Below are positions 1 through 64,000 of a stretch of 64,000 nt of DNA, piece by piece. This DNA is from Maribacter arenosus (lineage in GTDB: Bacteria; Bacteroidota; Bacteroidia; Flavobacteriales; Flavobacteriaceae). The notes beneath the pieces are model-generated. The model had not been told where the DNA came from, searched no databases, and saw only the letters and a list, made by a program, of their open reading frames with translations. The position numbers were made by a program, and so were the translations under genes. The stretch's first letter is position 1. Each line of letters begins with the position of its first letter. The stretch lies in the NCBI RefSeq assembly GCF_014610845.1, contig NZ_JABTCG010000004.1:372001-436000 (forward strand), read 5' to 3'.

Positions 1-716
1 TAGTATAACACACCCCCTAGGGCCAATAAGGCAAGGACAGCACCCAACATGCCTAGTTTGATGTTTGTCCAAAGAAAAGGCCTTCGAATGAATATTTTTG
101 TGGCCCCTACCATTTGCATGGTCTTTATGATAAAGCGTTTGGAGTATATCGACAGTCTTATAGAACTGTTAATGAGCAAAACCGCAATAAATGTAAAAAT
201 AGCACTTGCCACGAGGATCCAAAAACTGATTTTTTTCACATTTTCGCTAAGAAGACCGACCAAGGGTTTGTCATAACTAACTTCATCTACATAATTCTTT
301 TTTGAAATCCCAGTGGCGATTTCTTCGATCTGTTCGGGCGAAACAAAATCAGCATTTAATTGTACATCGATAGAATTTTTTAATGGGTTATAACCCAGAA
401 AATCGATAAAATTCTCCCCGATTTCCTTGCTGTGTTGTTCGGCGGCCTCCTCTTTGGAAACATAGGTGGCCGTTTTGGTGTATTCGGCCATGGCAAGGCT
501 CTTTTGCAATTGATCTACTTCGACGTCCTTGGCGTTTTCCTTTAAAAATACCGAAATCGTAATTTGTTCCTTAAAATGGTCGGCCATTTTTTTGGTGTTC
601 AAGACCAATAAACCAAGGATGCCCAATAGAAAAAGTACCAGCCCAATACTTAAGACCACTGAGAAATACGAAGAAATCAATTTTCGTTTTTGGTACTGTT
701 CAAAAGATTTGCTCAT
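1..716 (-). CDS. ftsX: Cell division protein FtsX (3' end cut by window edge)
   Basis: Reading the minus strand from the ATG at 716-714 gives about 238 residues beginning MSKSFEQYQKRKLISSYFSV, open to the window edge, so roughly the last 50 residues of a ~290-residue family protein are missing. It shows the FtsX plan: short cytoplasmic N-terminus, one transmembrane segment at about residues 20-45, an extracytoplasmic domain with the FKE-x-ISVFLKE-type strand, then the start of the FtsX/MacB permease core from about residue 165 (hydrophobic segment, then RLSIYSKRFIIKTMQMVGAT). With FtsE, FtsX forms an ABC-type complex that controls septal peptidoglycan hydrolysis. It is divergent from leuS, with 82 bp between the two starts. 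The family call is firm. Confidence 0.9.
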   Translation of the reverse strand, partial: MSKSFEQYQKRKLISSYFSVVLSIGLVLFLLGILGLLVLNTKKMADHFKEQITISVFLKENAKDVEVDQLQKSLAMAEYTKTATYVSKEEAAEQHSKEIGENFIDFLGYNPLKNSIDVQLNADFVSPEQIEEIATGISKKNYVDEVSYDKPLVGLLSENVKKISFWILVASAIFTFIAVLLINSSIRLSIYSKRFIIKTMQMVGATKIFIRRPFLWTNIKLGMLGAVLALLALGGVLY

Positions 717-765
717 GCGTAGTATACTTCAATATGTAAAAATAGGAAAGTAATTTGAATAAACT

Positions 766-773
766 TATTTTTG
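766..773 (+). promoter_or_regulatory. Putative leuS promoter, -7 element
   Basis: TATTTTTG is an exact match to the Bacteroidota sigma-A -7 consensus TAnnTTTG, 25 bp before the leuS ATG. No clear -33 TTG is seen at the usual distance. Inferred from consensus only. Confidence 0.45.
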
Positions 774-798
774 CCCGATAGAGATAAGAAAGACAAAA

Positions 799-3612
799 AT
801 GCAGTACAATTTCAATGAAATTGAGGCCAAATGGCAAAAATATTGGGCCAAAAACCAAACTTTTAAGGCGGAGAACAATTCTAAAAAAGAAAAATTCTAT
901 GTATTGGATATGTTCCCTTACCCATCAGGGGCCGGGCTTCATGTTGGCCATCCGTTAGGTTATATCGCCAGTGATATTTATGCACGTTATAAACGGCATA
1001 AAGGATTTAATGTGCTGCATCCCATGGGTTATGATTCTTTTGGTCTACCGGCGGAACAATATGCGATACAAACAGGTCAACACCCGGCAATTACGACCGA
1101 AACCAATATTAAAAGGTATCGTGAACAATTGGATAAAATCGGTTTCTCTTTCGATTGGAGTCGTGAGGTACGAACCTCTGATCCCAAATATTATAAATGG
1201 ACCCAATGGATTTTCATTCAATTGTTCAATTCTTGGTACAATGTTGATGTCGATAAAGCAGAGGATATTCAATCATTGATCGCTGTTTTTGAAAAAGTTG
1301 GAAATACAAAGGTAAATGCTGTTTGTGACGATGATGTAGCAGCGTTTTCTGCCAAGGAATGGCACGCATTTTCCAACCAAAAACAACAAGAGATCTTATT
1401 GAAGTACCGATTAACCTATCTGGCGGAAACCGAGGTGAACTGGTGTCCCGCGTTAGGTACGGTTTTGGCCAATGATGAAATTGTCAACGGGGTTTCTGAA
1501 CGTGGAGGTCATCCGGTAGTTCGTAAAAAGATGACGCAATGGAGCATGCGGATCACTGCTTATGCCCAACGCTTGTTGGATGGTTTGGACAAGATAGATT
1601 GGCCACAACCCCTAAAGGACTCCCAAACCAATTGGATAGGACGTTCCGAAGGAGCCACAGTCGAATTCAGAGTTCAGAATTCAGAATTCGGAATTCCGGT
1701 TTTCACAACTAGACCAGACACCATTTTCGGGGTCAGCTTTATGACCTTGGCCCCAGAACACCAATTGGTTTCAAAAATAACGACCCCAGAACAGCAAACT
1801 AAGGTCGATGCGTATGTCAAAGCTACTGCCAAACGTTCGGAACGCGACCGTATGGCTGATGTCAAGACCATAACGGGGGTCTTTACAGGCGCATATGCAG
1901 AGCATCCGTTTACCAAGGAGCCCATACCCATATGGATCGGCGATTATGTATTGGCCGGTTATGGTACAGGAGCCGTTATGTCTGTCCCTTGTGGGGATCA
2001 GCGCGATTATGACTTTGCAAAACATTTCAATATTCCTATCCCTAACATTTTTGAGGGTATTGATATTTCGGAGGAGGCCTTTGCGGATAAGGCAACTACG
2101 GTTATCGCAAATTCGGATTTTCTAAATGGATTATCCTATAAAAAAGCGGTAAACCGGGTCATTTTTGAACTGGAGAAAATAGGTCAGGGTGAAGGAAAGA
2201 TAAATTATCGTCTACGCGATGCCGTATTCAGCCGCCAGCGCTATTGGGGAGAACCTTTCCCTGTATATTATGTGGATGGATTACCCCAAATGATCGAGGC
2301 ACAGCATTTGCCTATAACCTTGCCCGAAGTTGAAAAATACCTTCCGACCGAAACCGGCGAACCGCCCTTGGGAAATGCCACGGTCTGGGCGTGGGATCGT
2401 CTTAAAGCAAGGGTAGTTAGTAATGATTTAATAGATAATGGGAATGTTTTTCCATTGGAATTAAATACGATGCCCGGTTGGGCCGGAAGTTCCCAGTATT
2501 TTAATAGGTATATGGACCCCCTAAATGGTGATGAAATCTTCTCGAAGGAAGCAATAAACTATTGGCAAGATGTGGATCTCTACATTGGGGGTAGCGAACA
2601 TGCCACAGGGCATTTATTGTATTCACGGTTTTGGCAAAAATTCATGTTCGATAAGGGCTTGGTACCTAAGGATGAATACGCGAAAAAATTGATCAACCAA
2701 GGGATGATTACGGGGACGAGTGCTTTTGTATATCGGGAAGAGGAAACAGGCAATGTTTACTCTAAAGGCAAAATCGGCAATAAAACGGTCACTCCTATTC
2801 ATGCGGATGTTTCGATGGTAAATGCTTCTGACGAGTTGGATGTGGAGGCTTTTAAAAAATGGCAGCCAGAATATAAGGATGCCAAGTTTGTACTTGAAGA
2901 TGGTAAATACATCGTTGGGCGCGAAGTTGAAAAAATGTCCAAATCCAAATACAATGTGGTTAGTCCGGATAGTATTTGTGTGGAATATGGGGCCGATTCC
3001 TTGCGGTTGTATGAAATGTTCCTCGGACCATTGGAACAGTCCAAACCTTGGAACACGGCAGGGATTACAGGGACACATTCGTTCTTGAAGAAATTATGGC
3101 GCTTGTATTTTGATGTTAATGGGGCCAAATTCAATGACACCGAACCAACTAAGGAAAATTTAAAGACCCTTCATAAAACCATTAAAAAGGTCGAGGAGGA
3201 CATTGAAAACTTTAGTTTTAATACCTCGGTCTCTACTTTTATGATCTGTGTGAACGAGTTATCCGCACAAAAATGTACGAGTCGGGCAATTTTAGAGCCT
3301 TTGGCCATAGTGGTTTCGCCCTATGCCCCGCATATCGCAGAGGAACTTTGGGAACAATTGGGTCATACAGAATCTATCTCCACAGCACCTTTCCCAATAT
3401 TCGATGCCTCGTATTTAGTTGAAGACAGTAAGGAATACCCTATTTCTTTCAATGGCAAAATGCGTTTTACGTTAGAGTTACCCTTGGATTTGGATAGGGA
3501 CGGAATTGAAGCAGCGGTAATGGCCCATGAAAAGACCCAACAACAGTTAGAGGGAAGGACCCCTAAAAAAATAATTGTGGTGCCCGGTAAAATCGTAAAT
3601 ATTGTGGGGTAA
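799..3612 (+). CDS. leuS: Leucine--tRNA ligase
   Basis: Class I aminoacyl-tRNA synthetase charging tRNA-Leu in the cytoplasm. At 937 residues it is longer than the E. coli enzyme (about 860), as is usual in Bacteroidota because of an insertion around residues 150-205. Visible motifs are the HIGH-type HVGH at residues 48-51 after FPYPSGAGL, the CP1 editing domain (TTRPDTIFG near residue 310, and GTGAVMSVPCGDQRDYDF), and KMSKS at 712-716. The tail ends in the anticodon-binding and C-terminal domains. An odd short run of repeated codons (Val-Glu-Phe-Arg-Val-Gln-Asn-Ser-Glu-Phe) lies just before the editing-site strand, see 1661-1698. The gene stands alone between a promoter at 766 and a terminator at 3634. 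Identification is certain. Confidence 0.98.
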   Translation: MQYNFNEIEAKWQKYWAKNQTFKAENNSKKEKFYVLDMFPYPSGAGLHVGHPLGYIASDIYARYKRHKGFNVLHPMGYDSFGLPAEQYAIQTGQHPAITTETNIKRYREQLDKIGFSFDWSREVRTSDPKYYKWTQWIFIQLFNSWYNVDVDKAEDIQSLIAVFEKVGNTKVNAVCDDDVAAFSAKEWHAFSNQKQQEILLKYRLTYLAETEVNWCPALGTVLANDEIVNGVSERGGHPVVRKKMTQWSMRITAYAQRLLDGLDKIDWPQPLKDSQTNWIGRSEGATVEFRVQNSEFGIPVFTTRPDTIFGVSFMTLAPEHQLVSKITTPEQQTKVDAYVKATAKRSERDRMADVKTITGVFTGAYAEHPFTKEPIPIWIGDYVLAGYGTGAVMSVPCGDQRDYDFAKHFNIPIPNIFEGIDISEEAFADKATTVIANSDFLNGLSYKKAVNRVIFELEKIGQGEGKINYRLRDAVFSRQRYWGEPFPVYYVDGLPQMIEAQHLPITLPEVEKYLPTETGEPPLGNATVWAWDRLKARVVSNDLIDNGNVFPLELNTMPGWAGSSQYFNRYMDPLNGDEIFSKEAINYWQDVDLYIGGSEHATGHLLYSRFWQKFMFDKGLVPKDEYAKKLINQGMITGTSAFVYREEETGNVYSKGKIGNKTVTPIHADVSMVNASDELDVEAFKKWQPEYKDAKFVLEDGKYIVGREVEKMSKSKYNVVSPDSICVEYGADSLRLYEMFLGPLEQSKPWNTAGITGTHSFLKKLWRLYFDVNGAKFNDTEPTKENLKTLHKTIKKVEEDIENFSFNTSVSTFMICVNELSAQKCTSRAILEPLAIVVSPYAPHIAEELWEQLGHTESISTAPFPIFDASYLVEDSKEYPISFNGKMRFTLELPLDLDRDGIEAAVMAHEKTQQQLEGRTPKKIIVVPGKIVNIVG
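1661..1698 (+). repeat. Tandem TTCAGAA-type micro-repeat inside leuS
   Basis: The bases read as near-copies of the 8-mer TTCAGAAT (TTCAGAGT, TTCAGAAT, TTCAGAAT, TTCGGAAT), in frame, and encode an NSEF-like peptide at a surface loop at the start of the CP1 editing domain. The reading frame is kept. It looks like a small tandem duplication tolerated in a loop. Confidence 0.6.
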
Positions 3613-3633
3613 TTACCTTCTATTAAATAATTT

Positions 3634-3671
3634 AAGCCGCTTTCCATTTTTGGAAGGCGGCTTTTTTTTTT
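3634..3671 (+). terminator. Rho-independent terminator of leuS
   Basis: Stem AAGCCGCTTTCC / GGAAGGCGGCTT (12 bp with one G-U pair), loop of about 5 nt, followed by a run of ten T. It lies 21 bp after the leuS stop. Confidence 0.92.
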
Positions 3672-3694
3672 AGAAAAGAAGTTATTACATTTTA

Positions 3695-3813
3695 AACGAT
3701 TAACCCCCTGTAAAAAGCAATATATCTAATTAATTAGTTAATAAACTAATTACAACCCCTAAAAATAAGGGGTGTAAAACGAAAAATAATGTATTATAAC
3801 GAATTAACCCCCT
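3695..3813 (+). promoter_or_regulatory. Three phased ACCCC(C)T boxes upstream of ald
   Basis: Two direct copies of AACGA(A)TTAACCCCCT lie at 3695-3709 and 3798-3813. Between them a third box, AACCCCT at 3754-3760, is the left arm of a short inverted repeat with AGGGGT at 3768-3773. The box ends are 51 and 53 bp apart, near five helical turns each, and the last box abuts the ald -7 element. This arrangement suits a multimeric, DNA-wrapping regulator such as Lrp/AsnC, and a gene of that family lies 2 kb away. The repeats are seen; the regulator is inferred. Confidence 0.5.
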
Positions 3814-3820
3814 ATTTTTG
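3813..3820 (+). promoter_or_regulatory. Putative ald promoter, -7 element
   Basis: TATTTTTG matches TAnnTTTG exactly and would start transcription near 3827, leaving a leader of about 60 nt. It is fused to the third ACCCCCT box, so the usual -33 position falls within the repeat region. Confidence 0.5.
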
Positions 3821-3887
3821 AATACATAATTTTTTTAATCCAAACAATTGTCACAATTTTACCTGCATATTCTAAAAATCATATCCA

Positions 3888-4988
3888 ATGAAAGTAGGTA
3901 TTCCAAAAGAGATTAAGAATAACGAAAGTCGGGTGGGCATGACACCCGCTGGTGTTTTTGAATTGGCACATAAGAACCATAAGGTGTATGTGCAATCCGG
4001 AGCAGGGGAAGGCAGTGGCTTTTCCGATGATGATTATAAACAGGTTGGTGCCATTATATTGGATACAATTGGTCAGGTGTATAGTATAAGTGAAATGATT
4101 ATAAAGGTCAAGGAACCCATTGAGGAAGAATATGGTCTCATTCAAAAAGGGCAAGTCGTATTTACTTATTTTCATTTTGCATCCAGTGAGCCTTTGACCA
4201 AGGCGATGATCGAAAGGAAGGCTATATGTATAGCGTATGAAACGGTAGAAGATGAAGAGGGCACCCTGCCTTTGTTGACTCCAATGTCCGAAGTAGCTGG
4301 CCGAATGGCTATTCAGCAAGGTGCTAAATATTTAGAGAAGCCCAAAAAAGGGCGTGGTGTTTTACTAGGAGGTGTTCCAGGTGTTCCTCCAGGTAGGGTA
4401 TTGATCTTAGGGGCTGGTATCGTTGGTATACAAGCCGCAAAAATGGCTGCTGGTTTAGGGGCCCATGTTACTATTCTCGATATCAACATGAAACGTTTGC
4501 GTTATGTTAATGATGTAATGCCAAGCCATGTGGTGACCGAGTTTTCTAATGAATATAATATAAGAAAACATGTTAAAACCCATGATTTAATCGTTGGTGG
4601 GGTATTGGTAAAAGGAGCCAAAGCCCCTAATTTGATTACAAGGGATATGCTGAAGACGATGCACCCAGGAGCTGTGATCGTCGATGTTGCCGTGGATCAA
4701 GGGGGTTGTGTGGAAACCACCAGGCCTACCACCCATGAGGATCCTATTTATATCATTGATGATGTGGTTCATTACTCAGTGGCCAATATGCCCGGTGCGG
4801 TGCCTTACACCTCTACTGTAGCCCTTACCAATGTAACCTTACCTTATGTTTTGGCTTTGGCCAATAAAGGATGGAGAAAAGCTTGTGCCGAAGATGCATC
4901 TTTGAGAAAGGGGCTGAACATCGTTGAAGGTGAGGTTATTTATAAAGAGATCATTGAGGCCTTCGGTTGGGACGCTGCATTGGCATAA
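3888..4988 (+). CDS. ald: Alanine dehydrogenase
   Basis: NAD-dependent oxidative deamination of L-alanine to pyruvate and ammonia, reversible. Its 366 residues are normal for the family. Conserved features are MKVGIPKEIKNNESRV at the N-terminus with the pyruvate-binding Arg15, Lys75 (VKEP), catalytic His96 (YFHFAS), the Rossmann motif LGAGIVGIQAA near residues 174-183, and VDVAVDQGG with the catalytic Asp near residue 270. The gene is monocistronic, preceded by an unusual 275-bp leader region with phased repeats and followed by its own terminator. Control by alanine through an Lrp/AsnC regulator, as known for other ald genes, is likely but inferred. The product could enter the pyruvate:ferredoxin pathway encoded further along. 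Confidence 0.96.
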   Translation: MKVGIPKEIKNNESRVGMTPAGVFELAHKNHKVYVQSGAGEGSGFSDDDYKQVGAIILDTIGQVYSISEMIIKVKEPIEEEYGLIQKGQVVFTYFHFASSEPLTKAMIERKAICIAYETVEDEEGTLPLLTPMSEVAGRMAIQQGAKYLEKPKKGRGVLLGGVPGVPPGRVLILGAGIVGIQAAKMAAGLGAHVTILDINMKRLRYVNDVMPSHVVTEFSNEYNIRKHVKTHDLIVGGVLVKGAKAPNLITRDMLKTMHPGAVIVDVAVDQGGCVETTRPTTHEDPIYIIDDVVHYSVANMPGAVPYTSTVALTNVTLPYVLALANKGWRKACAEDASLRKGLNIVEGEVIYKEIIEAFGWDAALA

Positions 4989-5013
4989 ATAGTACATTTT
5001 GTCAGTAAAATAT

Positions 5014-5040
5014 ACCCTGTCAATTTTGGCGGGGTTTTTG
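5014..5040 (+). terminator. Terminator of ald
   Basis: ACCCTGTC / GGCGGGGT pairs over 8 bp with two G-U pairs around a 6-nt loop, followed by TTTTTG. It lies 26 bp after the stop. Confidence 0.7.
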
Positions 5041-5110
5041 TTTTGATTATCATCCCAGAAAGATGGGAAACTTTAGTATTTTAGTTGATAATAGTTAAAA
5101 CAGAAAAATT

Positions 5111-5806
5111 ATGATGGGATATTATATATTAATTGGTGCCATTGCCTTGATAAGCTGGCTGGTAAGTAGTAAACTAAAAAGCAAGTTCAAGCACTATTCC
5201 AAGGTGCATTTACAAAATGGAATGAGCGGTGCGGAGATTGCCGAGAAAATGTTGGCCGACCATGGGATTAGGGATGTAAAGGTTGTCTCTACCCCGGGAA
5301 TGTTATCGGATCACTATAATCCGAAGAACAAGACGGTTAACCTGAGTGAAGGGGTTTATAGCCAACGCAATGCTTCAGCGGCCGCCGTGGCTGCCCATGA
5401 ATGTGGTCACGCCGTGCAGCATGCACAAGCCTATGAATGGTTGACCTTGAGGTCTAAGTTAGTCCCCGTGGTCAGTGTTACTTCGGGCATGTCAATGTGG
5501 GTCGTATTTGGAGGATTGATGCTGGGCGCAGCAGCAGGAGTGGGCTTTGGCTATTGGGTAGCCATTGCAGGTTTGGTGATGATGGGAATGGCGACCTTGT
5601 TCAGTTTTATTACCCTGCCCGTTGAATATGATGCCAGTAATAGAGCCTTGGCTTGGTTGAAGGCCAAGAATATGGTAACACATCAAGAATATAAAGGTTC
5701 CGAAGATGCTTTAAAGTGGGCTGCCCGCACCTATTTGGTAGCGGCCATTGGTTCCTTGGCCACCCTTTTCTACTGGGGATTACAAGTCTTGGGAGGAAGG
5801 GATTAA
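5111..5806 (+). CDS. Membrane zinc metallopeptidase, YugP family
   Basis: 231 residues with the zinc-peptidase signature HECGH at residues 96-100 (AAHECGHAVQHA) and a downstream acidic segment VEYDASNRAL that probably supplies the third ligand. A hydrophobic segment at residues 3-20 anchors the protein; two further membrane segments lie at about 125-175, and another near the C-terminus. The family is widespread in Firmicutes and Bacteroidota; its substrate is not established, though membrane protein quality control is often proposed. The ORF could start at Met1 or Met2 (adjacent ATGs); I keep the first. Monocistronic, sharing a bidirectional terminator with the convergent Lrp gene. Confidence 0.88.
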   Translation: MMGYYILIGAIALISWLVSSKLKSKFKHYSKVHLQNGMSGAEIAEKMLADHGIRDVKVVSTPGMLSDHYNPKNKTVNLSEGVYSQRNASAAAVAAHECGHAVQHAQAYEWLTLRSKLVPVVSVTSGMSMWVVFGGLMLGAAAGVGFGYWVAIAGLVMMGMATLFSFITLPVEYDASNRALAWLKAKNMVTHQEYKGSEDALKWAARTYLVAAIGSLATLFYWGLQVLGGRD

Positions 5807-5825
5807 GGGCTATTCAAACAAAAAG

Positions 5826-5853
5826 AAAAAGACGTCCTAGGGCGTCTTTTTTT
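5826..5853. terminator. Bidirectional terminator between the YugP-like gene and the Lrp gene
   Basis: AAAAAGACGTCC / GGGCGTCTTTTT forms a GC-cored stem of 10-11 bp with A-tract and T-tract on the two sides, so it can end transcription from both convergent genes. Its last bases overlap the stop codon of the Lrp gene. Confidence 0.85.
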
Positions 5854-6322
5854 ATATCGTTATCTGACGGTCGATTTGTTGGTTTAGCGATATAAAGGTT
5901 TCTGTACGTGAAACCCCTTCGATCTGTTGAATCTCTTTGTTGAGTACATGCATTAAATGTTCATTGTCCCTGCATAGTACTTTGATAAGGATCGACCAAT
6001 TGCCCGTCGTATAATGACATTCCAATACTTCGGGGATTTTCTCCAGTTGTTTTACGGCTATCGGATTGCTCATGGCCTTATCCAAATAGATTCCTATATA
6101 TGCCATGGTGGTATAACCCAAAACTTTCGGATTGATAATGAACTTTGAACCTGATAATAGGCCTGAAGCTTCCAATTTACGCAGACGTTGATGAATTGCG
6201 GCACCTGAAATACCTATGTTCCGGGCAATTTCAAGGACGGGCTTACGGGCATCTTCCATGAGGAACCTTAGGATTTTCTTGTCAATCCCATCAATCTTTA
6301 CATTTTTATCTTCAGATTTCAT
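5852..6322 (-). CDS. Lrp/AsnC family transcriptional regulator
   Basis: 156 residues: an N-terminal winged helix-turn-helix (DKKILRFLMEDARKPVLEIARNIG then the recognition helix region SGAAIHQRLRKLE), then the RAM/ligand-binding domain (AYIGIYLDKAMSNPIAVKQLEKIPEVLECHYTTGNWSILIKVLCRD). Such proteins are leucine- or amino-acid-responsive octamers. It sits 46 bp downstream of the saccharopine dehydrogenase-like gene on the same strand, so it may be co-transcribed with it and regulate lysine breakdown; ald, 0.9 kb away with phased repeats in its leader, is a second candidate target. Family is certain; targets are inference. Confidence 0.93.
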   Translation of the reverse strand: MKSEDKNVKIDGIDKKILRFLMEDARKPVLEIARNIGISGAAIHQRLRKLEASGLLSGSKFIINPKVLGYTTMAYIGIYLDKAMSNPIAVKQLEKIPEVLECHYTTGNWSILIKVLCRDNEHLMHVLNKEIQQIEGVSRTETFISLNQQIDRQITI

Positions 6323-6368
6323 TTTTAAATTTCAATATGAAAGCAAAAATACGAAATCTTGTTTAAAT

Positions 6369-7742
6369 CTAATTTCCTACGCTATCTGGGTTATACCCCA
6401 AATAAGGTACTTTATATTCCTTAAAAATGATTCCATAGTGTCTTAGCTCTTTCAAAATTGGATCATAAACTTCTTTCGATATGGGAATTTGTACCCCTGG
6501 GGTTTTTATTTTTTGGTTCAGAATCAGCAGCGTGGCAATGGCAACCGGTAGTCCTACGGTCTTTGACATGGCCGTATGGGTGCGGTTTTCACCTATCACG
6601 ACCATATTGGCATCGATTTGTAATTTTTTACCTTGAAGTTCATAACCAAACTTATGGTACATCACAATCATGTCCTTATCCTCTTCGTCCAGTGTCCAAC
6701 TATCTTCCAGGATCAGTTGTAATATTTGGGCAGGGGTAGCATGGTCGAGGGGAATGGTCTTTTTCGCATCGAAGAGATGCAGTTCGGAAAGCATTTCCCA
6801 TTTACTGTCATCTTGGTCGATTTTCAAATAATGCCTCAACTTCAATTCAACGGAATCCGTTGGGGAATACGGCAGAAACAAATTGGTGAATTCCCGATAA
6901 GACATTCCCTTGGAGTTCTCAACGGTATAACTATCATCGGTCATTCCCAATTGAACGAACATATTCCAGGCTTTTGAAAAACCGACCCTACGCATGGTTC
7001 CCCTATACAAGGTGAGGGCATCCTCTAGTCCATAAGCCTCACGATACTTTAGAGAGTCCCGGTTGGCATATCCTTCGAATTTGCCATAACCCTCGATTTC
7101 AAAAAATTCAGTACGCCTAAATAGTTTATGGTATGGAATGTATTTGTACGTGCCTTCCTGTATGAATTTTGCGGCGCCCCCTTGCCCGGCAAGGACTACA
7201 TTTCTAGGATTCCAGGTAAATTTGTAGTTCCATAAATTGTTATCGCTTTCAGGGGCGACCAGCCCGCCGGTAAACGATTCGAACAGCACCATTTTCCCCC
7301 CTTGGTTTCTGATTCGGTCAATAATCTGCATGGCACTCATATGGTCGATGCCCGGGTCAAGACCGATTTCGTTCATAAAAACCAGCCCTTTCTTTTGCAC
7401 AGCTTCATCAAGGGCTTTGATTTCCTCACTGATGTAGGAAGCGGTAACAAGATGTTTGCCCAAAGTAACGCAATCCTCGGCTACTTTTATATGAAAACGG
7501 GCGGGCAGCATAGAGACAACAATATCACTATCCTTGATAGCCTTTTTGCGGTCCTTATCCTTGAAAATATCCAAAAGTATGACATTGCAATTTTGATGGT
7601 CCTTTATTGAGGACGGAATCGCATCTGGATTTATATCTCCGATAGAAAGGTGCAGTTTTTCGGTATCGGACTTTTCCAAGAAGTAGTCCAATAGATAAGA
7701 AGTTGATTTCCCGGCACCTAAAACTAGTATTTTTCGTAACAT
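6369..7742 (-). CDS. Saccharopine dehydrogenase-like protein (lysine catabolism)
   Basis: 457 residues with an N-terminal Rossmann fold (MLRKILVLGAGKSTSYLLDY, GxGxxxS) and the C-terminal saccharopine dehydrogenase domain starting near residue 130 (FMNEIGLDPGIDHMSAMQIID, SFTGGLVAPESDNNLWNYKF). This set acts on saccharopine or related lysine derivatives with NAD(P). Members of this subgroup in Flavobacteriaceae often lie next to an Lrp-type regulator, as here. It could be saccharopine dehydrogenase (glutamate-forming) or a lysine 6-dehydrogenase-like enzyme; sequence alone does not decide. Divergent from the DUF423 gene, with 84 bp between starts. Confidence 0.85.
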   Translation of the reverse strand: MLRKILVLGAGKSTSYLLDYFLEKSDTEKLHLSIGDINPDAIPSSIKDHQNCNVILLDIFKDKDRKKAIKDSDIVVSMLPARFHIKVAEDCVTLGKHLVTASYISEEIKALDEAVQKKGLVFMNEIGLDPGIDHMSAMQIIDRIRNQGGKMVLFESFTGGLVAPESDNNLWNYKFTWNPRNVVLAGQGGAAKFIQEGTYKYIPYHKLFRRTEFFEIEGYGKFEGYANRDSLKYREAYGLEDALTLYRGTMRRVGFSKAWNMFVQLGMTDDSYTVENSKGMSYREFTNLFLPYSPTDSVELKLRHYLKIDQDDSKWEMLSELHLFDAKKTIPLDHATPAQILQLILEDSWTLDEEDKDMIVMYHKFGYELQGKKLQIDANMVVIGENRTHTAMSKTVGLPVAIATLLILNQKIKTPGVQIPISKEVYDPILKELRHYGIIFKEYKVPYLGYNPDSVGN

Positions 7743-7826
7743 TAGGTTTAATTACTTTTACATGACTGTAATGGAATACGAAGGTATCAATTTGTTATTT
7801 TTATAAAAATAGAGACGTATTAAGTT

Positions 7827-8225
7827 ATGAACAAAACAATTTTTAGCACAGGGATTTTATTTGGAGTGCTTTCGGTTATACTTGGTGCTTTTGGGGCACA
7901 TGGTTTGGAGCAATTGATCGATGCAAACGCCATAATGACTTTCGAGACCGGAGTTAGGTACCAAATGTACCACGCTTTGTTCTTACTTATCTTGGCGAAC
8001 ACCAAATTCTTGCCCGAACTTCAAAAAAATGCTATCTTTTATTTAATCGTTATGGGTACGATCCTGTTCTCGTTTTCAATCTATTTTCTAGCGACCAATA
8101 CATTGACCTCTTTCGATTTTAAAAAAATAGCTTTGTTGACCCCATTGGGAGGAACCTTGTTGATTTTTGGGTGGATATTATTGGCATATAGGGTGTTTAT
8201 TAATAACCGAAGCTTATCAAAATAA
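7827..8225 (+). CDS. DUF423 family small membrane protein
   Basis: 132 residues with four predicted membrane helices and the family signatures FGAHGLEQ (about residues 22-29) and GVRYQMYHALFLL (about 45-57). Related to E. coli YgdD. No function is established. The gene stands alone, convergent with hemD and sharing a terminator with it. Confidence 0.88.
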   Translation: MNKTIFSTGILFGVLSVILGAFGAHGLEQLIDANAIMTFETGVRYQMYHALFLLILANTKFLPELQKNAIFYLIVMGTILFSFSIYFLATNTLTSFDFKKIALLTPLGGTLLIFGWILLAYRVFINNRSLSK

Positions 8226-8290
8226 GGTTTCTTGGTTTTCTTACCGAAGCAGATAAATACGTGCTCGGGATTTGAAGGTTGGTGGGAAAT

Positions 8291-8316
8291 AAAAAAGGCC
8301 CCTTTTAAGAGGCCTT
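8291..8316. terminator. Bidirectional terminator between the DUF423 gene and hemD
   Basis: AAAAAAGGCC / GGCCTTACGT with an AAGGCC-AAGGCCTT type stem (AAGGCC paired with GGCCTT) around an 8-10 nt loop, flanked by A-run and T-rich sequence (TTTATTTTTTA). It lies 66 bp after the DUF423 stop and just before the hemD stop. Confidence 0.7.
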
Positions 8317-8320
8317 ACGT

Positions 8321-9067
8321 TTATTTTTTATTAACCGTAGTAATATACTTTTGTAGTGCCATCGTCATTGATGGGGTTTCTGGTGTCGGCGCTTTGATAT
8401 CTATTCGCAAACCAGCTTCTGTGGCCGCATCAATCGTGGAATTGCCAAACACTGCGATCCGCGTATCCTTCTGTTCAAAATCCGGGAAATTCTTCAGTAA
8501 TGATTCAATACCTGACGGGCTAAAGAAGACCAAAACATCATAATACACATCCCTTAAATCCGACAAATCACTGATAACGGTTTTGTAGAATATACCTCGA
8601 GTCCAATCAACGCCCAAATCATCAAGAATTTCAGGCACCTGGGGTTTTAAGACATCGGAGGAGGGTAAAAGAAATTTTTCGTCCTTGTATTTTTTGAATA
8701 CGGGGATAAGATCATTGAAATTCATTTTGCCTACATAGATCTTTCGCTTACGGTACACCACATATTTTTGCAAATAGTAGGCAACGGCTTCCGACTGGCA
8801 AAAATATTTCATCGAGTCAGGCACTTTAAAACGCATTTCCTCGGCTATCCTGAAAAAGTGATCAACGGCATTTCTACTGGTCAATATAATGGCCGTATAA
8901 TTGCGTAAATCTATCTTTTGTTGACGAACTCCTTTAGCATCGACCCCTTCAACATGAATGAAGGGCCTGAAATCAACTTTAACTTTTTCTTTGTCAATGA
9001 GTCTTGAATATGGGGAATTTTCCATTTTAGGCTCAGGCTGCGATACCAAAATCGTCTTTATTTTCAT
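8321..9067 (-). CDS. hemD: Uroporphyrinogen-III synthase
   Basis: Cyclises hydroxymethylbilane to uroporphyrinogen III in heme and siroheme synthesis. 248 residues, the usual size. HemD is weakly conserved, but the family pattern is present: N-terminal TILVSQPEP, a central ILTSRNAVDHFF segment, and the C-terminal VFFSPSGIESLL and IAVFGNSTIDAATEAGL motifs. It is the last gene of a run GT39 - DUF4271 - hemD with gaps of -1 and 5 bp. hemD next to DUF4271 is a recurring flavobacterial arrangement. Confidence 0.92.
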   Translation of the reverse strand: MKIKTILVSQPEPKMENSPYSRLIDKEKVKVDFRPFIHVEGVDAKGVRQQKIDLRNYTAIILTSRNAVDHFFRIAEEMRFKVPDSMKYFCQSEAVAYYLQKYVVYRKRKIYVGKMNFNDLIPVFKKYKDEKFLLPSSDVLKPQVPEILDDLGVDWTRGIFYKTVISDLSDLRDVYYDVLVFFSPSGIESLLKNFPDFEQKDTRIAVFGNSTIDAATEAGLRIDIKAPTPETPSMTMALQKYITTVNKK

Positions 9068-9072
9068 AAATC

Positions 9073-9729
9073 CTAGTCTTTTAGATAGCTCCCGATGAGG
9101 ATTAACGGTGCAATTTCAAGAGCGCAAAGGTACAAAATAAAATAGAAAAAGTAGCTAGTAATCAATTTTTGATAATTCCTTAGGATTGTTATCCAGCCAA
9201 TTACATTTATCAAAAGAATTAGCAGAATTGCCACATAAACCACAACTTTTGAACCGACAAAAATATAGGTCAAGAAGATATTGGCTAAAAACATGATCAT
9301 GCCGCTGTAATTGAAATAGGACAATTTTTTGAACACAATCTCGGTGACCATTTTTTGGATACCAAAGATATACCCATTGCCCAACTGCATGCCCAATTTT
9401 ACAAACAGATAGAGTATCAATGCCATGATAATCCAAGGAAATGCCAAAGTACTTGATATTTGGTCCGTTTTATGAAAAACATCCAAGAACAAATAAACAA
9501 AAAGCGAAAAGTTAATGATCAGGAACAATCCCCAAAAAAGATTAAACCAATTCATTATTTTTTCCTTTTTATTGTACATGAAAATGTACTTGTTATTAAA
9601 GGGTAGTATGATGAAATTTAAGAATCTCGAATAAAATACATTCTTTGCCAAAACCATGAAAATAAGACTAAGGATAACCAAAAAGGTAATCCAATCGGTT
9701 GTTAGGGTATTTCGAAGTATGGGCTCCAT
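9073..9729 (-). CDS. DUF4271 integral membrane protein
   Basis: 218 residues with about six hydrophobic segments. It matches the DUF4271 family, known mainly from Bacteroidota and repeatedly found just upstream of hemD. Function unknown. Its start overlaps the stop of the upstream glycosyltransferase by one base (TAATG), so translation is probably coupled. Confidence 0.82.
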   Translation of the reverse strand: MEPILRNTLTTDWITFLVILSLIFMVLAKNVFYSRFLNFIILPFNNKYIFMYNKKEKIMNWFNLFWGLFLIINFSLFVYLFLDVFHKTDQISSTLAFPWIIMALILYLFVKLGMQLGNGYIFGIQKMVTEIVFKKLSYFNYSGMIMFLANIFLTYIFVGSKVVVYVAILLILLINVIGWITILRNYQKLITSYFFYFILYLCALEIAPLILIGSYLKD

Positions 9730-11420
9730 TAGTCTAATTTAATCGTCTCGCTGTTCAATCCGTATCGCAAACCATTTTCTGATATCACAATTTTAAAATA
9801 TTTGGGGGACACGGTTTTTATCGGCTTTCGTAACCTAAACGTAAAAAGTGTTGTATCATTTGATGAAAGATACATTAATTTCTTTCTGTCGGTATCCAGT
9901 TGAATAGGTACAAGTTCCTCGAATTGTTTGGATTCGTTTAAATAAGCAATGGCAAATTGCAATTTTTCCAAAGGGATGTTCGTGGCATAGGGATTGAACA
10001 CCTTAACGGTATGCGTTTGATCATCCAATTTGAATTTTTCGTCTTCCACAATACACCTTAATTTTCTAAATGATTCAAAGTCATCAATAAAATGGGCGTA
10101 ATAAATACTACCGCTTGCTTTTGGAAAAGTAAACTCCTTTTTATTCAAGTATTTAGAAACATAAAGAACTTTTTTGTGCTGAACCGCTTCTTCCGAATTA
10201 TCTATTGAATATTGATTTTGCCTATAATTAATATTGTTCAAGGAGTATGAAGTTTCGCCTGTATAAAATGCGTACATAGGGGCATTTCGGTATGAGTTTT
10301 CAAAAACCACCGGATTCGTGCCAGCCTTGGATTGTATTTCCTTCATCCAAGCCTTATTCCCATGTGTTTCATAATATACGGGGAATAAAGGTTCATATAT
10401 CAAGCCTATCCTAAGAAATAAGATAATGGCAATGTTGATCAAGCCAAGCCTGAATAGCCATTTACGAACGCTGGCATGCTCCAACAAATAACTATAAACA
10501 AGAATTGCCATAGGTATAGAAACCACGATGATCCATTGGGTCTGCACGCGTCGATTAAAACTGGATATAAAAAAGAATATCAGAACGCCGTAGGTTAAAT
10601 AGAGCAGGGCCTTGGTGAATAGGTCCTTCGAGCGGCTTTTGATAAGGGCATAATACATAAATGGAAATGTGAGTCCGAAAATCGCCACTAGATTTACCAA
10701 AAACCCCAAGGTATATTTGTTGAAATCATACGGGGCATTAGGCCGTTCAAACAAATGATATTTTATAGATATGAAATCATGTTCGTAAAGCCATACAAAA
10801 TGTGGTGTATAACACAGCAAGGCCGTGATAACCGCTATCCAGGCATATTTGTCAGAAACCAACTTAAGGTTTGAAAGCAACACAAAGAATATCACGAGTA
10901 CTGCGTGGTATTTACTGTACATTAGTGCGGCCATTATGATACCTAGGAAAATGGCAAGGACAAGCGTGGGTGTTCGTATAAAACGTTTGTATATCAACAG
11001 AAATAAGGCGGTAAAGAAAAGTAAGGGCGTATCAGGCAAGGTAAAAAAGCCATAAGCATTTAGTAAGGTCATTGAAAAGACCAATACAAAAAAATGGGGC
11101 ACATACTTCTTTTTTTCAGTATTATCAATAGCTAACCATAAAAGAACAAACGTCCCGACAGAAAACAGGCAACTGACAAAACGAACACCTAGTTCACCTT
11201 CAAACAAAAAACCACCGATCTTGATCATTAAAGCAACCATAGATGGATGATCAAAATACCCCCAAGCCAAGTTCTTGGCATAATGCCAATAGTAGGCCTC
11301 ATCGTAAATAAGCTCCGTAAAATTGGCTTGAAATAGATTTAAAATTAATATAGAACCTAATAGGTATAAGAAAAGCTTAGGTAATTTCAATGGTATTGTG
11401 GATTGTTGATTCGGTCGCAA
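9729..11420 (-). CDS. GT39/ArnT-like integral membrane glycosyltransferase
   Basis: 563 residues, multi-pass, with the GT-C fold signature near the N-terminus: LIYDEAYYWHYAKNLAWGYF, in which the DEAYY acidic pair is the expected catalytic loop, followed by DHPSMVALMIKIGG. A soluble C-terminal portion of about 170 residues follows the last helix. Such enzymes transfer a sugar from a polyprenyl-phosphate donor to protein or lipid on the periplasmic side. A polyprenol-phosphate-mannose synthase-like gene starts 109 bp away on the other strand, a natural donor supplier. Acceptor unknown. Confidence 0.82.
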   Translation of the reverse strand: MRPNQQSTIPLKLPKLFLYLLGSILILNLFQANFTELIYDEAYYWHYAKNLAWGYFDHPSMVALMIKIGGFLFEGELGVRFVSCLFSVGTFVLLWLAIDNTEKKKYVPHFFVLVFSMTLLNAYGFFTLPDTPLLFFTALFLLIYKRFIRTPTLVLAIFLGIIMAALMYSKYHAVLVIFFVLLSNLKLVSDKYAWIAVITALLCYTPHFVWLYEHDFISIKYHLFERPNAPYDFNKYTLGFLVNLVAIFGLTFPFMYYALIKSRSKDLFTKALLYLTYGVLIFFFISSFNRRVQTQWIIVVSIPMAILVYSYLLEHASVRKWLFRLGLINIAIILFLRIGLIYEPLFPVYYETHGNKAWMKEIQSKAGTNPVVFENSYRNAPMYAFYTGETSYSLNNINYRQNQYSIDNSEEAVQHKKVLYVSKYLNKKEFTFPKASGSIYYAHFIDDFESFRKLRCIVEDEKFKLDDQTHTVKVFNPYATNIPLEKLQFAIAYLNESKQFEELVPIQLDTDRKKLMYLSSNDTTLFTFRLRKPIKTVSPKYFKIVISENGLRYGLNSETIKLD

Positions 11421-11502
11421 AATTACAAATTCTACATGGTATCCAAAGGTTTAAAAAAATGATAAATAGTAGGTTCATATTCTTCTACAGCTTTTAAAAT
11501 AC

Positions 11503-11510
11503 TATTTTTG
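11503..11510 (+). promoter_or_regulatory. Putative promoter -7 element of the GT2 gene
   Basis: TATTTTTG, an exact TAnnTTTG match 19 bp before the ATG of the GT2 gene; transcription would start about 12 bp before the start codon. Confidence 0.4.
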
Positions 11511-11529
11511 TGGAAATTCGAAGAAGATT

Positions 11530-12258
11530 ATGGCAGGTAGTTTGGTCATTATCCCCACCTTTAATGAAATTGAGAATATTGATGCCATAATAAGGGCTGT
11601 TTTTGGGTTAAAGAAAGATTTTCATATACTCGTTGTTGACGATAATTCACCTGATGGTACAGCTGATCATGTGATGGTCATGCAAAAAGAATTTCCTGAT
11701 CGCTTGTTTGTGGAGGTACGTCATGAAAAATCCGGATTGGGAACCGCCTATATCCATGGTTTTAAATGGGCGATTGCCCGCAGTTATGATTATATCTTTG
11801 AGATGGATGCCGATTTCTCACACAACCCAACAGATCTTTTACGTTTGCAAAAAGCTTGTGAGAATGGAGCCGATGTAGCTGTGGGCTCGCGCTATAAGAA
11901 AGGGGTAAATGTGGTTGACTGGCCGTTGTATCGAATTCTGCTATCCTATGGAGCGTCGTTTTACGTAAAGTTGATTACCGGGATGCGTGTTCATGACCCT
12001 ACTGCTGGTTTCGTTTGTTACAAACGGCATGTACTTGAAAATATTAATTTGGATTCTGTGAAGTTCGTAGGTTATGCTTTCCAAATTGAGATGAAATTCA
12101 GGGCATATTTGAAAAAGTATATAATAGAGGAAGTTTCCATTATTTTCAGGGATAGGGAAAAGGGGAAGTCTAAAATGAGCTCTTCGATCATTAGCGAAGC
12201 AGTCTTTGGGGTAATGAAAATGAAACTAAAAAGTATATTCCAAAAAAACAAATTCTGA
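11530..12258 (+). CDS. Polyprenol monophosphomannose synthase-like GT2 glycosyltransferase
   Basis: 242 residues of a GT-A fold enzyme in the dolichol-phosphate-mannose synthase subgroup: LVIIPTFNEIENIDAII at the start, VVDDNSPDGTAD near residue 37, EMDADFSHNP (DxD metal site) near residue 95, then DPTAGFVCYKR and the basic FRDREKGKSKMS. There is no C-terminal membrane domain, as in the single-domain bacterial forms. It would make polyprenyl-phosphate-mannose (or a related sugar) on the cytoplasmic side, donor for GT-C enzymes such as the divergent neighbour. Two bases separate it from pyrC, so the two are co-transcribed. Confidence 0.9.
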   Translation: MAGSLVIIPTFNEIENIDAIIRAVFGLKKDFHILVVDDNSPDGTADHVMVMQKEFPDRLFVEVRHEKSGLGTAYIHGFKWAIARSYDYIFEMDADFSHNPTDLLRLQKACENGADVAVGSRYKKGVNVVDWPLYRILLSYGASFYVKLITGMRVHDPTAGFVCYKRHVLENINLDSVKFVGYAFQIEMKFRAYLKKYIIEEVSIIFRDREKGKSKMSSSIISEAVFGVMKMKLKSIFQKNKF

Positions 12259-12260
12259 AT

Positions 12261-13598
12261 ATGGGCCGTGTACTGATTAAGAATGCCAATATCGTGAACG
12301 AGAATAAGATTTTTGAATCCGATATTCTCCTTGATGGTGAATTTATAGTTAAGATCGATGAAGCCATCAGGGATTCAGAGGCCAAGGTGATTGATGCAAG
12401 GGGTAGATACTTGCTTCCGGGATTGATAGACGACCAAGTTCATTTTAGGGAACCCGGACTAACCCATAAGGGCGATATTGCCTCGGAAAGTAGGGCCGCC
12501 GTAGCAGGAGGTATAACCTCCTTTATGGAACAACCAAATACCATTCCGCAGACCACCACCATAAAAAAATTGGAAGAAAAATTTGAAAGGGCCGCAGCAT
12601 CTTCCTTTGCCAATTATTCGTTTTTGTTCGGTGGTACCAACGATAATCTCGAAGAAATAAAACGTTTGGATAGAAATGCCTGTTCGGGAATTAAACTTTT
12701 TTTAGGTTCTTCTACTGGGAATATGCTTGTCGATGATGAAGTAGTTATTGAAAAAATATTCAGAAATACAGAAATGGTGATTTCGGCACATTGCGAGGAC
12801 GAAACCACCATTACTCGAAATTTAGCTAATTATAAAGCAAAATTTGGGGATGATATTCCTATAAAATACCACCCATTGATCCGCAGTGCCGAGGCGTGTT
12901 ATCTTTCTTCTTCGAAAGCGATTGCCCTTGCAAAGAAAACCGGTGCAAGGTTTCATGTTTTCCATTTATCAACAGGGATAGAAACTGATCTGTTTCGTAA
13001 TGACATTCCTTTAGAGCAGAAGAAAATTACAGCGGAAGTCTGCATACACCATCTTTGGTTTTCAGATGCGGATTATGATATTAAGGGTACTTTGATAAAA
13101 TGGAATCCTGCCGTTAAAACGGCCGGGGACCGAAGTAAACTTTGGGAAGCTTTATTAGATGATCGAATTGATGTCATTGCCACGGACCATGCCCCCCATA
13201 CTCTGCAGGAAAAGGGCAATGTATATACCCAGGCCCCATCCGGTGGACCGTTGGTACAGCATGCGCTTCCCGCCATGCTACAAAAGTACCATGATGGTCC
13301 CCTTTCTTTGGAAAAGCTGGTCGAAAAAATGTGCCATAATCCGGCGAAGTTATTTCAGATTAAAAAAAGGGGTTTTGTTAGGGAAGGGTATTATGCCGAT
13401 TTGGTCCTGGTCGATCTTGATTACCCTTGGAAGGTGACCAAAGGAAATATTGCCTATAAATGCGGTTGGTCCCCTTTTGAAGGAATCGAATTTAAATCTA
13501 AAGTGACCCATACTTTCGTGAATGGACATCTGGCTTACGAAGAAGGTAAATTTTCTGCCCAAAGGAATGCAAAACGCCTAACTTTCAATAGACCATAA
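12261..13598 (+). CDS. pyrC: Dihydroorotase (Bacteroidota type)
   Basis: Cyclises carbamoyl-aspartate to dihydroorotate in pyrimidine synthesis. 445 residues of the amidohydrolase family: LPGLIDDQVHFREPGL near residue 51, GGITSFMEQPNT, SAHCEDE, FHVFHLSTG, and ATDHAPHT near residue 310 with the catalytic Asp. The classic HxH zinc pair is QxH here (Gln59, His61). As I recall, this substitution is common in Bacteroidota homologues, so it is not a local defect. Overlaps the following lipoprotein gene by one base (TAATG). Confidence 0.9.
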   Translation: MGRVLIKNANIVNENKIFESDILLDGEFIVKIDEAIRDSEAKVIDARGRYLLPGLIDDQVHFREPGLTHKGDIASESRAAVAGGITSFMEQPNTIPQTTTIKKLEEKFERAAASSFANYSFLFGGTNDNLEEIKRLDRNACSGIKLFLGSSTGNMLVDDEVVIEKIFRNTEMVISAHCEDETTITRNLANYKAKFGDDIPIKYHPLIRSAEACYLSSSKAIALAKKTGARFHVFHLSTGIETDLFRNDIPLEQKKITAEVCIHHLWFSDADYDIKGTLIKWNPAVKTAGDRSKLWEALLDDRIDVIATDHAPHTLQEKGNVYTQAPSGGPLVQHALPAMLQKYHDGPLSLEKLVEKMCHNPAKLFQIKKRGFVREGYYADLVLVDLDYPWKVTKGNIAYKCGWSPFEGIEFKSKVTHTFVNGHLAYEEGKFSAQRNAKRLTFNRP

Positions 13599-14023
13599 TG
13601 AAACACCTGATAGCAACCGTAATTGTTTTATTCCTGTTTTCCTGTGGCGAGAAGTTGCTTAAAAAGCCTGAGGATTTAATCCCGAAGGATAAAATGATCA
13701 ATATTCTTAGTGATCTGGCCATTTTGAATGCCGCGAAGAATTCCAATGCGGACATATTGCGAGACCATAATATTGAACCCACCAGCTTCGTTTTTCAAAA
13801 ATACGAGGTCGATAGTCTGCAATTTGTGACAAGCGATGCCTATTATGCTTCCATACCTAAAGAATATGAGGCCATGTACACAGAGATCGAGGCATTTCTA
13901 GAAAAGGAGAAAGGTCGGATAACGGAAGAAAAGAGGATAAGTGACAGTTTACTTTTGGAAAGTAACTTGAAGAATCGTCCCCTAAAAAGGGATAAATCAA
14001 AAACTAGGGATTCTCTTCTTTGA
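13598..14023 (+). CDS. DUF4296 lipoprotein
   Basis: 141 residues with a lipoprotein signal (VLFLFSCGEK, Cys16) followed by the DUF4296 core (PEDLIPKDKMINILSDLAILNAA ... FQKYEVDSLQFVTSDAYYAS) and a charged tail. Known in Bacteroidota only as a conserved family of unknown function. Translationally coupled to pyrC. Its last 20 bases overlap the 3' end of the convergent epimerase gene. Confidence 0.85.
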   Translation: MKHLIATVIVLFLFSCGEKLLKKPEDLIPKDKMINILSDLAILNAAKNSNADILRDHNIEPTSFVFQKYEVDSLQFVTSDAYYASIPKEYEAMYTEIEAFLEKEKGRITEEKRISDSLLLESNLKNRPLKRDKSKTRDSLL

Positions 14024-15011
14024 ATTTTTCACAACAAAAGGCAATTGTTGCCTGCAAGGGTTCGAATTGAAAGCCAATGGCATCAACGATTTTCCGGTTA
14101 TCATAAGTTTCTGGATGTAATAAAGATTCAATGGTTTTTCGAGTGACTCTCCTCTTACTTCCTGTCGTCAGGCTTTTTAGAAAATCAATTAGCCGACCAA
14201 GCTTTAATTGCCATAACCGCAACATTTTCGAAGGCGGTTTTTTGCCTAATGCTATAGCCAATCTGGTCAAAATGTCCTTGTAGGTGATATTCTCTGTAAC
14301 CGCAATGAACCTTTGGTTTACGATATCTGAAGCCATTAGTTCGGTCATCATTTGAATAACATCGTTCACCGTAATGAAACCTGTACCTCCAGGAGGATAA
14401 TAATCCTTTGCCTTTTGGGCTATGTTAAAAAGTGCACCACTACCTGTATCCCAGAATCCTGGACCAAGAATCAGACCCGGATTTACTATAACAATATCCA
14501 GACCTTCCTGCGAACCACGCCAAACTTCCATTTCTGCCCTATATTTTGTAAGGGCATACACATTCACATCCTGGTTTGACCAGTCATTTTCTTCGGTGGC
14601 CATTTGGCCCTCGGTACTTTTACCTATGGCACCGATTGTACTTACATAACAAAGTTTTTTAACGGAATGGGACAAGCATAGGTTTACAATATTTTCCGTT
14701 CCCAAGATATTTGCTTTCTTAAGTTTGTAGTAATCCCTCGGGTCAAATGAAATCAAGGCCGCAGCGTGGTACACATAGTCCACATTTTGAAATGCGATTT
14801 CCAAGGCAGGGATATCGTTGATATCGGCCAAGACCCATTCTATTTTATTATAAAGTTCCGAAGCCTCTTTGGTGTAATAGGAAAATACTTTTTCTACCTG
14901 TTTTAGATTACTGCCTTTCCTATATGTTGCACGTACCGTTGTATTGTTTTTTAGTAAATGCAACATAAGATGCGCCCCAACCAATCCTGTACCACCTGTT
15001 ACCAAAACCAT
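14004..15011 (-). CDS. NAD-dependent epimerase/dehydratase (extended SDR)
   Basis: 335 residues; MVLVTGGTGLVGAHLMLHLL is the dinucleotide-binding glycine motif, and YALTKYRAE (about residues 153-161) is the YxxxK active site. HAAALISF and NPGLILGPGFW fit the dihydroflavonol-reductase-like SDR group. Substrate cannot be told. Single gene, divergent from tyrS (102 bp between starts). Confidence 0.86.
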   Translation of the reverse strand: MVLVTGGTGLVGAHLMLHLLKNNTTVRATYRKGSNLKQVEKVFSYYTKEASELYNKIEWVLADINDIPALEIAFQNVDYVYHAAALISFDPRDYYKLKKANILGTENIVNLCLSHSVKKLCYVSTIGAIGKSTEGQMATEENDWSNQDVNVYALTKYRAEMEVWRGSQEGLDIVIVNPGLILGPGFWDTGSGALFNIAQKAKDYYPPGGTGFITVNDVIQMMTELMASDIVNQRFIAVTENITYKDILTRLAIALGKKPPSKMLRLWQLKLGRLIDFLKSLTTGSKRRVTRKTIESLLHPETYDNRKIVDAIGFQFEPLQATIAFCCEKFKEENP

Positions 15012-15080
15012 GGGCCAAATTTAGGTAAATGCAGCTTAATAAATCCAATTTCAAATAGGGAAAGGCAATGTAATTCCTTA

Positions 15081-15088
15081 TATATTTG
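15081..15088 (+). promoter_or_regulatory. Putative tyrS promoter, -7 element
   Basis: TATATTTG, exact TAnnTTTG match 25 bp upstream of the tyrS ATG. Confidence 0.45.
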
Positions 15089-15113
15089 TAGCTATTATTA
15101 AATAAATCTTCAA

Positions 15114-16409
15114 ATGCGCACAAATTTTGTCGAAGAACTAGGATGGAGGGGTATGATACACGACGCCATGCCTGGCACCGAAGAACATTTAATGACGGGT
15201 ATGCAATCTGCCTATGTAGGTATTGATCCCACAGCGGATTCACTTCATATAGGGCATCTGGTAAGCGTAATGATGCTGCGCCACTTTCAATTGGCCGGAC
15301 ACAAACCATATGCTTTATTGGGAGGGGCTACTGGAATGATTGGTGATCCTTCGGGCAAATCGGAAGAACGCAATTTGTTGGATGAGGATACATTGCGTTC
15401 GAACCAAGAAGCCTTAAAAGTCCAATTAAGTAAGTTCTTGGATTTTGACAGCAAGGCTGAAAATGCCGCTATTCTAGTCAATAATTATGACTGGATGAAG
15501 AACTTTTCGTTTTTGGAATTCATCAGGGATATAGGAAAACATATTACCGTAAATTATATGATGGCCAAGGATTCTGTTAAAAAACGGTTATCTGCCGAAT
15601 CCAAGGATGGTATGTCCTTCACTGAATTCACATACCAATTGGTGCAAGGATACGATTTCCTACATCTTTACCAACATTATAATTGTACGCTACAAATGGG
15701 AGGGAGTGACCAATGGGGAAATATCACCACTGGTACCGAACTTATACGACGAATCGGTGGCGGAAAGGGATATGCGTTGACCTGTCCTCTGATTACCAAG
15801 GCCGATGGTACCAAGTTTGGAAAAACCGAGGGAGGCAATGTCTGGTTAGACCCGAATAGAACCTCACCCTATAAATTCTACCAGTATTGGTTGAATACCT
15901 CCGATGAGGATGCAGCTAAATATATTAAAATTTTCACCTTCCTTGGTAAGGATGAGATCGATAGCTTGATTGCCGAGCATTTGGAGGCACCTCATCTTAG
16001 AATAGTCCAAAAGCGATTGGCCGATGAGATTACAACATTGGTGCATTCCGAGGAAGATTTGGAAAATGCCCAGAAGGCAAGCAATATCCTTTTCGGGAAA
16101 TCCTCTTCCGAAGATTTGAAAAAATTGGACGAAAAGACCTTTTTGGATGTTTTTGAAGGGGTGCCCCAAGCCAATATTCCTAGGTCTGAATTGAATGCCG
16201 GTCTTGATATGATTGGTGCATTAGCCGCAAAAACTGGATTTTTAGGTTCCAATGGGGAGGCCAGAAGGGAATTGAAACAAAATTCTATTTCGGTAAACAA
16301 GGAGAAAGTCGAGGAAGACTACTTGATTACGACCAAGGATTTGATAAACGATACGTTTGTTTTATTGCAGCGTGGCAAGAAGAATTATTTTGTCATGGTA
16401 GCGGTTTAG
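15114..16409 (+). CDS. tyrS: Tyrosine--tRNA ligase
   Basis: Class I synthetase for tRNA-Tyr, 431 residues. [18 protein letters not shown] holds HIGH at residues 45-48; [12 protein letters not shown] binds tyrosine; [12 protein letters not shown], near residue 233, is the KMSKS equivalent. A C-terminal S4-like RNA-binding domain follows ([17 protein letters not shown]). Convergent with the LuxE-like gene, only 19 bp apart, without an obvious terminator. Confidence 0.97.
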
Positions 16410-16428
16410 GGTTGCCAAATGGGGACAA

Positions 16429-17424
16429 TTAGATTACCATAAGGTTACACCCACGTACATCCGAATGGTCGAAACGACCTAGGATTTCGAAACTCCCGTC
16501 TTCATACATCTTTCCCAAATCTTGGGTAGCGATGAACGAGCACGAATAGATATTCGCCAAATCGATCACATTAATTCCTCCCGTTTTTCCAAAGGGCACA
16601 AAATTCAGTGGATCCTCAGTATCCCGGATCAGTAGCTTCATCCAAGGGGGCGTTTTAAATCTGCCATTTCCCTTGGAGTAGGCCTGTGATAGTAGTTCGG
16701 TCATCCCATATTCAGAATGAATTGTTTCAATGCCAAATCCTTTTTTAAGATAATCGTGCAATTCCTTACGAATCAATTCCTTTCGACGACCTTTCATTCC
16801 GCCGGTTTCCATAACAATGGTGTTCTTTAGACGAAGCTGGTGCTTTTCAACCAAATCGAGTAAGGCAAAGGAAACACCAATGAGTAATACTTTATTGCCT
16901 TTGGCATCCAAGGTGGTCAAGGTATCGATGAGCCTATCTATCCCATTCAGATAAAAACCGCTTTCAGGGTGATTGCTTTTTTCAATAAGGCCATTGACCA
17001 TGTAAATCAAGGAGGACCCACTGCGCTCCAAATAAGAAGGTAATAAGGCTATAATACAATATTGGCCAACATCCCCATAAAAATATTGAAAGCCTTTGGT
17101 ATAACTTCGTTCATATAACTTTATGTCGGTAATATAGTGTTTACTGAACGCCTGTCCCGTTGTTCCGCTACTTGAGAATACGGTCTGCACGTCAGAATTG
17201 GTTGCTACTACTTTCTTTGATTTAAAAAAGTGAATGGGTAAAAAAGGGATTTGTTGAACTTTTTTAACACTAGAGGAAGATCGGCCTAAATAATGGCAAA
17301 ATTCATTGTAAATGGGATTGTTCTTAAATTGAAATCTAAAGACATCCAAAGCCTTTGATTCAAATTCATCCTTTGAGTATTTCGCTATTATTTTGGTGGT
17401 GTCGATCATCGGATTTGTTCCCAC
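16429..17424 (-). CDS. LuxE/PaaK-like acyl-activating protein
   Basis: 331 residues matching the acyl-protein synthetase LuxE domain of the adenylate-forming superfamily: FLPIHFFKSKKV, the phosphate-loop FSSSGTTGQAFSKH near residue 85, HSEYGMTELLSQAY near residue 235, and TQDLGKMYEDGSFEILGRFDHSDVRG near the end. It should activate a carboxylate as an acyl-adenylate. No lux genes, fatty acid synthesis or secondary-metabolite genes are adjacent. Met6 (17409) is an alternative start. Substrate and pathway unknown. Confidence 0.82.
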   Translation of the reverse strand: MGTNPMIDTTKIIAKYSKDEFESKALDVFRFQFKNNPIYNEFCHYLGRSSSSVKKVQQIPFLPIHFFKSKKVVATNSDVQTVFSSSGTTGQAFSKHYITDIKLYERSYTKGFQYFYGDVGQYCIIALLPSYLERSGSSLIYMVNGLIEKSNHPESGFYLNGIDRLIDTLTTLDAKGNKVLLIGVSFALLDLVEKHQLRLKNTIVMETGGMKGRRKELIRKELHDYLKKGFGIETIHSEYGMTELLSQAYSKGNGRFKTPPWMKLLIRDTEDPLNFVPFGKTGGINVIDLANIYSCSFIATQDLGKMYEDGSFEILGRFDHSDVRGCNLMVI

Positions 17425-17466
17425 AAAGGTAATGATACAACAAATCGAACAATTCTAAAACTGCAC

Positions 17467-17790
17467 TTATTTTACCACAAGTTTTCGTGTAATGGTATTA
17501 TTATTCTCTGAAACCTGTAGCACATATACCCCTGGAATCAGTCTCGAAATGTTTAAAGAACTATTCAAGATCCGATCGGTTAATACGATTTCGCCAAAGA
17601 CATCATACACAATGATATCTTTCCTTGCATTTTTGTCGGTAGTAATATAGACTACATCGTTGAACGCAGGGTTCGGATAAAGTTTAAACCCTGGAAGATC
17701 ATGGTTTCGAGCGTTTGCTAAATGCTCGGGTTCTTGCGCAAAAAGCGCAATAGAGGACACCATAAGCAGGATAAAGTAGATTTTCTTCAT
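17467..17790 (-). CDS. Minimal T9SS type A sorting-domain protein
   Basis: 107 residues: a signal peptide (MKKIYFILLMVSSIALFAQ) followed almost at once by a complete type IX secretion C-terminal sorting domain: FKLYPNPAFNDVVYI, VYDVFGEIVL, LIPGVYVLQVSENNNTITRKLVVK. There is no cargo domain. T9SS tails normally sit at the end of large secreted enzymes and adhesins. A paralogue lies 175 bp upstream on the same strand. What a free-standing sorting tail does is not known to me. Confidence 0.85.
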   Translation of the reverse strand: MKKIYFILLMVSSIALFAQEPEHLANARNHDLPGFKLYPNPAFNDVVYITTDKNARKDIIVYDVFGEIVLTDRILNSSLNISRLIPGVYVLQVSENNNTITRKLVVK

Positions 17791-17964
17791 TGTATTGATT
17801 TGGGATCAACAATATAAAGATACTGAAAGACGATAGTTACAAGTTGAAAATGTTGTGAAATTCGATAAAATGTAGGTGAAGAATCGCGATGATGCATTTC
17901 ATCGATATTTTAGGTCGATTATCGAAGGAATCATTGCTGATATAGTAGCGTAAAACGGGATTAA

Positions 17965-18273
17965 CTAATTAATAATCAGTTTTCTGGTGGCGATTTTGTC
18001 TTTTTGGTATACACGAAGAACATATACCCCAGCATCCAATTCGGAAACATTCAATTCTTCCCTGAAAAGCGTGGTTTCCAAAACCCTGGTTCCCAAGACA
18101 TCGAAAATAAAGATTTTTTTTGGGGCTTTATCCGCGGTAACAATATAGACTTTGCCATTAGTGACCGGGTTAGGATATAACTTAAAATCAGCAATATCAC
18201 CATTAGACTTTACGTCTTGTGCAAAGCCTAGCGAAACAAAAAATAAAAAGAAAACAAAGTAAAGTTTCTTCAT
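17965..18273 (-). CDS. Minimal T9SS type A sorting-domain protein (paralogue)
   Basis: Reading from the ATG at 18273 gives MKKLYFVFFLFFVSLGFAQ as a normal signal peptide; an upstream ATG at 18303 would add ten residues that spoil it, so I choose the inner start. The mature part (about 83 residues) is again only a sorting domain: FKLYPNPVTNGKVYIVT, IFDVLGTRVLETTLF, LDAGVYVLRVYQKDKIATRKLIIN. It resembles the downstream gene throughout, so the pair arose by duplication. Divergent from the PhoB-like regulator. Confidence 0.85.
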   Translation of the reverse strand: MKKLYFVFFLFFVSLGFAQDVKSNGDIADFKLYPNPVTNGKVYIVTADKAPKKIFIFDVLGTRVLETTLFREELNVSELDAGVYVLRVYQKDKIATRKLIIN

Positions 18274-18513
18274 AAAAAAATTAACGCAATAGGTGTGCCA
18301 CAAATATACTAATATTTGTCTTCGATGGGGGTTGCGTACATTGGATTAGGCCAAAAATTCGATGAAATGCAAGGTTTGATCAACAGTTCAGATGTAATTG
18401 TTATGTTTTTACGGGCTCAGTGTTATGATAACGTTACCAATTAATGCGCTTCATAATCGTTTCATTGTAATAGTGTTATCTTTACTTTATGTTCATAATG
18501 AATTAAAAGTTAC

Positions 18514-19200
18514 ATGAAGAAGAAAGATATTAGAATACTTCTGGTAGATGATGAGCCTGATATTTTGGAAATCGTCGGATATAATCTCACTGCCGAAGGA
18601 TATCAGGTTTTTACCGCCAAAAATGGTATCGAAGGTGTGGCCATGGCCAAGAAAAAATTGCCCCACTTGATTATTTTGGATGTCATGATGCCTGAAATGG
18701 ATGGAATTGAGGCTTGTGGGATTCTCCGTAAAAACCCTAGTTTTGAAAATACGATTATCACTTTTCTTACCGCGCGTGGAGAGGATTATTCCCAAATGGC
18801 AGGTTTTGATGCCGGGGCGGACGATTATATTACAAAACCTATTAAACCTAAAGTCCTAGTCCGCAAAGTAAAGGCCCTTCTTCGCAGGTTTAAAGAAGAT
18901 CCGGCCGTTGATGAAGAGATCTTCAAGGTGGGCAAGATTGTAATTAATCGGGAGGAATATAAAATTATCAATAATGGCAAAGAAATAATTTTACCCCGAA
19001 AGGAATTCGAATTATTGTCTTTATTGACGTCTAAACCCAACAAGGTATTTAAACGGGAAGTAATCCTGGATAGGGTTTGGGGAAATGAAGTCGTTGTAGG
19101 TGGTCGTACGATTGACGTTCATATTAGAAAATTACGTGAAAAAATAGGGGACGATCATTTTAAGACTGTTAAAGGGGTGGGCTATAAGTTTGTACTATAA
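18514..19200 (+). CDS. PhoB/OmpR-family response regulator
   Basis: 228 residues: receiver domain with Asp12-Asp13, phospho-acceptor Asp56 (IILDVMMPEMDG) and Lys108 (DDYITKPIKP), then an OmpR/PhoB winged helix (ILPRKEFELLSLL ... RTIDVHIRKLREKIG ... TVKGVGYKF). It overlaps the kinase start by one base (TAATG). Regulates unknown promoters; phosphate control is possible by resemblance only. Upstream, divergently, are the two T9SS-tail genes. Confidence 0.93.
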   Translation: MKKKDIRILLVDDEPDILEIVGYNLTAEGYQVFTAKNGIEGVAMAKKKLPHLIILDVMMPEMDGIEACGILRKNPSFENTIITFLTARGEDYSQMAGFDAGADDYITKPIKPKVLVRKVKALLRRFKEDPAVDEEIFKVGKIVINREEYKIINNGKEIILPRKEFELLSLLTSKPNKVFKREVILDRVWGNEVVVGGRTIDVHIRKLREKIGDDHFKTVKGVGYKFVL

Positions 19201-20273
19201 TGGCGATTCATTTAAGAAAATCCTATAGGTTTGCCCTTAGGTCAGCGCTCTTAATCAGCTTTATTACTACATTGGTATTGTTGGGTTTATCCTGGTATTT
19301 TGAATATGTAAATATTTTTTTTCTTGGGGTTTTTGCCGCACTTTCTTTCGCTAGTTCTTTTATTATCCTGCAGCTTAGAATTGAAAAATTCATCTATCGT
19401 AGAATAAAAAAAATATATGATGATGTTGCTTTGCTTGAATCGACAAATCTTTCTTCCGGTCCCATAACGACGGATATGAAGACACTTACTGCAGAAATTG
19501 AAAAATTCGCCCAGGATAAAAAAATTGAAATAGACACCTTGAATATTAGGGAAGCGTACAGAAAGGACTTTCTCGGCAACATCTCCCATGAACTAAAAAC
19601 CCCCCTTTTTACCGTACAAGGATATATATTAACCTTGCTTGATGGGGCCTTGGAGGATAAAAATGTACGCAGAAAATATTTACTAAGGGCAAATAAAGGG
19701 GTTGAGCGCCTCATCTATATTGTCAAGGACCTTGATATGATCACCAAACTTGAAGTCGGGGATTTAAATCTTGAACTTGTAGATTTCGACATTATTGAGC
19801 TCATAGAAAATGTTTTTGAATTACTGGAAATGAAAGCTGCCAAGAATAAGATTGCCTTAACATTCGACATGGAGTATAGATACCCCATTCTTGTTCATGC
19901 TGATCGCGATAAAATACAACAGGTGTTAACCAACCTCTTGGTCAACTCCATTAAATATGGTCAAGAAAATGGAACCACGGAAGTAAGTGTTGAGAACTTG
20001 ATTAAAAATAAAGTAATTGTAAGGGTAACCGATAATGGAGAAGGAATTGCCCAACGCCACATACCACGATTATTTGAGCGATTTTACCGGGTTGACCAAA
20101 GTGGTAGCCGCAGTGAAGGTGGCTCCGGTCTTGGCCTTTCCATTGTAAAGCATATTATCGAAGCCCATAATGAAAAAATATATGTTGAAAGTGCGGAGGG
20201 AGTAGGATCTGAATTTTCCTTTACTTTAGAGAAAGCCCATCCCCAAAATAATCCGCAAGTAGATTCTGCCTAG
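19200..20273 (+). CDS. Sensor histidine kinase, PhoR-like
   Basis: 357 residues: two membrane helices (about 12-32 and 38-58) separated by only a few residues, so no periplasmic sensor domain; a linker helix; HisKA with NISHELKTPLFTVQGY (His130); and a HATPase domain with NLLVNSIKYG, VTDNGEGIAQRHIPRLFERFYRVD and GGSGLGLSIVKHII. The lack of an outer sensor domain suggests it senses the membrane or a partner protein. Partner of the coupled upstream regulator. Confidence 0.92.
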   Translation: MAIHLRKSYRFALRSALLISFITTLVLLGLSWYFEYVNIFFLGVFAALSFASSFIILQLRIEKFIYRRIKKIYDDVALLESTNLSSGPITTDMKTLTAEIEKFAQDKKIEIDTLNIREAYRKDFLGNISHELKTPLFTVQGYILTLLDGALEDKNVRRKYLLRANKGVERLIYIVKDLDMITKLEVGDLNLELVDFDIIELIENVFELLEMKAAKNKIALTFDMEYRYPILVHADRDKIQQVLTNLLVNSIKYGQENGTTEVSVENLIKNKVIVRVTDNGEGIAQRHIPRLFERFYRVDQSGSRSEGGSGLGLSIVKHIIEAHNEKIYVESAEGVGSEFSFTLEKAHPQNNPQVDSA

Positions 20274-20316
20274 AAGGTTTTCATTAGATTTGCCATAGGA
20301 TATAATATAAAATGCT

Positions 20317-20988
20317 GTGGGAAGCAAAAACAAGCTTAAAAGGTTTAAGGAAAACGCTACGTTCAAGAATGTGGTACAACCTAATAGGAACGAAATAGAA
20401 GAAGGCTTCTTTCCTCTTAAAGGACATTGGAACACGCATTTCGGAAACGACAATCCTATAGTGCTCGAACTGGGTTGTGGCAAAGGGGAATATACCATCG
20501 ACTTGGCGCGAATGTATCCTCAAAAGAATTTTATCGGAGTGGATATCAAGGGTGCCCGATTGTGGAGAGGCGCAAAAACAGCATTGGAAGGGAACATGGG
20601 CAATGTAGTCTTCCTAAGAACCCAAATAGAATTGATAGATCGATTGTTCAAGGAAAATGAAGTGACCGAAATTTGGATTACCTTCCCTGACCCCCAAATA
20701 AAATATAAACGAACAAAACATAGGATGACCAATGAGGTATTTCTAAAAAAATACGAGCATATATTGGTTGATCAGGGGATAGTACATTTAAAGACCGATA
20801 GTGGGTTTATGCATGGGTATACCTTAGGGCTCTTGCATGGCACAAAAAGGGAGGTAATCTACGCAAATCATGATGTTTATAAAAACGAGGGAAGCCCCTT
20901 GGAGGTATTGAATATCCAGACTTTCTACGAAAAACAGTACCTTGAAAAAGGAAAACCGATTACCTATATCAAGTTTAGGATCAACTAG
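20317..20988 (+). CDS. trmB: tRNA (guanine-N7-)-methyltransferase
   Basis: Methylates G46 of tRNA. 223 residues from a GTG start at 20317, which gives the family-typical N-terminus MGSKNKLKRFKEN; the nearby ATG at 20312 is out of frame. SAM-binding motif IVLELGCGKGEYTIDLA and the TrmB signature TFPDPQIKYKRTKHRM (a PDP-x-K-x-R-x-HR variant) are seen. Likely in one unit with the downstream LysE gene (3-bp gap). Confidence 0.95.
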   Translation: MGSKNKLKRFKENATFKNVVQPNRNEIEEGFFPLKGHWNTHFGNDNPIVLELGCGKGEYTIDLARMYPQKNFIGVDIKGARLWRGAKTALEGNMGNVVFLRTQIELIDRLFKENEVTEIWITFPDPQIKYKRTKHRMTNEVFLKKYEHILVDQGIVHLKTDSGFMHGYTLGLLHGTKREVIYANHDVYKNEGSPLEVLNIQTFYEKQYLEKGKPITYIKFRIN

Positions 20989-20991
20989 CGT

Positions 20992-21621
20992 ATGGAACAT
21001 TTGCTCATTCTATTTTTCGCAACATTTTCTGCAGCGTTTATGGCTACGGTACCTCCTGGACTTTTGAATATGAATGCGGCAAAGACAAGTGTCGAGAAAG
21101 GGAAATTGAACGGGATAATATTCAGCCTGGGTGTATCGTCTATGATTATGCTACAAGCTGTAATCGCCGTTTATATATCCAAATACTTACATAGGAATCC
21201 TGACGTTGTTGAGGTTCTGCTTAAGATTGCAGTGCTTGTTTTCGCATTTTTTGCCATCTACTTTTTTATAGCGGCCAGAAGTAATAAAAAAAAGAAGGTA
21301 AAAGCCGTGGACATCAGTAAGCGAAATAGTTTTTTTAAAGGGATGTTATTGGCGGCCCTTAATCTATTGACCATACCATACTATAGTGGGCTTAATATTA
21401 TGTGGAACGCTACGGGATGGATAAAGTTTGAAGTTTGGGATATCGTGGTGTTTGTTTTGGCCGCCGGATGTGGTACTTTTTCGGTCTTGTACATGTACAC
21501 TATTTATTTCAATAAACTGGAAAACAAGACCAAACGTTTTTCTAAGAACTCCAACTATATTCTAAGTGCCTTGATGGTAGTGCTTTTGATGATTACTATA
21601 TATAGGATTTTAAACAGATGA
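20992..21621 (+). CDS. LysE family exporter
   Basis: 209 residues, about six membrane helices, with the family start ATVPPGLLNMNAAKTSVEKGKLNG (PPG motif in the first helix). LysE/RhtB proteins export amino acids or related metabolites. Three bases after trmB. Substrate unknown. Confidence 0.85.
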   Translation: MEHLLILFFATFSAAFMATVPPGLLNMNAAKTSVEKGKLNGIIFSLGVSSMIMLQAVIAVYISKYLHRNPDVVEVLLKIAVLVFAFFAIYFFIAARSNKKKKVKAVDISKRNSFFKGMLLAALNLLTIPYYSGLNIMWNATGWIKFEVWDIVVFVLAAGCGTFSVLYMYTIYFNKLENKTKRFSKNSNYILSALMVVLLMITIYRILNR

Positions 21622-21683
21622 AATAAGCATTTTGGAAGTGTATAAAAATATTTGCAAATGGAAATCATTTAGGATTTCATTCT

Positions 21684-22019
21684 ATGAACGAAGAAAACAG
21701 TAACTTTTTTCAAAAGGTTTATGAAGTTGCCAAGCTCATTCCATATGGCAGGGTAACCACTTATGGTGCCATCGCCAAGTATTTGGGTGCTGCCCGGAGT
21801 GCCAGGATGGTAGGTTGGGCCATGAACGGGTCCCATAACATGCCAGGTATACCGGCACATCGGGTGGTGAATAAAATAGGGTTGTTGACTGGCAAGCATC
21901 ATTTCGATGGCACTAACCTAATGCAACAGCTTCTCGAAAGTGAAGGAATCCAAGTGGTGGACAATCAAATCATCGATTTTGAAAAACACTTTTGGGATCC
22001 TTTTAAAGAGTTAAGTTAA
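21684..22019 (+). CDS. Alkyltransferase-like (ATL) DNA-binding protein, MGMT family
   Basis: 111 residues of the MGMT C-terminal DNA-binding domain: IPYGRVTTYGAIAKYLG and ARMVGWAMNG. The alkyl-acceptor motif PCHRV reads PAHRV (Ala58), so it cannot take an alkyl group. This is the hallmark of ATL proteins, which bind O6-alkylguanine in DNA and recruit nucleotide excision repair. The reading frame is intact and the rest of the domain is conserved, so it is an ATL, not a broken methyltransferase. Confidence 0.88.
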   Translation: MNEENSNFFQKVYEVAKLIPYGRVTTYGAIAKYLGAARSARMVGWAMNGSHNMPGIPAHRVVNKIGLLTGKHHFDGTNLMQQLLESEGIQVVDNQIIDFEKHFWDPFKELS

Positions 22020-22090
22020 TACCATAGGGAACATCTATTTCAAAATACCACTTTTCAATCCAATAACTTTAGCTTCTCGGCCCTAAGACG

Positions 22091-22098
22091 TATCTTTG
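22091..22098 (+). promoter_or_regulatory. Putative mrp promoter, -7 element
   Basis: TATCTTTG, exact TAnnTTTG match 38 bp before the mrp ATG. Confidence 0.45.
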
Positions 22099-22136
22099 TT
22101 GTTTAGAATGAATTTATATTAAGAACGAAAATCGCT

Positions 22137-23273
22137 ATGAAATTGAATAAGCAAGATATCTTAAAAGCCCTTGAACATATCACCGTTCCAGGAGAAGGTC
22201 GGAACATGGTGGAAAGTGGTGCTGTTAAGAACATACAGGTATTCGGTGATGAAGTTGAAGTTGATATTACCATTAATAACCCTAGTCTTCAGGCACGGAA
22301 AAAGACCGAAGTTGAGATTCTTAAGATCATTCATAAAGAAGTATATGAAAAGGCCAAGATAAAAATAAACCTGAAGGTGGAAGCCCCCGCCAATCCCAAG
22401 GTAAATGAAATTAAAGGAAAACCTATACCCGGAATCCAGAATATCATCGCGATTGCTTCGGGTAAAGGGGGTGTAGGTAAGTCCACGGTAACAGCAAATT
22501 TGGCCGTAACCTTGGCTAAAATGGGCTTTAAGGTTGGGTTGTTGGATGCGGATATCTATGGCCCTTCAATGCCTATTATGTTCGATGTTGTAGCAGAACG
22601 ACCTATGGCCGTTACTATCAATGGTAAGTCAAAAATGAAGCCCGTTGAAAATTATGGGGTACAATTATTGTCCATTGGTTTCTTCACGGAAGCTAACCAG
22701 GCTGTAATCTGGAGAGGACCTATGGCCGCCAAAGCATTGAATCAAATGATTTTTGATGCCCATTGGGGCAACCTCGACTTCTTATTGATCGATTTACCTC
22801 CAGGAACTGGCGATATTCACTTAAGCATAATGCAGGCCATGCCCGTCACCGGTGCGGTGGTCGTTAGCACGCCCCAAGAGGTGGCATTGGCAGATGCGCG
22901 AAAGGGGGTAGCCATGTTCCAACAAGAATCCATTAATGTCCCGGTATTGGGCATTATCGAAAATATGGCCTATTTTACGCCTGGGGAATTACCTGACAAT
23001 AAATATTATATCTTTGGTAAGGAAGGGGCAAAAAATTTGGCTGAGAATCTCAATGTTCCATTTTTAGGGGAAGTGCCCTTGGTACAAAGCATTCGTGAAG
23101 CTGGAGATGTAGGCCGCCCCGCTGCACTTCAGGATTCGACCCCAATTGCAATGGCATTTGAGGATATTACCAAGAACGTTGTTCGGGAAATGGTAAATAG
23201 AAATGAAAGTATGCCTCCTACCGAGGCTATAAAGATTACAACCATGGCAGGTTGTTCGTCAGTTAATAAATAA
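22137..23273 (+). CDS. apbC: Mrp/NBP35 family Fe-S carrier ATPase
   Basis: 378 residues: an N-terminal MIP18/DUF59 domain (residues 1-80), then the deviant Walker A ATPase IASGKGGVGKSTVTANLAV (motif 109-116), LLDADIYGPSMP and LLIDLPPGTGD. Family members carry Fe-S clusters to target proteins. The CxxC that bridges the cluster in E. coli Mrp and NBP35, normally in the segment after NMAY or NMS, is absent here: that stretch reads ENMAYFTPGELPDNKYYIFG. The neighbouring NifU-like gene overlaps by one base. The pathway would serve the Fe-S-rich Nuo, KOR and PFOR enzymes. Confidence 0.93.
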   Translation: MKLNKQDILKALEHITVPGEGRNMVESGAVKNIQVFGDEVEVDITINNPSLQARKKTEVEILKIIHKEVYEKAKIKINLKVEAPANPKVNEIKGKPIPGIQNIIAIASGKGGVGKSTVTANLAVTLAKMGFKVGLLDADIYGPSMPIMFDVVAERPMAVTINGKSKMKPVENYGVQLLSIGFFTEANQAVIWRGPMAAKALNQMIFDAHWGNLDFLLIDLPPGTGDIHLSIMQAMPVTGAVVVSTPQEVALADARKGVAMFQQESINVPVLGIIENMAYFTPGELPDNKYYIFGKEGAKNLAENLNVPFLGEVPLVQSIREAGDVGRPAALQDSTPIAMAFEDITKNVVREMVNRNESMPPTEAIKITTMAGCSSVNK

Positions 23274-23518
23274 TGCATATGACAACGGATGACATAAGGA
23301 CCAATGTAGAAAAAGCACTTGATGAGATTCGTCCTTTTCTACAAAGTGATGGGGGTGATATTGAGCTTATTTCAATTGATAATGACACTTCCGTGAAGGT
23401 GAGATTACAAGGGGCCTGTGTTGGCTGCAGTGTAAATCAAATGACCTTGAAGAGTGGTGTGGAAATGACCATTAAGAAATACGCACCTCAAATAGTGGAA
23501 GTCATTAATTTAGATTGA
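23273..23518 (+). CDS. NifU-like Fe-S scaffold protein
   Basis: 81 residues, the stand-alone NifU C-terminal domain: LDEIRPFLQSDGGDIELISID and GACVGCSVNQMTLKSGVE, with the cluster-binding CxxC at Cys49 and Cys52. The ATG at 23273 overlaps the mrp stop; the ATG at 23279 (MTTDDIRTN) is an equally good start. Supplies transient [4Fe-4S] clusters, and coupling to mrp fits scaffold-to-carrier transfer. Confidence 0.92.
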   Translation: MHMTTDDIRTNVEKALDEIRPFLQSDGGDIELISIDNDTSVKVRLQGACVGCSVNQMTLKSGVEMTIKKYAPQIVEVINLD

Positions 23519-23546
23519 TTCCTTCTAGTACTTATTTTTTGTTTTT

Positions 23547-25334
23547 TCAATTTTGATCCGCCCAATAGGCCATCATGAGTATAGAGCCGGCCGTACCGTC
23601 CATGGTAGGTTCATTTGTTGAATAGTCGCCTAGGTCATCATGATAGACCACATAGTTGTTTTGATATTCTGCAAATTCATCGGGTTCACTCAGGTGTAAT
23701 CCCTTAAGGGAATTGTAGATGGTACTATAGACAGGGCCATCGATCAACCCACCAGGGACTTGTTTTTTACCCAAGGCCCAAGTACTTGTGTGGACATCAT
23801 AGGGGAATTCACCCTGCTCTGGCATCATTGTGAACATACTCGTACCCCAAGGATTTCTGCCAAAAAGCCAATCCCGCTGCTCGACCATAAATTTTCTATA
23901 TGTTTTGTCCCCAGTCATTTTTTCATAAAGAATACCCTGTGTGATCAAACTTGTCAATAAGTTATTGGAACACCAAATAAAGGGCACACCAATCGTATAG
24001 GGATTTGTGTTACCCCTCTTTACGTTGTCTTCGATGCCACTTTTGTAATACGCGGCCAAGGTCTTTTTGAAATCCGGATCGGCATGTTCATATAAAGCAT
24101 AGTGACCCATATTCACAAAGGGGTAGTATTCGTAGTGAGGTACTGAGTCATAGGGCATCCAGGAGATGGTATTGGCCTGTCTAGCATATTTTATGGCATC
24201 TTCAAGATACTTCTTGTTCCGCGTGGATTTATAAAGTTCTGCGGCACCCCATTCCATATCATCTGCCCATGTTTTTTCCGAATATCGATATGGGGCACCA
24301 TAAGAATTTCCTTGTTGGTAACCCTCTTTGTCAATTCCCAATTTATAAAGGGATTTGGCTGCTTTCAAATAAAGGGCTCCATAGATGGAATCCTGTAATT
24401 CTTCCTTCCAGATACGGGAGGCTATGGCCATGGCAGCCGCTGAACGACCTGCTAAATTCGAGAGCCCGGTCGCTTCGCTTTTATATTTATTCAAACCCTG
24501 TGGTTTGCCTGTGGCAAAATAGGCTGCCCTATGACTATTTGGTCCCCAACCATAATCAGCATTGTCCTGGTCGGGCATTTTCCAACCGCGATGATCACGG
24601 TCGTCGGCTATTTGGTGGATCAATTGGTCCGGTTGGGAATGGAGTTTTAAAATCCAATCCAATCCCCATTTGGCCTCATCCAGGACATCGGCAATACCAT
24701 TAGATCCTGGTTGCCCTAAATGGTTAACACTATCCATGAATGTATTGGGAAACAATTCATAGGCCTTCAGCATATGGGCCGTTGCATAACTCCCGGTTAT
24801 CAGATATTTTAGTTGATCCCCTGCGTCGTGCCAACCTCCTGTGGCATCTACAAAAGTTGAATCTGGCATAGGACCATAAAATGAACGGCCATCACCCTGA
24901 TGGCAAATAACATCGAAAAAAGGATTGTACCCACATCGTTGTTGTCTCATGAATCCCAATAGTTTTTCAGATTGGAATTCATAGGCATTTTTTGAAATTC
25001 TAATGGTTTGGGAAGTAAATTGCTTGTTTTTCGTTTGTAAGACATATTCCCCTTCCTCGGAAACAGTACTAAAATCAACTTCGTAATAATATTCGAATGT
25101 TCCCCATCCTTGCGTTTCTGATTTTTTAGGTCTAAAGGAAGCAACGATACGGCTTTCGTCTTTCGTGGCCAGTACAATTCTTTCTTTTATGGGTCTATGT
25201 GCAAAAAGTAGTGCAATTTTTGGTTCATTTGGGAGATATCCCATCTGATTGATTCGAATATGGATATCGTTTGGATGGTTTGATGCTATGACCAGTTGTG
25301 AAACAAAATAGAGAAGAAATAGTAGTCGGGGCAT
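23547..25334 (-). CDS. Glycoside hydrolase family 9 (endoglucanase-like), secreted
   Basis: 595 residues: signal peptide, an N-terminal Ig-like CelD_N domain (about residues 22-115, IRINQMGYLPNEPKIALL), then the GH9 (alpha/alpha)6 catalytic domain. The nucleophile-activating pair is in GGWHDAGD (Asp170, Asp173) and the acid is Glu575 in TNEPTMDGTAGS. GH9 enzymes hydrolyse beta-1,4-glucans with inversion. No T9SS tail or carbohydrate-binding module. It is the last gene after a polysaccharide deacetylase (40-bp gap), so an acetylated or mixed glucan is a likely substrate. Confidence 0.93.
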   Translation of the reverse strand: MPRLLFLLYFVSQLVIASNHPNDIHIRINQMGYLPNEPKIALLFAHRPIKERIVLATKDESRIVASFRPKKSETQGWGTFEYYYEVDFSTVSEEGEYVLQTKNKQFTSQTIRISKNAYEFQSEKLLGFMRQQRCGYNPFFDVICHQGDGRSFYGPMPDSTFVDATGGWHDAGDQLKYLITGSYATAHMLKAYELFPNTFMDSVNHLGQPGSNGIADVLDEAKWGLDWILKLHSQPDQLIHQIADDRDHRGWKMPDQDNADYGWGPNSHRAAYFATGKPQGLNKYKSEATGLSNLAGRSAAAMAIASRIWKEELQDSIYGALYLKAAKSLYKLGIDKEGYQQGNSYGAPYRYSEKTWADDMEWGAAELYKSTRNKKYLEDAIKYARQANTISWMPYDSVPHYEYYPFVNMGHYALYEHADPDFKKTLAAYYKSGIEDNVKRGNTNPYTIGVPFIWCSNNLLTSLITQGILYEKMTGDKTYRKFMVEQRDWLFGRNPWGTSMFTMMPEQGEFPYDVHTSTWALGKKQVPGGLIDGPVYSTIYNSLKGLHLSEPDEFAEYQNNYVVYHDDLGDYSTNEPTMDGTAGSILMMAYWADQN

Positions 25335-25374
25335 TTTATAGGTTTAAAGCTTACCTATAAATATAACGGTATTC

Positions 25375-26181
25375 TCATTCCTTTGCAAGGATGTCCTCCA
25401 AACCGACGAAGGCGTATTTTCTAGATTTTAATTCGAGGATAAGTTCTTCAAGACGATTATAGAATTTGTCCTCTCGATTAGGATCCGTGCCTACATGCAT
25501 TAAAAGAAGAAATCCGTTTAAACCTGATGTATTCTTTCCTTCAAAATCTAAAATGCTATTGTAAATAGCTTCGCTACTGCGATAATTCGAATAGGCTGGG
25601 GTCGTATAATCTGCGTGGGACAAGGTGCCATGGGTCATATTGATCAATTTAAGCCCATAATCCGATGTCCAATCCGCGATGTGATTATTGTACCATTCGT
25701 AAGGAGGCAAAAAGTAGGGGGCTTGCTTTTTGGTTATCCCAAAACGCTTCATTTCCTTATAATTGGATTTTAAATCGCCCAGAAACTCTTGATAGGTGAC
25801 CAAAAGACTATCCCGATTATTCCAATCGCAATATAGAAGATGGTCATAGGAGTGAGCACCTAAATAATGCCCATCTTCAATTAGATTTTCGATAACCCTC
25901 TTAAAATTGGGATTCCTATAAAATGTGCCCGTAAAAAAGAAGGCGGCCTTGATTTTATACTTTTTAAGGATATCCCGAATAGTTTCCGAACCATCGGCGA
26001 ACTCATGGCCTGTGAAGACCAGCGTTAGTTGTTGTCGGGTACTATCCCCTCGAACTAGGGCTCCATGATCTTTGGTGAATGTTCTAGGATAGTTGGTTTT
26101 ACAATTGCACAGGAAAATAAAAATCAACAAAATGCCGACTATCTTAAAAAGTCCCTTCTCTATATAATTATCATTGGCCAC
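25375..26181 (-). CDS. Polysaccharide deacetylase (NodB fold) lipoprotein with variant metal motif
   Basis: 268 residues with a lipobox (FLCNC, Cys27) and a NodB-type fold. Motif 2 HSYDH (His110, His114) and the C-terminal LLLMHVGTDP are present, with PPYEWYN as motif 3. Motif 1, normally TFDDG with the catalytic Asp pair, reads VFTGHEFADG (His59, Glu60). As I recall, this variant recurs in deacetylase domains that accompany GH9 enzymes in Bacteroidota. It lies 16 bp after the ABC exporter and 40 bp before the GH9 gene. Probably removes acetyl groups from a polysaccharide at the cell surface. Confidence 0.82.
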   Translation of the reverse strand: MANDNYIEKGLFKIVGILLIFIFLCNCKTNYPRTFTKDHGALVRGDSTRQQLTLVFTGHEFADGSETIRDILKKYKIKAAFFFTGTFYRNPNFKRVIENLIEDGHYLGAHSYDHLLYCDWNNRDSLLVTYQEFLGDLKSNYKEMKRFGITKKQAPYFLPPYEWYNNHIADWTSDYGLKLINMTHGTLSHADYTTPAYSNYRSSEAIYNSILDFEGKNTSGLNGFLLLMHVGTDPNREDKFYNRLEELILELKSRKYAFVGLEDILAKE

Positions 26182-26197
26182 GTATCAATCGGTTACA

Positions 26198-27934
26198 TTA
26201 GATTCTTGCTTGATATGTAAATAAATTATAGTATCTACCCTCTTTGGCAATAAGGTCATCATGGGTCCCTTCTTCGGCAATCCTACCGTTTTCTATGACC
26301 AAGATTTGATTGGCCTTACGAATGGTGCTCAATCTGTGGGCAATTACAAAGGTCGTTCGCCCTTCAGTTAGTTTGGCCAAACTTTTTTGAATCAAGGCTT
26401 CGCTTTCAGTATCCAAATTCGATGTGGCTTCGTCCAATATCAATATTTTCGGATTTGCAAGAACCGCCCTGGCAATGGCGATCCTTTGACGTTGCCCCCC
26501 CGAAAGCTTAATGCCGCGCTCCCCGATCAATGTATCCAAACCTTCTTCAAAGCGGTCGGTAAACTCATCAACATAAGCTGCTTTTACGGCCTGTAGCAAT
26601 TCTTCTTCACTGGCATTTGGTCGTGGAAATAGTATGTTCTCCCTAATCGTACCTTCGAATAAGAAATCATCTTGTAGCACCACCCCCAAGTGTTGCCTAA
26701 AACTGTTGAGATTTACTTTGGACATATCTTGTCCGTCAATGGTTATTTTGCCCGATTGTGGATTCAAAAAGCTCGCTGCCAATCCTGCAATCGTACTTTT
26801 TCCAGAACCCGAGCTCCCGACCAAGGCGACCACCGATCCCGATTTAACCTCAAAGCTGATGTTGTGCAATACTTCTTTTTCTTCCTCATAGGCAAAGGAG
26901 ACATTTTCAAAGGCCATATCCCCTTTAACTTGTTCCAATACTATTACCCGCTCTTCCTCATCGGACTCTGGGGTCATATTCATTAATTCCTCAGTACGGT
27001 CCAATCCGGCCAAAGCTTCCGTCAATTGACTGCCTATATTGCTCATTTGTACGATAGGGGCCACCATAGTACCCAGTAATACTGTAAACATCAATAAATC
27101 GCCAATGGTCAGTTCACCCTGCATTATTTTGTAACCCCCAAAACCCATTACCCCAGTAGTGGCAACACCTATAAGAAATGTGGAAGAACTTGTCATAAAG
27201 GCCGTGGTGGTCAAACTTTTCTTTACATTTTGGAACAACTCCTCAACACCAGCTTCGAATACTTTATGTTCTTGTACTTCCGCATTGAATCCTTTGATCA
27301 CACGAATACCGCCTAACGTCTCGGTTAGCCTTCCTTTAACTTCGGCATTGATTTTGCCGCGATTACGAAAAATAGGACGAATAATCTTAAAGGCCTTGAG
27401 GGCAATAATCCCAAACAAAGCCAATGGCACGAAGGTGAACAATGTCATGCTGACACTTATTCGTAGCAATAGGATTAGGGAAACAATCGCTGTTAGGGTT
27501 CCCCCAACAAGCTGTACAAGCCCTGTTCCTATTAGATTCCTCACACCTTCAACATCGGACATGATCCGGGAGACCAAGGCACCCGATTTGGCATTGTCGA
27601 AAAAGCGAATGGGCAGGGAAAGTACTTTTTGCTGTACTTGGGCCCTTAATTCCGAAATCATATATTGTGCCTGTACGCTGAGGATTTTAGTAAGTAAGAA
27701 TGAGGTTACTGCCTGAACCAATATTGCCAAAAGAACCACGATAACAAGTATTTTTAGCATTTCCTCATCTTTCTTGGCAATAACATCATCAATCAAATAT
27801 TTGGAAGCCACAGGAGTCACAAAACTTGCCGCCCTACTTATGACAATCAACACCAAACCTATGAAAACCAGATTCCTTCTTGGCCAGATGATGGTTTTAA
27901 AGGCAGTTAGAACGCTTACTTTTTTGTTTGACAT
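26198..27934 (-). CDS. ABC exporter, MsbA/multidrug type (fused TMD-NBD half transporter)
   Basis: 578 residues: six-helix exporter domain (residues 15-310) then a nucleotide-binding domain with Walker A LVGSSGSGKST, Q-loop VLQDDFLFEGTIRENI, signature LSGGQRQRIAIARA, Walker B ILILDEATSNLD and switch His (VIAHRLST). Works as a homodimer. Substrate could be lipid A, another lipid or drugs. It heads a same-strand run with the deacetylase and GH9 gene. Confidence 0.9.
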   Translation of the reverse strand: MSNKKVSVLTAFKTIIWPRRNLVFIGLVLIVISRAASFVTPVASKYLIDDVIAKKDEEMLKILVIVVLLAILVQAVTSFLLTKILSVQAQYMISELRAQVQQKVLSLPIRFFDNAKSGALVSRIMSDVEGVRNLIGTGLVQLVGGTLTAIVSLILLLRISVSMTLFTFVPLALFGIIALKAFKIIRPIFRNRGKINAEVKGRLTETLGGIRVIKGFNAEVQEHKVFEAGVEELFQNVKKSLTTTAFMTSSSTFLIGVATTGVMGFGGYKIMQGELTIGDLLMFTVLLGTMVAPIVQMSNIGSQLTEALAGLDRTEELMNMTPESDEEERVIVLEQVKGDMAFENVSFAYEEEKEVLHNISFEVKSGSVVALVGSSGSGKSTIAGLAASFLNPQSGKITIDGQDMSKVNLNSFRQHLGVVLQDDFLFEGTIRENILFPRPNASEEELLQAVKAAYVDEFTDRFEEGLDTLIGERGIKLSGGQRQRIAIARAVLANPKILILDEATSNLDTESEALIQKSLAKLTEGRTTFVIAHRLSTIRKANQILVIENGRIAEEGTHDDLIAKEGRYYNLFTYQARI

Positions 27935-28102
27935 TTTGAGGGATTCATTTAGGAGGTTGCAAGTTACTGTAAAAATATCGGGAATCGTTTCTTGGGCCTT
28001 TTCGGTTAGGTTTTTTGTATAAAAATTAGCATATCATTTTCAAGTCAATTAATTTCACAATACTAGTCTAAGGCTATGTAAAACCACGTCAAAATTTAGG
28101 GT

Positions 28103-30289
28103 ATGAGGATTGTTTGCTTTTTCTTGTTTTTGGGAATGCTCTCCTGTTCAGAGGCAAAGAATTTAACAGAAGTTGAAAAATGGAAAGCCCAAGCTGAAAA
28201 CATTACCATAATCCGCGATGATTTTGGCGTGCCACATATTTATGGCAAAACCGATGCTGATGCGGTTTTCGGTTTGCTTTTTGCCCAATGTGAGGATGAT
28301 TTTAATCGGGTGGAACAAAATTATATTTGGGCTACTGGTCGACTGGCAGAGGTGGAAGGGGATGAATCTCTATACAGCGATTTACGGGTAAAATTGTTCA
28401 TGACCGAGGAAGAAGCCATGGCCAATTATGAAAATAGTCCTGAATGGCTTAAGAAGTTGTGTGATGCTTTCGCTGATGGCGTGAATTTCTATTTGTACAC
28501 ACATCCTGAAGTAAAACCTCGATTATTGACCAGATTTGAACCCTGGATGCCCATGTATTTCAGTGAAGGTTCTATCGGTGGGGATATTGAACGTATTTCA
28601 ACATCAAAAATCAAGGCATTTTACCAAAGTGGCCACCAAATCCCTGCCATGGAGGAGCTAAAAATCAAAAAAGATAAAGAAATGGTCGAACCCCAAGGAT
28701 CTAATGGTATCGCGATATCAGGAAAATTAACGGAATCGGGTAGCGCTATGCTTTTGATCAATCCGCATACGTCATTTTATTTTCGAGGGGAAGTACATGT
28801 CGTAAGTGAAGAGGGGCTCAATGCCTACGGCGCGGTCACTTGGGGACAGTTTTTTGTCTATCAGGGATTCAATGAAAAAACCGGGTGGATGCACACTTCG
28901 ACCTATACCGATGTTATGGATGAGTTCAAGGAAACCGTTGTTAGGGTTGATGACAAGCTCTTATATCGGTATGGGCAAGAGCTACGACCCATTAAAGAAT
29001 CAAAAATTACATTAAAATATAAGGAAGAAGATCTATTGAAAGAAGAGACTTTTCCTGTTTACCGCACGCATCACGGTCCCATAACCCATTTGGTCGATGG
29101 GCAATGGACGGCCTCCGCTATGATGTGGGAACCCATAAAGGCCTTGGAGCAATCCTATATTCGTACGAAGCAAGAGGGTTATAAAGGGTTTCGAAAAATG
29201 ATGGATCTTCGAACCAACTCCTCCAACAATACGGTTTACGCCGATGCCGAAGGGAACATTGCCTATTTTCATGGAAATTTTGTACCAAAAAGGGATGAAG
29301 CCTTCGATTATTCACAACCTGTAGATGGTAGTAACCCCGAAACCGATTGGCAGGGGTTGCATACAGTTAATGAAAATATCCTGCTGGTAAATCCACTTAA
29401 CGGTTGGTTGCAGAATTGTAATTCAACGCCATTTACAGCAGCTTTGGAATACAGTCCAAAGAAGGAAAACTATCCTGATTATATGTCCATCGACCAGGAG
29501 AATTTTCGTGGAATACATGCGATAAACCTTCTGAAGGATAGAAAGGGGTATACCTTGGATAGTTTGATCAAACTGGCCCATGACCCTTATTTGCCTGCTT
29601 TTGAAAAGTTGATACCGGAATTGGTCAAAGCCTTTGATATACAACCTAATAAGAATCCAAAATTAGGGGAGGCAATTAATATTTTACGGGAATGGGATTT
29701 TAAGACTTCAAAAGAATCCGAGGCCATGACTATGGCGCATTTTTATGGCACCAGGGTATGGGAATTGGGTTCGTCAGGTCAGATGAATGAAAGACCTACA
29801 CAAATGGAACTATTTAACCATATCGAAAATTACCTTTCAAGAGAAGAAATGCTTGCTTGTTTAGCATCTGTTCTATCTGATTTGGTTGCCGATTTTGGCA
29901 CTTGGAATGTACCTTGGGGGGAGATAAACCGATACCAACGCCTAAACGGGGATATTCAACAACCTTTTGATGATGATAAGCCCAGTATTCCAATAGGGTT
30001 TGCCTCTGGTCGTTGGGGTGCCTTGGCGGCCTATGGGGCACGTTATACCAACAATACCAAAAAAATCTATGGTACACGTGGAAATAGTTTTGTGGCCGTA
30101 GTTGAATTTGGCGATAAAGTAAAAGCCAAAAGTATTTTGGCCGGTGGACAAAGTGGAGATCCTAATTCGGCTCACTTTAATGATCAAGCCCAGCGCTATG
30201 CCGATATGCAATTCAAGGAGGTGCCGTATTATAAGAAGGATGTACAGAAAAGGGCAAAAAGGACCTATAAACCGGGGGAAAGGGAATAA
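28103..30289 (+). CDS. Penicillin acylase family (S45 Ntn-hydrolase) lipoprotein
   Basis: 728 residues: lipobox LGMLSC (Cys15); alpha-chain start ITIIRDDFGVPHIYGKTDADAVFGLLFAQCEDDF; predicted autocatalytic cleavage before Ser200 in QGSNGIAISGK, which becomes the beta-chain N-terminal nucleophile; then INPHTSFYFRGE and the usual beta-chain blocks (RTHHGPI, AEGNIAYFHGN, GGQSGDPNSAHFNDQ). Enzymes of this family cleave acyl amides: beta-lactam side chains, acyl-homoserine lactones or lipid amides. Unlinked to any obvious pathway here. A fused acyl-amide or quorum-quenching role is only a possibility. Confidence 0.9.
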   Translation: MRIVCFFLFLGMLSCSEAKNLTEVEKWKAQAENITIIRDDFGVPHIYGKTDADAVFGLLFAQCEDDFNRVEQNYIWATGRLAEVEGDESLYSDLRVKLFMTEEEAMANYENSPEWLKKLCDAFADGVNFYLYTHPEVKPRLLTRFEPWMPMYFSEGSIGGDIERISTSKIKAFYQSGHQIPAMEELKIKKDKEMVEPQGSNGIAISGKLTESGSAMLLINPHTSFYFRGEVHVVSEEGLNAYGAVTWGQFFVYQGFNEKTGWMHTSTYTDVMDEFKETVVRVDDKLLYRYGQELRPIKESKITLKYKEEDLLKEETFPVYRTHHGPITHLVDGQWTASAMMWEPIKALEQSYIRTKQEGYKGFRKMMDLRTNSSNNTVYADAEGNIAYFHGNFVPKRDEAFDYSQPVDGSNPETDWQGLHTVNENILLVNPLNGWLQNCNSTPFTAALEYSPKKENYPDYMSIDQENFRGIHAINLLKDRKGYTLDSLIKLAHDPYLPAFEKLIPELVKAFDIQPNKNPKLGEAINILREWDFKTSKESEAMTMAHFYGTRVWELGSSGQMNERPTQMELFNHIENYLSREEMLACLASVLSDLVADFGTWNVPWGEINRYQRLNGDIQQPFDDDKPSIPIGFASGRWGALAAYGARYTNNTKKIYGTRGNSFVAVVEFGDKVKAKSILAGGQSGDPNSAHFNDQAQRYADMQFKEVPYYKKDVQKRAKRTYKPGERE

Positions 30290-30366
30290 GGGTTTGACAA
30301 AGGAAATGGGTGCTTTGAAAATTTGGGGGTCTTAGGTTTTAAAATCGACCATAAACCATCAATCAA

Positions 30367-31023
30367 CTACTCCTTAGTAATGATCAAAGTGGCAATAGAA
30401 CCCTCGGAAAGTAGCCATTTATTGGAATAAATCAATTCCCCTTTATCATCATACACATTCACCTGTGCCGTGTTTGGACTGGAAGAACCTTCATTAAGAG
30501 CCTCAAAATCTAAACGGTTAAAGCCTTTTTCCAAATCCACATTAACCCCTTTAAAGCTCCCTGTAAGCATCACATTATAGTCGATAATCCTACCATTCAA
30601 GGAAATTTTTACCCGATCACCGTCTACATATTCATGATCACGACAGACGATGCCCACAAATTTGCCATTGCTTTTAATATCGCCCAGGTACTGGTCACCG
30701 AAGCGTTCTGGGGAACCTCCCTGTTTTTCAGACCTTCCTACTTTAGGATCCAACTTTAAATCATGACCGGCTTGGAGCAATCCGTTATTAAGGTTCATAT
30801 TTACCGGTATACTGGTAAGGGAATCCCTGAGATTTGCATTCGGTTTTAGGTCGATTACCGATGGGATATTCAAAGCAGCTCCTTGCGAAGTATTGTTGTT
30901 TTCATCGGGATTGGCAATTGTTCCAATTTCAAGAGGGGTAGTATTGGGCAAGTCGGTCTGCGCAGCCGCAATAAAGGACAGCATAAACAAAAAAGCAAAA
31001 AACAATGCAGGTCTTGGGTACAT
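30367..31023 (-). CDS. Conserved secreted protein of unknown function
   Basis: 218 residues with a signal peptide (LFFAFLFMLSFIAAAQ), a low-complexity Asn/Pro-rich stretch to about residue 105, and a beta-rich C-terminal half (IVCRDHEYVDGDRVKISLNG, VNVDLEKGFNRLDFEALNEG). No Cys lipobox, no T9SS tail. I recognise it only as a type of protein seen in flavobacteria. Monocistronic; convergent with the acylase gene. Confidence 0.7.
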   Translation of the reverse strand: MYPRPALFFAFLFMLSFIAAAQTDLPNTTPLEIGTIANPDENNNTSQGAALNIPSVIDLKPNANLRDSLTSIPVNMNLNNGLLQAGHDLKLDPKVGRSEKQGGSPERFGDQYLGDIKSNGKFVGIVCRDHEYVDGDRVKISLNGRIIDYNVMLTGSFKGVNVDLEKGFNRLDFEALNEGSSSPNTAQVNVYDDKGELIYSNKWLLSEGSIATLIITKE

Positions 31024-31331
31024 ACTTAAACCATAAAATTTCGCAATAAAGATAGCAATTACCCTGCCATAGGGACTTAAAGACCTGTTAATTTCGCTGA
31101 ACTTTCGATATTGATCTGGTCCGCTGGCATGAGGTCCTCACTTATCCTTGGATTATGGCTTGCCAGAATATATGATCAATGAATTCTACATTTACGCAGT
31201 TAGGTCTAATGGGAGGAGGGTGGATAAAAAGGCTTGCTTGCACAACAGACTCTGTGGATGTCATTTGGCGTTTCCTAGACTATACGTTTATTGATAAACC
31301 TCTTAAGAAGACAATTTAAAAGTTGTTTAGC
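31024..31331. other. Intergenic stretch without a recognisable gene
   Basis: Lies upstream of the secreted-protein gene and downstream of the 2H phosphoesterase gene. It has short open stretches on the plus strand only (one of 40 codons at 31172) with no convincing homology, and no terminator-like hairpin. Confidence 0.5.
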
Positions 31332-31898
31332 TCACTTTTTAAATAAAAATTCCCTGTAAATTTCCCAGAACTTCCCGTTATGTTTTAAAAGGAACAGGCT
31401 CTTGGTTAAAAAAGAGGCTTCGAATTCCCTTTTTTCAAATTCGACCCAGGCTTCACGAAAAGCCTCAACACTTAAATCACCTGAAGCAATAGTCATATGG
31501 GGGTGGAAATTTTGGGATATGATAGTTTCTTTAAACGCCATTTTTTCGGTCAAAACTTTTTGAAGTTGGGTATGAATGGAAATTATTGGTTTATGGTCAA
31601 TAATTTTTACAAAAATGACCTTGGGCAAAAAACAGTCAAACCCCGATAAATTGACCATAAACATCTTTTGATGTGCCGTAAACTCTTTCAAGGTATTAAT
31701 TAAGTAAGGCTCGTCTTTCTTACTTCTTTTAAATGGCATTTGCAGGGTAATATGCGCTGGTGACCTTAAGGCATGGGTTGCATTAAACCGCTCTTTTATT
31801 TCTTCTTTAAAAGCTTTTATTTGCTCTCTAAGTTCTTGGTGCGGGATGAGTGCAATAAAATAAAGATTTACTTGATGATTTGAATCATGGTTCCTCAT
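31332..31898 (-). CDS. 2H phosphoesterase / 2'-5' RNA ligase family protein
   Basis: 188 residues with two HxT motifs: PAHITLQMPF (His49, Thr51) and NFHPHMTIASG near residue 135. This is the two-histidine active site of the 2H superfamily, acting on 2',5'-linked or cyclic phosphates in RNA and nucleotides. N-terminal LYFIALIPHQELREQI fits the family. Substrate unknown; single gene. Confidence 0.86.
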   Translation of the reverse strand: MRNHDSNHQVNLYFIALIPHQELREQIKAFKEEIKERFNATHALRSPAHITLQMPFKRSKKDEPYLINTLKEFTAHQKMFMVNLSGFDCFLPKVIFVKIIDHKPIISIHTQLQKVLTEKMAFKETIISQNFHPHMTIASGDLSVEAFREAWVEFEKREFEASFLTKSLFLLKHNGKFWEIYREFLFKK

Positions 31899-32139
31899 AG
31901 GAATGAACTAAAGTAAAGATCGTTTATTTGAACTTTTTAGTCCTGATTATTGTCACGATGGACTACCGCTTTTCATAGGTTCTGTTATAATGGGTCGTTT
32001 TGGTCTGAAAAGGTCGAAAATTAGCCAGTGTAAATTTTTTGGCGAATATGCATGTTTGGTTATCCTACCACTATAAGGAGTATGGTGATTACTATATTTA
32101 AGTTCCCCCCGAACCTTTTATGCACTTCTAAACTACTAA

Positions 32140-32619
32140 TCAATAATAATAATTATAGTACTCCGTCCTTGGTATTATTACTTTATATTCCGATTGAAGA
32201 AAAGAAACTAGATCAACCAGTTCCTGAACAGTCATAATTTCATTGTAATTCTTCATCTTTGAAAGCCCTTCTTCAGTCGAAGTTTCTTGTTTGTAACGCT
32301 GTGCGATTTTGTGAGAAGGATTGATAATTGAAGTGACTAGATCTCCGTAGGTTTTCTGAGTAGATATTTCACCGCCGAGATATATTTTTAGAGAATCACT
32401 TCCTCCTTGCCACTCGATATCTGAAATACTATGACATTCATTGCAGGATAACCTCTTATAGGTCGATTTTCCTTCTTCAATATCCCCTGCTGGCAATGCA
32501 AATCCTCGTCCTTCCTCATTACAACTACTTAAAAGTAAGCCCCCACATAAGAATAAGATGAACACCAATAAATTTTTCGGCAGTTTGCACAAAGTTCCAT
32601 ATTCATGTATACGAGACAT
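32140..32619 (-). CDS. Monoheme c-type cytochrome lipoprotein
   Basis: Starting at the ATG at 32619 (MSRIHEYGTL) gives 159 residues; an upstream ATG at 32658 would put the start four bases after the predicted transcription start and adds residues that do not fit a signal sequence. Lipobox LLLSSCNEE (Cys33), heme motif CNECH (59-63), and Met in SKMKNYNEIM as probable distal ligand. Ends in a Tyr-rich tail. A small electron carrier on the outer or inner membrane, near the eight-heme cytochrome gene on the same strand. Partner unknown. Confidence 0.8.
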   Translation of the reverse strand: MSRIHEYGTLCKLPKNLLVFILFLCGGLLLSSCNEEGRGFALPAGDIEEGKSTYKRLSCNECHSISDIEWQGGSDSLKIYLGGEISTQKTYGDLVTSIINPSHKIAQRYKQETSTEEGLSKMKNYNEIMTVQELVDLVSFLQSEYKVIIPRTEYYNYYY

Positions 32620-32668
32620 AATTAGTTTTTTAATTAAATATTTGATGCTATAAAACAATTTATAAAAA

Positions 32669-32676
32669 CAAAACTA
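32669..32676 (-). promoter_or_regulatory. Putative promoter -7 element of the monoheme cytochrome gene
   Basis: On the minus strand TAGTTTTG matches TAnnTTTG exactly, with start of transcription near 32662 and a 43-nt leader to the ATG at 32619. Confidence 0.45.
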
Positions 32677-32713
32677 GAGGTTAAGAAAAACAAAGGAAAT
32701 GATTTGAATCATT

Positions 32714-32735
32714 CTTGACATTGATTTTTGTCAAG
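32714..32735. promoter_or_regulatory. Inverted repeat CTTGACA-N8-TGTCAAG
   Basis: A perfect 7-bp inverted repeat centred about 62 bp upstream of the predicted start of the monoheme cytochrome transcript, a common position for an activator site. The half-site contains the TGACA seen at the ferredoxin and PFOR promoters, but with 8 bp rather than 2 bp spacing. Confidence 0.45.
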
Positions 32736-32998
32736 AGGGTGCATAACGTATTGAAAAGTAATATTTTAAGGGAGAGATGACCCAAAAATAACCTGTATGA
32801 TTATTGATTAGATTATATGCCAACGATTAGGGTTATTTAATCAAAGCCGAATAAATATGATGTTTTTGGAGAATTCAGTTGTAATATTATCAATTGCAAA
32901 CGGTAAAGTTTTGATTGAATAACGAATCGTCCATTTGAACTTTTTCCTATATCGACAACGTGTCCAATTCATTATCAAAAGCAATATGTAGTTCAGCA

Positions 32999-35257
32999 CT
33001 AGTTTGTGACTTTTATTTGTTGAAGAAATGTTGCATAATTCCCATTGTTCGGATGCATTTGCACAAGTTGTTCCCCAATTTCCCTGGCCTTTTGTTTTTC
33101 ACCATATTTTGAATACAAAAAGGCCAAGGTATACAAAAGATCTTCATTGGTAGGTGATATGCTAAGTCCTTTCAACAATGTGTTTTTGGCTTTTACCCGT
33201 TCGTTGGCATTGTCATACAGCAAGCTTAGATTGTAATACGCCCGTATATTTTCTGGCATATGTTCAATGGCTTTTTCCAGCTGGGCAATAGCCTCTTTGC
33301 TTCTTCCTTCCTCTGCTAATAATAATGCCAAAGAGTAGTATGTTGGGCCGTACCCGGGCTCTTGTTCTATGATGGTCTTAAAGGCGTCCTCCGCCTTGTC
33401 CAAGGCACCAGTTCTGTAATATAGATTGGCCAAGCTAGTCCTGATGATGTTGTTCATATCATCTATTTCCAGCCCTTTTTCATAATTTCCTATGGCCTTT
33501 TCAAGGTCACCCTTTTTAAGGTAGTAACTTGCCTTTCTGGCCAATCCTCCAGCAAAATCAGATGTTGCATTCAAATAGGCAAAAAATTCTTTTTCTACCT
33601 TATCGTACACTTCCTTATACTGGGTTGGGATTTTACCTTCATCCATTCCTCCCAAAGCGTAAAAGGCTTTTACCCTAACCGATCGTTTGTCATCCTTTAA
33701 AAGGGGAAGCAAGTATGTTGAATAATCCGAAGTATTGATATTACCTAAGACATCTAGTGTAGCAGCTTTGACCAAAGGAGAGGAATCATCTAAAAAGGGC
33801 ATTAATTTGGCTATGTCATTGGCATCGATGTAATATTGAAGTCCACCTACGGCTGACGCTCGGGCAATTTCGGGGTGAATAGTATCCCTGATCAATTTCA
33901 ACAACGATTCCTTTCCATTAGGGTCACCATTAAGGCCAGGAGCCAAGAGTTCTGAAAAGTGCTGGTTGTCAGGTACCCCGTGGTTTTCCTTAAAGGCTTG
34001 CCATACCCATTCGTCACTCTTGTCCTTATGGCATTCGGAGCAGGCATTTGGGGTACCATATTTTAAGCTTAGATCTGGCCTTGGAATTCGAAAGCTATGG
34101 TCCCTTCTAAAATCATTGCCCATATAATAGCGACCGGTCATATGGCAATTTATACATTGGCCCGCTTCTGAACCAACTTCATGAAAATGGTGTTTTGGAG
34201 TATCATATACTTCGGGAATATGACATTGGGCACACAAGGTATTGCCTTGAAATTTTAGTTCTAATGAATGCGGATTATGGCAGTTAGAACAAGTAACATT
34301 GTTCTGATACATTTTACTTTGTACAAATGAGCCATACACATAATCTTCATCCAAGATCTGCCCGTCAATGAAATAGAGCCTATCGGTAATCAATTGTGGA
34401 AAATAATGGTCTAGCATCGTACCTTCAAAATTGAAAAGTTCGGAAATCTGTTCCCGTCGCATATGACATCTAGCACATTGATCGACCAATTCTTTTGGTT
34501 CGGTATTCAAGGTCATTTGCATGGTTCCGGATGCTTTGTAAGCTGTACCCAACCGGGTGGCTTCATCAACATGTTGTTTGCCAGGGCCGTGACAAGCTTC
34601 ACAACTCACATTGATCAGTGCGTATTTCGTGTCATACCCCCTAGTTTCTGGATCATAGTTTTTCCTGACATTTGTGGAGTGGCAATCAGAGCACATCGTA
34701 TTCCAATTCAACCCACCTCTAGACCAATGCAACCATTCTGAATGTACTACCTTGAAATCGGGGTATAGATCAAACCATTTGTTTTTCTCGGTATCCCAAG
34801 CCGTTCTTAGGCATTGGTACCTTCCATCGGGAAATTTAACGATGTATTGCTGTAAAGGCGTAATTCCGAAGGTATAAATAATCTTATAATCATGGTTTTT
34901 CCCATCCGGACCTTCCGTATTGACAAAGAACTCCTCCTCTTTGGTATAGAATATTGATGTTACGCCCTGGCTTATGAATTTTTCCCCTTTGAACCCTGCC
35001 AATATGGTTTTTCTGTTGGCCAATTGCATAGCCTTGTCGTGATGGGAACCTTCCCAGTTCTTATACTCGGTCTCATGGCATTTTTTACAGGCTTGATCAC
35101 CTAAAAAATTTGCATCTGGAATTTGATCGGTCGATGTGAATATTTCATTAAGATTTACCGAAGGTATATCTACATATTCGGATTTTTTATCCTCTTTACA
35201 GGAAATATGAAGTATCAATAAAACTAAAATGGGTAGGAAACGAAAAAAAACCTTCAT
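32999..35257 (-). CDS. Eight-heme cytochrome c lipoprotein with HEAT and TPR repeats
   Basis: 752 residues: lipobox LHISC (Cys20); eight CxxCH heme sites between residues 57 and about 410 (CKKCH, CSDCH, CEACH, CARCH, CSNCH, CAQCH, CINCH, CSECH); HEAT-like repeats at about 440-530 (ARASAVGGLQYYID, VKAATLDVLGNI, VRVKAFYALGGM); and a TPR array from about 560 to the end (AIGNYEKGLEIDD, AEDAFKTIIEQEPGYG, AIAQLEKAIEHMPEN). The heme part belongs to the cytochrome c554-like multiheme group. The repeats suggest docking with partner proteins at the membrane. Substrate or redox partner unknown. Confidence 0.9.
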   Translation of the reverse strand: MKVFFRFLPILVLLILHISCKEDKKSEYVDIPSVNLNEIFTSTDQIPDANFLGDQACKKCHETEYKNWEGSHHDKAMQLANRKTILAGFKGEKFISQGVTSIFYTKEEEFFVNTEGPDGKNHDYKIIYTFGITPLQQYIVKFPDGRYQCLRTAWDTEKNKWFDLYPDFKVVHSEWLHWSRGGLNWNTMCSDCHSTNVRKNYDPETRGYDTKYALINVSCEACHGPGKQHVDEATRLGTAYKASGTMQMTLNTEPKELVDQCARCHMRREQISELFNFEGTMLDHYFPQLITDRLYFIDGQILDEDYVYGSFVQSKMYQNNVTCSNCHNPHSLELKFQGNTLCAQCHIPEVYDTPKHHFHEVGSEAGQCINCHMTGRYYMGNDFRRDHSFRIPRPDLSLKYGTPNACSECHKDKSDEWVWQAFKENHGVPDNQHFSELLAPGLNGDPNGKESLLKLIRDTIHPEIARASAVGGLQYYIDANDIAKLMPFLDDSSPLVKAATLDVLGNINTSDYSTYLLPLLKDDKRSVRVKAFYALGGMDEGKIPTQYKEVYDKVEKEFFAYLNATSDFAGGLARKASYYLKKGDLEKAIGNYEKGLEIDDMNNIIRTSLANLYYRTGALDKAEDAFKTIIEQEPGYGPTYYSLALLLAEEGRSKEAIAQLEKAIEHMPENIRAYYNLSLLYDNANERVKAKNTLLKGLSISPTNEDLLYTLAFLYSKYGEKQKAREIGEQLVQMHPNNGNYATFLQQIKVTN

Positions 35258-35365
35258 AAGTGTTGGTACTTGGATAGCGAGGGAAACTCATGGTAAAAGA
35301 TTTGATTTACCCTTTTGATTTCAATTTCAAAACAAACCAAAATATACCTATATTTTTTCAAGTTC

Positions 35366-35373
35366 CAAAGATA
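35366..35373 (-). promoter_or_regulatory. Putative promoter -7 element of the eight-heme cytochrome gene
   Basis: TATCTTTG on the minus strand, an exact consensus match about 110 bp upstream of the ATG. The long leader makes this less sure than the others. Confidence 0.35.
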
Positions 35374-35417
35374 CTTAATAATAGCCCGAAAAGTAATCAA
35401 GCCACAGGATTATTCTC

Positions 35418-36002
35418 TTAGAACCTGTAGGTAAAAGATAGGACATAAGTGTTTTTTCCGGTGGAAAACCTAACATCCATATGCTCCTTAAAATAAGGTT
35501 TGGTGAAAATATAAGTGCTACCTATCCCAATTGCTGCTCCCGCCAGAACATCCCAACCATCGTGGTATCCATCCGGAGCTTCAGTCCTACTAATTGCCAC
35601 CAAAGTTGCCAAGATATAGGCTGGAGTTCCATACTTCCAGCCATATCTACGTTGAATAAAAGAAGCCCCAGAAAATGCAGATGAGGTATGACCAGAAGGG
35701 AATGAATCAAAATGGTTCCTCCCTTCAGGCCTTTGTTTATCGGTCAAATATTTTAATGAATAGGTTATGGCTAATGTAGTACCATAGGAGAATGCTAATT
35801 TTTTAGTGCCCTGATAATCCTTATGAATCAATGTCATAATTCCAGCGGATACCGGAAGCGCAATCTGAAGTACATCCCCTGTGTCCTCCAATACATATTC
35901 CCAACGTTCATGCTTTGAATTAGGGCCATCGATATCTTGGCTATATCCAATAACTAAAATAAGGGAAAAGCAAGTAAAAAAGAATATCGGGATATTGCGC
36001 AT
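35418..36002 (-). CDS. PAP2-family membrane phosphatase
   Basis: 194 residues with all three PAP2 signature blocks: KYLTDKQRPEG, FPSGHTSSAF and SRTEAPDGYHDGWDVLAG (catalytic His residues in PSGH and YHDGWD). Signal/anchor at the N-terminus and further hydrophobic segments; the end (TYVLSFTYRF) has the aromatic C-terminus of an outer-membrane beta-barrel strand. Acts on lipid phosphates such as undecaprenyl pyrophosphate or phosphatidate. Follows the nuo operon on the same strand after a 105-bp gap holding an inverted repeat. Confidence 0.87.
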   Translation of the reverse strand: MRNIPIFFFTCFSLILVIGYSQDIDGPNSKHERWEYVLEDTGDVLQIALPVSAGIMTLIHKDYQGTKKLAFSYGTTLAITYSLKYLTDKQRPEGRNHFDSFPSGHTSSAFSGASFIQRRYGWKYGTPAYILATLVAISRTEAPDGYHDGWDVLAGAAIGIGSTYIFTKPYFKEHMDVRFSTGKNTYVLSFTYRF

Positions 36003-36010
36003 CCAAAGCG

Positions 36011-36048
36011 GTTTTATTGCCTTTGATTCAGCTAGTTACCAATAAAAC
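36011..36048. repeat. Inverted repeat GTTTTATTG / CAATAAAAC upstream of the PAP2 gene
   Basis: A perfect 9-bp inverted repeat with a 20-bp spacer, ending 9 bp before the PAP2 start codon. Not terminator-like (no GC core). Could be an operator or a leader hairpin. Confidence 0.4.
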
Positions 36049-36107
36049 GTTGAAAAATTTAAAAATAGTACCCTACCAAGATAATTAAAATCAATCTAAA
36101 ATAGGTG

Positions 36108-36431
36108 CTAGCCGTTATTCCAATATTGCGGATGGGTATCCTTGGTCATTTGGTTCCAATAATCCTGGGTCACCTTTCGACCATCAAAAGTCTTTAGCCT
36201 ACGTTGAAAAACCCATATCGTGGGGTTGAAAACCATATCTGTAACGGCAACAGTATATAATTGAGGCTCCTCTTCCGAAGGTCTTTTTTCCTCTTGTACG
36301 ATGACTTCGAAACCATTGTGCTCCAATAACTTTTTTAAAAAATCCTTGCGATTTTCGTCAACTTTCTTTTCAACAAAAGTTACCCGGGTATCTTCGATAC
36401 TACCAAATGAATGTTTTCCTTCGAGTGCCAT
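36108..36431 (-). CDS. Small conserved soluble protein at the end of the nuo operon
   Basis: 107 residues, no signal peptide, membrane segment or cysteine. Begins MALEGKHSFGSIEDTRVTFV and ends with a Trp/Tyr-rich stretch (TQDYWNQMTKDTHPQYW). It starts 5 bp after the nuoN stop and belongs to the same transcript. I recall similar proteins in other Bacteroidota but know no function. Position suggests an accessory or assembly factor of the NuoEFG-less complex I, possibly on the electron-input side; that is inference. Confidence 0.75.
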   Translation of the reverse strand: MALEGKHSFGSIEDTRVTFVEKKVDENRKDFLKKLLEHNGFEVIVQEEKRPSEEEPQLYTVAVTDMVFNPTIWVFQRRLKTFDGRKVTQDYWNQMTKDTHPQYWNNG

Positions 36432-36436
36432 GACTT

Positions 36437-37864
36437 CTAATTAAAAATTCCACTAAGGTTATAAATATAATCGTATAGCGGACTATACAGTCCAAGAACC
36501 AATATGCCAATTACGGTAATCAACAAACCAAGGCGCATATACACTTTGTTCTTGAAAAAGGGAATTGGATTATCGCTCTTTCTCAGGAACATGGCGCGTA
36601 CCACGATTAAGTAGTAGTATAGGGATATTGTTACGTTTACTACAGCTAGGAATACCAATAAATAATACCCCTCACTGGCCGCTGCGGTAAATAGAAAGAA
36701 CTTGCCAAAGAACCCTGCCACAGGGGGTATGCCCGCTAAGGAGAACAAGGCCAACATCATGACTAAACTCAGGTTGGGATTAGTGCGGTACAAACCTTCG
36801 TAATCTTTGATGTTCTCCTTGCCCGTTTGTAATGAAATGGCTTGAACCACACCAAACGCTGCTAGATTCGAGAAAATATAGATCAATACAAAGTAAACAA
36901 TGGTGGCCGTTCCTAATTGGTTGCCTGCAATTAAGCCCAACAAAATAAAACCGGCTTGTGCAATTGATGAAAAAGCCAAAAATCGTTTCATGTTCTGTTG
37001 TCTCAATGCAAATAAATTACCAATGAACATGGTCAGGACAGCAATAACGTAAATCATATTTTCCCAAACATGCATCAAAGGTTTCATAACGGTAAATAAT
37101 AAAATCATCAGTATAAAGACTGCTGCCCCTTTTGAAATGACCGATAAATAGGATGCTATACTAATGGGTGCCCCTTCATATACATCGGCCGTCCAAAAAT
37201 GGAACGGAACCAATGAAATTTTAAAGGCCAATCCGGCAAAGAACAATATCATTCCTAGGATAGTCAAATCTGTAGAAGTGATCATTTCGATAATATCATT
37301 GAAATAAATAGATCCTGAAGTGGCATATAGCATCGAGATACCGAATAATGAAACCCCTGATGCCAAGGCCGAGGATAGAATTAATTTGATACCCGCCTCA
37401 CTAGATTTTCTATTGGTCGTCTCATAAGCGGCCAAGGCGGCAACTGGAAGGGTCGATAATTCCAATCCCAAATAGAACATCAAAAAATCACCTGATGAAA
37501 TCATAAAATACATTCCCAACAAGGAAGAAAACAGGAGTATAAAAAATTCCGTACCCTTATTTTGGACCATAACTTTTTCTTGCAACCAATCAGCAGATTG
37601 TAATAAAAGGATAAACACACCAATATTTAAAACGTTCTTAAAGAAATGAATCATTCCATTTGTTCTGAACATACCGCCAAATAGGCTAGTCTCCACCGTA
37701 GGTAAAAACCCTGTAATTGTGTGGATTCCGAATAAAAAGATGGCCATGTGTACGATACTGTGCTTTTTGTTCTCTGGAATAAAAATCTCACCGATCAGCA
37801 CTAATAAGGTTATTGCTAAAAGCAGTATTTCGTGACGCATCGATAAAAAGCTACTTAATTCCAT
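36437..37864 (-). CDS. nuoN: NADH-quinone oxidoreductase subunit N (antiporter-like)
   Basis: 475 residues, about 13-14 membrane helices, Mrp-antiporter-like proton-channel subunit of complex I. Channel residues are kept: Lys in GLAFKISLVPFHFWTADVYEGAP and Lys in SVISKGAAVF. Ten bases after nuoM. Confidence 0.95.
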   Translation of the reverse strand: MELSSFLSMRHEILLLAITLLVLIGEIFIPENKKHSIVHMAIFLFGIHTITGFLPTVETSLFGGMFRTNGMIHFFKNVLNIGVFILLLQSADWLQEKVMVQNKGTEFFILLFSSLLGMYFMISSGDFLMFYLGLELSTLPVAALAAYETTNRKSSEAGIKLILSSALASGVSLFGISMLYATSGSIYFNDIIEMITSTDLTILGMILFFAGLAFKISLVPFHFWTADVYEGAPISIASYLSVISKGAAVFILMILLFTVMKPLMHVWENMIYVIAVLTMFIGNLFALRQQNMKRFLAFSSIAQAGFILLGLIAGNQLGTATIVYFVLIYIFSNLAAFGVVQAISLQTGKENIKDYEGLYRTNPNLSLVMMLALFSLAGIPPVAGFFGKFFLFTAAASEGYYLLVFLAVVNVTISLYYYLIVVRAMFLRKSDNPIPFFKNKVYMRLGLLITVIGILVLGLYSPLYDYIYNLSGIFN

Positions 37865-37874
37865 ATTCCTTATT

Positions 37875-39362
37875 TTATAAAACCCCTTGTATAAAAGGAT
37901 GTAAACTTTCCAATATCATATCGCTTAACCAAAGTGGGGCAACACCCATCCCTACAATGGGAATCAACAATAACATTATGCCTAATTTTTCATACCATGT
38001 TACTTTTTCAAGGGTTAAGAAGGCATTGTTTTTTACGGGTCCCATGAGCATTATACCCACCACGCGCAGTATATAAACAGCTGTAACCACGATGGCTGAA
38101 ACAGAAATAATCGTTGCTACCCTGTAGAACATGTCTTCATGTTCGAAGGCACCTACGAAAATGTTCATTTCCGCGACGAACCCGCTAAAACCTGGAAGGC
38201 CTAATGAGGCCAAACCGGCTATTACATATATGGCCGAGATAAATGGAATTACTTTAAGTAGCCCTCCTAATTCGGTAACATCCCTTGTATGGGTTCTTTC
38301 ATAGATCATCCCGATCAAGGCAAAGAAAAGTGCCGTCATAAATCCGTGGGAAAGCGATTGTAAAATGGCCCCGTTCCAGGATGTTTTATTGAGCATTAAA
38401 AGCGCGAATAAAACCATACCCAAATGACTTACCGAGGAATATGCGTTTATGTACTTTAAATCGGTTTGTTTAATAGCGGCAAAGGCCCCGTAAATTACCC
38501 CAATAGTTGCCAATATTATAAAGAACCATGACCAATGCATTGCGCCTTCGGGCAATAAGAACATGGCCACACGGAATACCCCATAGCCTCCTAATTTCAT
38601 CAATACCCCGGCATGGAGCATTGAAACTGCAGTTGGAGCGGAAGCGTGACCATCGGGAGACCAAGTATGGAAAGGAAACAAAGCCCCTATGACCGCAAAC
38701 CCAATAAATGTTAAGGGGAAAAATAGTTTTTGGGCCTCAATGGGAATGCTCACTTTGGAAATCTCCAAGATATTGAAGGTCAAAGCACCGCCATCGGCAT
38801 TTGAATTGAAATAGATGCCTAAAATACCCACCAAAAGTACCGCTGACGCACCCATCAACATCAAAGTCAATTTCATCGCGGAATATTCCTTTGGTCCTGT
38901 TCCCCAAATGCCAATTAATAAATACATGGGAATTACAGCGATCTCAAAGAAAACGAACATAGTAAACAGATCGAGGGAAATAAAGAATCCATAAACCCCG
39001 ATGGAAAGTACGATTAGAGAAACAAAAAACTCCTTAGGTAGATCATTCATCTTCCAAGAAATGAATACGCCTGCCAATACGACTATTGCCGTCAATAATA
39101 GGAGTGCTACAGAAATGCCGTCTACACCAATATTGTAGTGAATATTGAATTCTTTGAACCATACCACATCTTTGGTAAAGACCATTATGTCACTATTCAC
39201 TGCACGCTCCTTAAAATAAGCGAAAACAAGATTAATGGCCATACCAAATTGTACAAGACTGCCAATCAACGAAACGATACGCGCCTGTTTCAACCCTTTG
39301 GTGAAAACCAAGGCAAGTATGGTTAATATGGGTACAATGATAAAAAGAGTTAGTATATCCAT
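37875..39362 (-). CDS. nuoM: NADH-quinone oxidoreductase subunit M (antiporter-like), variant helix 7
   Basis: 495 residues, about 14 membrane helices. Glu140 (VFFEIAVIPMYLLIG) and Lys256 (HAGVLMKLGGYG) match the conserved channel Glu and helix-8 Lys. The helix-7 Lys, found in E. coli NuoM within AFAVKMPVVPLHGWLPD, is Ile225 here: GFAVIGALFPFHTWSPDGHASAPT. This variant also occurs in other Bacteroidota as I recall. Nine bases after nuoL. Confidence 0.95.
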   Translation of the reverse strand: MDILTLFIIVPILTILALVFTKGLKQARIVSLIGSLVQFGMAINLVFAYFKERAVNSDIMVFTKDVVWFKEFNIHYNIGVDGISVALLLLTAIVVLAGVFISWKMNDLPKEFFVSLIVLSIGVYGFFISLDLFTMFVFFEIAVIPMYLLIGIWGTGPKEYSAMKLTLMLMGASAVLLVGILGIYFNSNADGGALTFNILEISKVSIPIEAQKLFFPLTFIGFAVIGALFPFHTWSPDGHASAPTAVSMLHAGVLMKLGGYGVFRVAMFLLPEGAMHWSWFFIILATIGVIYGAFAAIKQTDLKYINAYSSVSHLGMVLFALLMLNKTSWNGAILQSLSHGFMTALFFALIGMIYERTHTRDVTELGGLLKVIPFISAIYVIAGLASLGLPGFSGFVAEMNIFVGAFEHEDMFYRVATIISVSAIVVTAVYILRVVGIMLMGPVKNNAFLTLEKVTWYEKLGIMLLLIPIVGMGVAPLWLSDMILESLHPFIQGVL

Positions 39363-39371
39363 CTTAATCGT

Positions 39372-41291
39372 TTAGTTCGTCCACATATAAATAAAAACCA
39401 ATACTAGTACCACGACCCCGGCTATAAATGCGAATGCGTAATCCTGTACTTTACCAGATTGCAAACTTTTTATCTTTTCTGAGGTCCAAACTGTTTTATT
39501 GCCAATCCCCACCATTGTGCCATCAACATATTTCTTATCGAATTTTGCTATAGGTGCCGATACCCGGTTGAATAAAATTTTCTTGGTTATAAATAGATAA
39601 ATCTCATCGAAATAGAATTTATCACTGGTCCATTTGTAAAACGGACCGAAAAAGTTGACCATTTTATCTGCGAGATTATTTTCATTTTTGTAGAAAGCCC
39701 AAGCAAGACCAATTCCTAATAAACCAACACCAACCGCTACTGCCGCTAGTGGATAGTTCAAATGGGCTTCGAAACCTGCTTTGTCAGCTGTGACAAATTT
39801 GCTGAAGGGAATGAATCCACCAACAATACTTAATAATGCCAAAACCATTAAAGGAAAAGTCATTGAAATTGGGGATTCATGTGGTTTATGTTCATACTTG
39901 GTTTCCTTGCCCCAGAATATTCCAAAGTAAATCCTGAACATATAGAAAGCGGTAAGACCAGCGACGAACACTCCTACAAAATAGATGAGTTTGTTATGCT
40001 CAAAAGCGGCAACCAAGATTTCATCCTTACTAAAAAATCCTGCGAAGGGAGGAACTCCTGCAATCGCCAGGGCAGCAATTAAAAAGGTAATATTGGTGAT
40101 AGGCATGTACTTTCTTAAGCCGCCCATATCTTTCAGGTAATTACTATGTACCGCATGTATAACCGAACCGGCACATAGGAATAACAAGGCCTTGAACATG
40201 GCATGGGCAAATAAATGGAACATCGAAGCCATATAACCCAGACCCTCATGGCCGTCATAACCAGAAACACCCAAGGCAAGCATCATATACCCCAATTGGG
40301 ACATGGTAGAAAAAGCCAACACCCGTTTAATATCAGTTTGGGTAACGGCTATTATAGCCGCAAATAAGGCCGAGAATGCACCAACATAGGCAACAATATT
40401 CAGGGCAAATCCGTTTTCTACAAAGTAGTACATGGGGAACAATCGGGCAACCAAAAATACACCGGCGACCACCATGGTAGCGGCATGGATCAAGGCAGAA
40501 ACGGGGGTGGGCCCTTCCATGGCATCTGGTAACCAAATATGCAAAGGGAACATCGCCGATTTACCAGCTCCACCAATAAATATGAGTATCAATGCCCATG
40601 TCAATACAGATAATCCCATAAATGAAGTCGATGCCCAGTTAAGAATAGCATTTCCTTCGGGATTGTTCAACATCTCAAAATCATAAGTTCCTGTATAATA
40701 GCCAACAATTAGTATTCCTATTAAAAACCCCAAGTCAGCAAACCGCGTCACAATAAATGCTTTTTTGGCCGCGGAAACGGCTGATGGTTTTGTGTAGTAG
40801 TAACCGATCAATAAATAGGAGGATACACCCACCAATTCCCAGAAAATATAGATTTGGAAGAGGTTCGTTGCTAAAACCAGACCGTACATTGAAAAGGAAA
40901 ACAAGGAGAGAAAGGCAAAAAATTTAGTATAACCGTCATCCCCTTTCATGTAGCCTCTGCTGTAGATGTGCACCATTAAGGAAACTATGGAAACCACGAT
41001 GAGCATCATCACCGAAATGGGATCAACCAGGACGCCCATGTCAATGGCTAACGTCTCCGTGAAATTCATCCAAACCGTTTTTTCCACAAAAGTTTGATAT
41101 ACCCCATTTGCTTTGCCATAAACAAAGAAATACTGATAAGCGGTATAAAAAGACAATAGGGTTGAGGTCAATAATCCTAATACTCCCACATAACCAGATA
41201 CCGCAGGTTTTATTCTCTGATTGAATATTCCCAATAGTAGAAAAACCACTAAAGGAATCAAAGGAATTAGAATGATATAACTAAAGTTCAT
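39372..41291 (-). CDS. nuoL: NADH-quinone oxidoreductase subunit L (antiporter-like)
   Basis: 639 residues, the largest membrane subunit, with the C-terminal lateral helix extension. Channel residues present: Glu in IFWELVGVSSYLLIG, Lys in GGAGKSAMFPLHIWLPDAMEGPTPVSALIHAATMV. Eleven bases after nuoK. Confidence 0.96.
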   Translation of the reverse strand: MNFSYIILIPLIPLVVFLLLGIFNQRIKPAVSGYVGVLGLLTSTLLSFYTAYQYFFVYGKANGVYQTFVEKTVWMNFTETLAIDMGVLVDPISVMMLIVVSIVSLMVHIYSRGYMKGDDGYTKFFAFLSLFSFSMYGLVLATNLFQIYIFWELVGVSSYLLIGYYYTKPSAVSAAKKAFIVTRFADLGFLIGILIVGYYTGTYDFEMLNNPEGNAILNWASTSFMGLSVLTWALILIFIGGAGKSAMFPLHIWLPDAMEGPTPVSALIHAATMVVAGVFLVARLFPMYYFVENGFALNIVAYVGAFSALFAAIIAVTQTDIKRVLAFSTMSQLGYMMLALGVSGYDGHEGLGYMASMFHLFAHAMFKALLFLCAGSVIHAVHSNYLKDMGGLRKYMPITNITFLIAALAIAGVPPFAGFFSKDEILVAAFEHNKLIYFVGVFVAGLTAFYMFRIYFGIFWGKETKYEHKPHESPISMTFPLMVLALLSIVGGFIPFSKFVTADKAGFEAHLNYPLAAVAVGVGLLGIGLAWAFYKNENNLADKMVNFFGPFYKWTSDKFYFDEIYLFITKKILFNRVSAPIAKFDKKYVDGTMVGIGNKTVWTSEKIKSLQSGKVQDYAFAFIAGVVVLVLVFIYMWTN

Positions 41292-41302
41292 ATTTTAAGA
41301 AT

Positions 41303-41620
41303 TTAGTATTTCATAGTTTCTACATCCTTGACCTCAACAGAACTTATCTGTCTGTAAAGACCGATAATGATTGAAACTGCCAATGCCGTTTCAGCTGCTG
41401 CCACGGCAATAATGAAAAGCGAAAACAATACGCCTTGCAACATATCTGGATATAGATATTTGTTGATGATAACGAAATTGATAACCGAGGCATTCAAAAT
41501 CAATTCAACCGAAATCAAAATTGATATCAAATTTTTTCGGGTGATAAATCCATATACACCTATGAAAAACAAAATGGATGTTATCGTAAGGATTTCGTAA
41601 ATGCTGATTCCTGGAATCAT
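41303..41620 (-). CDS. nuoK: NADH-quinone oxidoreductase subunit K
   Basis: 105 residues, three membrane helices, with both conserved membrane glutamates (SVELILNASV and AAAETALAVSI). Overlaps nuoJ by 4 bp (ATGA). Confidence 0.95.
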   Translation of the reverse strand: MIPGISIYEILTITSILFFIGVYGFITRKNLISILISVELILNASVINFVIINKYLYPDMLQGVLFSLFIIAVAAAETALAVSIIIGLYRQISSVEVKDVETMKY

Positions 41621-42141
41621 AAGGCTTTATCATTTTTACCGGTTAATTTGGCTCCTTTGGCAATAATGATGGCACCTATCATTGCCGCCAGCAGAAGAAC
41701 ACTGATTACTTCAAAAGGCAGAATGAACCCTCCTGCCTCATAACTCAATAGTTTGGAGCCTATATCAGCTGTTGTAGTTGTTCTTGAATTTTCCACAACA
41801 TTGAATTCATGGGAATAAATGGTCGTCAAGAATATGCCTAATCCTACCATACAGGCAACTGCAGTGAGTATCTGTCTGGATAGTTTGGCTATTTCCAATT
41901 GCATCTCTATATGGTGGACCAACAACACCGAAAAAATGATCAAAACAATAATGCCGCCTGCATAGACGGTCAATTGAATGGCCGCTAAAAAATTATAGTC
42001 AATCAGGAAGTAGATTCCAGCAACCCCACAGAGTACAAATAACAGATAAATCACCGAGCGTAACATTTTACGACTGGTTACCGAAGCGATTGCAAAAACA
42101 ACCATAATCAGTGCAATACTGTAAAAAATTATTCTTTCCAT
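41617..42141 (-). CDS. nuoJ: NADH-quinone oxidoreductase subunit J
   Basis: 174 residues, five membrane helices. Typical helix-3 segment LAAIQLTVYAGGIIVLIIFSVLLVHHIE carries the pi-bulge region. Overlaps nuoK by 4 bp; 4 bp after nuoI. Confidence 0.94.
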   Translation of the reverse strand: MERIIFYSIALIMVVFAIASVTSRKMLRSVIYLLFVLCGVAGIYFLIDYNFLAAIQLTVYAGGIIVLIIFSVLLVHHIEMQLEIAKLSRQILTAVACMVGLGIFLTTIYSHEFNVVENSRTTTTADIGSKLLSYEAGGFILPFEVISVLLLAAMIGAIIIAKGAKLTGKNDKAL

Positions 42142-42145
42142 GCTT

Positions 42146-42622
42146 TTAATCTTCTACTCCTGGCATCAGTTTGGAACCGGGTTTGTTTAAAACTCTAGTT
42201 AATGCGGTACGATCATAAACCGAATTTTCGAAATTTTGTCCCCATTCAATAGCATCCGTAGGGCAGACATCAATACAAAGTCCACACATGGTGCACATAC
42301 TGAGATGATAAACGAATTTGTCTATCTTTTTTTTCTTTTTCCCAGTCTCCTCATCAATACCCCTATCCCATATGATTTCTATGGTGCCGTTTGGACACGC
42401 AATTTCACATTTTTGACAACCTGTACAACGGTGCCTGTTTTCTTCATCATGGGGCATGATGACCTCTCCTCGAAAACGGTCGAACATTTTCAATGTGGCC
42501 CTATTATCAGGGTATTGCTGTGTAATAGCCCCTTTTCTTGAAGTAAGAAAGTATTTTCCTGTAACACTCATTCCTGTTAGGAGTGTTTTTATGCCTTTGT
42601 ATATGTCTGAAAAATAACTCAT
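42146..42622 (-). CDS. nuoI: NADH-quinone oxidoreductase subunit I (2[4Fe-4S])
   Basis: 158 residues with two ferredoxin motifs, CTGCQKCEIACP and CTMCGLCIDVCP, for clusters N6a and N6b. In complex I lacking NuoEFG this subunit is the most exposed Fe-S site and the expected entry point for electrons from ferredoxin. Four bases after nuoH. Confidence 0.95.
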   Translation of the reverse strand: MSYFSDIYKGIKTLLTGMSVTGKYFLTSRKGAITQQYPDNRATLKMFDRFRGEVIMPHDEENRHRCTGCQKCEIACPNGTIEIIWDRGIDEETGKKKKKIDKFVYHLSMCTMCGLCIDVCPTDAIEWGQNFENSVYDRTALTRVLNKPGSKLMPGVED

Positions 42623-42626
42623 AGGC

Positions 42627-43706
42627 TTAAAATTGGATTGTTAGGTTTAGCCAAACAATCAAGGCCATTATTACAATATTCATAAGGTTAAGCGGGAGCA
42701 GGTATTTCCATTCCAACGTCAATAGTTGATCCACACGCAATCTGGGGAACGTCCACCTGAACCACATCATTAAGAATACGAGCACCATTGCTTTGGCTAA
42801 AAACCAGAATACACCTAAAATTGGGATTGACTCGGTGATGCCAAAAGGTGATAACCACGCTCCAAAAAATACTGTGGTTGCTATGGCCGCAATGATGAAC
42901 ATATTTATAAATTCGGCCAAAAAGAAATAGGCGAACTTCATTCCTGAGTATTCGGTATGGAAACCAGCACCCAATTCCGATTCGGCTTCCGCCATATCAA
43001 ATGGCGCCCTGTTTGTTTCGGCCGTACCAGCAATCATATAGATCATAAAGGCGATAATCGCTGGGATATGTCCTTGTACGATCAACCATCCACTTTTCTG
43101 AACTTCAACAATTTCGGAAAGTTGAAGTGAGCCAGTAATCAAAATCATTGTGAGCAAGGATAACCCGATAGATAGCTCATAACTGATGGTCTGAACACCA
43201 CTACGCATCGCACCTATCAATGCAAATTTGTTATTACTACTCCATCCGCCTAAAAGAATACCTATGACTCCAATTGAAGAAATAGCGATAAGGAAAAGTA
43301 TTCCAATGTTAATGTCAAAAGCCTGAAAATCTTGGGTGAATGGAATAACAGCTAAGGCCATCAGTGCAGTGATGATTACAAAATAAGGCGCTAAATTATA
43401 TAGGAACTTATCGGCTTTTTCTGTTCCTGTAAGTTCTTTTGAAAGTAATTTCAAAGCATCGGCCATGGTTTGTAATAATCCTTGAAATCCAACTCTATTG
43501 GGGCCTATACGCAACTGGAACCAAGCAGCAACCCTTCTTTCTATTAAAACCAAAAACAATCCAGCTACGGCAAAGATGGCGAGATAGACGATTGCAATCA
43601 AGACCATTTCAATAAAATAGGCCATATTTTCGGACATTGAACTGTAAAGCCAATCGTGGATACTTCTTGTTATACTTAATGCTCTTATCATTGTATTATC
43701 TGTCAA
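42627..43706 (-). CDS. nuoH: NADH-quinone oxidoreductase subunit H
   Basis: 359 residues, eight membrane helices, with the family core ERRVAAWFQLRIGPNRVGFQGLLQTMADALKL and the acidic loop FDMAEAESELGAGFHTEYSG lining the quinone channel. Its start overlaps the nuoD stop by 11 bp (Met6 at 43691 would remove the overlap). There is no room for nuoE, F or G between D and H. Confidence 0.96.
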   Translation of the reverse strand: MTDNTMIRALSITRSIHDWLYSSMSENMAYFIEMVLIAIVYLAIFAVAGLFLVLIERRVAAWFQLRIGPNRVGFQGLLQTMADALKLLSKELTGTEKADKFLYNLAPYFVIITALMALAVIPFTQDFQAFDINIGILFLIAISSIGVIGILLGGWSSNNKFALIGAMRSGVQTISYELSIGLSLLTMILITGSLQLSEIVEVQKSGWLIVQGHIPAIIAFMIYMIAGTAETNRAPFDMAEAESELGAGFHTEYSGMKFAYFFLAEFINMFIIAAIATTVFFGAWLSPFGITESIPILGVFWFLAKAMVLVFLMMWFRWTFPRLRVDQLLTLEWKYLLPLNLMNIVIMALIVWLNLTIQF

Positions 43707-44823
43707 TGTCAGGGATTACAAGATCCAATGTTGCCATGGTGGCTACCAAATCCCCTATTTTACCCCCTACTGCGATATGATTTAGTAACGATAAATTTGA
43801 AAATCCAGGGGAGCGGAATTTTAAACGATACGGACTTTTTACACCATCACTGATTATATAAACCCCTAATTCACCCCTTGCTGTTTCCACTCTTTGGTAA
43901 AATTCTCCCTTGGGTAATTTTATAACTGCATTGGTGGCCACACGGTATTCACCTTCGGGAATGTTATCTATGAGTTGTTCTATGATTGATAATGATTCCC
44001 ACATTTCCTGAATCCGTACCAAATAACGTGCATAGGTATCCCCCTCGGTTTTGAGCGCTTCTTGGAACTTCACTTTGTCCAAGGCACTATACGGATGGTG
44101 TTTCCGTACGTCACAAGAATAGCCTGAAGCTCGGCCAACAGGTCCGGAGGCTCCAAAAGAAATCGCATCTTCCTTTGTCAATATACCAATCCCTTTTGTC
44201 CTTTTTTGAAAAATGACATTATGGGTCAATAACTTATCGTATTCGGGGAGTTTGGTTTTAAAGTGAGCTATGAAATCTTTTGTACGTTTAACAAAATTCG
44301 GATGGATATCGAACATTAAACCTCCAGGAACGTTATAGTTCATCGTTAAACGGGCACCACAGGTTTCCTCAAAAATATCGTTTATCAATTCCCGATCCCT
44401 AAATCCATAAAAATAGGTGGTCAACGCACCGACGTCCATTCCCATTACCCCCCACCATAAACAGTGGGAAGAAATCCTCGTTAGTTCTCCAATGATAGTT
44501 CTAATCACTTTTACGCGGTCTGGGACTTCCAATTCGAGGGCATTTTCAACGGTTAGACAGACTGCCTCGTTATTAATGTTCGAAGAGAGATAATCCATAC
44601 GATCGGTAAGGTGAACGATTTGCTGATAAGTATCGCGTTCACACATTTTTTCAATAGAACGATGAATGTAACCCAGATCAGGCTCTACTTTCTTTATGAT
44701 TTCACCATCTATGGTCAACAAAAGACGTAGAACCCCATGGGTCGCAGGATGCTGAGGCCCCATATTAATGAAATATTCCTCAGATCTAAAGTTGGTTTCT
44801 ATGGTGGTTGTATCCATGGTCAT
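43696..44823 (-). CDS. nuoD: NADH-quinone oxidoreductase subunit D
   Basis: 375 residues. Quinone-site His in NMGPQHPATHGVLRL, then EPDLGYIHRSIEKM and the C-terminal FSNLSLLNHIAVGGKIGDLVATMATLDLVIPDIDR. Adjacent to nuoC without a gap. Directly followed by nuoH. Confidence 0.96.
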   Translation of the reverse strand: MTMDTTTIETNFRSEEYFINMGPQHPATHGVLRLLLTIDGEIIKKVEPDLGYIHRSIEKMCERDTYQQIVHLTDRMDYLSSNINNEAVCLTVENALELEVPDRVKVIRTIIGELTRISSHCLWWGVMGMDVGALTTYFYGFRDRELINDIFEETCGARLTMNYNVPGGLMFDIHPNFVKRTKDFIAHFKTKLPEYDKLLTHNVIFQKRTKGIGILTKEDAISFGASGPVGRASGYSCDVRKHHPYSALDKVKFQEALKTEGDTYARYLVRIQEMWESLSIIEQLIDNIPEGEYRVATNAVIKLPKGEFYQRVETARGELGVYIISDGVKSPYRLKFRSPGFSNLSLLNHIAVGGKIGDLVATMATLDLVIPDIDR

Positions 44824-45420
44824 TTATTTGATAACCATATTTATTTCATCTACATAATCCTTTCTTAAAGGGAATCCTTCCCATTCCTCGGTAAGAAAAA
44901 GCCGTTTTAGATTCGGGTGATTATTGAATTTTATCCCAAAAAAATCAAATACCTCCCGTTCATGGAATTCAGCCGTGGCCCATATATCGTAAACAGAATC
45001 GAATGTCGGATTCTCCCTATCGGCGGTTTTGACTTTTACAACCACGGTATGTCTGAAGGTGGTTGATTCCAAATGATATACTACTCCTAATTCAGTGCCC
45101 CAATCCACCCCTGACAGACAGAAAAGATAATCGAAATATGTTTCTTTATTCTTTTTTAACTCGGACATTAAGGTATGAAGCTGTTCGGGTTGAACAAAAA
45201 TGTTCAGGAATTGGGAACCTTCTTCACTAAATTCCAAAAGACTTGGGTTAATTATCGTTTCAGCCGTTGGTTTTTTGTCCGAACCTTCTTCAATGACATC
45301 CTCTACGATTACATCTGGAATCGATTTTGCCTCTGGATTTGGAAACCAGCTACCGATTAATTCCTGTAATTTTTGGTTGGTCATATCAGTTGGTTTAGAG
45401 TCCTTCATCGAACCCATCAA
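44824..45420 (-). CDS. nuoC: NADH-quinone oxidoreductase subunit C
   Basis: 198 residues. The family core begins near residue 70 and ends in [26 protein letters not shown] and FPLRKDY. The first 60 residues are an acidic, Pro/Lys-rich extension. Several in-frame starts exist (45420, 45408, 45384); the first two overlap the nuoB 3' end, the last lies 11 bp beyond it. Confidence 0.93.
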
Positions 45421-45973
45421 TAGGGTTCTTTTTTTGCTTTAAACTCTCAGTTCTTATTTTATCTTGTAGCATTAACATGCCTTCCAATAAGGCTTCTGGT
45501 CGAGGAGGACACCCTGGGACATAAACATCCACAGGAATAACATGGTCTGCCCCTTTTACTACTGAATACGTATTATAAAAAAATGGTCCTCCTGAAATGG
45601 CGCATGCCCCCATCGCAATCACATATCTAGGCTCTGCCATTTGATCGTACAAACGACGTAGAACCGGTGCCATTTTATTGACAATGGTGCCGGCAATAAT
45701 TATTAAATCGGCCTGTCTTGGAGAGGGCCGTGCAACTTCGAAACCAAATCTGGAATAATCATGCCTTGCTGCCCCGGTCTGCATCATTTCTATAGCACAA
45801 CAACTCGTTCCAAAATATAAGGACCAAAGTGAATTGGAACGTCCCCAATTGATGATCTTATCCAAAGAGGTCACGATAACATTGGCACCGTTCCCTGCCG
45901 GAATAACTTTTCCAGGAAAATCATCTGGTATTTCAGGTTTGTCTATTCCCATTTTAAAGCTCCTTTCTTCCAT
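45395..45973 (-). CDS. nuoB: NADH-quinone oxidoreductase subunit B (cluster N2)
   Basis: 192 residues with the four N2-cluster cysteines: tandem Cys-Cys in [12 protein letters not shown], Cys in [10 protein letters not shown], and [14 protein letters not shown]. Overlaps the nuoA end (start 45973; Met8 at 45952 is an alternative). Confidence 0.96.
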
Positions 45974-46293
45974 GCATACATTAACCCCAATCCTAAAATC
46001 ACTAGAAAGATGAGAACCTCGATAAAGGCTATGGCCCCAAAATCCTTAAAAACCACTGCCCACGGTATAAGAAAGGCCACTTCAACATCAAATATCAAAA
46101 ATAGAATGGCAAATAAATAGTAGCCGACCTTGAATTGCACCCATGTGGGCCCAATGGTCGTCATTCCACTTTCATAGGGTTCCCTTTTTTGCGGGTTGTC
46201 GGATTTATGGGAAATTAAATTGGACAAAAAGTTAGCTCCCGCCACCAAAACAATTCCAGCAATTAAAAATACAATAATAGCTTCAGAACCCAT
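45943..46293 (-). CDS. nuoA: NADH-quinone oxidoreductase subunit A
   Basis: 116 residues, three membrane helices, with the loop [37 protein letters not shown]. First nuo gene of the run, 25 bp after korB and on the same strand, with no terminator or promoter of note in the gap. Confidence 0.95.
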
Positions 46294-46318
46294 ATTTTTA
46301 TTTCTATCTGCTTAAATA

Positions 46319-47329
46319 TTAAAATACATTATAAATATCCCCTGAAAAAAACAAATCATCGGTTTTCTTGAAATTCGAATCTGCTTTTACCTGGGCCGTA
46401 AGAGCGTCCTCCCTTTCTTCCAAGGTAACGTCATCAAAACTTCTGATAATACCGGTGACCATTGGAAATTCCAAACGTACCAACATTTGATGTAAGGTCG
46501 GGTCTTCTTCCTTGGCATTGTGTACCAATATATCTTCTTCGGTAATTCCGTTTTCGCCCAAGGTGACAACTTCCAATTTCAATCCGTTAAGCACCAAACC
46601 TTTGTTACGTTCCTTGCCGAATATCATAGGTTTACCATCTTCAACGAAAAGCATTCGGTCTTCACGAACGGCTTTGTCAGTATACTTGTCATAGGCCCCA
46701 TCATTAAAGATAGGGCAATTTTGCAAGACTTCGATGAGCGAGGTGCCTTTGAACTTTTCGGCATCGATGAAGATCTGTGTCATTTCCTTTGGGGTATTCC
46801 CTGATATTCTTCCGAAAAATCGAGCTTTTGCCCCTATAGCCAACTCACCTGCCGAGAAGGGGGGTTGTGTATTTCCATAGGGAGAAGACTTCGTCTTTTG
46901 ACCCACCAAGGAAGTAGGGGAAAATTGGCCTTTTGTAAGACCATATATTTCATTATTGAACAGTACAATGTTCAGGTTGATATTTCTACGCAGCACATGA
47001 ATAAAATGATTGCCGCCAATGGCCATGGAGTCCCCATCACCCGTAATGACCCAAACGCTTAAGTTGGGATTGGCCAGTTTTACACCAGACGCTATGGCCG
47101 GAGCCCTGCCATGAATACTGTGCATACCGTAGGTATCCATATAATACGGAAATCTAGAGGAACACCCTATCCCTGAAATAAATACTACATCTTCTTTTTT
47201 GACACCCATTTCGGGAAGTGCCTTTTGCATCGATCGAAGAATTACATAGTCGTCACATCCTGGACACCATCTGACTTCTTGATCACTTGCAAAATCCTTG
47301 TATGTATACTCTTTTACTGCTGCTTCCAT
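46319..47329 (-). CDS. korB: 2-oxoacid (2-oxoglutarate):ferredoxin oxidoreductase, beta subunit
   Basis: 336 residues. Thiamine-diphosphate subunit: RWCPGCDDYVIL and GIGCSSRFPYYMDTYG supply cluster cysteines, VITGDGDSMAIGGNHFIH binds TPP-Mg, and ALVEVLQNCPIFN-type sequence (here SLIEVLQNCPIFND) gives the fourth cysteine. This subgroup acts on 2-oxoglutarate. With korA it makes succinyl-CoA from 2-oxoglutarate while reducing ferredoxin. Two bases after korA, 25 bp before nuoA. Confidence 0.92.
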   Translation of the reverse strand: MEAAVKEYTYKDFASDQEVRWCPGCDDYVILRSMQKALPEMGVKKEDVVFISGIGCSSRFPYYMDTYGMHSIHGRAPAIASGVKLANPNLSVWVITGDGDSMAIGGNHFIHVLRRNINLNIVLFNNEIYGLTKGQFSPTSLVGQKTKSSPYGNTQPPFSAGELAIGAKARFFGRISGNTPKEMTQIFIDAEKFKGTSLIEVLQNCPIFNDGAYDKYTDKAVREDRMLFVEDGKPMIFGKERNKGLVLNGLKLEVVTLGENGITEEDILVHNAKEEDPTLHQMLVRLEFPMVTGIIRSFDDVTLEEREDALTAQVKADSNFKKTDDLFFSGDIYNVF

Positions 47330-47331
47330 AT

Positions 47332-49188
47332 TTATTTCACTAAAGATTTAAACTTTTCTACCAATTCATTGTTCGCGAAAGGCAGTCCTTGAATTTTATT
47401 GAATTGTAGAAAATCGTATCCGTCATAATTGATTTTCAATACCTTGACGAATTGACCGCTGTTCAATTCACAGACAATGATTTTCTTGAACTTTTTAAGT
47501 ACTTCTTCGGTATTTTTCGGTAAGGGGTTAATGTAATTAAAATGTGCGAATCCGATAGTATCATATCCTTCATCATTTAATTCCTTAACCGCGGAATGCA
47601 AACTACCATAGGTGCCGCCCCATCCAATAACCAATAAATCACCTTCCGAGGTAAATTCAGGTATAATTTCCGGGATATAGTTTTGTACCCTTTTTACTTT
47701 TTCGGCCCTTATTTTCGTCATGTATTCGTGATTTTCGGGTACGTACGACACATTGCCCGAAATTCGGTCTTTTTCCAATCCCCCGACCCTATGCTCCAAG
47801 CCCGGGGAGCCGGGAATAGCCCAATTTCTTGCTAAACTATCCTTATCGCGATCATATGGATGCCAATCTGCTTTCGCCTCTTTGACAATTGTATTCTTTA
47901 TTTCGGGCATGCTGGCTACGGATTTTATTTTCCATGGTGCCGATCCATTGGCGATATACCCATCGGTCAACAAGAGTACGGGTGTCATATGCTCCAAAGT
48001 CAATTTTGCCGCTATATAGGCATACTCGAAACAATTGGCAGGGGTGCTGGCGGCGATGACTATGATCGGGCTTTCGCCATTTCTACCGTACATGGCCTGC
48101 AAAAGATCTGATTGTTCTGTTTTTGTAGGTAATCCAGTAGAAGGTCCACCACGTTGTACATCTACTATGACCAATGGCAATTCGATCATCATGGCCAATC
48201 CGAGGGCTTCACCTTTTAAGGCCAACCCAGGACCTGATGTTGTGGTTATGGCCAAATCACCGGCAAATGCAGCTCCGATAGCAGAGCTTATGCCTGCAAT
48301 TTCATCTTCGGCCTGCAATGTTTTAACCCCAAAGTGTTTATGTTTCACCAATTCATGTAATATATCGGAGGCAGGTGTAATGGGGTATGACCCCAAGAAC
48401 AATTCCAATCCTGATTTCTCTGCAGCGGCCAAAAAGCCCCAAGCCGTGGCTTGGTTCCCCATCAGGATTCTATAAGTGCCCGGTGCCATTTTAGCCGGTG
48501 CAATGGTATAGGCATTAGGAATCAACTCCAAAGTTTCTGCAAAATAGAAGCCAGCGTTCAATACTTTGGTGTTGGCCTCGATAATTTCAGGTTTGTTCTT
48601 GAATTTTTTGTTGAAAAAGTCGACGGTATACTCTGTCGAACGATCATACATCCAGTAGACCATACCCAAGGCGAACATATTCTTGCTTCGGGTTATGCTT
48701 TTATTGTCTAACCCTTCAACATCCTTTAAGGTCTCTTTGGTCAAAGAACTCATGGCCACCTCAATGACCCTATAGTTTTCCAGACTCCCATCTTCTAAAG
48801 GATTAGTTTCGTAAAGGGCTTTTTCCAAATTCTTTTTGGTAAAGGAATCCGTGTCGACAATTACAGTGTGGCCTGGCTTTAGGGCATGTAGATTGGTTTT
48901 TAAACCAGCGGGGTTCATGGCCACCAATAGATCGACATTGTCACCCGGTGTGCTGATTTCAACACTACCTATATGTACTTGGAATCCTGAAACACCATAT
49001 AAACTTCCTTGGGGTGCCCTAATTTCCGCTGGATAATTTGGAAATGTGGCAACATCATTGCCAAACATAGCTGAAGTATCAGAGAACTGGGTACCTGTCA
49101 ATTGCATGCCGTCTCCAGAATCACCGACAAAACGGATGACTACGGCTTCTAAAACTTCTTGCTTTTTCTTCTCTGTGGCTGCAATCAT
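47332..49188 (-). CDS. korA: 2-oxoacid (2-oxoglutarate):ferredoxin oxidoreductase, alpha subunit (gamma-alpha fusion)
   Basis: 618 residues: an N-terminal gamma domain (AVVIRFVGDSGDGMQLTG, NYPAEIRAPQGSLYGVSGFQVHIGS) fused to the pyrimidine-binding alpha domain (GSYPITPASDILHELVKH, LQAEDEIAGISSAIGAAFAGD, TSGPGLALKGEALGLAMMIELPLVIVDVQRGGPSTGLPTK). This gamma-alpha fusion is typical of KorA enzymes of aerobic bacteria. First gene of the kor-nuo run and divergent from the ferredoxin gene (153 bp between starts), with shared regulatory sequence. Confidence 0.93.
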   Translation of the reverse strand: MIAATEKKKQEVLEAVVIRFVGDSGDGMQLTGTQFSDTSAMFGNDVATFPNYPAEIRAPQGSLYGVSGFQVHIGSVEISTPGDNVDLLVAMNPAGLKTNLHALKPGHTVIVDTDSFTKKNLEKALYETNPLEDGSLENYRVIEVAMSSLTKETLKDVEGLDNKSITRSKNMFALGMVYWMYDRSTEYTVDFFNKKFKNKPEIIEANTKVLNAGFYFAETLELIPNAYTIAPAKMAPGTYRILMGNQATAWGFLAAAEKSGLELFLGSYPITPASDILHELVKHKHFGVKTLQAEDEIAGISSAIGAAFAGDLAITTTSGPGLALKGEALGLAMMIELPLVIVDVQRGGPSTGLPTKTEQSDLLQAMYGRNGESPIIVIAASTPANCFEYAYIAAKLTLEHMTPVLLLTDGYIANGSAPWKIKSVASMPEIKNTIVKEAKADWHPYDRDKDSLARNWAIPGSPGLEHRVGGLEKDRISGNVSYVPENHEYMTKIRAEKVKRVQNYIPEIIPEFTSEGDLLVIGWGGTYGSLHSAVKELNDEGYDTIGFAHFNYINPLPKNTEEVLKKFKKIIVCELNSGQFVKVLKINYDGYDFLQFNKIQGLPFANNELVEKFKSLVK

Positions 49189-49275
49189 ATGGATTGATTT
49201 TATTTTTATATGAATTATACTAATTATTTTGGTAAATTTAGGCGCTAAAATAAATCTACCTTAGGTTTCGAAATA

Positions 49276-49287
49276 TGACATTTATCA
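49276..49287. promoter_or_regulatory. Operator-like TGACATTTATCA in the korA/ferredoxin divergent region
   Basis: TGACA-N2-TATCA fits TGA-N6-TCA, a Crp/Fnr-superfamily style site. It is centred about 43.5 bp upstream of the predicted ferredoxin transcription start, a class II activator position, and 23 bp from the -7 element, exactly as at the PFOR promoter. Could also serve korA. Regulator identity inferred. Confidence 0.5.
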
Positions 49288-49294
49288 TTTAAAG

Positions 49295-49308
49295 GTAATG
49301 TACATTAC
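49295..49308. promoter_or_regulatory. 14-bp perfect palindrome GTAATGTACATTAC
   Basis: A perfect palindrome between the TGACA site and the -7 element of the ferredoxin gene, overlapping where RNA polymerase would bind. A candidate repressor operator for the ferredoxin and possibly for kor-nuo. No regulator named. Confidence 0.45.
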
Positions 49309-49310
49309 AT

Positions 49311-49318
49311 TAATTTCG
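49311..49318 (+). promoter_or_regulatory. Putative ferredoxin promoter, -7 element
   Basis: TAATTTCG differs from TAnnTTTG at one base. It starts 24 bp after the end of the TGACA-type site. Confidence 0.4.
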
Positions 49319-49341
49319 TTCTCTAAATAAAATTAAGCAAA

Positions 49342-49692
49342 ATGGCTATAATAATAACAGATGAATGCATAAATTGTGATGCTTGTGTTTCTGAATGTCC
49401 CAACAATGCGATTTATGAACCAGACCAAGAATGGTCCTATTCCGATGAAACCGCTTTAAGCGGTATGGTAACAACACTTGACGGTAGGGAAGTTGACGCT
49501 GATGCGGAAAATGACCCTGTTTCAGATGAATTCTATTTTATTGTTACAGACAAGTGTACCGAGTGTAAAGGATTCCATGATGAACCACAATGCGCTGCAG
49601 TATGTCCTGTTGACTGTTGTGTTCCTGATGAGAACCATGTAGAGTCCGAAGAGACCTTACTAGCTAAAAAAGCTTGGTTACACGGGGAATAA
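49342..49692 (+). CDS. fdx: 2[4Fe-4S] ferredoxin, Allochromatium-type
   Basis: 116 residues. First cluster: Cys9, 12, 15, 19 (CINCDACVSECP). Second: Cys72, 75, 84, 88 with the CX2C-X8-CX3CP spacing of the Alvin/YfhL type; two more Cys follow at 92-93. A 40-residue acidic insertion separates the motifs and a C-terminal tail extends the domain. Such ferredoxins have very low potential clusters. It lies between the kor-nuo run and PFOR genes, so it is the obvious electron carrier linking both oxidoreductases to complex I. Confidence 0.93.
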   Translation: MAIIITDECINCDACVSECPNNAIYEPDQEWSYSDETALSGMVTTLDGREVDADAENDPVSDEFYFIVTDKCTECKGFHDEPQCAAVCPVDCCVPDENHVESEETLLAKKAWLHGE

Positions 49693-49724
49693 TACAAAGC
49701 GTTCTACCATAATCATTTAAAAAC

Positions 49725-49766
49725 GGGGTATTTTCAATCATTGTAGATACCCCTCTCTTTCTTTTT
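49725..49766 (+). terminator. Terminator of the ferredoxin gene
   Basis: GGGGTAT / ATACCCC pairs over 7 bp with a 15-nt loop, followed by the T-rich tail TCTCTTTCTTTTT. It implies PFOR has its own promoter. Confidence 0.65.
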
Positions 49767-49924
49767 ACAAGAATTCAGATCTTTTTCCTTTTTCCTCATC
49801 TATGAAGGGGTATTTTTATACCTTATCAAAAGGTGGGCTTCTCCTATGATGGCATTTTAAAAACCACTGATTTTTACTTTATTTTCATTGCTGCCATTAA
49901 TTCGATTTTAGAACGATGAATACC

Positions 49925-49936
49925 TGACAAATGTCA
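49925..49936. promoter_or_regulatory. Operator-like TGACAAATGTCA upstream of PFOR
   Basis: A perfect TGACA-N2-TGTCA inverted repeat, 23 bp upstream of a -7-like element and centred near -43.5. The same motif (one mismatch) sits at the same spacing at the ferredoxin promoter. Confidence 0.55.
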
Positions 49937-49959
49937 TAGTCTGCCCGTTCAACTCTACT

Positions 49960-49967
49960 TAATTTTA
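49960..49967 (+). promoter_or_regulatory. Putative PFOR promoter, -7 element
   Basis: TAATTTTA, one mismatch to TAnnTTTG. Supported mainly by its fixed distance to the TGACA-type operator. Confidence 0.4.
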
Positions 49968-50067
49968 TGCAAATTTAAAACCGATACCTCGGCAATACGT
50001 TACTGTTAATCGTGTTAGGGTTCTTTTTCCCAATTTGCATAGGTATCTAAAACAAGCGAAAATCATC

Positions 50068-53000
50068 ATGGAAAAAAAATCCAAAAAGTTAATTTGTGAC
50101 GCTAATGAAGCCGTTGCCAGAGTGGCACACAAAACCAATGAAGTTTGTGCCATTTATCCGATTACCCCTGCTTCGCCCATGGGCGAGCATGTTGATGTGT
50201 ATAGTTCCAAAGGACAGAAGAACATATGGGACAATGTTCCCAGGATAGTTGAAATGCAAAGTGAAGGTGGTGCTGCTGGAGCCGTTCATGGCTCGCTTCA
50301 GGCCGGTGCTTTAACCACTACATTTACAGCTTCCCAAGGTTTATTGTTAATGATTCCTAACATGTACAAAATGGCGGGAGAGTTATTGCCATCGGTTATT
50401 CATGTTGCGGCAAGAACAATAGCAACCCATGCATTATCCATTTTTGGTGATCATTCTGATGTTATGGCAGCAAGACAAACGGGATTCTCCATGTTGTTTG
50501 GCGGTTCTGTACAGGAAGCTCAAGATTTTGCGTTAATTTCCCAAGTAGCGACCTTAAAATCAAGAATACCTTTCATGAATATTTTTGATGGATTTAGAAC
50601 CTCCCATGAGATTTCCAAAATCGATGGTATTTCTGATGACATTATAAAAGACATGATGCCAGAAGATGAAATAATGGCTCATAAGAAAAGATCATTGGAT
50701 CCAGACAACCCTGTAATTAGAGGTACTTCCCAAAATCCGGATGTATTTTTCCAAGCAAGGGAAGCGGCCAACCTTTATTATGATAAGGTTCCTGGGATTG
50801 TTGAAAAGACAATGGAAGAATTTTACAAACACACAGGAAGAAAATATAGTTTGTTCTATTATGTAGGTCATCCTGAAGCTGAAAAAGTTATCGTAATTAT
50901 GGGTTCAGGACAAGGTCCCGTTATGGAAGCTGTTGATACCATGGTTAAAAATGGCGAAAAAGTCGGGGCAATTATTGTCCGCCTGTTCAGACCATTCTCA
51001 ATAAACCATTTTGTCGATGCCTTACCAAAAACCGTTCAGAAAGTTGCGGTTTTGGATAGGACAAAAGAACCAGGTAGCGTTGGGGAGCCTCTTTACCAAG
51101 ATGTGGTAACGGCTTTCATGGAAAGCGAAAGAACCATGCCGCAAATTATCGGAGGACGCTACGGATTATCATCCAAAGAATTTGATCCTGCCATGGTTAA
51201 AGCGGTTTATGACGAGCTGGATAAGAAAAAGCCGTTGAACCACTTTACCGTTGGTATCAATGATGATGTCTCTTTTAGAAGTCTGGAAATTGGGGAAAGA
51301 TTACAGACCGTCAAAACTACTTTTAACTGTATGTTTTATGGATTAGGATCTGATGGTACGGTAGGCGCTAACAAGAATTCCATAAAGATTATTGGAGAAA
51401 CTACGGATAACTATGTACAAGGTTATTTTGTTTATGATTCCAAAAAAGCAGGTTCCCAAACAGTTTCGCATTTGCGATTTGGTCCTGCTCCCATATATTC
51501 TACCTATTTAATTCATAAAGCAGACTTTATAGCATGTCATAAGTTTAATTTCATTGAAAAATATGATATCCTGAAGAACATTAAAAAGGGTGGTACTTTC
51601 TTATTGAACTCGCCTTTTGCTAAAAATGATGTTTGGGAAATACTTCCTAAAAAAATGCAGGAAGAGATTGTTGAAAATGATGTGGAATTTTTCGTGATTG
51701 ACGCCACCAAAGTGGCTCAAGAAGCCAATTTGGGCAAGCGTACCAATACCGTCTTACAAACGTGCTTCTTTGCAATTTCCGGAGTACTTCCTAAGGAAGA
51801 AGCGATTAAGAAAATCAAGGATGCCATTGTAAAATCATATTCCCATAAAGGGGAAAAGATCGTTAAAATGAATTTCAAGGCAGTTGATAAATCATTGGAA
51901 AATCTCCAAAAAGTGGATTATCCTAAACAGATTACCAGTGATGCTGAATTTAAGCCAATGATGACAGGGGATGCCGATCCATTTGTAAAAGAGGTATTAG
52001 GAAAAATATTGGCAGGAAAAGGAGATGAACTCCCAGTGAGTGCTTTCCCCGTTGATGGGACTTTCCCAACAGGTACTACCCAGTTTGAAAAACGCGGTAT
52101 TGCCAATAAGGTCCCGGTATGGGATGGTGAAGACATATGTACACAATGTAATAAGTGCGTGGTAATTTGCCCACATGCCGCCATTAGGGCCAAAGTGGTT
52201 TCCAATGAAGAAATGGTAGGAGCCCCATCAACATTAAAATCGGTTCCTGCAAAAGGAAGACCGTTTAATGACAAGGAAGAATCCTATGTGTTGCAAGTAT
52301 CCCCACAAGATTGTACCGGTTGTGATCTTTGTGTCGCTGTTTGCCCTGCAATTAGTAAAGAAGACCCCAACTTCAAGGCCATCAACATGCATAATAAACT
52401 TGAGGTTGAGACCGTTGAGGATCCAAACTGGGATTACTTTATAGAACTACCAGATTATAACAGAACGGAATTACAGATAACCAACGTAAAAGGTTCTCAA
52501 TTCCTTGAACCGTTATTCGAGTTCTCTGGGGCCTGCCAAGGTTGTGGTGAGACACCATATATCAAATTATTGACCCAATTATACGGAGACAGTATTTTGA
52601 TTGCCAATGCAACAGGTTGTTCATCTATTTATGGGGGCAATTTACCAACAACACCTTATAAAACCAATAAATTTGGTAGAGGACCGGCTTGGGCAAATTC
52701 ATTATTTGAAGACAATGCCGAATATGGTCTTGGTATGAAATTGGCACTTTCTAAAAAACAAGAAATTGCGACTAACCTATTAAAAGGATTGGAAAAAGAA
52801 GTAGGAAAAGAATTGGTAGAAGCTATTTTGAACAACCCGGAAAAAACGGAAGCTCAGAAAGAAGAAAACTTCGCCAATCTTGATAAGCTTAAACCTATAT
52901 TAGCTTCAATAGATAAACCAGAAGCTAAAAAACTATCACAACTAACCGAATATTTACGTAAGAAATCCGTGTGGATACTTGGTGGTGATGGTTGGGCCTA

Positions 53001-53598
53001 TGATATTGGTTTTGGTGGTGTTGACCACGTATTGGCATCTGGGGAAAATATCAACATTATGGTGTTGGATACAGAGATTTACTCGAATACGGGTGGACAA
53101 ATGTCTAAAGCGACACCCTTAGGCGCAAGTGCTAAATTCGCTGTCTCCGGTAAGCGTACCAGTAAGAAGAGTTTGGCGTTACAGGCTGTTTCTTATGAAA
53201 ATGTATATGTTGCCCAAGTAGCTATTGGAGCCAAGGATTTGCAAACACTTAAAGCGATTGAAGAGGCAGAAGCTTATGACGGGCCTTCATTGATCATTGC
53301 TTATTCACATTGTGGTGACCATGGTTACAATTTGAGGGATGGGGCCCTTCATCAAGAAAAAGCGGTGGAAACAGGATATTGGCCATTATTTAGATTCGAT
53401 CCTTCGAAACCAAAAGGTAAGAAGTTTAAATTGGACTCTAAAGCACCAGCTGCACCTCTTGAGGACTTTATGTATAAGGAAACCCGTTTCTCTAGGGTCG
53501 TTAAGGATAATGCTGAATTAGGAGCGCAACTTCTTAAACAAGCACAAGAGGAAGTTGACTCTAGATGGGAAAAATTGGAAATTTACAGGGATATGTAA
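50068..53598 (+). CDS. nifJ: Pyruvate:ferredoxin (flavodoxin) oxidoreductase
   Basis: Oxidises pyruvate to acetyl-CoA and CO2 with reduction of ferredoxin. I start at the ATG at 50068 (MEKKSKKLICDANEAVARVA); a TTG further upstream at 50035 only adds eleven unlike residues. 1176 residues, full length. Domains in order: pyrimidine-binding with YPITPASPMGEH and GGAAGAVHGSLQAGALT; transketolase-like C-terminal domain; the gamma domain with GLGSDGTVGANKNSIKIIG; ferredoxin domain with CTQCNKCVVICP and CTGCDLCVAVCP; TPP domain with ACQGCGETPYIKLL, ATGCSSIYGGNLPTTPY and GGDGWAYDIGFGG; and YSHCGDHGYN for the proximal-cluster Cys. Intact in every motif seen. Unusual for an aerobe's core metabolism. Confidence 0.96.
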   Translation: MEKKSKKLICDANEAVARVAHKTNEVCAIYPITPASPMGEHVDVYSSKGQKNIWDNVPRIVEMQSEGGAAGAVHGSLQAGALTTTFTASQGLLLMIPNMYKMAGELLPSVIHVAARTIATHALSIFGDHSDVMAARQTGFSMLFGGSVQEAQDFALISQVATLKSRIPFMNIFDGFRTSHEISKIDGISDDIIKDMMPEDEIMAHKKRSLDPDNPVIRGTSQNPDVFFQAREAANLYYDKVPGIVEKTMEEFYKHTGRKYSLFYYVGHPEAEKVIVIMGSGQGPVMEAVDTMVKNGEKVGAIIVRLFRPFSINHFVDALPKTVQKVAVLDRTKEPGSVGEPLYQDVVTAFMESERTMPQIIGGRYGLSSKEFDPAMVKAVYDELDKKKPLNHFTVGINDDVSFRSLEIGERLQTVKTTFNCMFYGLGSDGTVGANKNSIKIIGETTDNYVQGYFVYDSKKAGSQTVSHLRFGPAPIYSTYLIHKADFIACHKFNFIEKYDILKNIKKGGTFLLNSPFAKNDVWEILPKKMQEEIVENDVEFFVIDATKVAQEANLGKRTNTVLQTCFFAISGVLPKEEAIKKIKDAIVKSYSHKGEKIVKMNFKAVDKSLENLQKVDYPKQITSDAEFKPMMTGDADPFVKEVLGKILAGKGDELPVSAFPVDGTFPTGTTQFEKRGIANKVPVWDGEDICTQCNKCVVICPHAAIRAKVVSNEEMVGAPSTLKSVPAKGRPFNDKEESYVLQVSPQDCTGCDLCVAVCPAISKEDPNFKAINMHNKLEVETVEDPNWDYFIELPDYNRTELQITNVKGSQFLEPLFEFSGACQGCGETPYIKLLTQLYGDSILIANATGCSSIYGGNLPTTPYKTNKFGRGPAWANSLFEDNAEYGLGMKLALSKKQEIATNLLKGLEKEVGKELVEAILNNPEKTEAQKEENFANLDKLKPILASIDKPEAKKLSQLTEYLRKKSVWILGGDGWAYDIGFGGVDHVLASGENINIMVLDTEIYSNTGGQMSKATPLGASAKFAVSGKRTSKKSLALQAVSYENVYVAQVAIGAKDLQTLKAIEEAEAYDGPSLIIAYSHCGDHGYNLRDGALHQEKAVETGYWPLFRFDPSKPKGKKFKLDSKAPAAPLEDFMYKETRFSRVVKDNAELGAQLLKQAQEEVDSRWEKLEIYRDM

Positions 53599-53632
53599 TT
53601 TATCTTAAAAAGTAGAAGTACTTTAATAGTTG

Positions 53633-53693
53633 ACTTTGTTTTTTGAAACCATACATTCTGGATCATTTAGGTCTAGGATGTATGGGACAAAGT
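53633..53693 (+). ncRNA. Long hairpin in the PFOR-HEPN spacer
   Basis: A 16-bp stem (CCATACATTCTGGATC paired with GGTCTAGGATGTATGG, three G-U pairs) with a 5-nt loop at 53649-53685, enclosed by a second 7-bp stem ACTTTGT / ACAAAGT (53633-53639 with 53687-53693). No T-run follows, so it is not a standard terminator. It may stabilise the nifJ mRNA 3' end, attenuate reading into the next gene, or be a processed small RNA. Structure is read from base pairing only. Confidence 0.55.
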
Positions 53694-53724
53694 TGAGTAG
53701 TTCAACCATAAAATCATATTTATT

Positions 53725-54102
53725 ATGGAAGATAGAGCCAAAAAACTGTATGAAGAAGCTATACAGAAATTAAAAGAAGCCAACGATGAATTATGCAGGC
53801 CTGAAGAAGATGTGGTTGCACAATTGGTATGTAGCAACGCACAAACTGCTATTTCAAATTATTTAAGGGGATTTCTTGCTGAAAATGGTATTGAATCCGA
53901 TTTCGAGGATTCTATTAGTAGTCTTTACGAGAAATGTAAGGAGATCAATGAGAATTTTACGGAAGTGCATCTATCCGGTTTTGAATGCAATGCGCATAAA
54001 GACGAATCCAGATTCTGTAATGAATCTACACGTTTCAGCAGGTGTTTCGACATTGCTGATAGTTTGGATACCTTCATGAGGCGCGAAAAGATTATCAGCT
54101 AA
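53725..54102 (+). CDS. Cysteine-rich HEPN-like helical protein
   Basis: 125 residues, mainly helical. The first half (AKKLYEEAIQKLKEAND ... NAQTAISNYLRGFLAENG) resembles HEPN domains. Six cysteines (24, 36, 71, 88, 98, 107) are many for a soluble protein of this size and suggest metal or redox binding. The Rx4-6H catalytic motif of HEPN RNases is not evident. It follows nifJ by 126 bp through a long hairpin and may be co-transcribed. Role unknown; a maturation, protection or regulatory factor for PFOR is possible. Confidence 0.65.
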   Translation: MEDRAKKLYEEAIQKLKEANDELCRPEEDVVAQLVCSNAQTAISNYLRGFLAENGIESDFEDSISSLYEKCKEINENFTEVHLSGFECNAHKDESRFCNESTRFSRCFDIADSLDTFMRREKIIS

Positions 54103-54126
54103 CGTTAGATTTTCAATATCCAAAAT

Positions 54127-55191
54127 TCAATTCCAGGTTCTTTCCAGGAACCTAATGAAATTTTTATGCATAATGTTCTCAATATCTTCAGGAGAATATC
54201 CTCTTTGCTGAAGCATTTTGGGAACTTTTTGTAAATCGGCAATAGTATCAAGGTCATAAGGGCACTGTTCGGTTCCAAAACCACCATCCAAATCGGTTCC
54301 TATGCCCACATGATTTGCGTTTCCGGCCAATTGGCAGATATGGTCGATATTATCGATCATTGCATGCAAGGTAACCCCAAGTCCTCGTGGGGTTGACATA
54401 CCCCTGATCCAATTTGGGGCCATCATCCATGCGTCCAAGGCCATTCCTACTACAGCTTTTCTATCAATTAGTTCCTTGATCTGTTCATCGGAAAATTGCC
54501 TATTATGGTCCACAAGGGCCCGGCAGTTGTTGTGGCTGGCCCAAATAGGTCCGTTATATATTTTCAGAGTTTCCCAAAAACTTTCGTCGTTCAAGTGCGT
54601 GGCATCCAATATCAATCCCAAACGCTCGATTTCCTTTAAAAGAGCTTTTCCTTTTATCCCGATACCCCCTTCACCATTGGTTCCTTGTGCATAGGTTCCA
54701 GGGCCATAATGTGCAGGTCCAATGGCCCGCAAACCCTGTTCGTATGATTTTTCTAAATGTCCCACTGTAACAATGGAGTCGGCACCTTCCAAACTTAAAA
54801 TATAACCTATAGGCTTTTTCCCTTCCTTATTTCCCCAGAGTTTCAAATGGGCCTTTAGTTGAACAAGATTCCGTATTTGTACCATTTCGCCAACATCCTC
54901 CATGGCCTTGTACCAAGCTAATTGTCCTTGGGTCTGTGCCCATGCTTGATGGGGTGATTTCCACCCTGGAAGGGGATTACCCTTTTTAGTATGCCTTGCG
55001 ATTTGGGTAGCGACACATAGTCCAACATTTCCACGGCGCATCGCTTGTAAGGAAACGGTATTTCTATTTCGATCGGGTTTATCGGACATGCCTATCTCAC
55101 TCGTGCGAATGGCCTCTACAGACCAAGTCAGGTCCCTATTCCATTCCATGGCGTTCATGGCAAGATCTAAGTGGGCATCGAATACGAACAT
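54127..55191 (-). CDS. Membrane-dipeptidase family (M19) dipeptidase
   Basis: 354 residues of the renal-dipeptidase amidohydrolase family: FDAHLDLAMNAMEW (His7, Asp9 zinc ligands), LSLEGADSIV, LDATHLNDESFWETL, WASHNNCRALVDHNRQFSDEQI and GIGTDLDGGFG. No signal peptide, so cytoplasmic. Such enzymes split dipeptides and tolerate a D-residue at the C-terminus. Last gene of a four-gene run (1-bp gap to the D-amino-acid enzyme), which fits a D-amino-acid peptide route. Confidence 0.9.
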   Translation of the reverse strand: MFVFDAHLDLAMNAMEWNRDLTWSVEAIRTSEIGMSDKPDRNRNTVSLQAMRRGNVGLCVATQIARHTKKGNPLPGWKSPHQAWAQTQGQLAWYKAMEDVGEMVQIRNLVQLKAHLKLWGNKEGKKPIGYILSLEGADSIVTVGHLEKSYEQGLRAIGPAHYGPGTYAQGTNGEGGIGIKGKALLKEIERLGLILDATHLNDESFWETLKIYNGPIWASHNNCRALVDHNRQFSDEQIKELIDRKAVVGMALDAWMMAPNWIRGMSTPRGLGVTLHAMIDNIDHICQLAGNANHVGIGTDLDGGFGTEQCPYDLDTIADLQKVPKMLQQRGYSPEDIENIMHKNFIRFLERTWN

Positions 55192-55192
55192 A

Positions 55193-56305
55193 TCAGATTA
55201 TGATTTTATGGTTTCTGGCGGCCACTTTCCAAGTTCCAGTTATCTTGTGGTCCTCAACGGTTAAGACACTGTCATATTTTGCTACCGTTGGGCAAATATG
55301 CATGGGGATCGCATAAAACACATCCCCTACTTCGTGGTCATGGGCATTTTCACATTCAACAACTAGATGTTCCTCGCTCTGCCCAATTTGTAAGCTATGT
55401 TCCAATCCTAGTATTCTCATTCGCGGGAAATCCATTTCAGGAGCTATTGATTTGTGGCCCAAATCGAAGCATAACCGGTTTTTACCAGGTTTACTAATGA
55501 TACGGGTCATTAAAATGGCCGCATGCAAAAAACCCATTTCAGGGAATAGGTTGCCATAACGCTCATCCCAAAGTAATGTTGTGCCCGGGGATACTTCGGT
55601 ATTAGGTCTTTTGGAATGTATGGGAAAAGATGGGCTTCCCCCAACGACCATTTCAATAGGCCCCAAACCCTTTTTTTCCATTTTCTGCTTTAATTCCAGA
55701 ACGGGTTCAAGGGCTGTATCGCAGGCTTTTTGGCGTTTATTGATATCGGAATGGTGTATATGACCATCGTACGTATGGAAACCTCTGGCCTTAATATTAG
55801 TATTGATGGCCATGTTCCTGTACAGGTCCTCCGCATTCCTCCCCGCGGGTATCCCCGTACGTTTCATACCGTTGTCGATATCTATCCAAAGCTGTATTTT
55901 GGCGTTTTTCGATCTAGCCAAATCGCTTAGGGCCTCCAAGGTTTTAAGGTTATCTACCAGGGTCGAGAATTTAGATTTGGGGTAAGTTGCCATCAATCTA
56001 AAAAATCGACGCATATTCGCGCCGACCATTTGCATGGCCAATAGAATATCCTGGGCACCACATTGAGCCAATAATTCGGCTTCGGCAACGGTGGCACATT
56101 TGAATTTATGAATGCCCATTTCCATTTGCATTTTCACAATTTCGGCCATTTTATGCGTTTTAATATGTGGTCGTAAAATCGCCGGATCACCGGCAATCTT
56201 GACCATACGCTCGATATTCTTTTTTATCCTATTCGGATAAACCAATAAAGAGGGGGAAATAACATCTGAAGTATCATGTATGATATACCATTTTGGGGCT
56301 TGCAT
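55193..56305 (-). CDS. D-threonine aldolase / D-serine dehydratase-like PLP enzyme
   Basis: 370 residues: alanine-racemase-type TIM barrel with the PLP lysine in RPHIKTHKM (Lys49), then the D-serine dehydratase-like C-terminal domain with His336 and Cys338 (PMHICPTVAKYD), the zinc pair of eukaryote-type D-serine dehydratase. It either cleaves D-3-hydroxy amino acids to glycine or dehydrates D-serine/D-threonine. The RidA and GntP/DsdX-type neighbours favour dehydration, since that releases 2-aminoacrylate. The exact substrate is open. Confidence 0.88.
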   Translation of the reverse strand: MQAPKWYIIHDTSDVISPSLLVYPNRIKKNIERMVKIAGDPAILRPHIKTHKMAEIVKMQMEMGIHKFKCATVAEAELLAQCGAQDILLAMQMVGANMRRFFRLMATYPKSKFSTLVDNLKTLEALSDLARSKNAKIQLWIDIDNGMKRTGIPAGRNAEDLYRNMAINTNIKARGFHTYDGHIHHSDINKRQKACDTALEPVLELKQKMEKKGLGPIEMVVGGSPSFPIHSKRPNTEVSPGTTLLWDERYGNLFPEMGFLHAAILMTRIISKPGKNRLCFDLGHKSIAPEMDFPRMRILGLEHSLQIGQSEEHLVVECENAHDHEVGDVFYAIPMHICPTVAKYDSVLTVEDHKITGTWKVAARNHKIII

Positions 56306-56310
56306 AGTTG

Positions 56311-56778
56311 TTATTTATGTAATTCGAACACTGCCTCTATCTCTACGGGAATATTACCTGGGAGCATCATGCCTACGGCACTGCGTACCCCGACCCCGTT
56401 ATCATTTCCGAAAACATCGGCCATGAGTTCACTAAAACCATTGATGACCAAGGGCTGTTGTCCAAAATCGGGAGTGGAGTTCACCATCCCTAAAACCTTG
56501 ACAATCCGTTTTATCTTATCAACAGAACCAAAATGGGTGATAATGGTCGAAAGCATGGTTAGGCCCACTTGTTCAGCGGCCAATTTACCCTGTCCCAAAT
56601 TCAGGTCCTCACCGACCCGGCCTACCATGAGGGAACCATCGGCCTTCATGGGCCCTTGGCCCGAAACGTATAGGAAATTGTCGACCACCAAGACTGGTTT
56701 ATAGAGTCCAGCTGGGGGTGGGGCAGGGGGCAGTTGTAATCCCAAGGCCTTTATTCTTTCTGAAGGTAAATTTTCCAT
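56311..56778 (-). CDS. RidA (YjgF/YER057c) family enamine/imine deaminase
   Basis: 155 residues; VSGQGPMKADGSLMVGRVGEDL near residue 38 and the key Arg in GVRSAVGMMLPGNIPVEIEAVFEL near the end. RidA proteins hydrolyse 2-aminoacrylate and similar imines made by PLP dehydratases, preventing enzyme damage. Here it stands 5 bp before such an enzyme. This longer subgroup may differ in substrate from E. coli RidA. Confidence 0.9.
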   Translation of the reverse strand: MENLPSERIKALGLQLPPAPPPAGLYKPVLVVDNFLYVSGQGPMKADGSLMVGRVGEDLNLGQGKLAAEQVGLTMLSTIITHFGSVDKIKRIVKVLGMVNSTPDFGQQPLVINGFSELMADVFGNDNGVGVRSAVGMMLPGNIPVEIEAVFELHK

Positions 56779-56788
56779 GTGTTATCTT

Positions 56789-58105
56789 TTAAATGAATAT
56801 ATCCAAAACAAGCACTCCCAAAAGACCGATTATGCCTACCATAGTTTCCATAACCGTCCATGTACGTAAGGTATCTTTGACCGATAGGTTAAAATACTCT
56901 TTATACAACCAAAACCCTCCGTCATTCACATGGGAAAGCATTAAACTTCCTGAACCTATGGCTAAGACCATCAGTTCAGGGCTTACTCCGGAGGTTGACA
57001 AAAGAGGTAATGCAATGCCGGCTGCCGTTAGGCCCGCTACAGTTGCGGAACCTACACAGACACGAATGACAGTAGCAATCAACCAGGCCAAGATCAATGG
57101 TGAAATGGTTGAGCCTTTCAATAGATTACCGATATAATCACTTACGCCACTGTCGATTAAAACTTCCTTTAGTCCCCCGGCGCCAGCAATAATCAATAAT
57201 ACCATAGTAATACCGGCCACCGCATGGGAAACCGAATCCATGACCTCTGTCATGGTACGACCACGGTTTAACCCTAAGGTAAAAATCGCCAAGAGTACGG
57301 AAAGCAGCATGGCTATGACAGGATCACCTATGACCGAAGTAATTTTTGACATGATATTTTCCTCGGGCAAGAATACATTGGTCAGGGCATTAATACCTAT
57401 AAGAATAACCGGAAAAAGTGCTGTGACGATACTGATTGTAATACCGGGCATTTCGTCCTCAGTAAGGACCCTGGGGTTCACAAATTCCTTTAAGGGAGTT
57501 GCCTTTATGTTCTTGATCGTTCTTGAGAATAAAGGTCCGGCGATGACAATAGCTGGCACCGCTACGACCAAACCATACAAAAGGGTTTTGCCGATATCTG
57601 CATTGAACATGACTGCTATTCCCGTCGGTGCCGGATGTGGGGGTAAATATCCATGGGTAACGGAAAGGGATGCCAACATAGGCAGCCCCACGTAGATCAA
57701 GGGCAGTCCGGTGGCAGCAGCGACGGTAAAAACCAGGGGAATAAGAATTACAAAACCGACGGTATAGAACATGGGAATACCTACAATAAAACCCGTGAGG
57801 ACCACGGCCCATTGAATGTTTTTCTTACCGAATTTATCCACCAATTTTGTAGTAATACGTTGGGCAGCACCACTATCCGCCACCAATTTACCGAGCATGG
57901 CCCCAAATCCCAGGATCATGATCAAGCCTCCCAAGGTCTTTCCTACCCCCTTTTGAATGGAATCCAATACGTTAAGGAAGTCCATTCCTTCAGCGACACC
58001 GACAACTAGGGAAACAATGATAAAGGAAATAAAGGCGTTGAGTTTAAATTGGGCAATAAGGATGAAGAGTAGTATTATTCCAATAATTACAATGAATAAT
58101 GGCAT
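56789..58105 (-). CDS. GntP-family permease (gluconate or D-serine type)
   Basis: 438 residues, about 12 membrane helices, GntP signature segments GKTLGGLIMILGFGAMLGKLVADSGAAQRI, HPAPTGIAVMFNADIG and LSHVNDGGFWLYKEYFN. The family imports gluconate, other sugar acids, glycerate or (DsdX) D-serine with protons. With a D-amino-acid enzyme in the same operon, D-serine or D-threonine is the likely cargo. First gene of the run. Confidence 0.88.
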   Translation of the reverse strand: MPLFIVIIGIILLFILIAQFKLNAFISFIIVSLVVGVAEGMDFLNVLDSIQKGVGKTLGGLIMILGFGAMLGKLVADSGAAQRITTKLVDKFGKKNIQWAVVLTGFIVGIPMFYTVGFVILIPLVFTVAAATGLPLIYVGLPMLASLSVTHGYLPPHPAPTGIAVMFNADIGKTLLYGLVVAVPAIVIAGPLFSRTIKNIKATPLKEFVNPRVLTEDEMPGITISIVTALFPVILIGINALTNVFLPEENIMSKITSVIGDPVIAMLLSVLLAIFTLGLNRGRTMTEVMDSVSHAVAGITMVLLIIAGAGGLKEVLIDSGVSDYIGNLLKGSTISPLILAWLIATVIRVCVGSATVAGLTAAGIALPLLSTSGVSPELMVLAIGSGSLMLSHVNDGGFWLYKEYFNLSVKDTLRTWTVMETMVGIIGLLGVLVLDIFI

Positions 58106-58183
58106 AAGGTGGCGTTTATAAAAAGCGAATTTTTAAATATACCAAATTGTATAAAAAGAGGGGCTATTGAAAGTCCCAATTTT

Positions 58184-58309
58184 TTAAACTTTTTCAGGGG
58201 ATAATAACATGTAAACCATTCCAGCCAACAATGCCCCAACAATCGGAGCGACATGGAATAACCATATCAACTATAAGGTACCGATAGATTCTGTCACAAA
58301 TTTTTTCAT
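58184..58309 (-). pseudogene. aqpZ: Aquaporin (AqpZ-type) remnant with internal deletion
   Basis: The minus strand from the ATG at 58309 reads MKKFVTESIGTL then TAG; in the same frame it continues LIWLFHVAPIVGALLAGM and VYMLLSPEKV to a TAA. These are the first dozen residues of an AqpZ-like channel joined to its last helix. The middle, about 180 residues with both NPA motifs, is gone. Loss of a once-present aquaporin by internal deletion explains the 400-bp gap between the permease and the BNR gene. Confidence 0.75.
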
Positions 58310-58560
58310 ATTAAATGTTATACTAATAGTTTAAAATTGTCAGTGGTCCTAAAAGTTTATTATTGCACCAAGGGTTTAACATAACTTAAGGGGAACTTTT
58401 TCAATGCAATAAATTGGTTTACGTTAAAGAGAATACTGAAGTTTTCAGTACCTTGTAAGCTAATTTGATTTTGTGATTTTAATGGGAATTAATTTTAAAA
58501 TGTGCCGTTGGAATGGACTTTTTAGTATTTATAAGAACAACTATTAATTATACTTGGAAA

Positions 58561-61500
58561 ATGAGAAAAATTACACTGCTTACTTTTGGAATCTGTTTTG
58601 TTTTGGGGAGTTTTTTTGGCTTCTCACAGGATAAAAAAGAATCTGTTTGGGATGAAAAGACCTTTGAAGGACTAAAATTCAGAAGTATTGGCCCCGCCTT
58701 TATGTCGGGTCGACTTTCTGATATTGCAATAGATCCGGCCAATGAAAATGTTTGGTATGCCGCTGTATCTTCCGGAGGACTCTGGAAAACCATCAACGCA
58801 GGTACTACTTGGAAACCATTGACCGATAAGGAATCGTTCTATGCGACGGGTTGTGTGACCATCGATTCAAATAACAGTGGCATTATCTGGTTGGGTACTG
58901 GAGAGAACAATGGCGGTCGACATATCGGTGTCGGACACGGAGTCTATAAAAGTATGGATGGAGGGGATTCGTGGAAAAATATGGGATTGAAAAATTCCGA
59001 GCATATTTCAAAAATAATAGTTCACCCAGAACATTCCGATATTGTTTGGATAGCTTCCCAAGGGCCTTTATGGAGCTCAGGAGGGGACAGGGGTCTATAC
59101 AAAACAACAGACGGGGGCATAACCTGGAGCCAACCCTTAAAAATTGATGAGTGGACAGGCGTGACCGATTTGGTTATCGATCCGAGGAATCCGGATATTT
59201 TGTATGCCGCATCATGGCAACGACATAGAAATGTCGCGGCTTATATGGGAGGTGGTCCGGGAACGGCGCTTTATAAAAGTACTGATGGGGGTGAGACCTG
59301 GAACAAACTGGAAACAGGACTTCCCAAAGGCGATATGGGTAAAATTGGATTGGCTATTTCACCCATGCAACCCGATGTTCTCTATGCTGCCATTGAGTTG
59401 GAACGAAGAACGGGTGCAGTCTATCGCTCTACCGATCAAGGGGGAAGTTGGACAAAAATGTCGGATACCGTTTCTGGGGGGACAGGACCTCACTATTACC
59501 AAGAATTGATCGCTTCGCCCCATGTTTTCGACCGTATTTATCTCATGAACAACAATGCCTTGATTTCCGAGGATGGGGGCAAAACCTTTGTAGGGATGAA
59601 AGAGGAACAAAAGCATGGAGATAACCATTCCTTGGCGTTCAAGGAAAATGACCCAAATTATCTACTGATGGGTTCTGACGGAGGAATCTATGAGAGTTTC
59701 GACCATTCTGAAACTTGGAAATATGTCAGTAACCTGCCTGTTACCCAGTTTTACAAAGTAGCGGTTGATGATGCCGAACCTTTCTACAATGTTTTTGGGG
59801 GCACCCAAGATAACAATTCCGAAGGGGGCCCCTCAAGAACCTTTAATACCATCGGCATTGCAAACCAAGATTGGTTTGTTCTTTTAGGGGGCGATGGCCA
59901 TCAGCCCGCCACTACACCCGGAAATCCCGATATTGTTTACGCACAGTCACAACAAGGAAATCTACATCGAATTGATCGAACCACTGGGGAAGCGGTATTC
60001 ATTAAACCATATTCGAAACCTGGGGAAGATTATGAGCGTAATAACTGGGATTCACCTATTCTCGTAAGTAACCATGATCCAAAACGCCTCTATTTTGCCT
60101 CTCAGAGGGTGTGGCGCTCTGATGATAGGGGTGATAGTTGGATCCCCATCTCAAGTGACCTAACAAAAAATCAAGAACGCCTTACCTTACCTATCATGGG
60201 CAAAAAGCAGAGTTGGGATGCCGTATGGGATGTCTATGCCATGTCTACCTATAATACCATAACATCACTTTCTGAATCGCCTATTGATGAAAATATCATT
60301 TTTGCCGGAACCGATGATGGCTATATTCAATATACGAGCAATGGCGGCGGTAACTGGACCCAAGTGGATGTAAATTCACTGCCCGGTGTGCCAAGTACGG
60401 CCTTTGTAAATGATATCAAGGCCGATTTGCACAATACCAATATTGCCTATGTGGCTTTAGACAACCATAAGTTCGGGGATTACAATCCTTATGTGTATAA
60501 AACAGTGAACGGTGGTAAAACATGGACTCCCATTAACAATGGCTTACCAAAGGGCACGTTGACATGGCGATTGGTACAGGACCATGTAGACAAGGACCTT
60601 TTGTTCCTGGCGACCGAATATGGCATCTATGTATCTTTTAACCAAGGGGCGAAATGGATCAAATTTTCGAACGGGATCCCTACGATTTCATTTAGGGATT
60701 TGGCCATCCAAAAACGGGAAAACGATCTTATCGGGGCTTCCTTTGGACGGGGCTTCTATATTTTTGACGATTATAGTCCCTTGCGCGATGTTTCCGAGGA
60801 GATGTTACGTAGTAAAGCCGTACTTTTTAAACCCCGAAAAGCATTGCAATACACCCAAGTTAGAGGAGGTAGCAGTAGTCAGGGGGGGGATTTCTTTACG
60901 GCGGATAACCCACCCTATGGGGCGGTTTTCAACTATTACCTGGCCGATGTTGACAAGACGATTGCCGATAGCAGGAAGGAAAGCGAGAAAAAACTGAAAA
61001 AAGATAAAAAGGATATTCCTTTCCCAGGATGGGAGGCCTTGGAAAATGAAAAAAACCAAAGCAAGCCCATAGCCGTTTTGGTCGTAAAAAATGCAGATGA
61101 TAAAGTAGTGGCGCGCGTTACTGGTCCGCTTAAAAAAGGCTTTCAGCAGGTTTCCTGGGATTTGACCGAATCCTTGAAAACGACGCTGACAACGGAAAAG
61201 GAAAGTGAAAATCGGTGGTTTAGAAGAGCCGCTGCGGTTGATCCCGGGAACTATACCGTTACATTATACAAATCGTTAGACGGGAATATTATACAATTGG
61301 GAACTCCCCAAACGTTCATGGTAGAACGCATTCGCACGAATGTTCTGAAAAACCCGAATGCCGATAAAATAGAAGCCTTTAAAAATGAACTTTTATCATT
61401 TGCAACAAAAGTTGATGTCGATGAACATGATTTTGAAAAAGCCAGTAAAAAAGTAAAGGCTTTTGATAAGGCCTTGAATTATGTCAATGCTACACCGGGA

Positions 61501-61809
61501 TCTTTGGAAAATGAAGTGGTGAAATTACAAGAAACCATGAATAGTCTAAAAGTGGCTTTGTCTGGAAATTCAGCAAAGGCCGAAGTGGGAGAGAAAGACG
61601 ACCCAACAGTTAGCGATCGTTTGATGATCGCCCGACGCGGATTTTTCGGTAATTCCTACGGACCAACTAAAATGCAGATGGAAAGTCTTGAATTGGCGAA
61701 ACAACAATATGCTGGCTTTGAGGTTAAGTTGAGAAAATTCTTGGATACCGATGTTCCCAGAGTTGAAAAATTATTGCAGAATGCAGGTGCACCACCTATC
61801 GTGGATTAA
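58561..61809 (+). CDS. Large secreted BNR/sortilin-like repeat protein (glycosyl hydrolase-like)
   Basis: 1082 residues from the ATG at 58561, which gives a proper signal peptide (MRKITLLTFGICFVLGSFFGFSQ); the upstream ATG at 58513 would add 16 residues. The body is a beta-propeller array of repeated GG-x-W-K-T/STDGGxTW units (SSGGLWKTINAGTTW, YKSMDGGDSW, YKTTDGGITW, YKSTDGGETW, YRSTDQGGSW) typical of BNR/VPS10-like propellers. The last 280 residues are a separate helical or beta region with no T9SS tail. Often annotated glycosyl hydrolase, but no catalytic residues can be named. Carbohydrate or protein binding is as likely. Confidence 0.85.
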   Translation: MRKITLLTFGICFVLGSFFGFSQDKKESVWDEKTFEGLKFRSIGPAFMSGRLSDIAIDPANENVWYAAVSSGGLWKTINAGTTWKPLTDKESFYATGCVTIDSNNSGIIWLGTGENNGGRHIGVGHGVYKSMDGGDSWKNMGLKNSEHISKIIVHPEHSDIVWIASQGPLWSSGGDRGLYKTTDGGITWSQPLKIDEWTGVTDLVIDPRNPDILYAASWQRHRNVAAYMGGGPGTALYKSTDGGETWNKLETGLPKGDMGKIGLAISPMQPDVLYAAIELERRTGAVYRSTDQGGSWTKMSDTVSGGTGPHYYQELIASPHVFDRIYLMNNNALISEDGGKTFVGMKEEQKHGDNHSLAFKENDPNYLLMGSDGGIYESFDHSETWKYVSNLPVTQFYKVAVDDAEPFYNVFGGTQDNNSEGGPSRTFNTIGIANQDWFVLLGGDGHQPATTPGNPDIVYAQSQQGNLHRIDRTTGEAVFIKPYSKPGEDYERNNWDSPILVSNHDPKRLYFASQRVWRSDDRGDSWIPISSDLTKNQERLTLPIMGKKQSWDAVWDVYAMSTYNTITSLSESPIDENIIFAGTDDGYIQYTSNGGGNWTQVDVNSLPGVPSTAFVNDIKADLHNTNIAYVALDNHKFGDYNPYVYKTVNGGKTWTPINNGLPKGTLTWRLVQDHVDKDLLFLATEYGIYVSFNQGAKWIKFSNGIPTISFRDLAIQKRENDLIGASFGRGFYIFDDYSPLRDVSEEMLRSKAVLFKPRKALQYTQVRGGSSSQGGDFFTADNPPYGAVFNYYLADVDKTIADSRKESEKKLKKDKKDIPFPGWEALENEKNQSKPIAVLVVKNADDKVVARVTGPLKKGFQQVSWDLTESLKTTLTTEKESENRWFRRAAAVDPGNYTVTLYKSLDGNIIQLGTPQTFMVERIRTNVLKNPNADKIEAFKNELLSFATKVDVDEHDFEKASKKVKAFDKALNYVNATPGSLENEVVKLQETMNSLKVALSGNSAKAEVGEKDDPTVSDRLMIARRGFFGNSYGPTKMQMESLELAKQQYAGFEVKLRKFLDTDVPRVEKLLQNAGAPPIVD

Positions 61810-61828
61810 AATTTGTTATTTATATAAA

Positions 61829-61869
61829 ATAAAACCTTGGCATTGGTTTATCCCAAGCCAAGGTTTTAT
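61829..61869. terminator. Terminator of the BNR gene
   Basis: Perfect 13-bp stem ATAAAACCTTGGC / GCCAAGGTTTTAT with a 15-nt loop, 19 bp after the stop. The A/T flanks allow bidirectional use, including for the convergent DUF885-like gene. Confidence 0.8.
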
Positions 61870-62097
61870 TGGTTATTACGGACAATCGTTGAAGCTTAAT
61901 GGGACGGTTCCAATTCAACCACTAAGGCAATGTGCCTATAATGAAGTGCTGCCTTATCATGGTTTGATACCCACCGGTAAGGGCATCAGATTAAATGGTC
62001 CCAGTTTTGGTAAAACGCCCTCCTACCCATTTTCTGTTCAAATTCACGGAATATTTAGGTTTTGTTGACTTCATAGTCATCAGGAAAATATTTGGCA

Positions 62098-63750
62098 TTA
62101 TTTCATTCCCTTTAGTAAGTGATCGGTATTGCCCGTCATTTCCCAATGTCCCATTGATATGGGAATGTTGCCTATGGCATTCAACCGATCGAAAAAATCT
62201 TTCATTAAAAATGGTTCTTTTTTCGATTCCTTGAATTTGGCATAATCGGCCATCGCACTTTCCAGTAGATATTTTCCTGTAATGTAACTGCTTCCATATC
62301 CAGGTTGGCGCAAATACAGATGCTGTTCAAAAAGTAGTAATTCCTTCTCGGTTTTCATCCATCCTCTTGGGGTATATTCTGAATGAATGCCCCCTGCCTC
62401 TTCCATGGTCATTTCATTGGCGTGGGCATAAAGGGAACCCAAACCTCTAGCTGCGCGCTGGGCGATCATGATATAGACCAATTCCCTCGCCCGAGGGTTG
62501 TCCTCATACAATCCAGCATGCATAAACATTTCTTCTACAGCTGTAGCTGTACCTTCATTTCGGGAATCAAAAATATTGTAGAGCAAAGGCCCACGGCGAA
62601 TCTCACTCTTATGAGGCTCACTATCCATACGTGCTAATTCAAACCAATGGTAAAAATGGGAATACAAAGGGCGTTGGTCATAGTGGGCAACTATCCAGAA
62701 AAAATTCCGTTTTTCCTTAGGGATGTATTGCCCCAAATGAGGCTCGAGGGCTGGGGCAAAATAATCCTTAACGGTCACCATTTCCCCTTTGTCCAAGAAA
62801 GTAAGCAGGCTTTGGGCCGATTTTTCGGCCATCTCAGTGTACATCTCTGGTGAGCTGGCATCCATGAGTTCAGGCAGGTTTCTATTTCTATGTTCCTCCA
62901 ATTTTAAGGAAGACCAGGCTCTTGCGAGCTCACGTTTTAAAATCATTACCTCATTGTCCCAGGTCAATGGGACCAAATGTACATTTTGCAAGTACCAAGT
63001 ATAGTTTTCCTTACCTATGCCTGAAGGTCCCGTTTTTGTTCCACTTTCTTTTTCCAGCCAAGCAATCAAACTATCGGTAGATATGAGAGCGGACTTTACA
63101 GCAGTTGTCAACTCTTTATTATTTTTAATATCGGGCCAATCCAGTATTTTTTTAAGGTTTTCACTCTGGAATTCGATTTCACGAATACCCGCAATCCAGA
63201 GCTCTTTGGCATTTCCGTTCAAGTTTAATTTTGCTTGTTCGTTCAAAGGCGGAATGACTTTGAGGTCACCCAATAATCTTATTTTTTCAGACTTACTCAA
63301 TGGGAAGTCATAGGTCCATATTTCGGTTGTGGTATGGTGCGTAGGGCCTTCATGTGCAGGCACATCGCTACGAGCCATCCAGAGTGATTTGTAAAAGGCA
63401 GGATCCCTGGCCCAAGGACGAAGTATACGATGGTTAAAGTCGTACCCGTTCATTTCGGCCTTCACAAGGTTCCAATCGACCTGTTCTGCCACCGTCCATC
63501 CCGTGATGTCCATTGCGAGCAATTTAGACTGAAGTTTTTTAAACGTTGGCCACCGATTTTCAAAAGTGGTCATCGTATAATCCGGGGCTCCTTCTCGAAG
63601 CGGGGGTGCCTCAAAAGCACGCCACTCCTTGAATAACCGCAAAAAAGCCTCATAGGTATCGGTGGATTGTATTTGTGTCATACCTGTTTGACCTATTAAA
63701 AAGATAAAAATAAGTAAAGGAATTCTAAGAACGGTATTTGAGTTTTTCAT
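62098..63750 (-). CDS. DUF885-related secreted protein lacking the HExxPGHH motif
   Basis: 550 residues from Met4 of the longest frame (ATG at 63750), which gives [26 protein letters not shown] as signal peptide. The C-terminal part keeps DUF885 landmarks: [18 protein letters not shown] (the EGWALYAE position, residues 400-418 of the long form), a helix with [12 protein letters not shown], and [21 protein letters not shown]. The zinc-type HExxPGHH motif expected shortly before EGWAL is not there; the segment reads [22 protein letters not shown]. So catalysis, if any, differs. Convergent with the BNR gene. Confidence 0.75.
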
Positions 63751-63908
63751 AAGGGTCATTTCGTATTTCTATTGGTATGCTGTGATAATGCATATGGCTC
63801 AACCAAATATAAGGTTTTAAGGTTTTCCGCCTATTAAAATAGGCGTTGTAATTCCCTATCTTTTGTTGCCCCTTTTGGTTTTATACCAAGAATATGAACA
63901 GTGGCCAC

Positions 63909-64000
63909 TTAGAGTGTTTCGGTCATTTTCCCTATGTTGATTTTTTCGCCTTTATGAAAGTTGATTTCCCTAACTACGGTCATATCACCCCATAAATAGC
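63909..64000 (-). CDS. 3' end of an unidentified gene (cut by window edge)
   Basis: The minus strand is open from the edge to a TAA at 63911-63909 and ends YLWGDMTVVREINFHKGEKI then NIGKMTETL. The codon use is coding-like and the frame has no stops, but 30 residues are too few to name a family. It would be upstream of, and in line with, the DUF885-like gene, 158 bp away. Confidence 0.45.
   Translation of the reverse strand, partial: YLWGDMTVVREINFHKGEKINIGKMTETL

Follow-up and report, generated by a model that had tools for sequence, protein, structure and literature searches.

A 2-oxoacid:ferredoxin oxidoreductase, a complex I lacking the NADH module and a conserved small gene encoded in one gene run in Flavobacteriaceae

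Headless complex I, as well as electron flow from 2-oxoglutarate oxidoreductase (OOR) to Nuo, are already known. How a complex I without NADH module is fed is an open question in print (PMC11238625, PMC7002350), and PMC11238625 states, citing Moparthi and Hagerhall 2011, that the search for one donor shared by all bacteria having the 11-subunit form was unsuccessful. The headless NUO of B. fragilis is described as not using NADH, and the scheme given for it leaves the donor unknown (PMC7002350). In Campylobacterota, electrons from pyruvate oxidoreductase (POR) and OOR are reported to reach a Nuo complex in which nuoXY replace nuoEF, likely via flavodoxin or ferredoxin (PMC6682613). For a strict anaerobe it was reported that complex I is needed with lactate and pyruvate, and pyruvate:ferredoxin oxidoreductase (PFOR) and ferredoxin were proposed as donors from co-expression (PMC11238625). 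A shared kor-nuo operon or an extra gene after nuoN was not found described in the literature.

The locus presented here lies in a stretch of 64,000 nucleotides from Maribacter arenosus, which we call the window. It comprises 14 genes, korA-korB-nuoABCDHIJKLMN-orf107, in one tight run on the minus strand, with 25 bp as the widest gap. Family scans (Pfam, NCBIfam) back 13 of them, orf107 being the one without a family. The complex I genes are nuoA (45943..46293; PF00507), nuoB (45395..45973; PF01058), nuoC (44824..45420; PF00329), nuoD in a short form of 375 aa (43696..44823; PF00346, and NF004739 over cut-off), nuoH (42627..43706; PF00146), nuoI (42146..42622; motifs, and TIGR01971 with 92.1 bits, below the cut-off of 113.05), nuoJ (41617..42141; PF00499), nuoK (41303..41620; PF00420), nuoL for an antiporter-like pump subunit (39372..41291; TIGR01974, 600.1 bits), nuoM (37875..39362; TIGR01972, 421.6 bits) and nuoN (36437..37864; TIGR01770, 379.3 bits), the last three over their cut-offs. 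Neighbouring genes overlap at nuoA-nuoB (31 bp), nuoB-nuoC (26 bp), nuoD-nuoH (11 bp) and nuoJ-nuoK (4 bp) and abut at nuoC-nuoD (0 bp); the gaps are 2 bp at korA-korB, 25 bp at korB-nuoA, 4 bp at both nuoH-nuoI and nuoI-nuoJ, 11 bp at nuoK-nuoL, 9 bp at nuoL-nuoM, 10 bp at nuoM-nuoN and 5 bp at nuoN-orf107. A sequence-only reading of this DNA had described the same one-strand run with gaps of 25 bp or less, and all 14 genes lie as it had placed them; the overlap of 11 bp between nuoD and nuoH was exact.

The scan of the window sequence revealed no terminator-like site in the 25-bp gap between korB and nuoA. A weak sigma-70-like site (9/12) is located inside korB at 46474-46446, about 150 bp upstream of nuoA; such sites are not enriched in the window (32 seen, 43.6 expected from shuffles), and terminator-like sites occur 14 times with 13.5 expected. 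The Bacteroidota promoter consensus, as we know it, has two matches in the window with 2.9 expected and none before nuoA. A separation of korB and nuoA into two units by a terminator, which the sequence-only reading had named as a way to disprove it, is therefore rejected, since the gap contains no site and the lone promoter-like site in korB is at chance level. The block is presumably transcribed as one unit.

The 11-subunit set nuoABCDHIJKLMN is complete and contiguous. The absence of nuoE, nuoF and nuoG from the locus had been noted from the sequence alone, and indeed no gene lies between nuoD and nuoH, the overlap of which leaves no room for them there. NuoB contains all four cysteines (58, 59, 124, 155) and NuoI has two CxxCxxCxxxC motifs starting at residues 66 and 110, all of which we take to be Fe-S cluster ligands. 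NuoB, D, H and I rank among the most conserved proteins of the block, and NuoI would be the probable electron entry point. We consider it likely that the nuo genes specify a complex I of 11 subunits which lacks the NADH module, takes electrons from ferredoxin and pumps protons while reducing quinone, and that one of its electron sources is encoded in the same run.

This electron source is encoded by korA (47332..49188, minus strand), for the 618-aa fused gamma-alpha subunit of a 2-oxoacid:ferredoxin oxidoreductase, and korB (46319..47329, minus strand), for the 336-aa TPP and [4Fe-4S] subunit. KorA belongs to the OAFO family (TIGR03710, 635.9 bits with a cut-off of 482.75), and the closest PDB entries to the two proteins are the Magnetococcus subunits 6n2n_A (E 2.4e-68) and 6n2n_B. 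KorB is over the cut-off for PF02775 but below that for TIGR02177 (235.1 bits, cut-off 261.9); its cysteines 22, 25, 56 and 205 all align with cysteines of 6n2n_B and 5b46_B. The StOFOR1 residues S41a, T349a, D468a and L123b correspond to A54, T351, L471 and L131 here, with A54 placed by eye and the others taken from the PDB-match alignments, and such an Ala/Thr/Leu/Leu pocket set is reported for the 2-oxoglutarate-specific KorAB of H. thermophilus (PMC5020499). The position of StOFOR1 Lys49b is occupied by Arg59 in KorB, as in 6n2n, and K49R in StOFOR1 is reported to have shifted the preference to pyruvate (PMC5020499). The substrate of KOR is probably 2-oxoglutarate. A genome search for 2-oxoglutarate dehydrogenase, suggested together with the sequence-only reading, found both SucA (931 aa) and SucB (404 aa) over their NCBIfam cut-offs, and KOR as the sole 2-oxoglutarate route is thus rejected. 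KOR is a second route and no replacement, and the bulk of the TCA flux need not pass through it.

Divergent from korA, a YfhL-type 2[4Fe-4S] ferredoxin of 116 aa is encoded on the plus strand (49342..49692; NF033683, 96.2 bits, over the equivalog cut-off of 86), followed by a PFOR of 1187 aa (50035..53598, plus strand; TIGR02176, 1756.5 bits, over cut-off). Counting the window, 11 loci of the same family were read. Ten of them have the divergent ferredoxin, in one case with a match that covers just 64 of the 116 residues and lies close to a contig edge; in the eleventh, the contig ends before the ferredoxin position could be read. PFOR follows the ferredoxin in 7/11 of these loci; three do not extend far enough to show it, and locus L142 has none in the 3.7 kb that could be read. 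In two loci of family f8, neither ferredoxin nor PFOR was found within about 4 kb past korA. Since PFOR is also linked to the block, the pump seems to serve as a sink for reduced ferredoxin in general.

Ferredoxin as the electron donor of the headless complex is the best reading, and we likewise infer the direction of electron flow, the identity of the quinone, proton pumping and the role of orf107. KOR and the neighbouring PFOR would oxidise 2-oxoglutarate and pyruvate and hand the electrons to the 2[4Fe-4S] ferredoxin, the gene of which lies between theirs. In its reduced form, this ferredoxin would pass the electrons to the NuoI clusters and via NuoB to (mena)quinone, while the membrane arm would pump protons. 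NADH would enter at a separate Na+-NQR, so that each of the two carriers would have its own point of entry, the two working in parallel. The potential drop from ferredoxin to menaquinone is much larger than that from NADH to menaquinone, and such a pump could therefore retain its full proton yield where the chain uses menaquinone.

NqrF, which gives NADH a candidate quinone reductase of its own, scores over cut-off in the window genome, and the same holds for all 13 tested genomes with a korAB-nuo block; it was also found in the 12 tested family genomes without nuo and is thus not tied to the block. RnfC and RnfD are over cut-off in the window genome as well; Rnf is able to shuttle electrons between ferredoxin and NAD, and it competes for reduced ferredoxin. 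Two heme-copper oxidase genes agree with the earlier description of the organism as an aerobe. The earlier proposal that the TCA step at 2-oxoglutarate feeds the pump through ferredoxin is backed by the lack of NuoEFG at the locus, the lack of a free NuoF in the genome and the position of KOR before nuo across genera. Its addition that NADH is bypassed is too strong, since SucA/SucB, NqrF and Rnf are encoded and pyruvate oxidation is linked too.

The kor-nuo gene run recurs across Flavobacteriaceae genera. In a draw of 60 genomes of the family, NuoD and orf107 are confined to the same 8 genomes (window genome included), and korAB precede nuoA in all seven others of these. KorA is over cut-off in 8/8 genomes with NuoD versus 2/52 without (Fisher p 1.8e-8, without kinship correction), and one of the latter two, G048, is only 82% complete. 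Of the orf107-bearing loci read, the window's and 12 of the 18 others (7/7 and 5/11) have korAB directly upstream of nuoA. The six loci without adjacent korAB all belong to family f4 and have KorA encoded elsewhere in the genome (6/6). KorA is also present in 6/7 tested f4 genomes without orf107; thus, the kor-nuo link is not specific in f4. Named strains, for instance of Lutibacter and Muriicola, carry the nuo genes and orf107 of the block.

The last gene of the run, orf107 (36108..36431, minus strand), had been called just "a small gene" in the sequence-only reading, yet of the whole block it may tell us the most. It encodes a hydrophilic protein of 12.8 kDa without cysteines that has no match in Pfam or NCBIfam at E 0.001 and nothing better than E 0.22 in a profile search of the PDB. 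In Foldseek, its AlphaFold2 model (mean pLDDT 79, pTM 0.71) gave 0/471 matches at E <= 0.001; the best, with 0.13, were PII-like proteins, and a function was not accepted from this fold. The gene follows nuoN in all 80 named loci kept and in 11/11 further loci from three families, and its pN/pS is 0.10-0.15 across six comparisons. It was not found in the genomes read that have only NuoEFG-containing operons, nor in three other groups of headless operons (8 loci). So far, orf107 is found only beside headless complex I operons, and in one group of them.

The most likely role of orf107 is that of an assembly factor or a peripheral subunit in this group of headless complexes; as a candidate twelfth subunit, it might cover or dock the face where NuoG would sit. 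Whether it takes part in electron entry is a separate matter. It might be an assembly or regulatory protein outside electron entry, with the 11 subunits alone accepting ferredoxin, which is compatible with the main explanation and in our view falls just short of an even chance: the lack of cysteines and of a significant fold match and the absence of the gene from the other headless groups favour it, whereas the fact that orf107 stays the last operon gene at 30-39% identity between families, while the genes downstream differ, argues against it. Somewhat bolder, and put forward tentatively, is the idea that orf107 gives complex I a dedicated subunit of a new kind, one that docks ferredoxin or replaces the N-module. 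The pump would then have 12 subunits and, in aerobic Bacteroidota, be directly coupled with KOR, PFOR and their ferredoxin in a 2-oxoacid:quinone oxidoreductase chain that works beside NQR and ordinary 2-oxoglutarate dehydrogenase.

KOR and PFOR are generally reversible. This would allow the complex to run in reverse, with the proton motive force pushing electrons from quinol to ferredoxin and both enzymes acting as carboxylases in 2-oxoglutarate and pyruvate synthesis. The quinol could come from H2 through a [NiFe]-hydrogenase of the membrane type, for which the genome has small-subunit, large-subunit and cytochrome b-like genes, and the oxidative route is already covered by SucA/SucB. However, the terminal oxidase genes together with SucAB indicate oxidative metabolism, and lifting electrons from quinol to the level of ferredoxin is strongly endergonic according to commonly given potentials, making reverse running unlikely.

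The preferred ferredoxin-fed complex was also weighed against one still fed by NADH. The genome is 99.99% complete, and PF01512, the NuoF domain, matches two of its genes, neither of them a free NuoF: one is RnfC (TIGR01945 over cut-off), the other a 608-aa fusion of NuoE- and NuoF-like parts that scores under the NuoF and NuoE cut-offs. A hidden free NuoF, for which a genome check had been proposed earlier, is thus rejected. Next to it are encoded a second fusion, of HoxU/VhuG-like type, and the large subunit of a [NiFe]-hydrogenase. As the sole NuoEF-like protein found in the genome, this diaphorase might substitute for the N-module, and transfer from a bidirectional hydrogenase to NDH-1 has been argued for Synechocystis (PMC9414918). 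But its gene lies on another contig than nuo, within a hydrogenase cluster that also holds the large subunit and maturation-type genes, and NADH is already served by NQR, so that we give this substitution very little credence. Least probable of all is a Na+/H+ exchange device made from the antiporter-like NuoL/M/N with no redox function, for which the kinship to Mrp antiporters raised for the headless NDH-I of Prevotella (PMC6560451) speaks, but against which stand the retained Fe-S ligands of NuoB and NuoI, the high conservation of NuoB, D, H and I and a redox donor enzyme in the operon.

With a donor enzyme in the same gene run, and ferredoxin and a second donor enzyme often adjoining, the donor question becomes directly testable in named strains, and orf107 adds a protein of unassigned function to place on complex I. 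Photosynthetic NDH-1 consists of 11 core subunits and extra small subunits. The NDH-1 of cyanobacteria and chloroplasts has the ferredoxin donor that is proposed here (PMC11238625), while orf107 showed no recognisable kinship to its docking subunits, such as the NdhS type that docks ferredoxin (PDB E 0.22 at best, nothing significant in Foldseek). The two-subunit KOR with fused gamma-alpha KorA and KorB is similar to those of Mycobacterium tuberculosis, which is reported as very stable in air, and Magnetococcus; the accessible part of that source describes no complex I linkage for them (PMC2773412). The complex I of the strict anaerobe differs, since its link to PFOR is presented as coming from proteome patterns and not from a shared operon (PMC11238625). 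Bacteroides and Prevotella, of the same phylum, share the nuo operon without E, F and G, and NQR takes NADH there (PMC7002350, PMC6560451); in B. fragilis, however, kor1AB (BF638R_4321-4322) and nuo (0850-0841) are apart (PMC11304471, PMC7002350), and orf107 was not seen in four f11 headless operons read. The epsilon-Nuo of Campylobacterota is a non-NADH complex I fed by 2-oxoglutarate and pyruvate oxidoreductases, with nuoXY in place of nuoEF (PMC6682613), but it keeps nuoG (PMC7002350), whereas here nuoD overlaps nuoH and an extra gene follows nuoN.

On the minus strand of the window, 14 genes follow one another with overlaps or with gaps of at most 25 bp, as the sequence-only reading had described and as gene coordinates and family scans confirm: korA (49188-47332), korB, nuoA, B, C, D, H, I, J, K, L, M and N and, as the last gene, a reading frame of 107 codons (orf107, 36431-36108). 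Family scans back korA, korB and the 11 nuo genes, with KorB and NuoI scoring below their NCBIfam cut-offs. The largest gap in the block (25 bp) is the one between korB and nuoA, and the 11-bp overlap of nuoD and nuoH, with nuoE, nuoF and nuoG missing at the locus, was likewise confirmed. Divergent from korA, on the plus strand, genes for a YfhL-type 2[4Fe-4S] ferredoxin (49342-49692) and a pyruvate:ferredoxin oxidoreductase (PFOR) of 1187 amino acids (50035-53598) are located, both over the NCBIfam cut-off. Two genes beyond orf107, a 752-amino-acid protein is encoded (32999-35257) that combines TPR repeats with multihaem domains of the cytochrome c554/c7 type; a protein of this type comes immediately after orf107 in loci L046 and L047.

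In the rest of the genome (4.17 Mb, 99.99% complete, the window being C19:372001-436000), a search by NuoF domain found no free NADH module for the headless complex. The domain occurs only twice, in the RnfC encoded by an rnf operon, whose RnfC and RnfD both score over cut-off, and in a 608-amino-acid NuoE/NuoF-like fusion, which scores below the NuoF and NuoE cut-offs and adjoins a two-halved HoxU/NuoG-like and VhuG-like protein and a [NiFe]-hydrogenase large subunit; we call this fusion a putative hydrogenase diaphorase. At L026 (G000:C20:24000-43999), two [NiFe]-hydrogenase sets adjoin. The first comprises a NuoEF-like fusion, together with a HoxU/VhuG-like fusion and a large subunit resembling VhuA, all three scoring below NCBIfam cut-offs; the second has a cytochrome b-like gene and a large subunit closest to E. 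coli hydrogenase models, likewise below cut-off. E1 (931 amino acids) and E2 (404 amino acids) of 2-oxoglutarate dehydrogenase lie together on contig C12, both over cut-off, which counts against the sequence-only reading. The genome has two heme-copper oxidase genes. For a second 2-oxoacid:ferredoxin oxidoreductase (G000:C1:871886-874263), the alpha-like part (379-aa frame) and the gamma-like part (192-aa frame) are encoded by separate genes.

NqrF is over cut-off in this genome (C24:32290-33564) and, overall, in 25 of 30 selected genomes: every one of the 13 that carry the korAB-nuo block, plus 12 nuo-less genomes of the same family. The five without it are three of genus g60 (G080, G116 and G228), which have a strong, long-type NuoD match (418 amino acids in G080 and G228), and the f4 genomes G150 and G208, which have their own NuoEFG-bearing operon. 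It is likely that NADH has its own entry, the Na+-NQR, in block carriers, and since NqrF is present in all 13 of them, a division of electron entry by carrier, NADH versus ferredoxin, is the natural reading. The account of the Lutibacter profundi genome, in excerpt, names an NADH dehydrogenase complex I, NQR and a PFOR (PMC5219744).

A single draw from the family (60 genomes, 59 genera) contained orf107 in eight genomes (7/59 genera), and exactly these eight have a NuoD domain (Fisher p 3.9e-10, kinship ignored); KorA was over cut-off in ten, these eight plus G033 and G048, and SucA in 57. The order korA korB nuoABCDHIJKLMN orf107 is intact in all seven relatives fetched. A scan of genome contigs yielded 202 orf107 relatives, of which the best 80 are mostly labelled Flavobacteriaceae or its genera; Maribacter, Lutibacter, Eudoraea, Muriicola, Seonamhaeicola, Yeosuana, Aestuariivivens, Robiginitalea and Flavobacterium are among them, as are some 'Bacteroidetes' bins and Botryobacter ruber. 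With an overlap filter, the nearest block gene ahead of orf107 is nuoN in all of these best 80 of 202 (79 without the filter; a nuoL-query match in one locus was taken as a cross-match, the queries being related), at a distance below 60 bp in 66, of 60-140 bp in 12, and of 350 and 952 bp in two. In the same best 80, nuoA is visible in 46 and the korB 3' end in 22, the available sequence of the remaining loci either stopping short of nuoA or reaching no more than about 215 bp upstream of it. In 63 of these 80, nuoD and nuoH can both be seen, -8 to 485 bp apart. None of the best 80 of 202 loci gave a NuoE-, NuoF- or NuoG-like match, a negative with a working control, because the same queries detected E, F and G in five EFG-bearing operons (L171-L175). 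In the five-subunit tree the headless complex of Botryobacter ruber (L106) is nested among Flavobacteriaceae loci, next to L022 (support 0.986), a placement that would fit either a transfer of the block from one lineage to another or a mixed record.

A draw of 395 genomes from the phylum contained orf107 in 13 and NuoD in 351. In all 11 orf107 loci examined (the window genome and its congener were excluded), orf107 starts 2-45 bp past the aligned nuoN end of a headless operon. korAB precedes nuoA in five, three of the window's family and two of f8; the other six, all of family f4, have no kor at the locus, and in the stretches read korAB is also absent from the loci of four f11 complexes. Directly 5' of nuoA, two f4 genomes have a gene for an FAD/NAD-binding reductase of the ferredoxin-reductase superfamily (Pfam FAD_binding_6 and NAD_binding_1; L145:6770-7489 in G150, L147:5314-6087 in G349), possibly another electron entry for headless operons without kor. 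The f4 genomes G150, G185 and G208 contain a second, NuoEFG-bearing operon, and their single orf107 is located at the headless one. A broader profile run against 55 selected genomes matched 12 times at E <= 0.1, and 11 of these matches were already known; the twelfth, in G427 (E 0.099, two stops), was taken as chance. At this threshold orf107 was not found in G061 and G092, whose NuoEFG operons were read, nor was it found with the headless operons of f11 (four loci), f18 (two) and f17 (two). The f8 locus L161 (G377) has a nuo set without EFG matches and without orf107; unrelated ORFs, one racemase-like (PF01177), fill its 2.1-kb gap between nuoD and nuoH.

Five subunits were concatenated (1965 columns, 34 loci), and the one FastTree built from them joins the headless complexes of f1, f8, f4 and f11 in a single group (support 1.000), outside of which f17, f18, G377 and the NuoEFG-bearing complexes fall. 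Within the group f4 branches first and then f11 (supports 0.945 and 0.905), so that loss of orf107 in f11 would be the simplest reading.

The orf107 protein (107 amino acids, 12.8 kDa, pI 5.9) is hydrophilic and cysteine-free. Purifying selection acts on it (six comparisons gave pN/pS 0.10-0.15, with synonymous sites near saturation), and 15 columns are invariant in an alignment of 18 sequences from three families. Since no cysteine is conserved, the sequence rules out a role for it as an Fe-S electron carrier; fold and PDB searches with it gave nothing significant. The genes past orf107 vary, the commonest first neighbour occurring in 16 of the best 80 of 202 loci (four end less than 300 bp beyond orf107), and thus conservation of the unit stops with orf107. 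In eight of these 80 (e.g. L062, L063, L068, L072, L073 and L089) the first neighbour is a protein of about 109 amino acids with a dense cysteine cluster, which is also encoded at L140:579-908 and L141:17722-18048; its gene starts about 170-230 bp after orf107 on the same strand. By eye it looks like an adrenodoxin-like [2Fe-2S] ferredoxin; it had no Pfam or NCBIfam match at the thresholds used, only a weak match to the NqrF [2Fe-2S] domain. In the window it is not adjacent to orf107.

In a selection of 30 genomes made for KorA, it is over cut-off in 19. These include all six f4 genomes with orf107, but also six of seven orf107-less ones from f4 and all four of f11; thus, beyond the family of the window, KOR is not confined to complexes of the orf107 type. 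The nearest solved relative of KorA and KorB alike is 6n2n, which we take to be from Magnetococcus. This assignment agrees with the MmOGOR account as excerpted (PMC11304471). At four pocket positions KOR has Ala, Thr, Leu and Leu (one placed by eye), the set given in the excerpted source for the 2-oxoglutarate-specific KorAB of H. thermophilus (PMC5020499). The beta subunit has Arg in place of Lys49, and the same source states that StOFOR1 K49R favours pyruvate. Because the pocket set is like that of the H. thermophilus KorAB and the Arg is common to 6n2n, 2-oxoglutarate is the likely, though unproved, substrate.

Judged from linkage and published parallels, a ferredoxin-fed headless complex I is the reading that fits the gene content best. 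KOR and PFOR would reduce ferredoxin, electrons would pass from reduced ferredoxin through NuoI and NuoB to quinone, and the membrane arm would pump protons with quinone reduction. The sequence-only reading had ferredoxin feed the proton pump and bypass NADH: the feeding is likely, the bypass was overstated, as SucA/SucB and NqrF are present, and both the NQR and the PFOR had been overlooked.

Among the matches listed for open-licence PubMed Central, titles and abstract starts contain no description of a kor-nuo operon in Bacteroidota or of the orf107 family. The block makes the open question of the electron donor of headless complex I testable, and with orf107 it adds a candidate twelfth subunit. 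Parallels to the inferred feeding by ferredoxin are found in excerpts of published accounts: electron flow from OOR/POR to Nuo in Campylobacterota (PMC6682613), PFOR/ferredoxin proposed as the feed of the Desulfitobacterium complex (PMC11238625), ferredoxin suggested as donor for a Melioribacter cluster that lacks EFG (PMC3534657), and the headless NUO of B. fragilis, which is inactive with NADH (PMC7002350).
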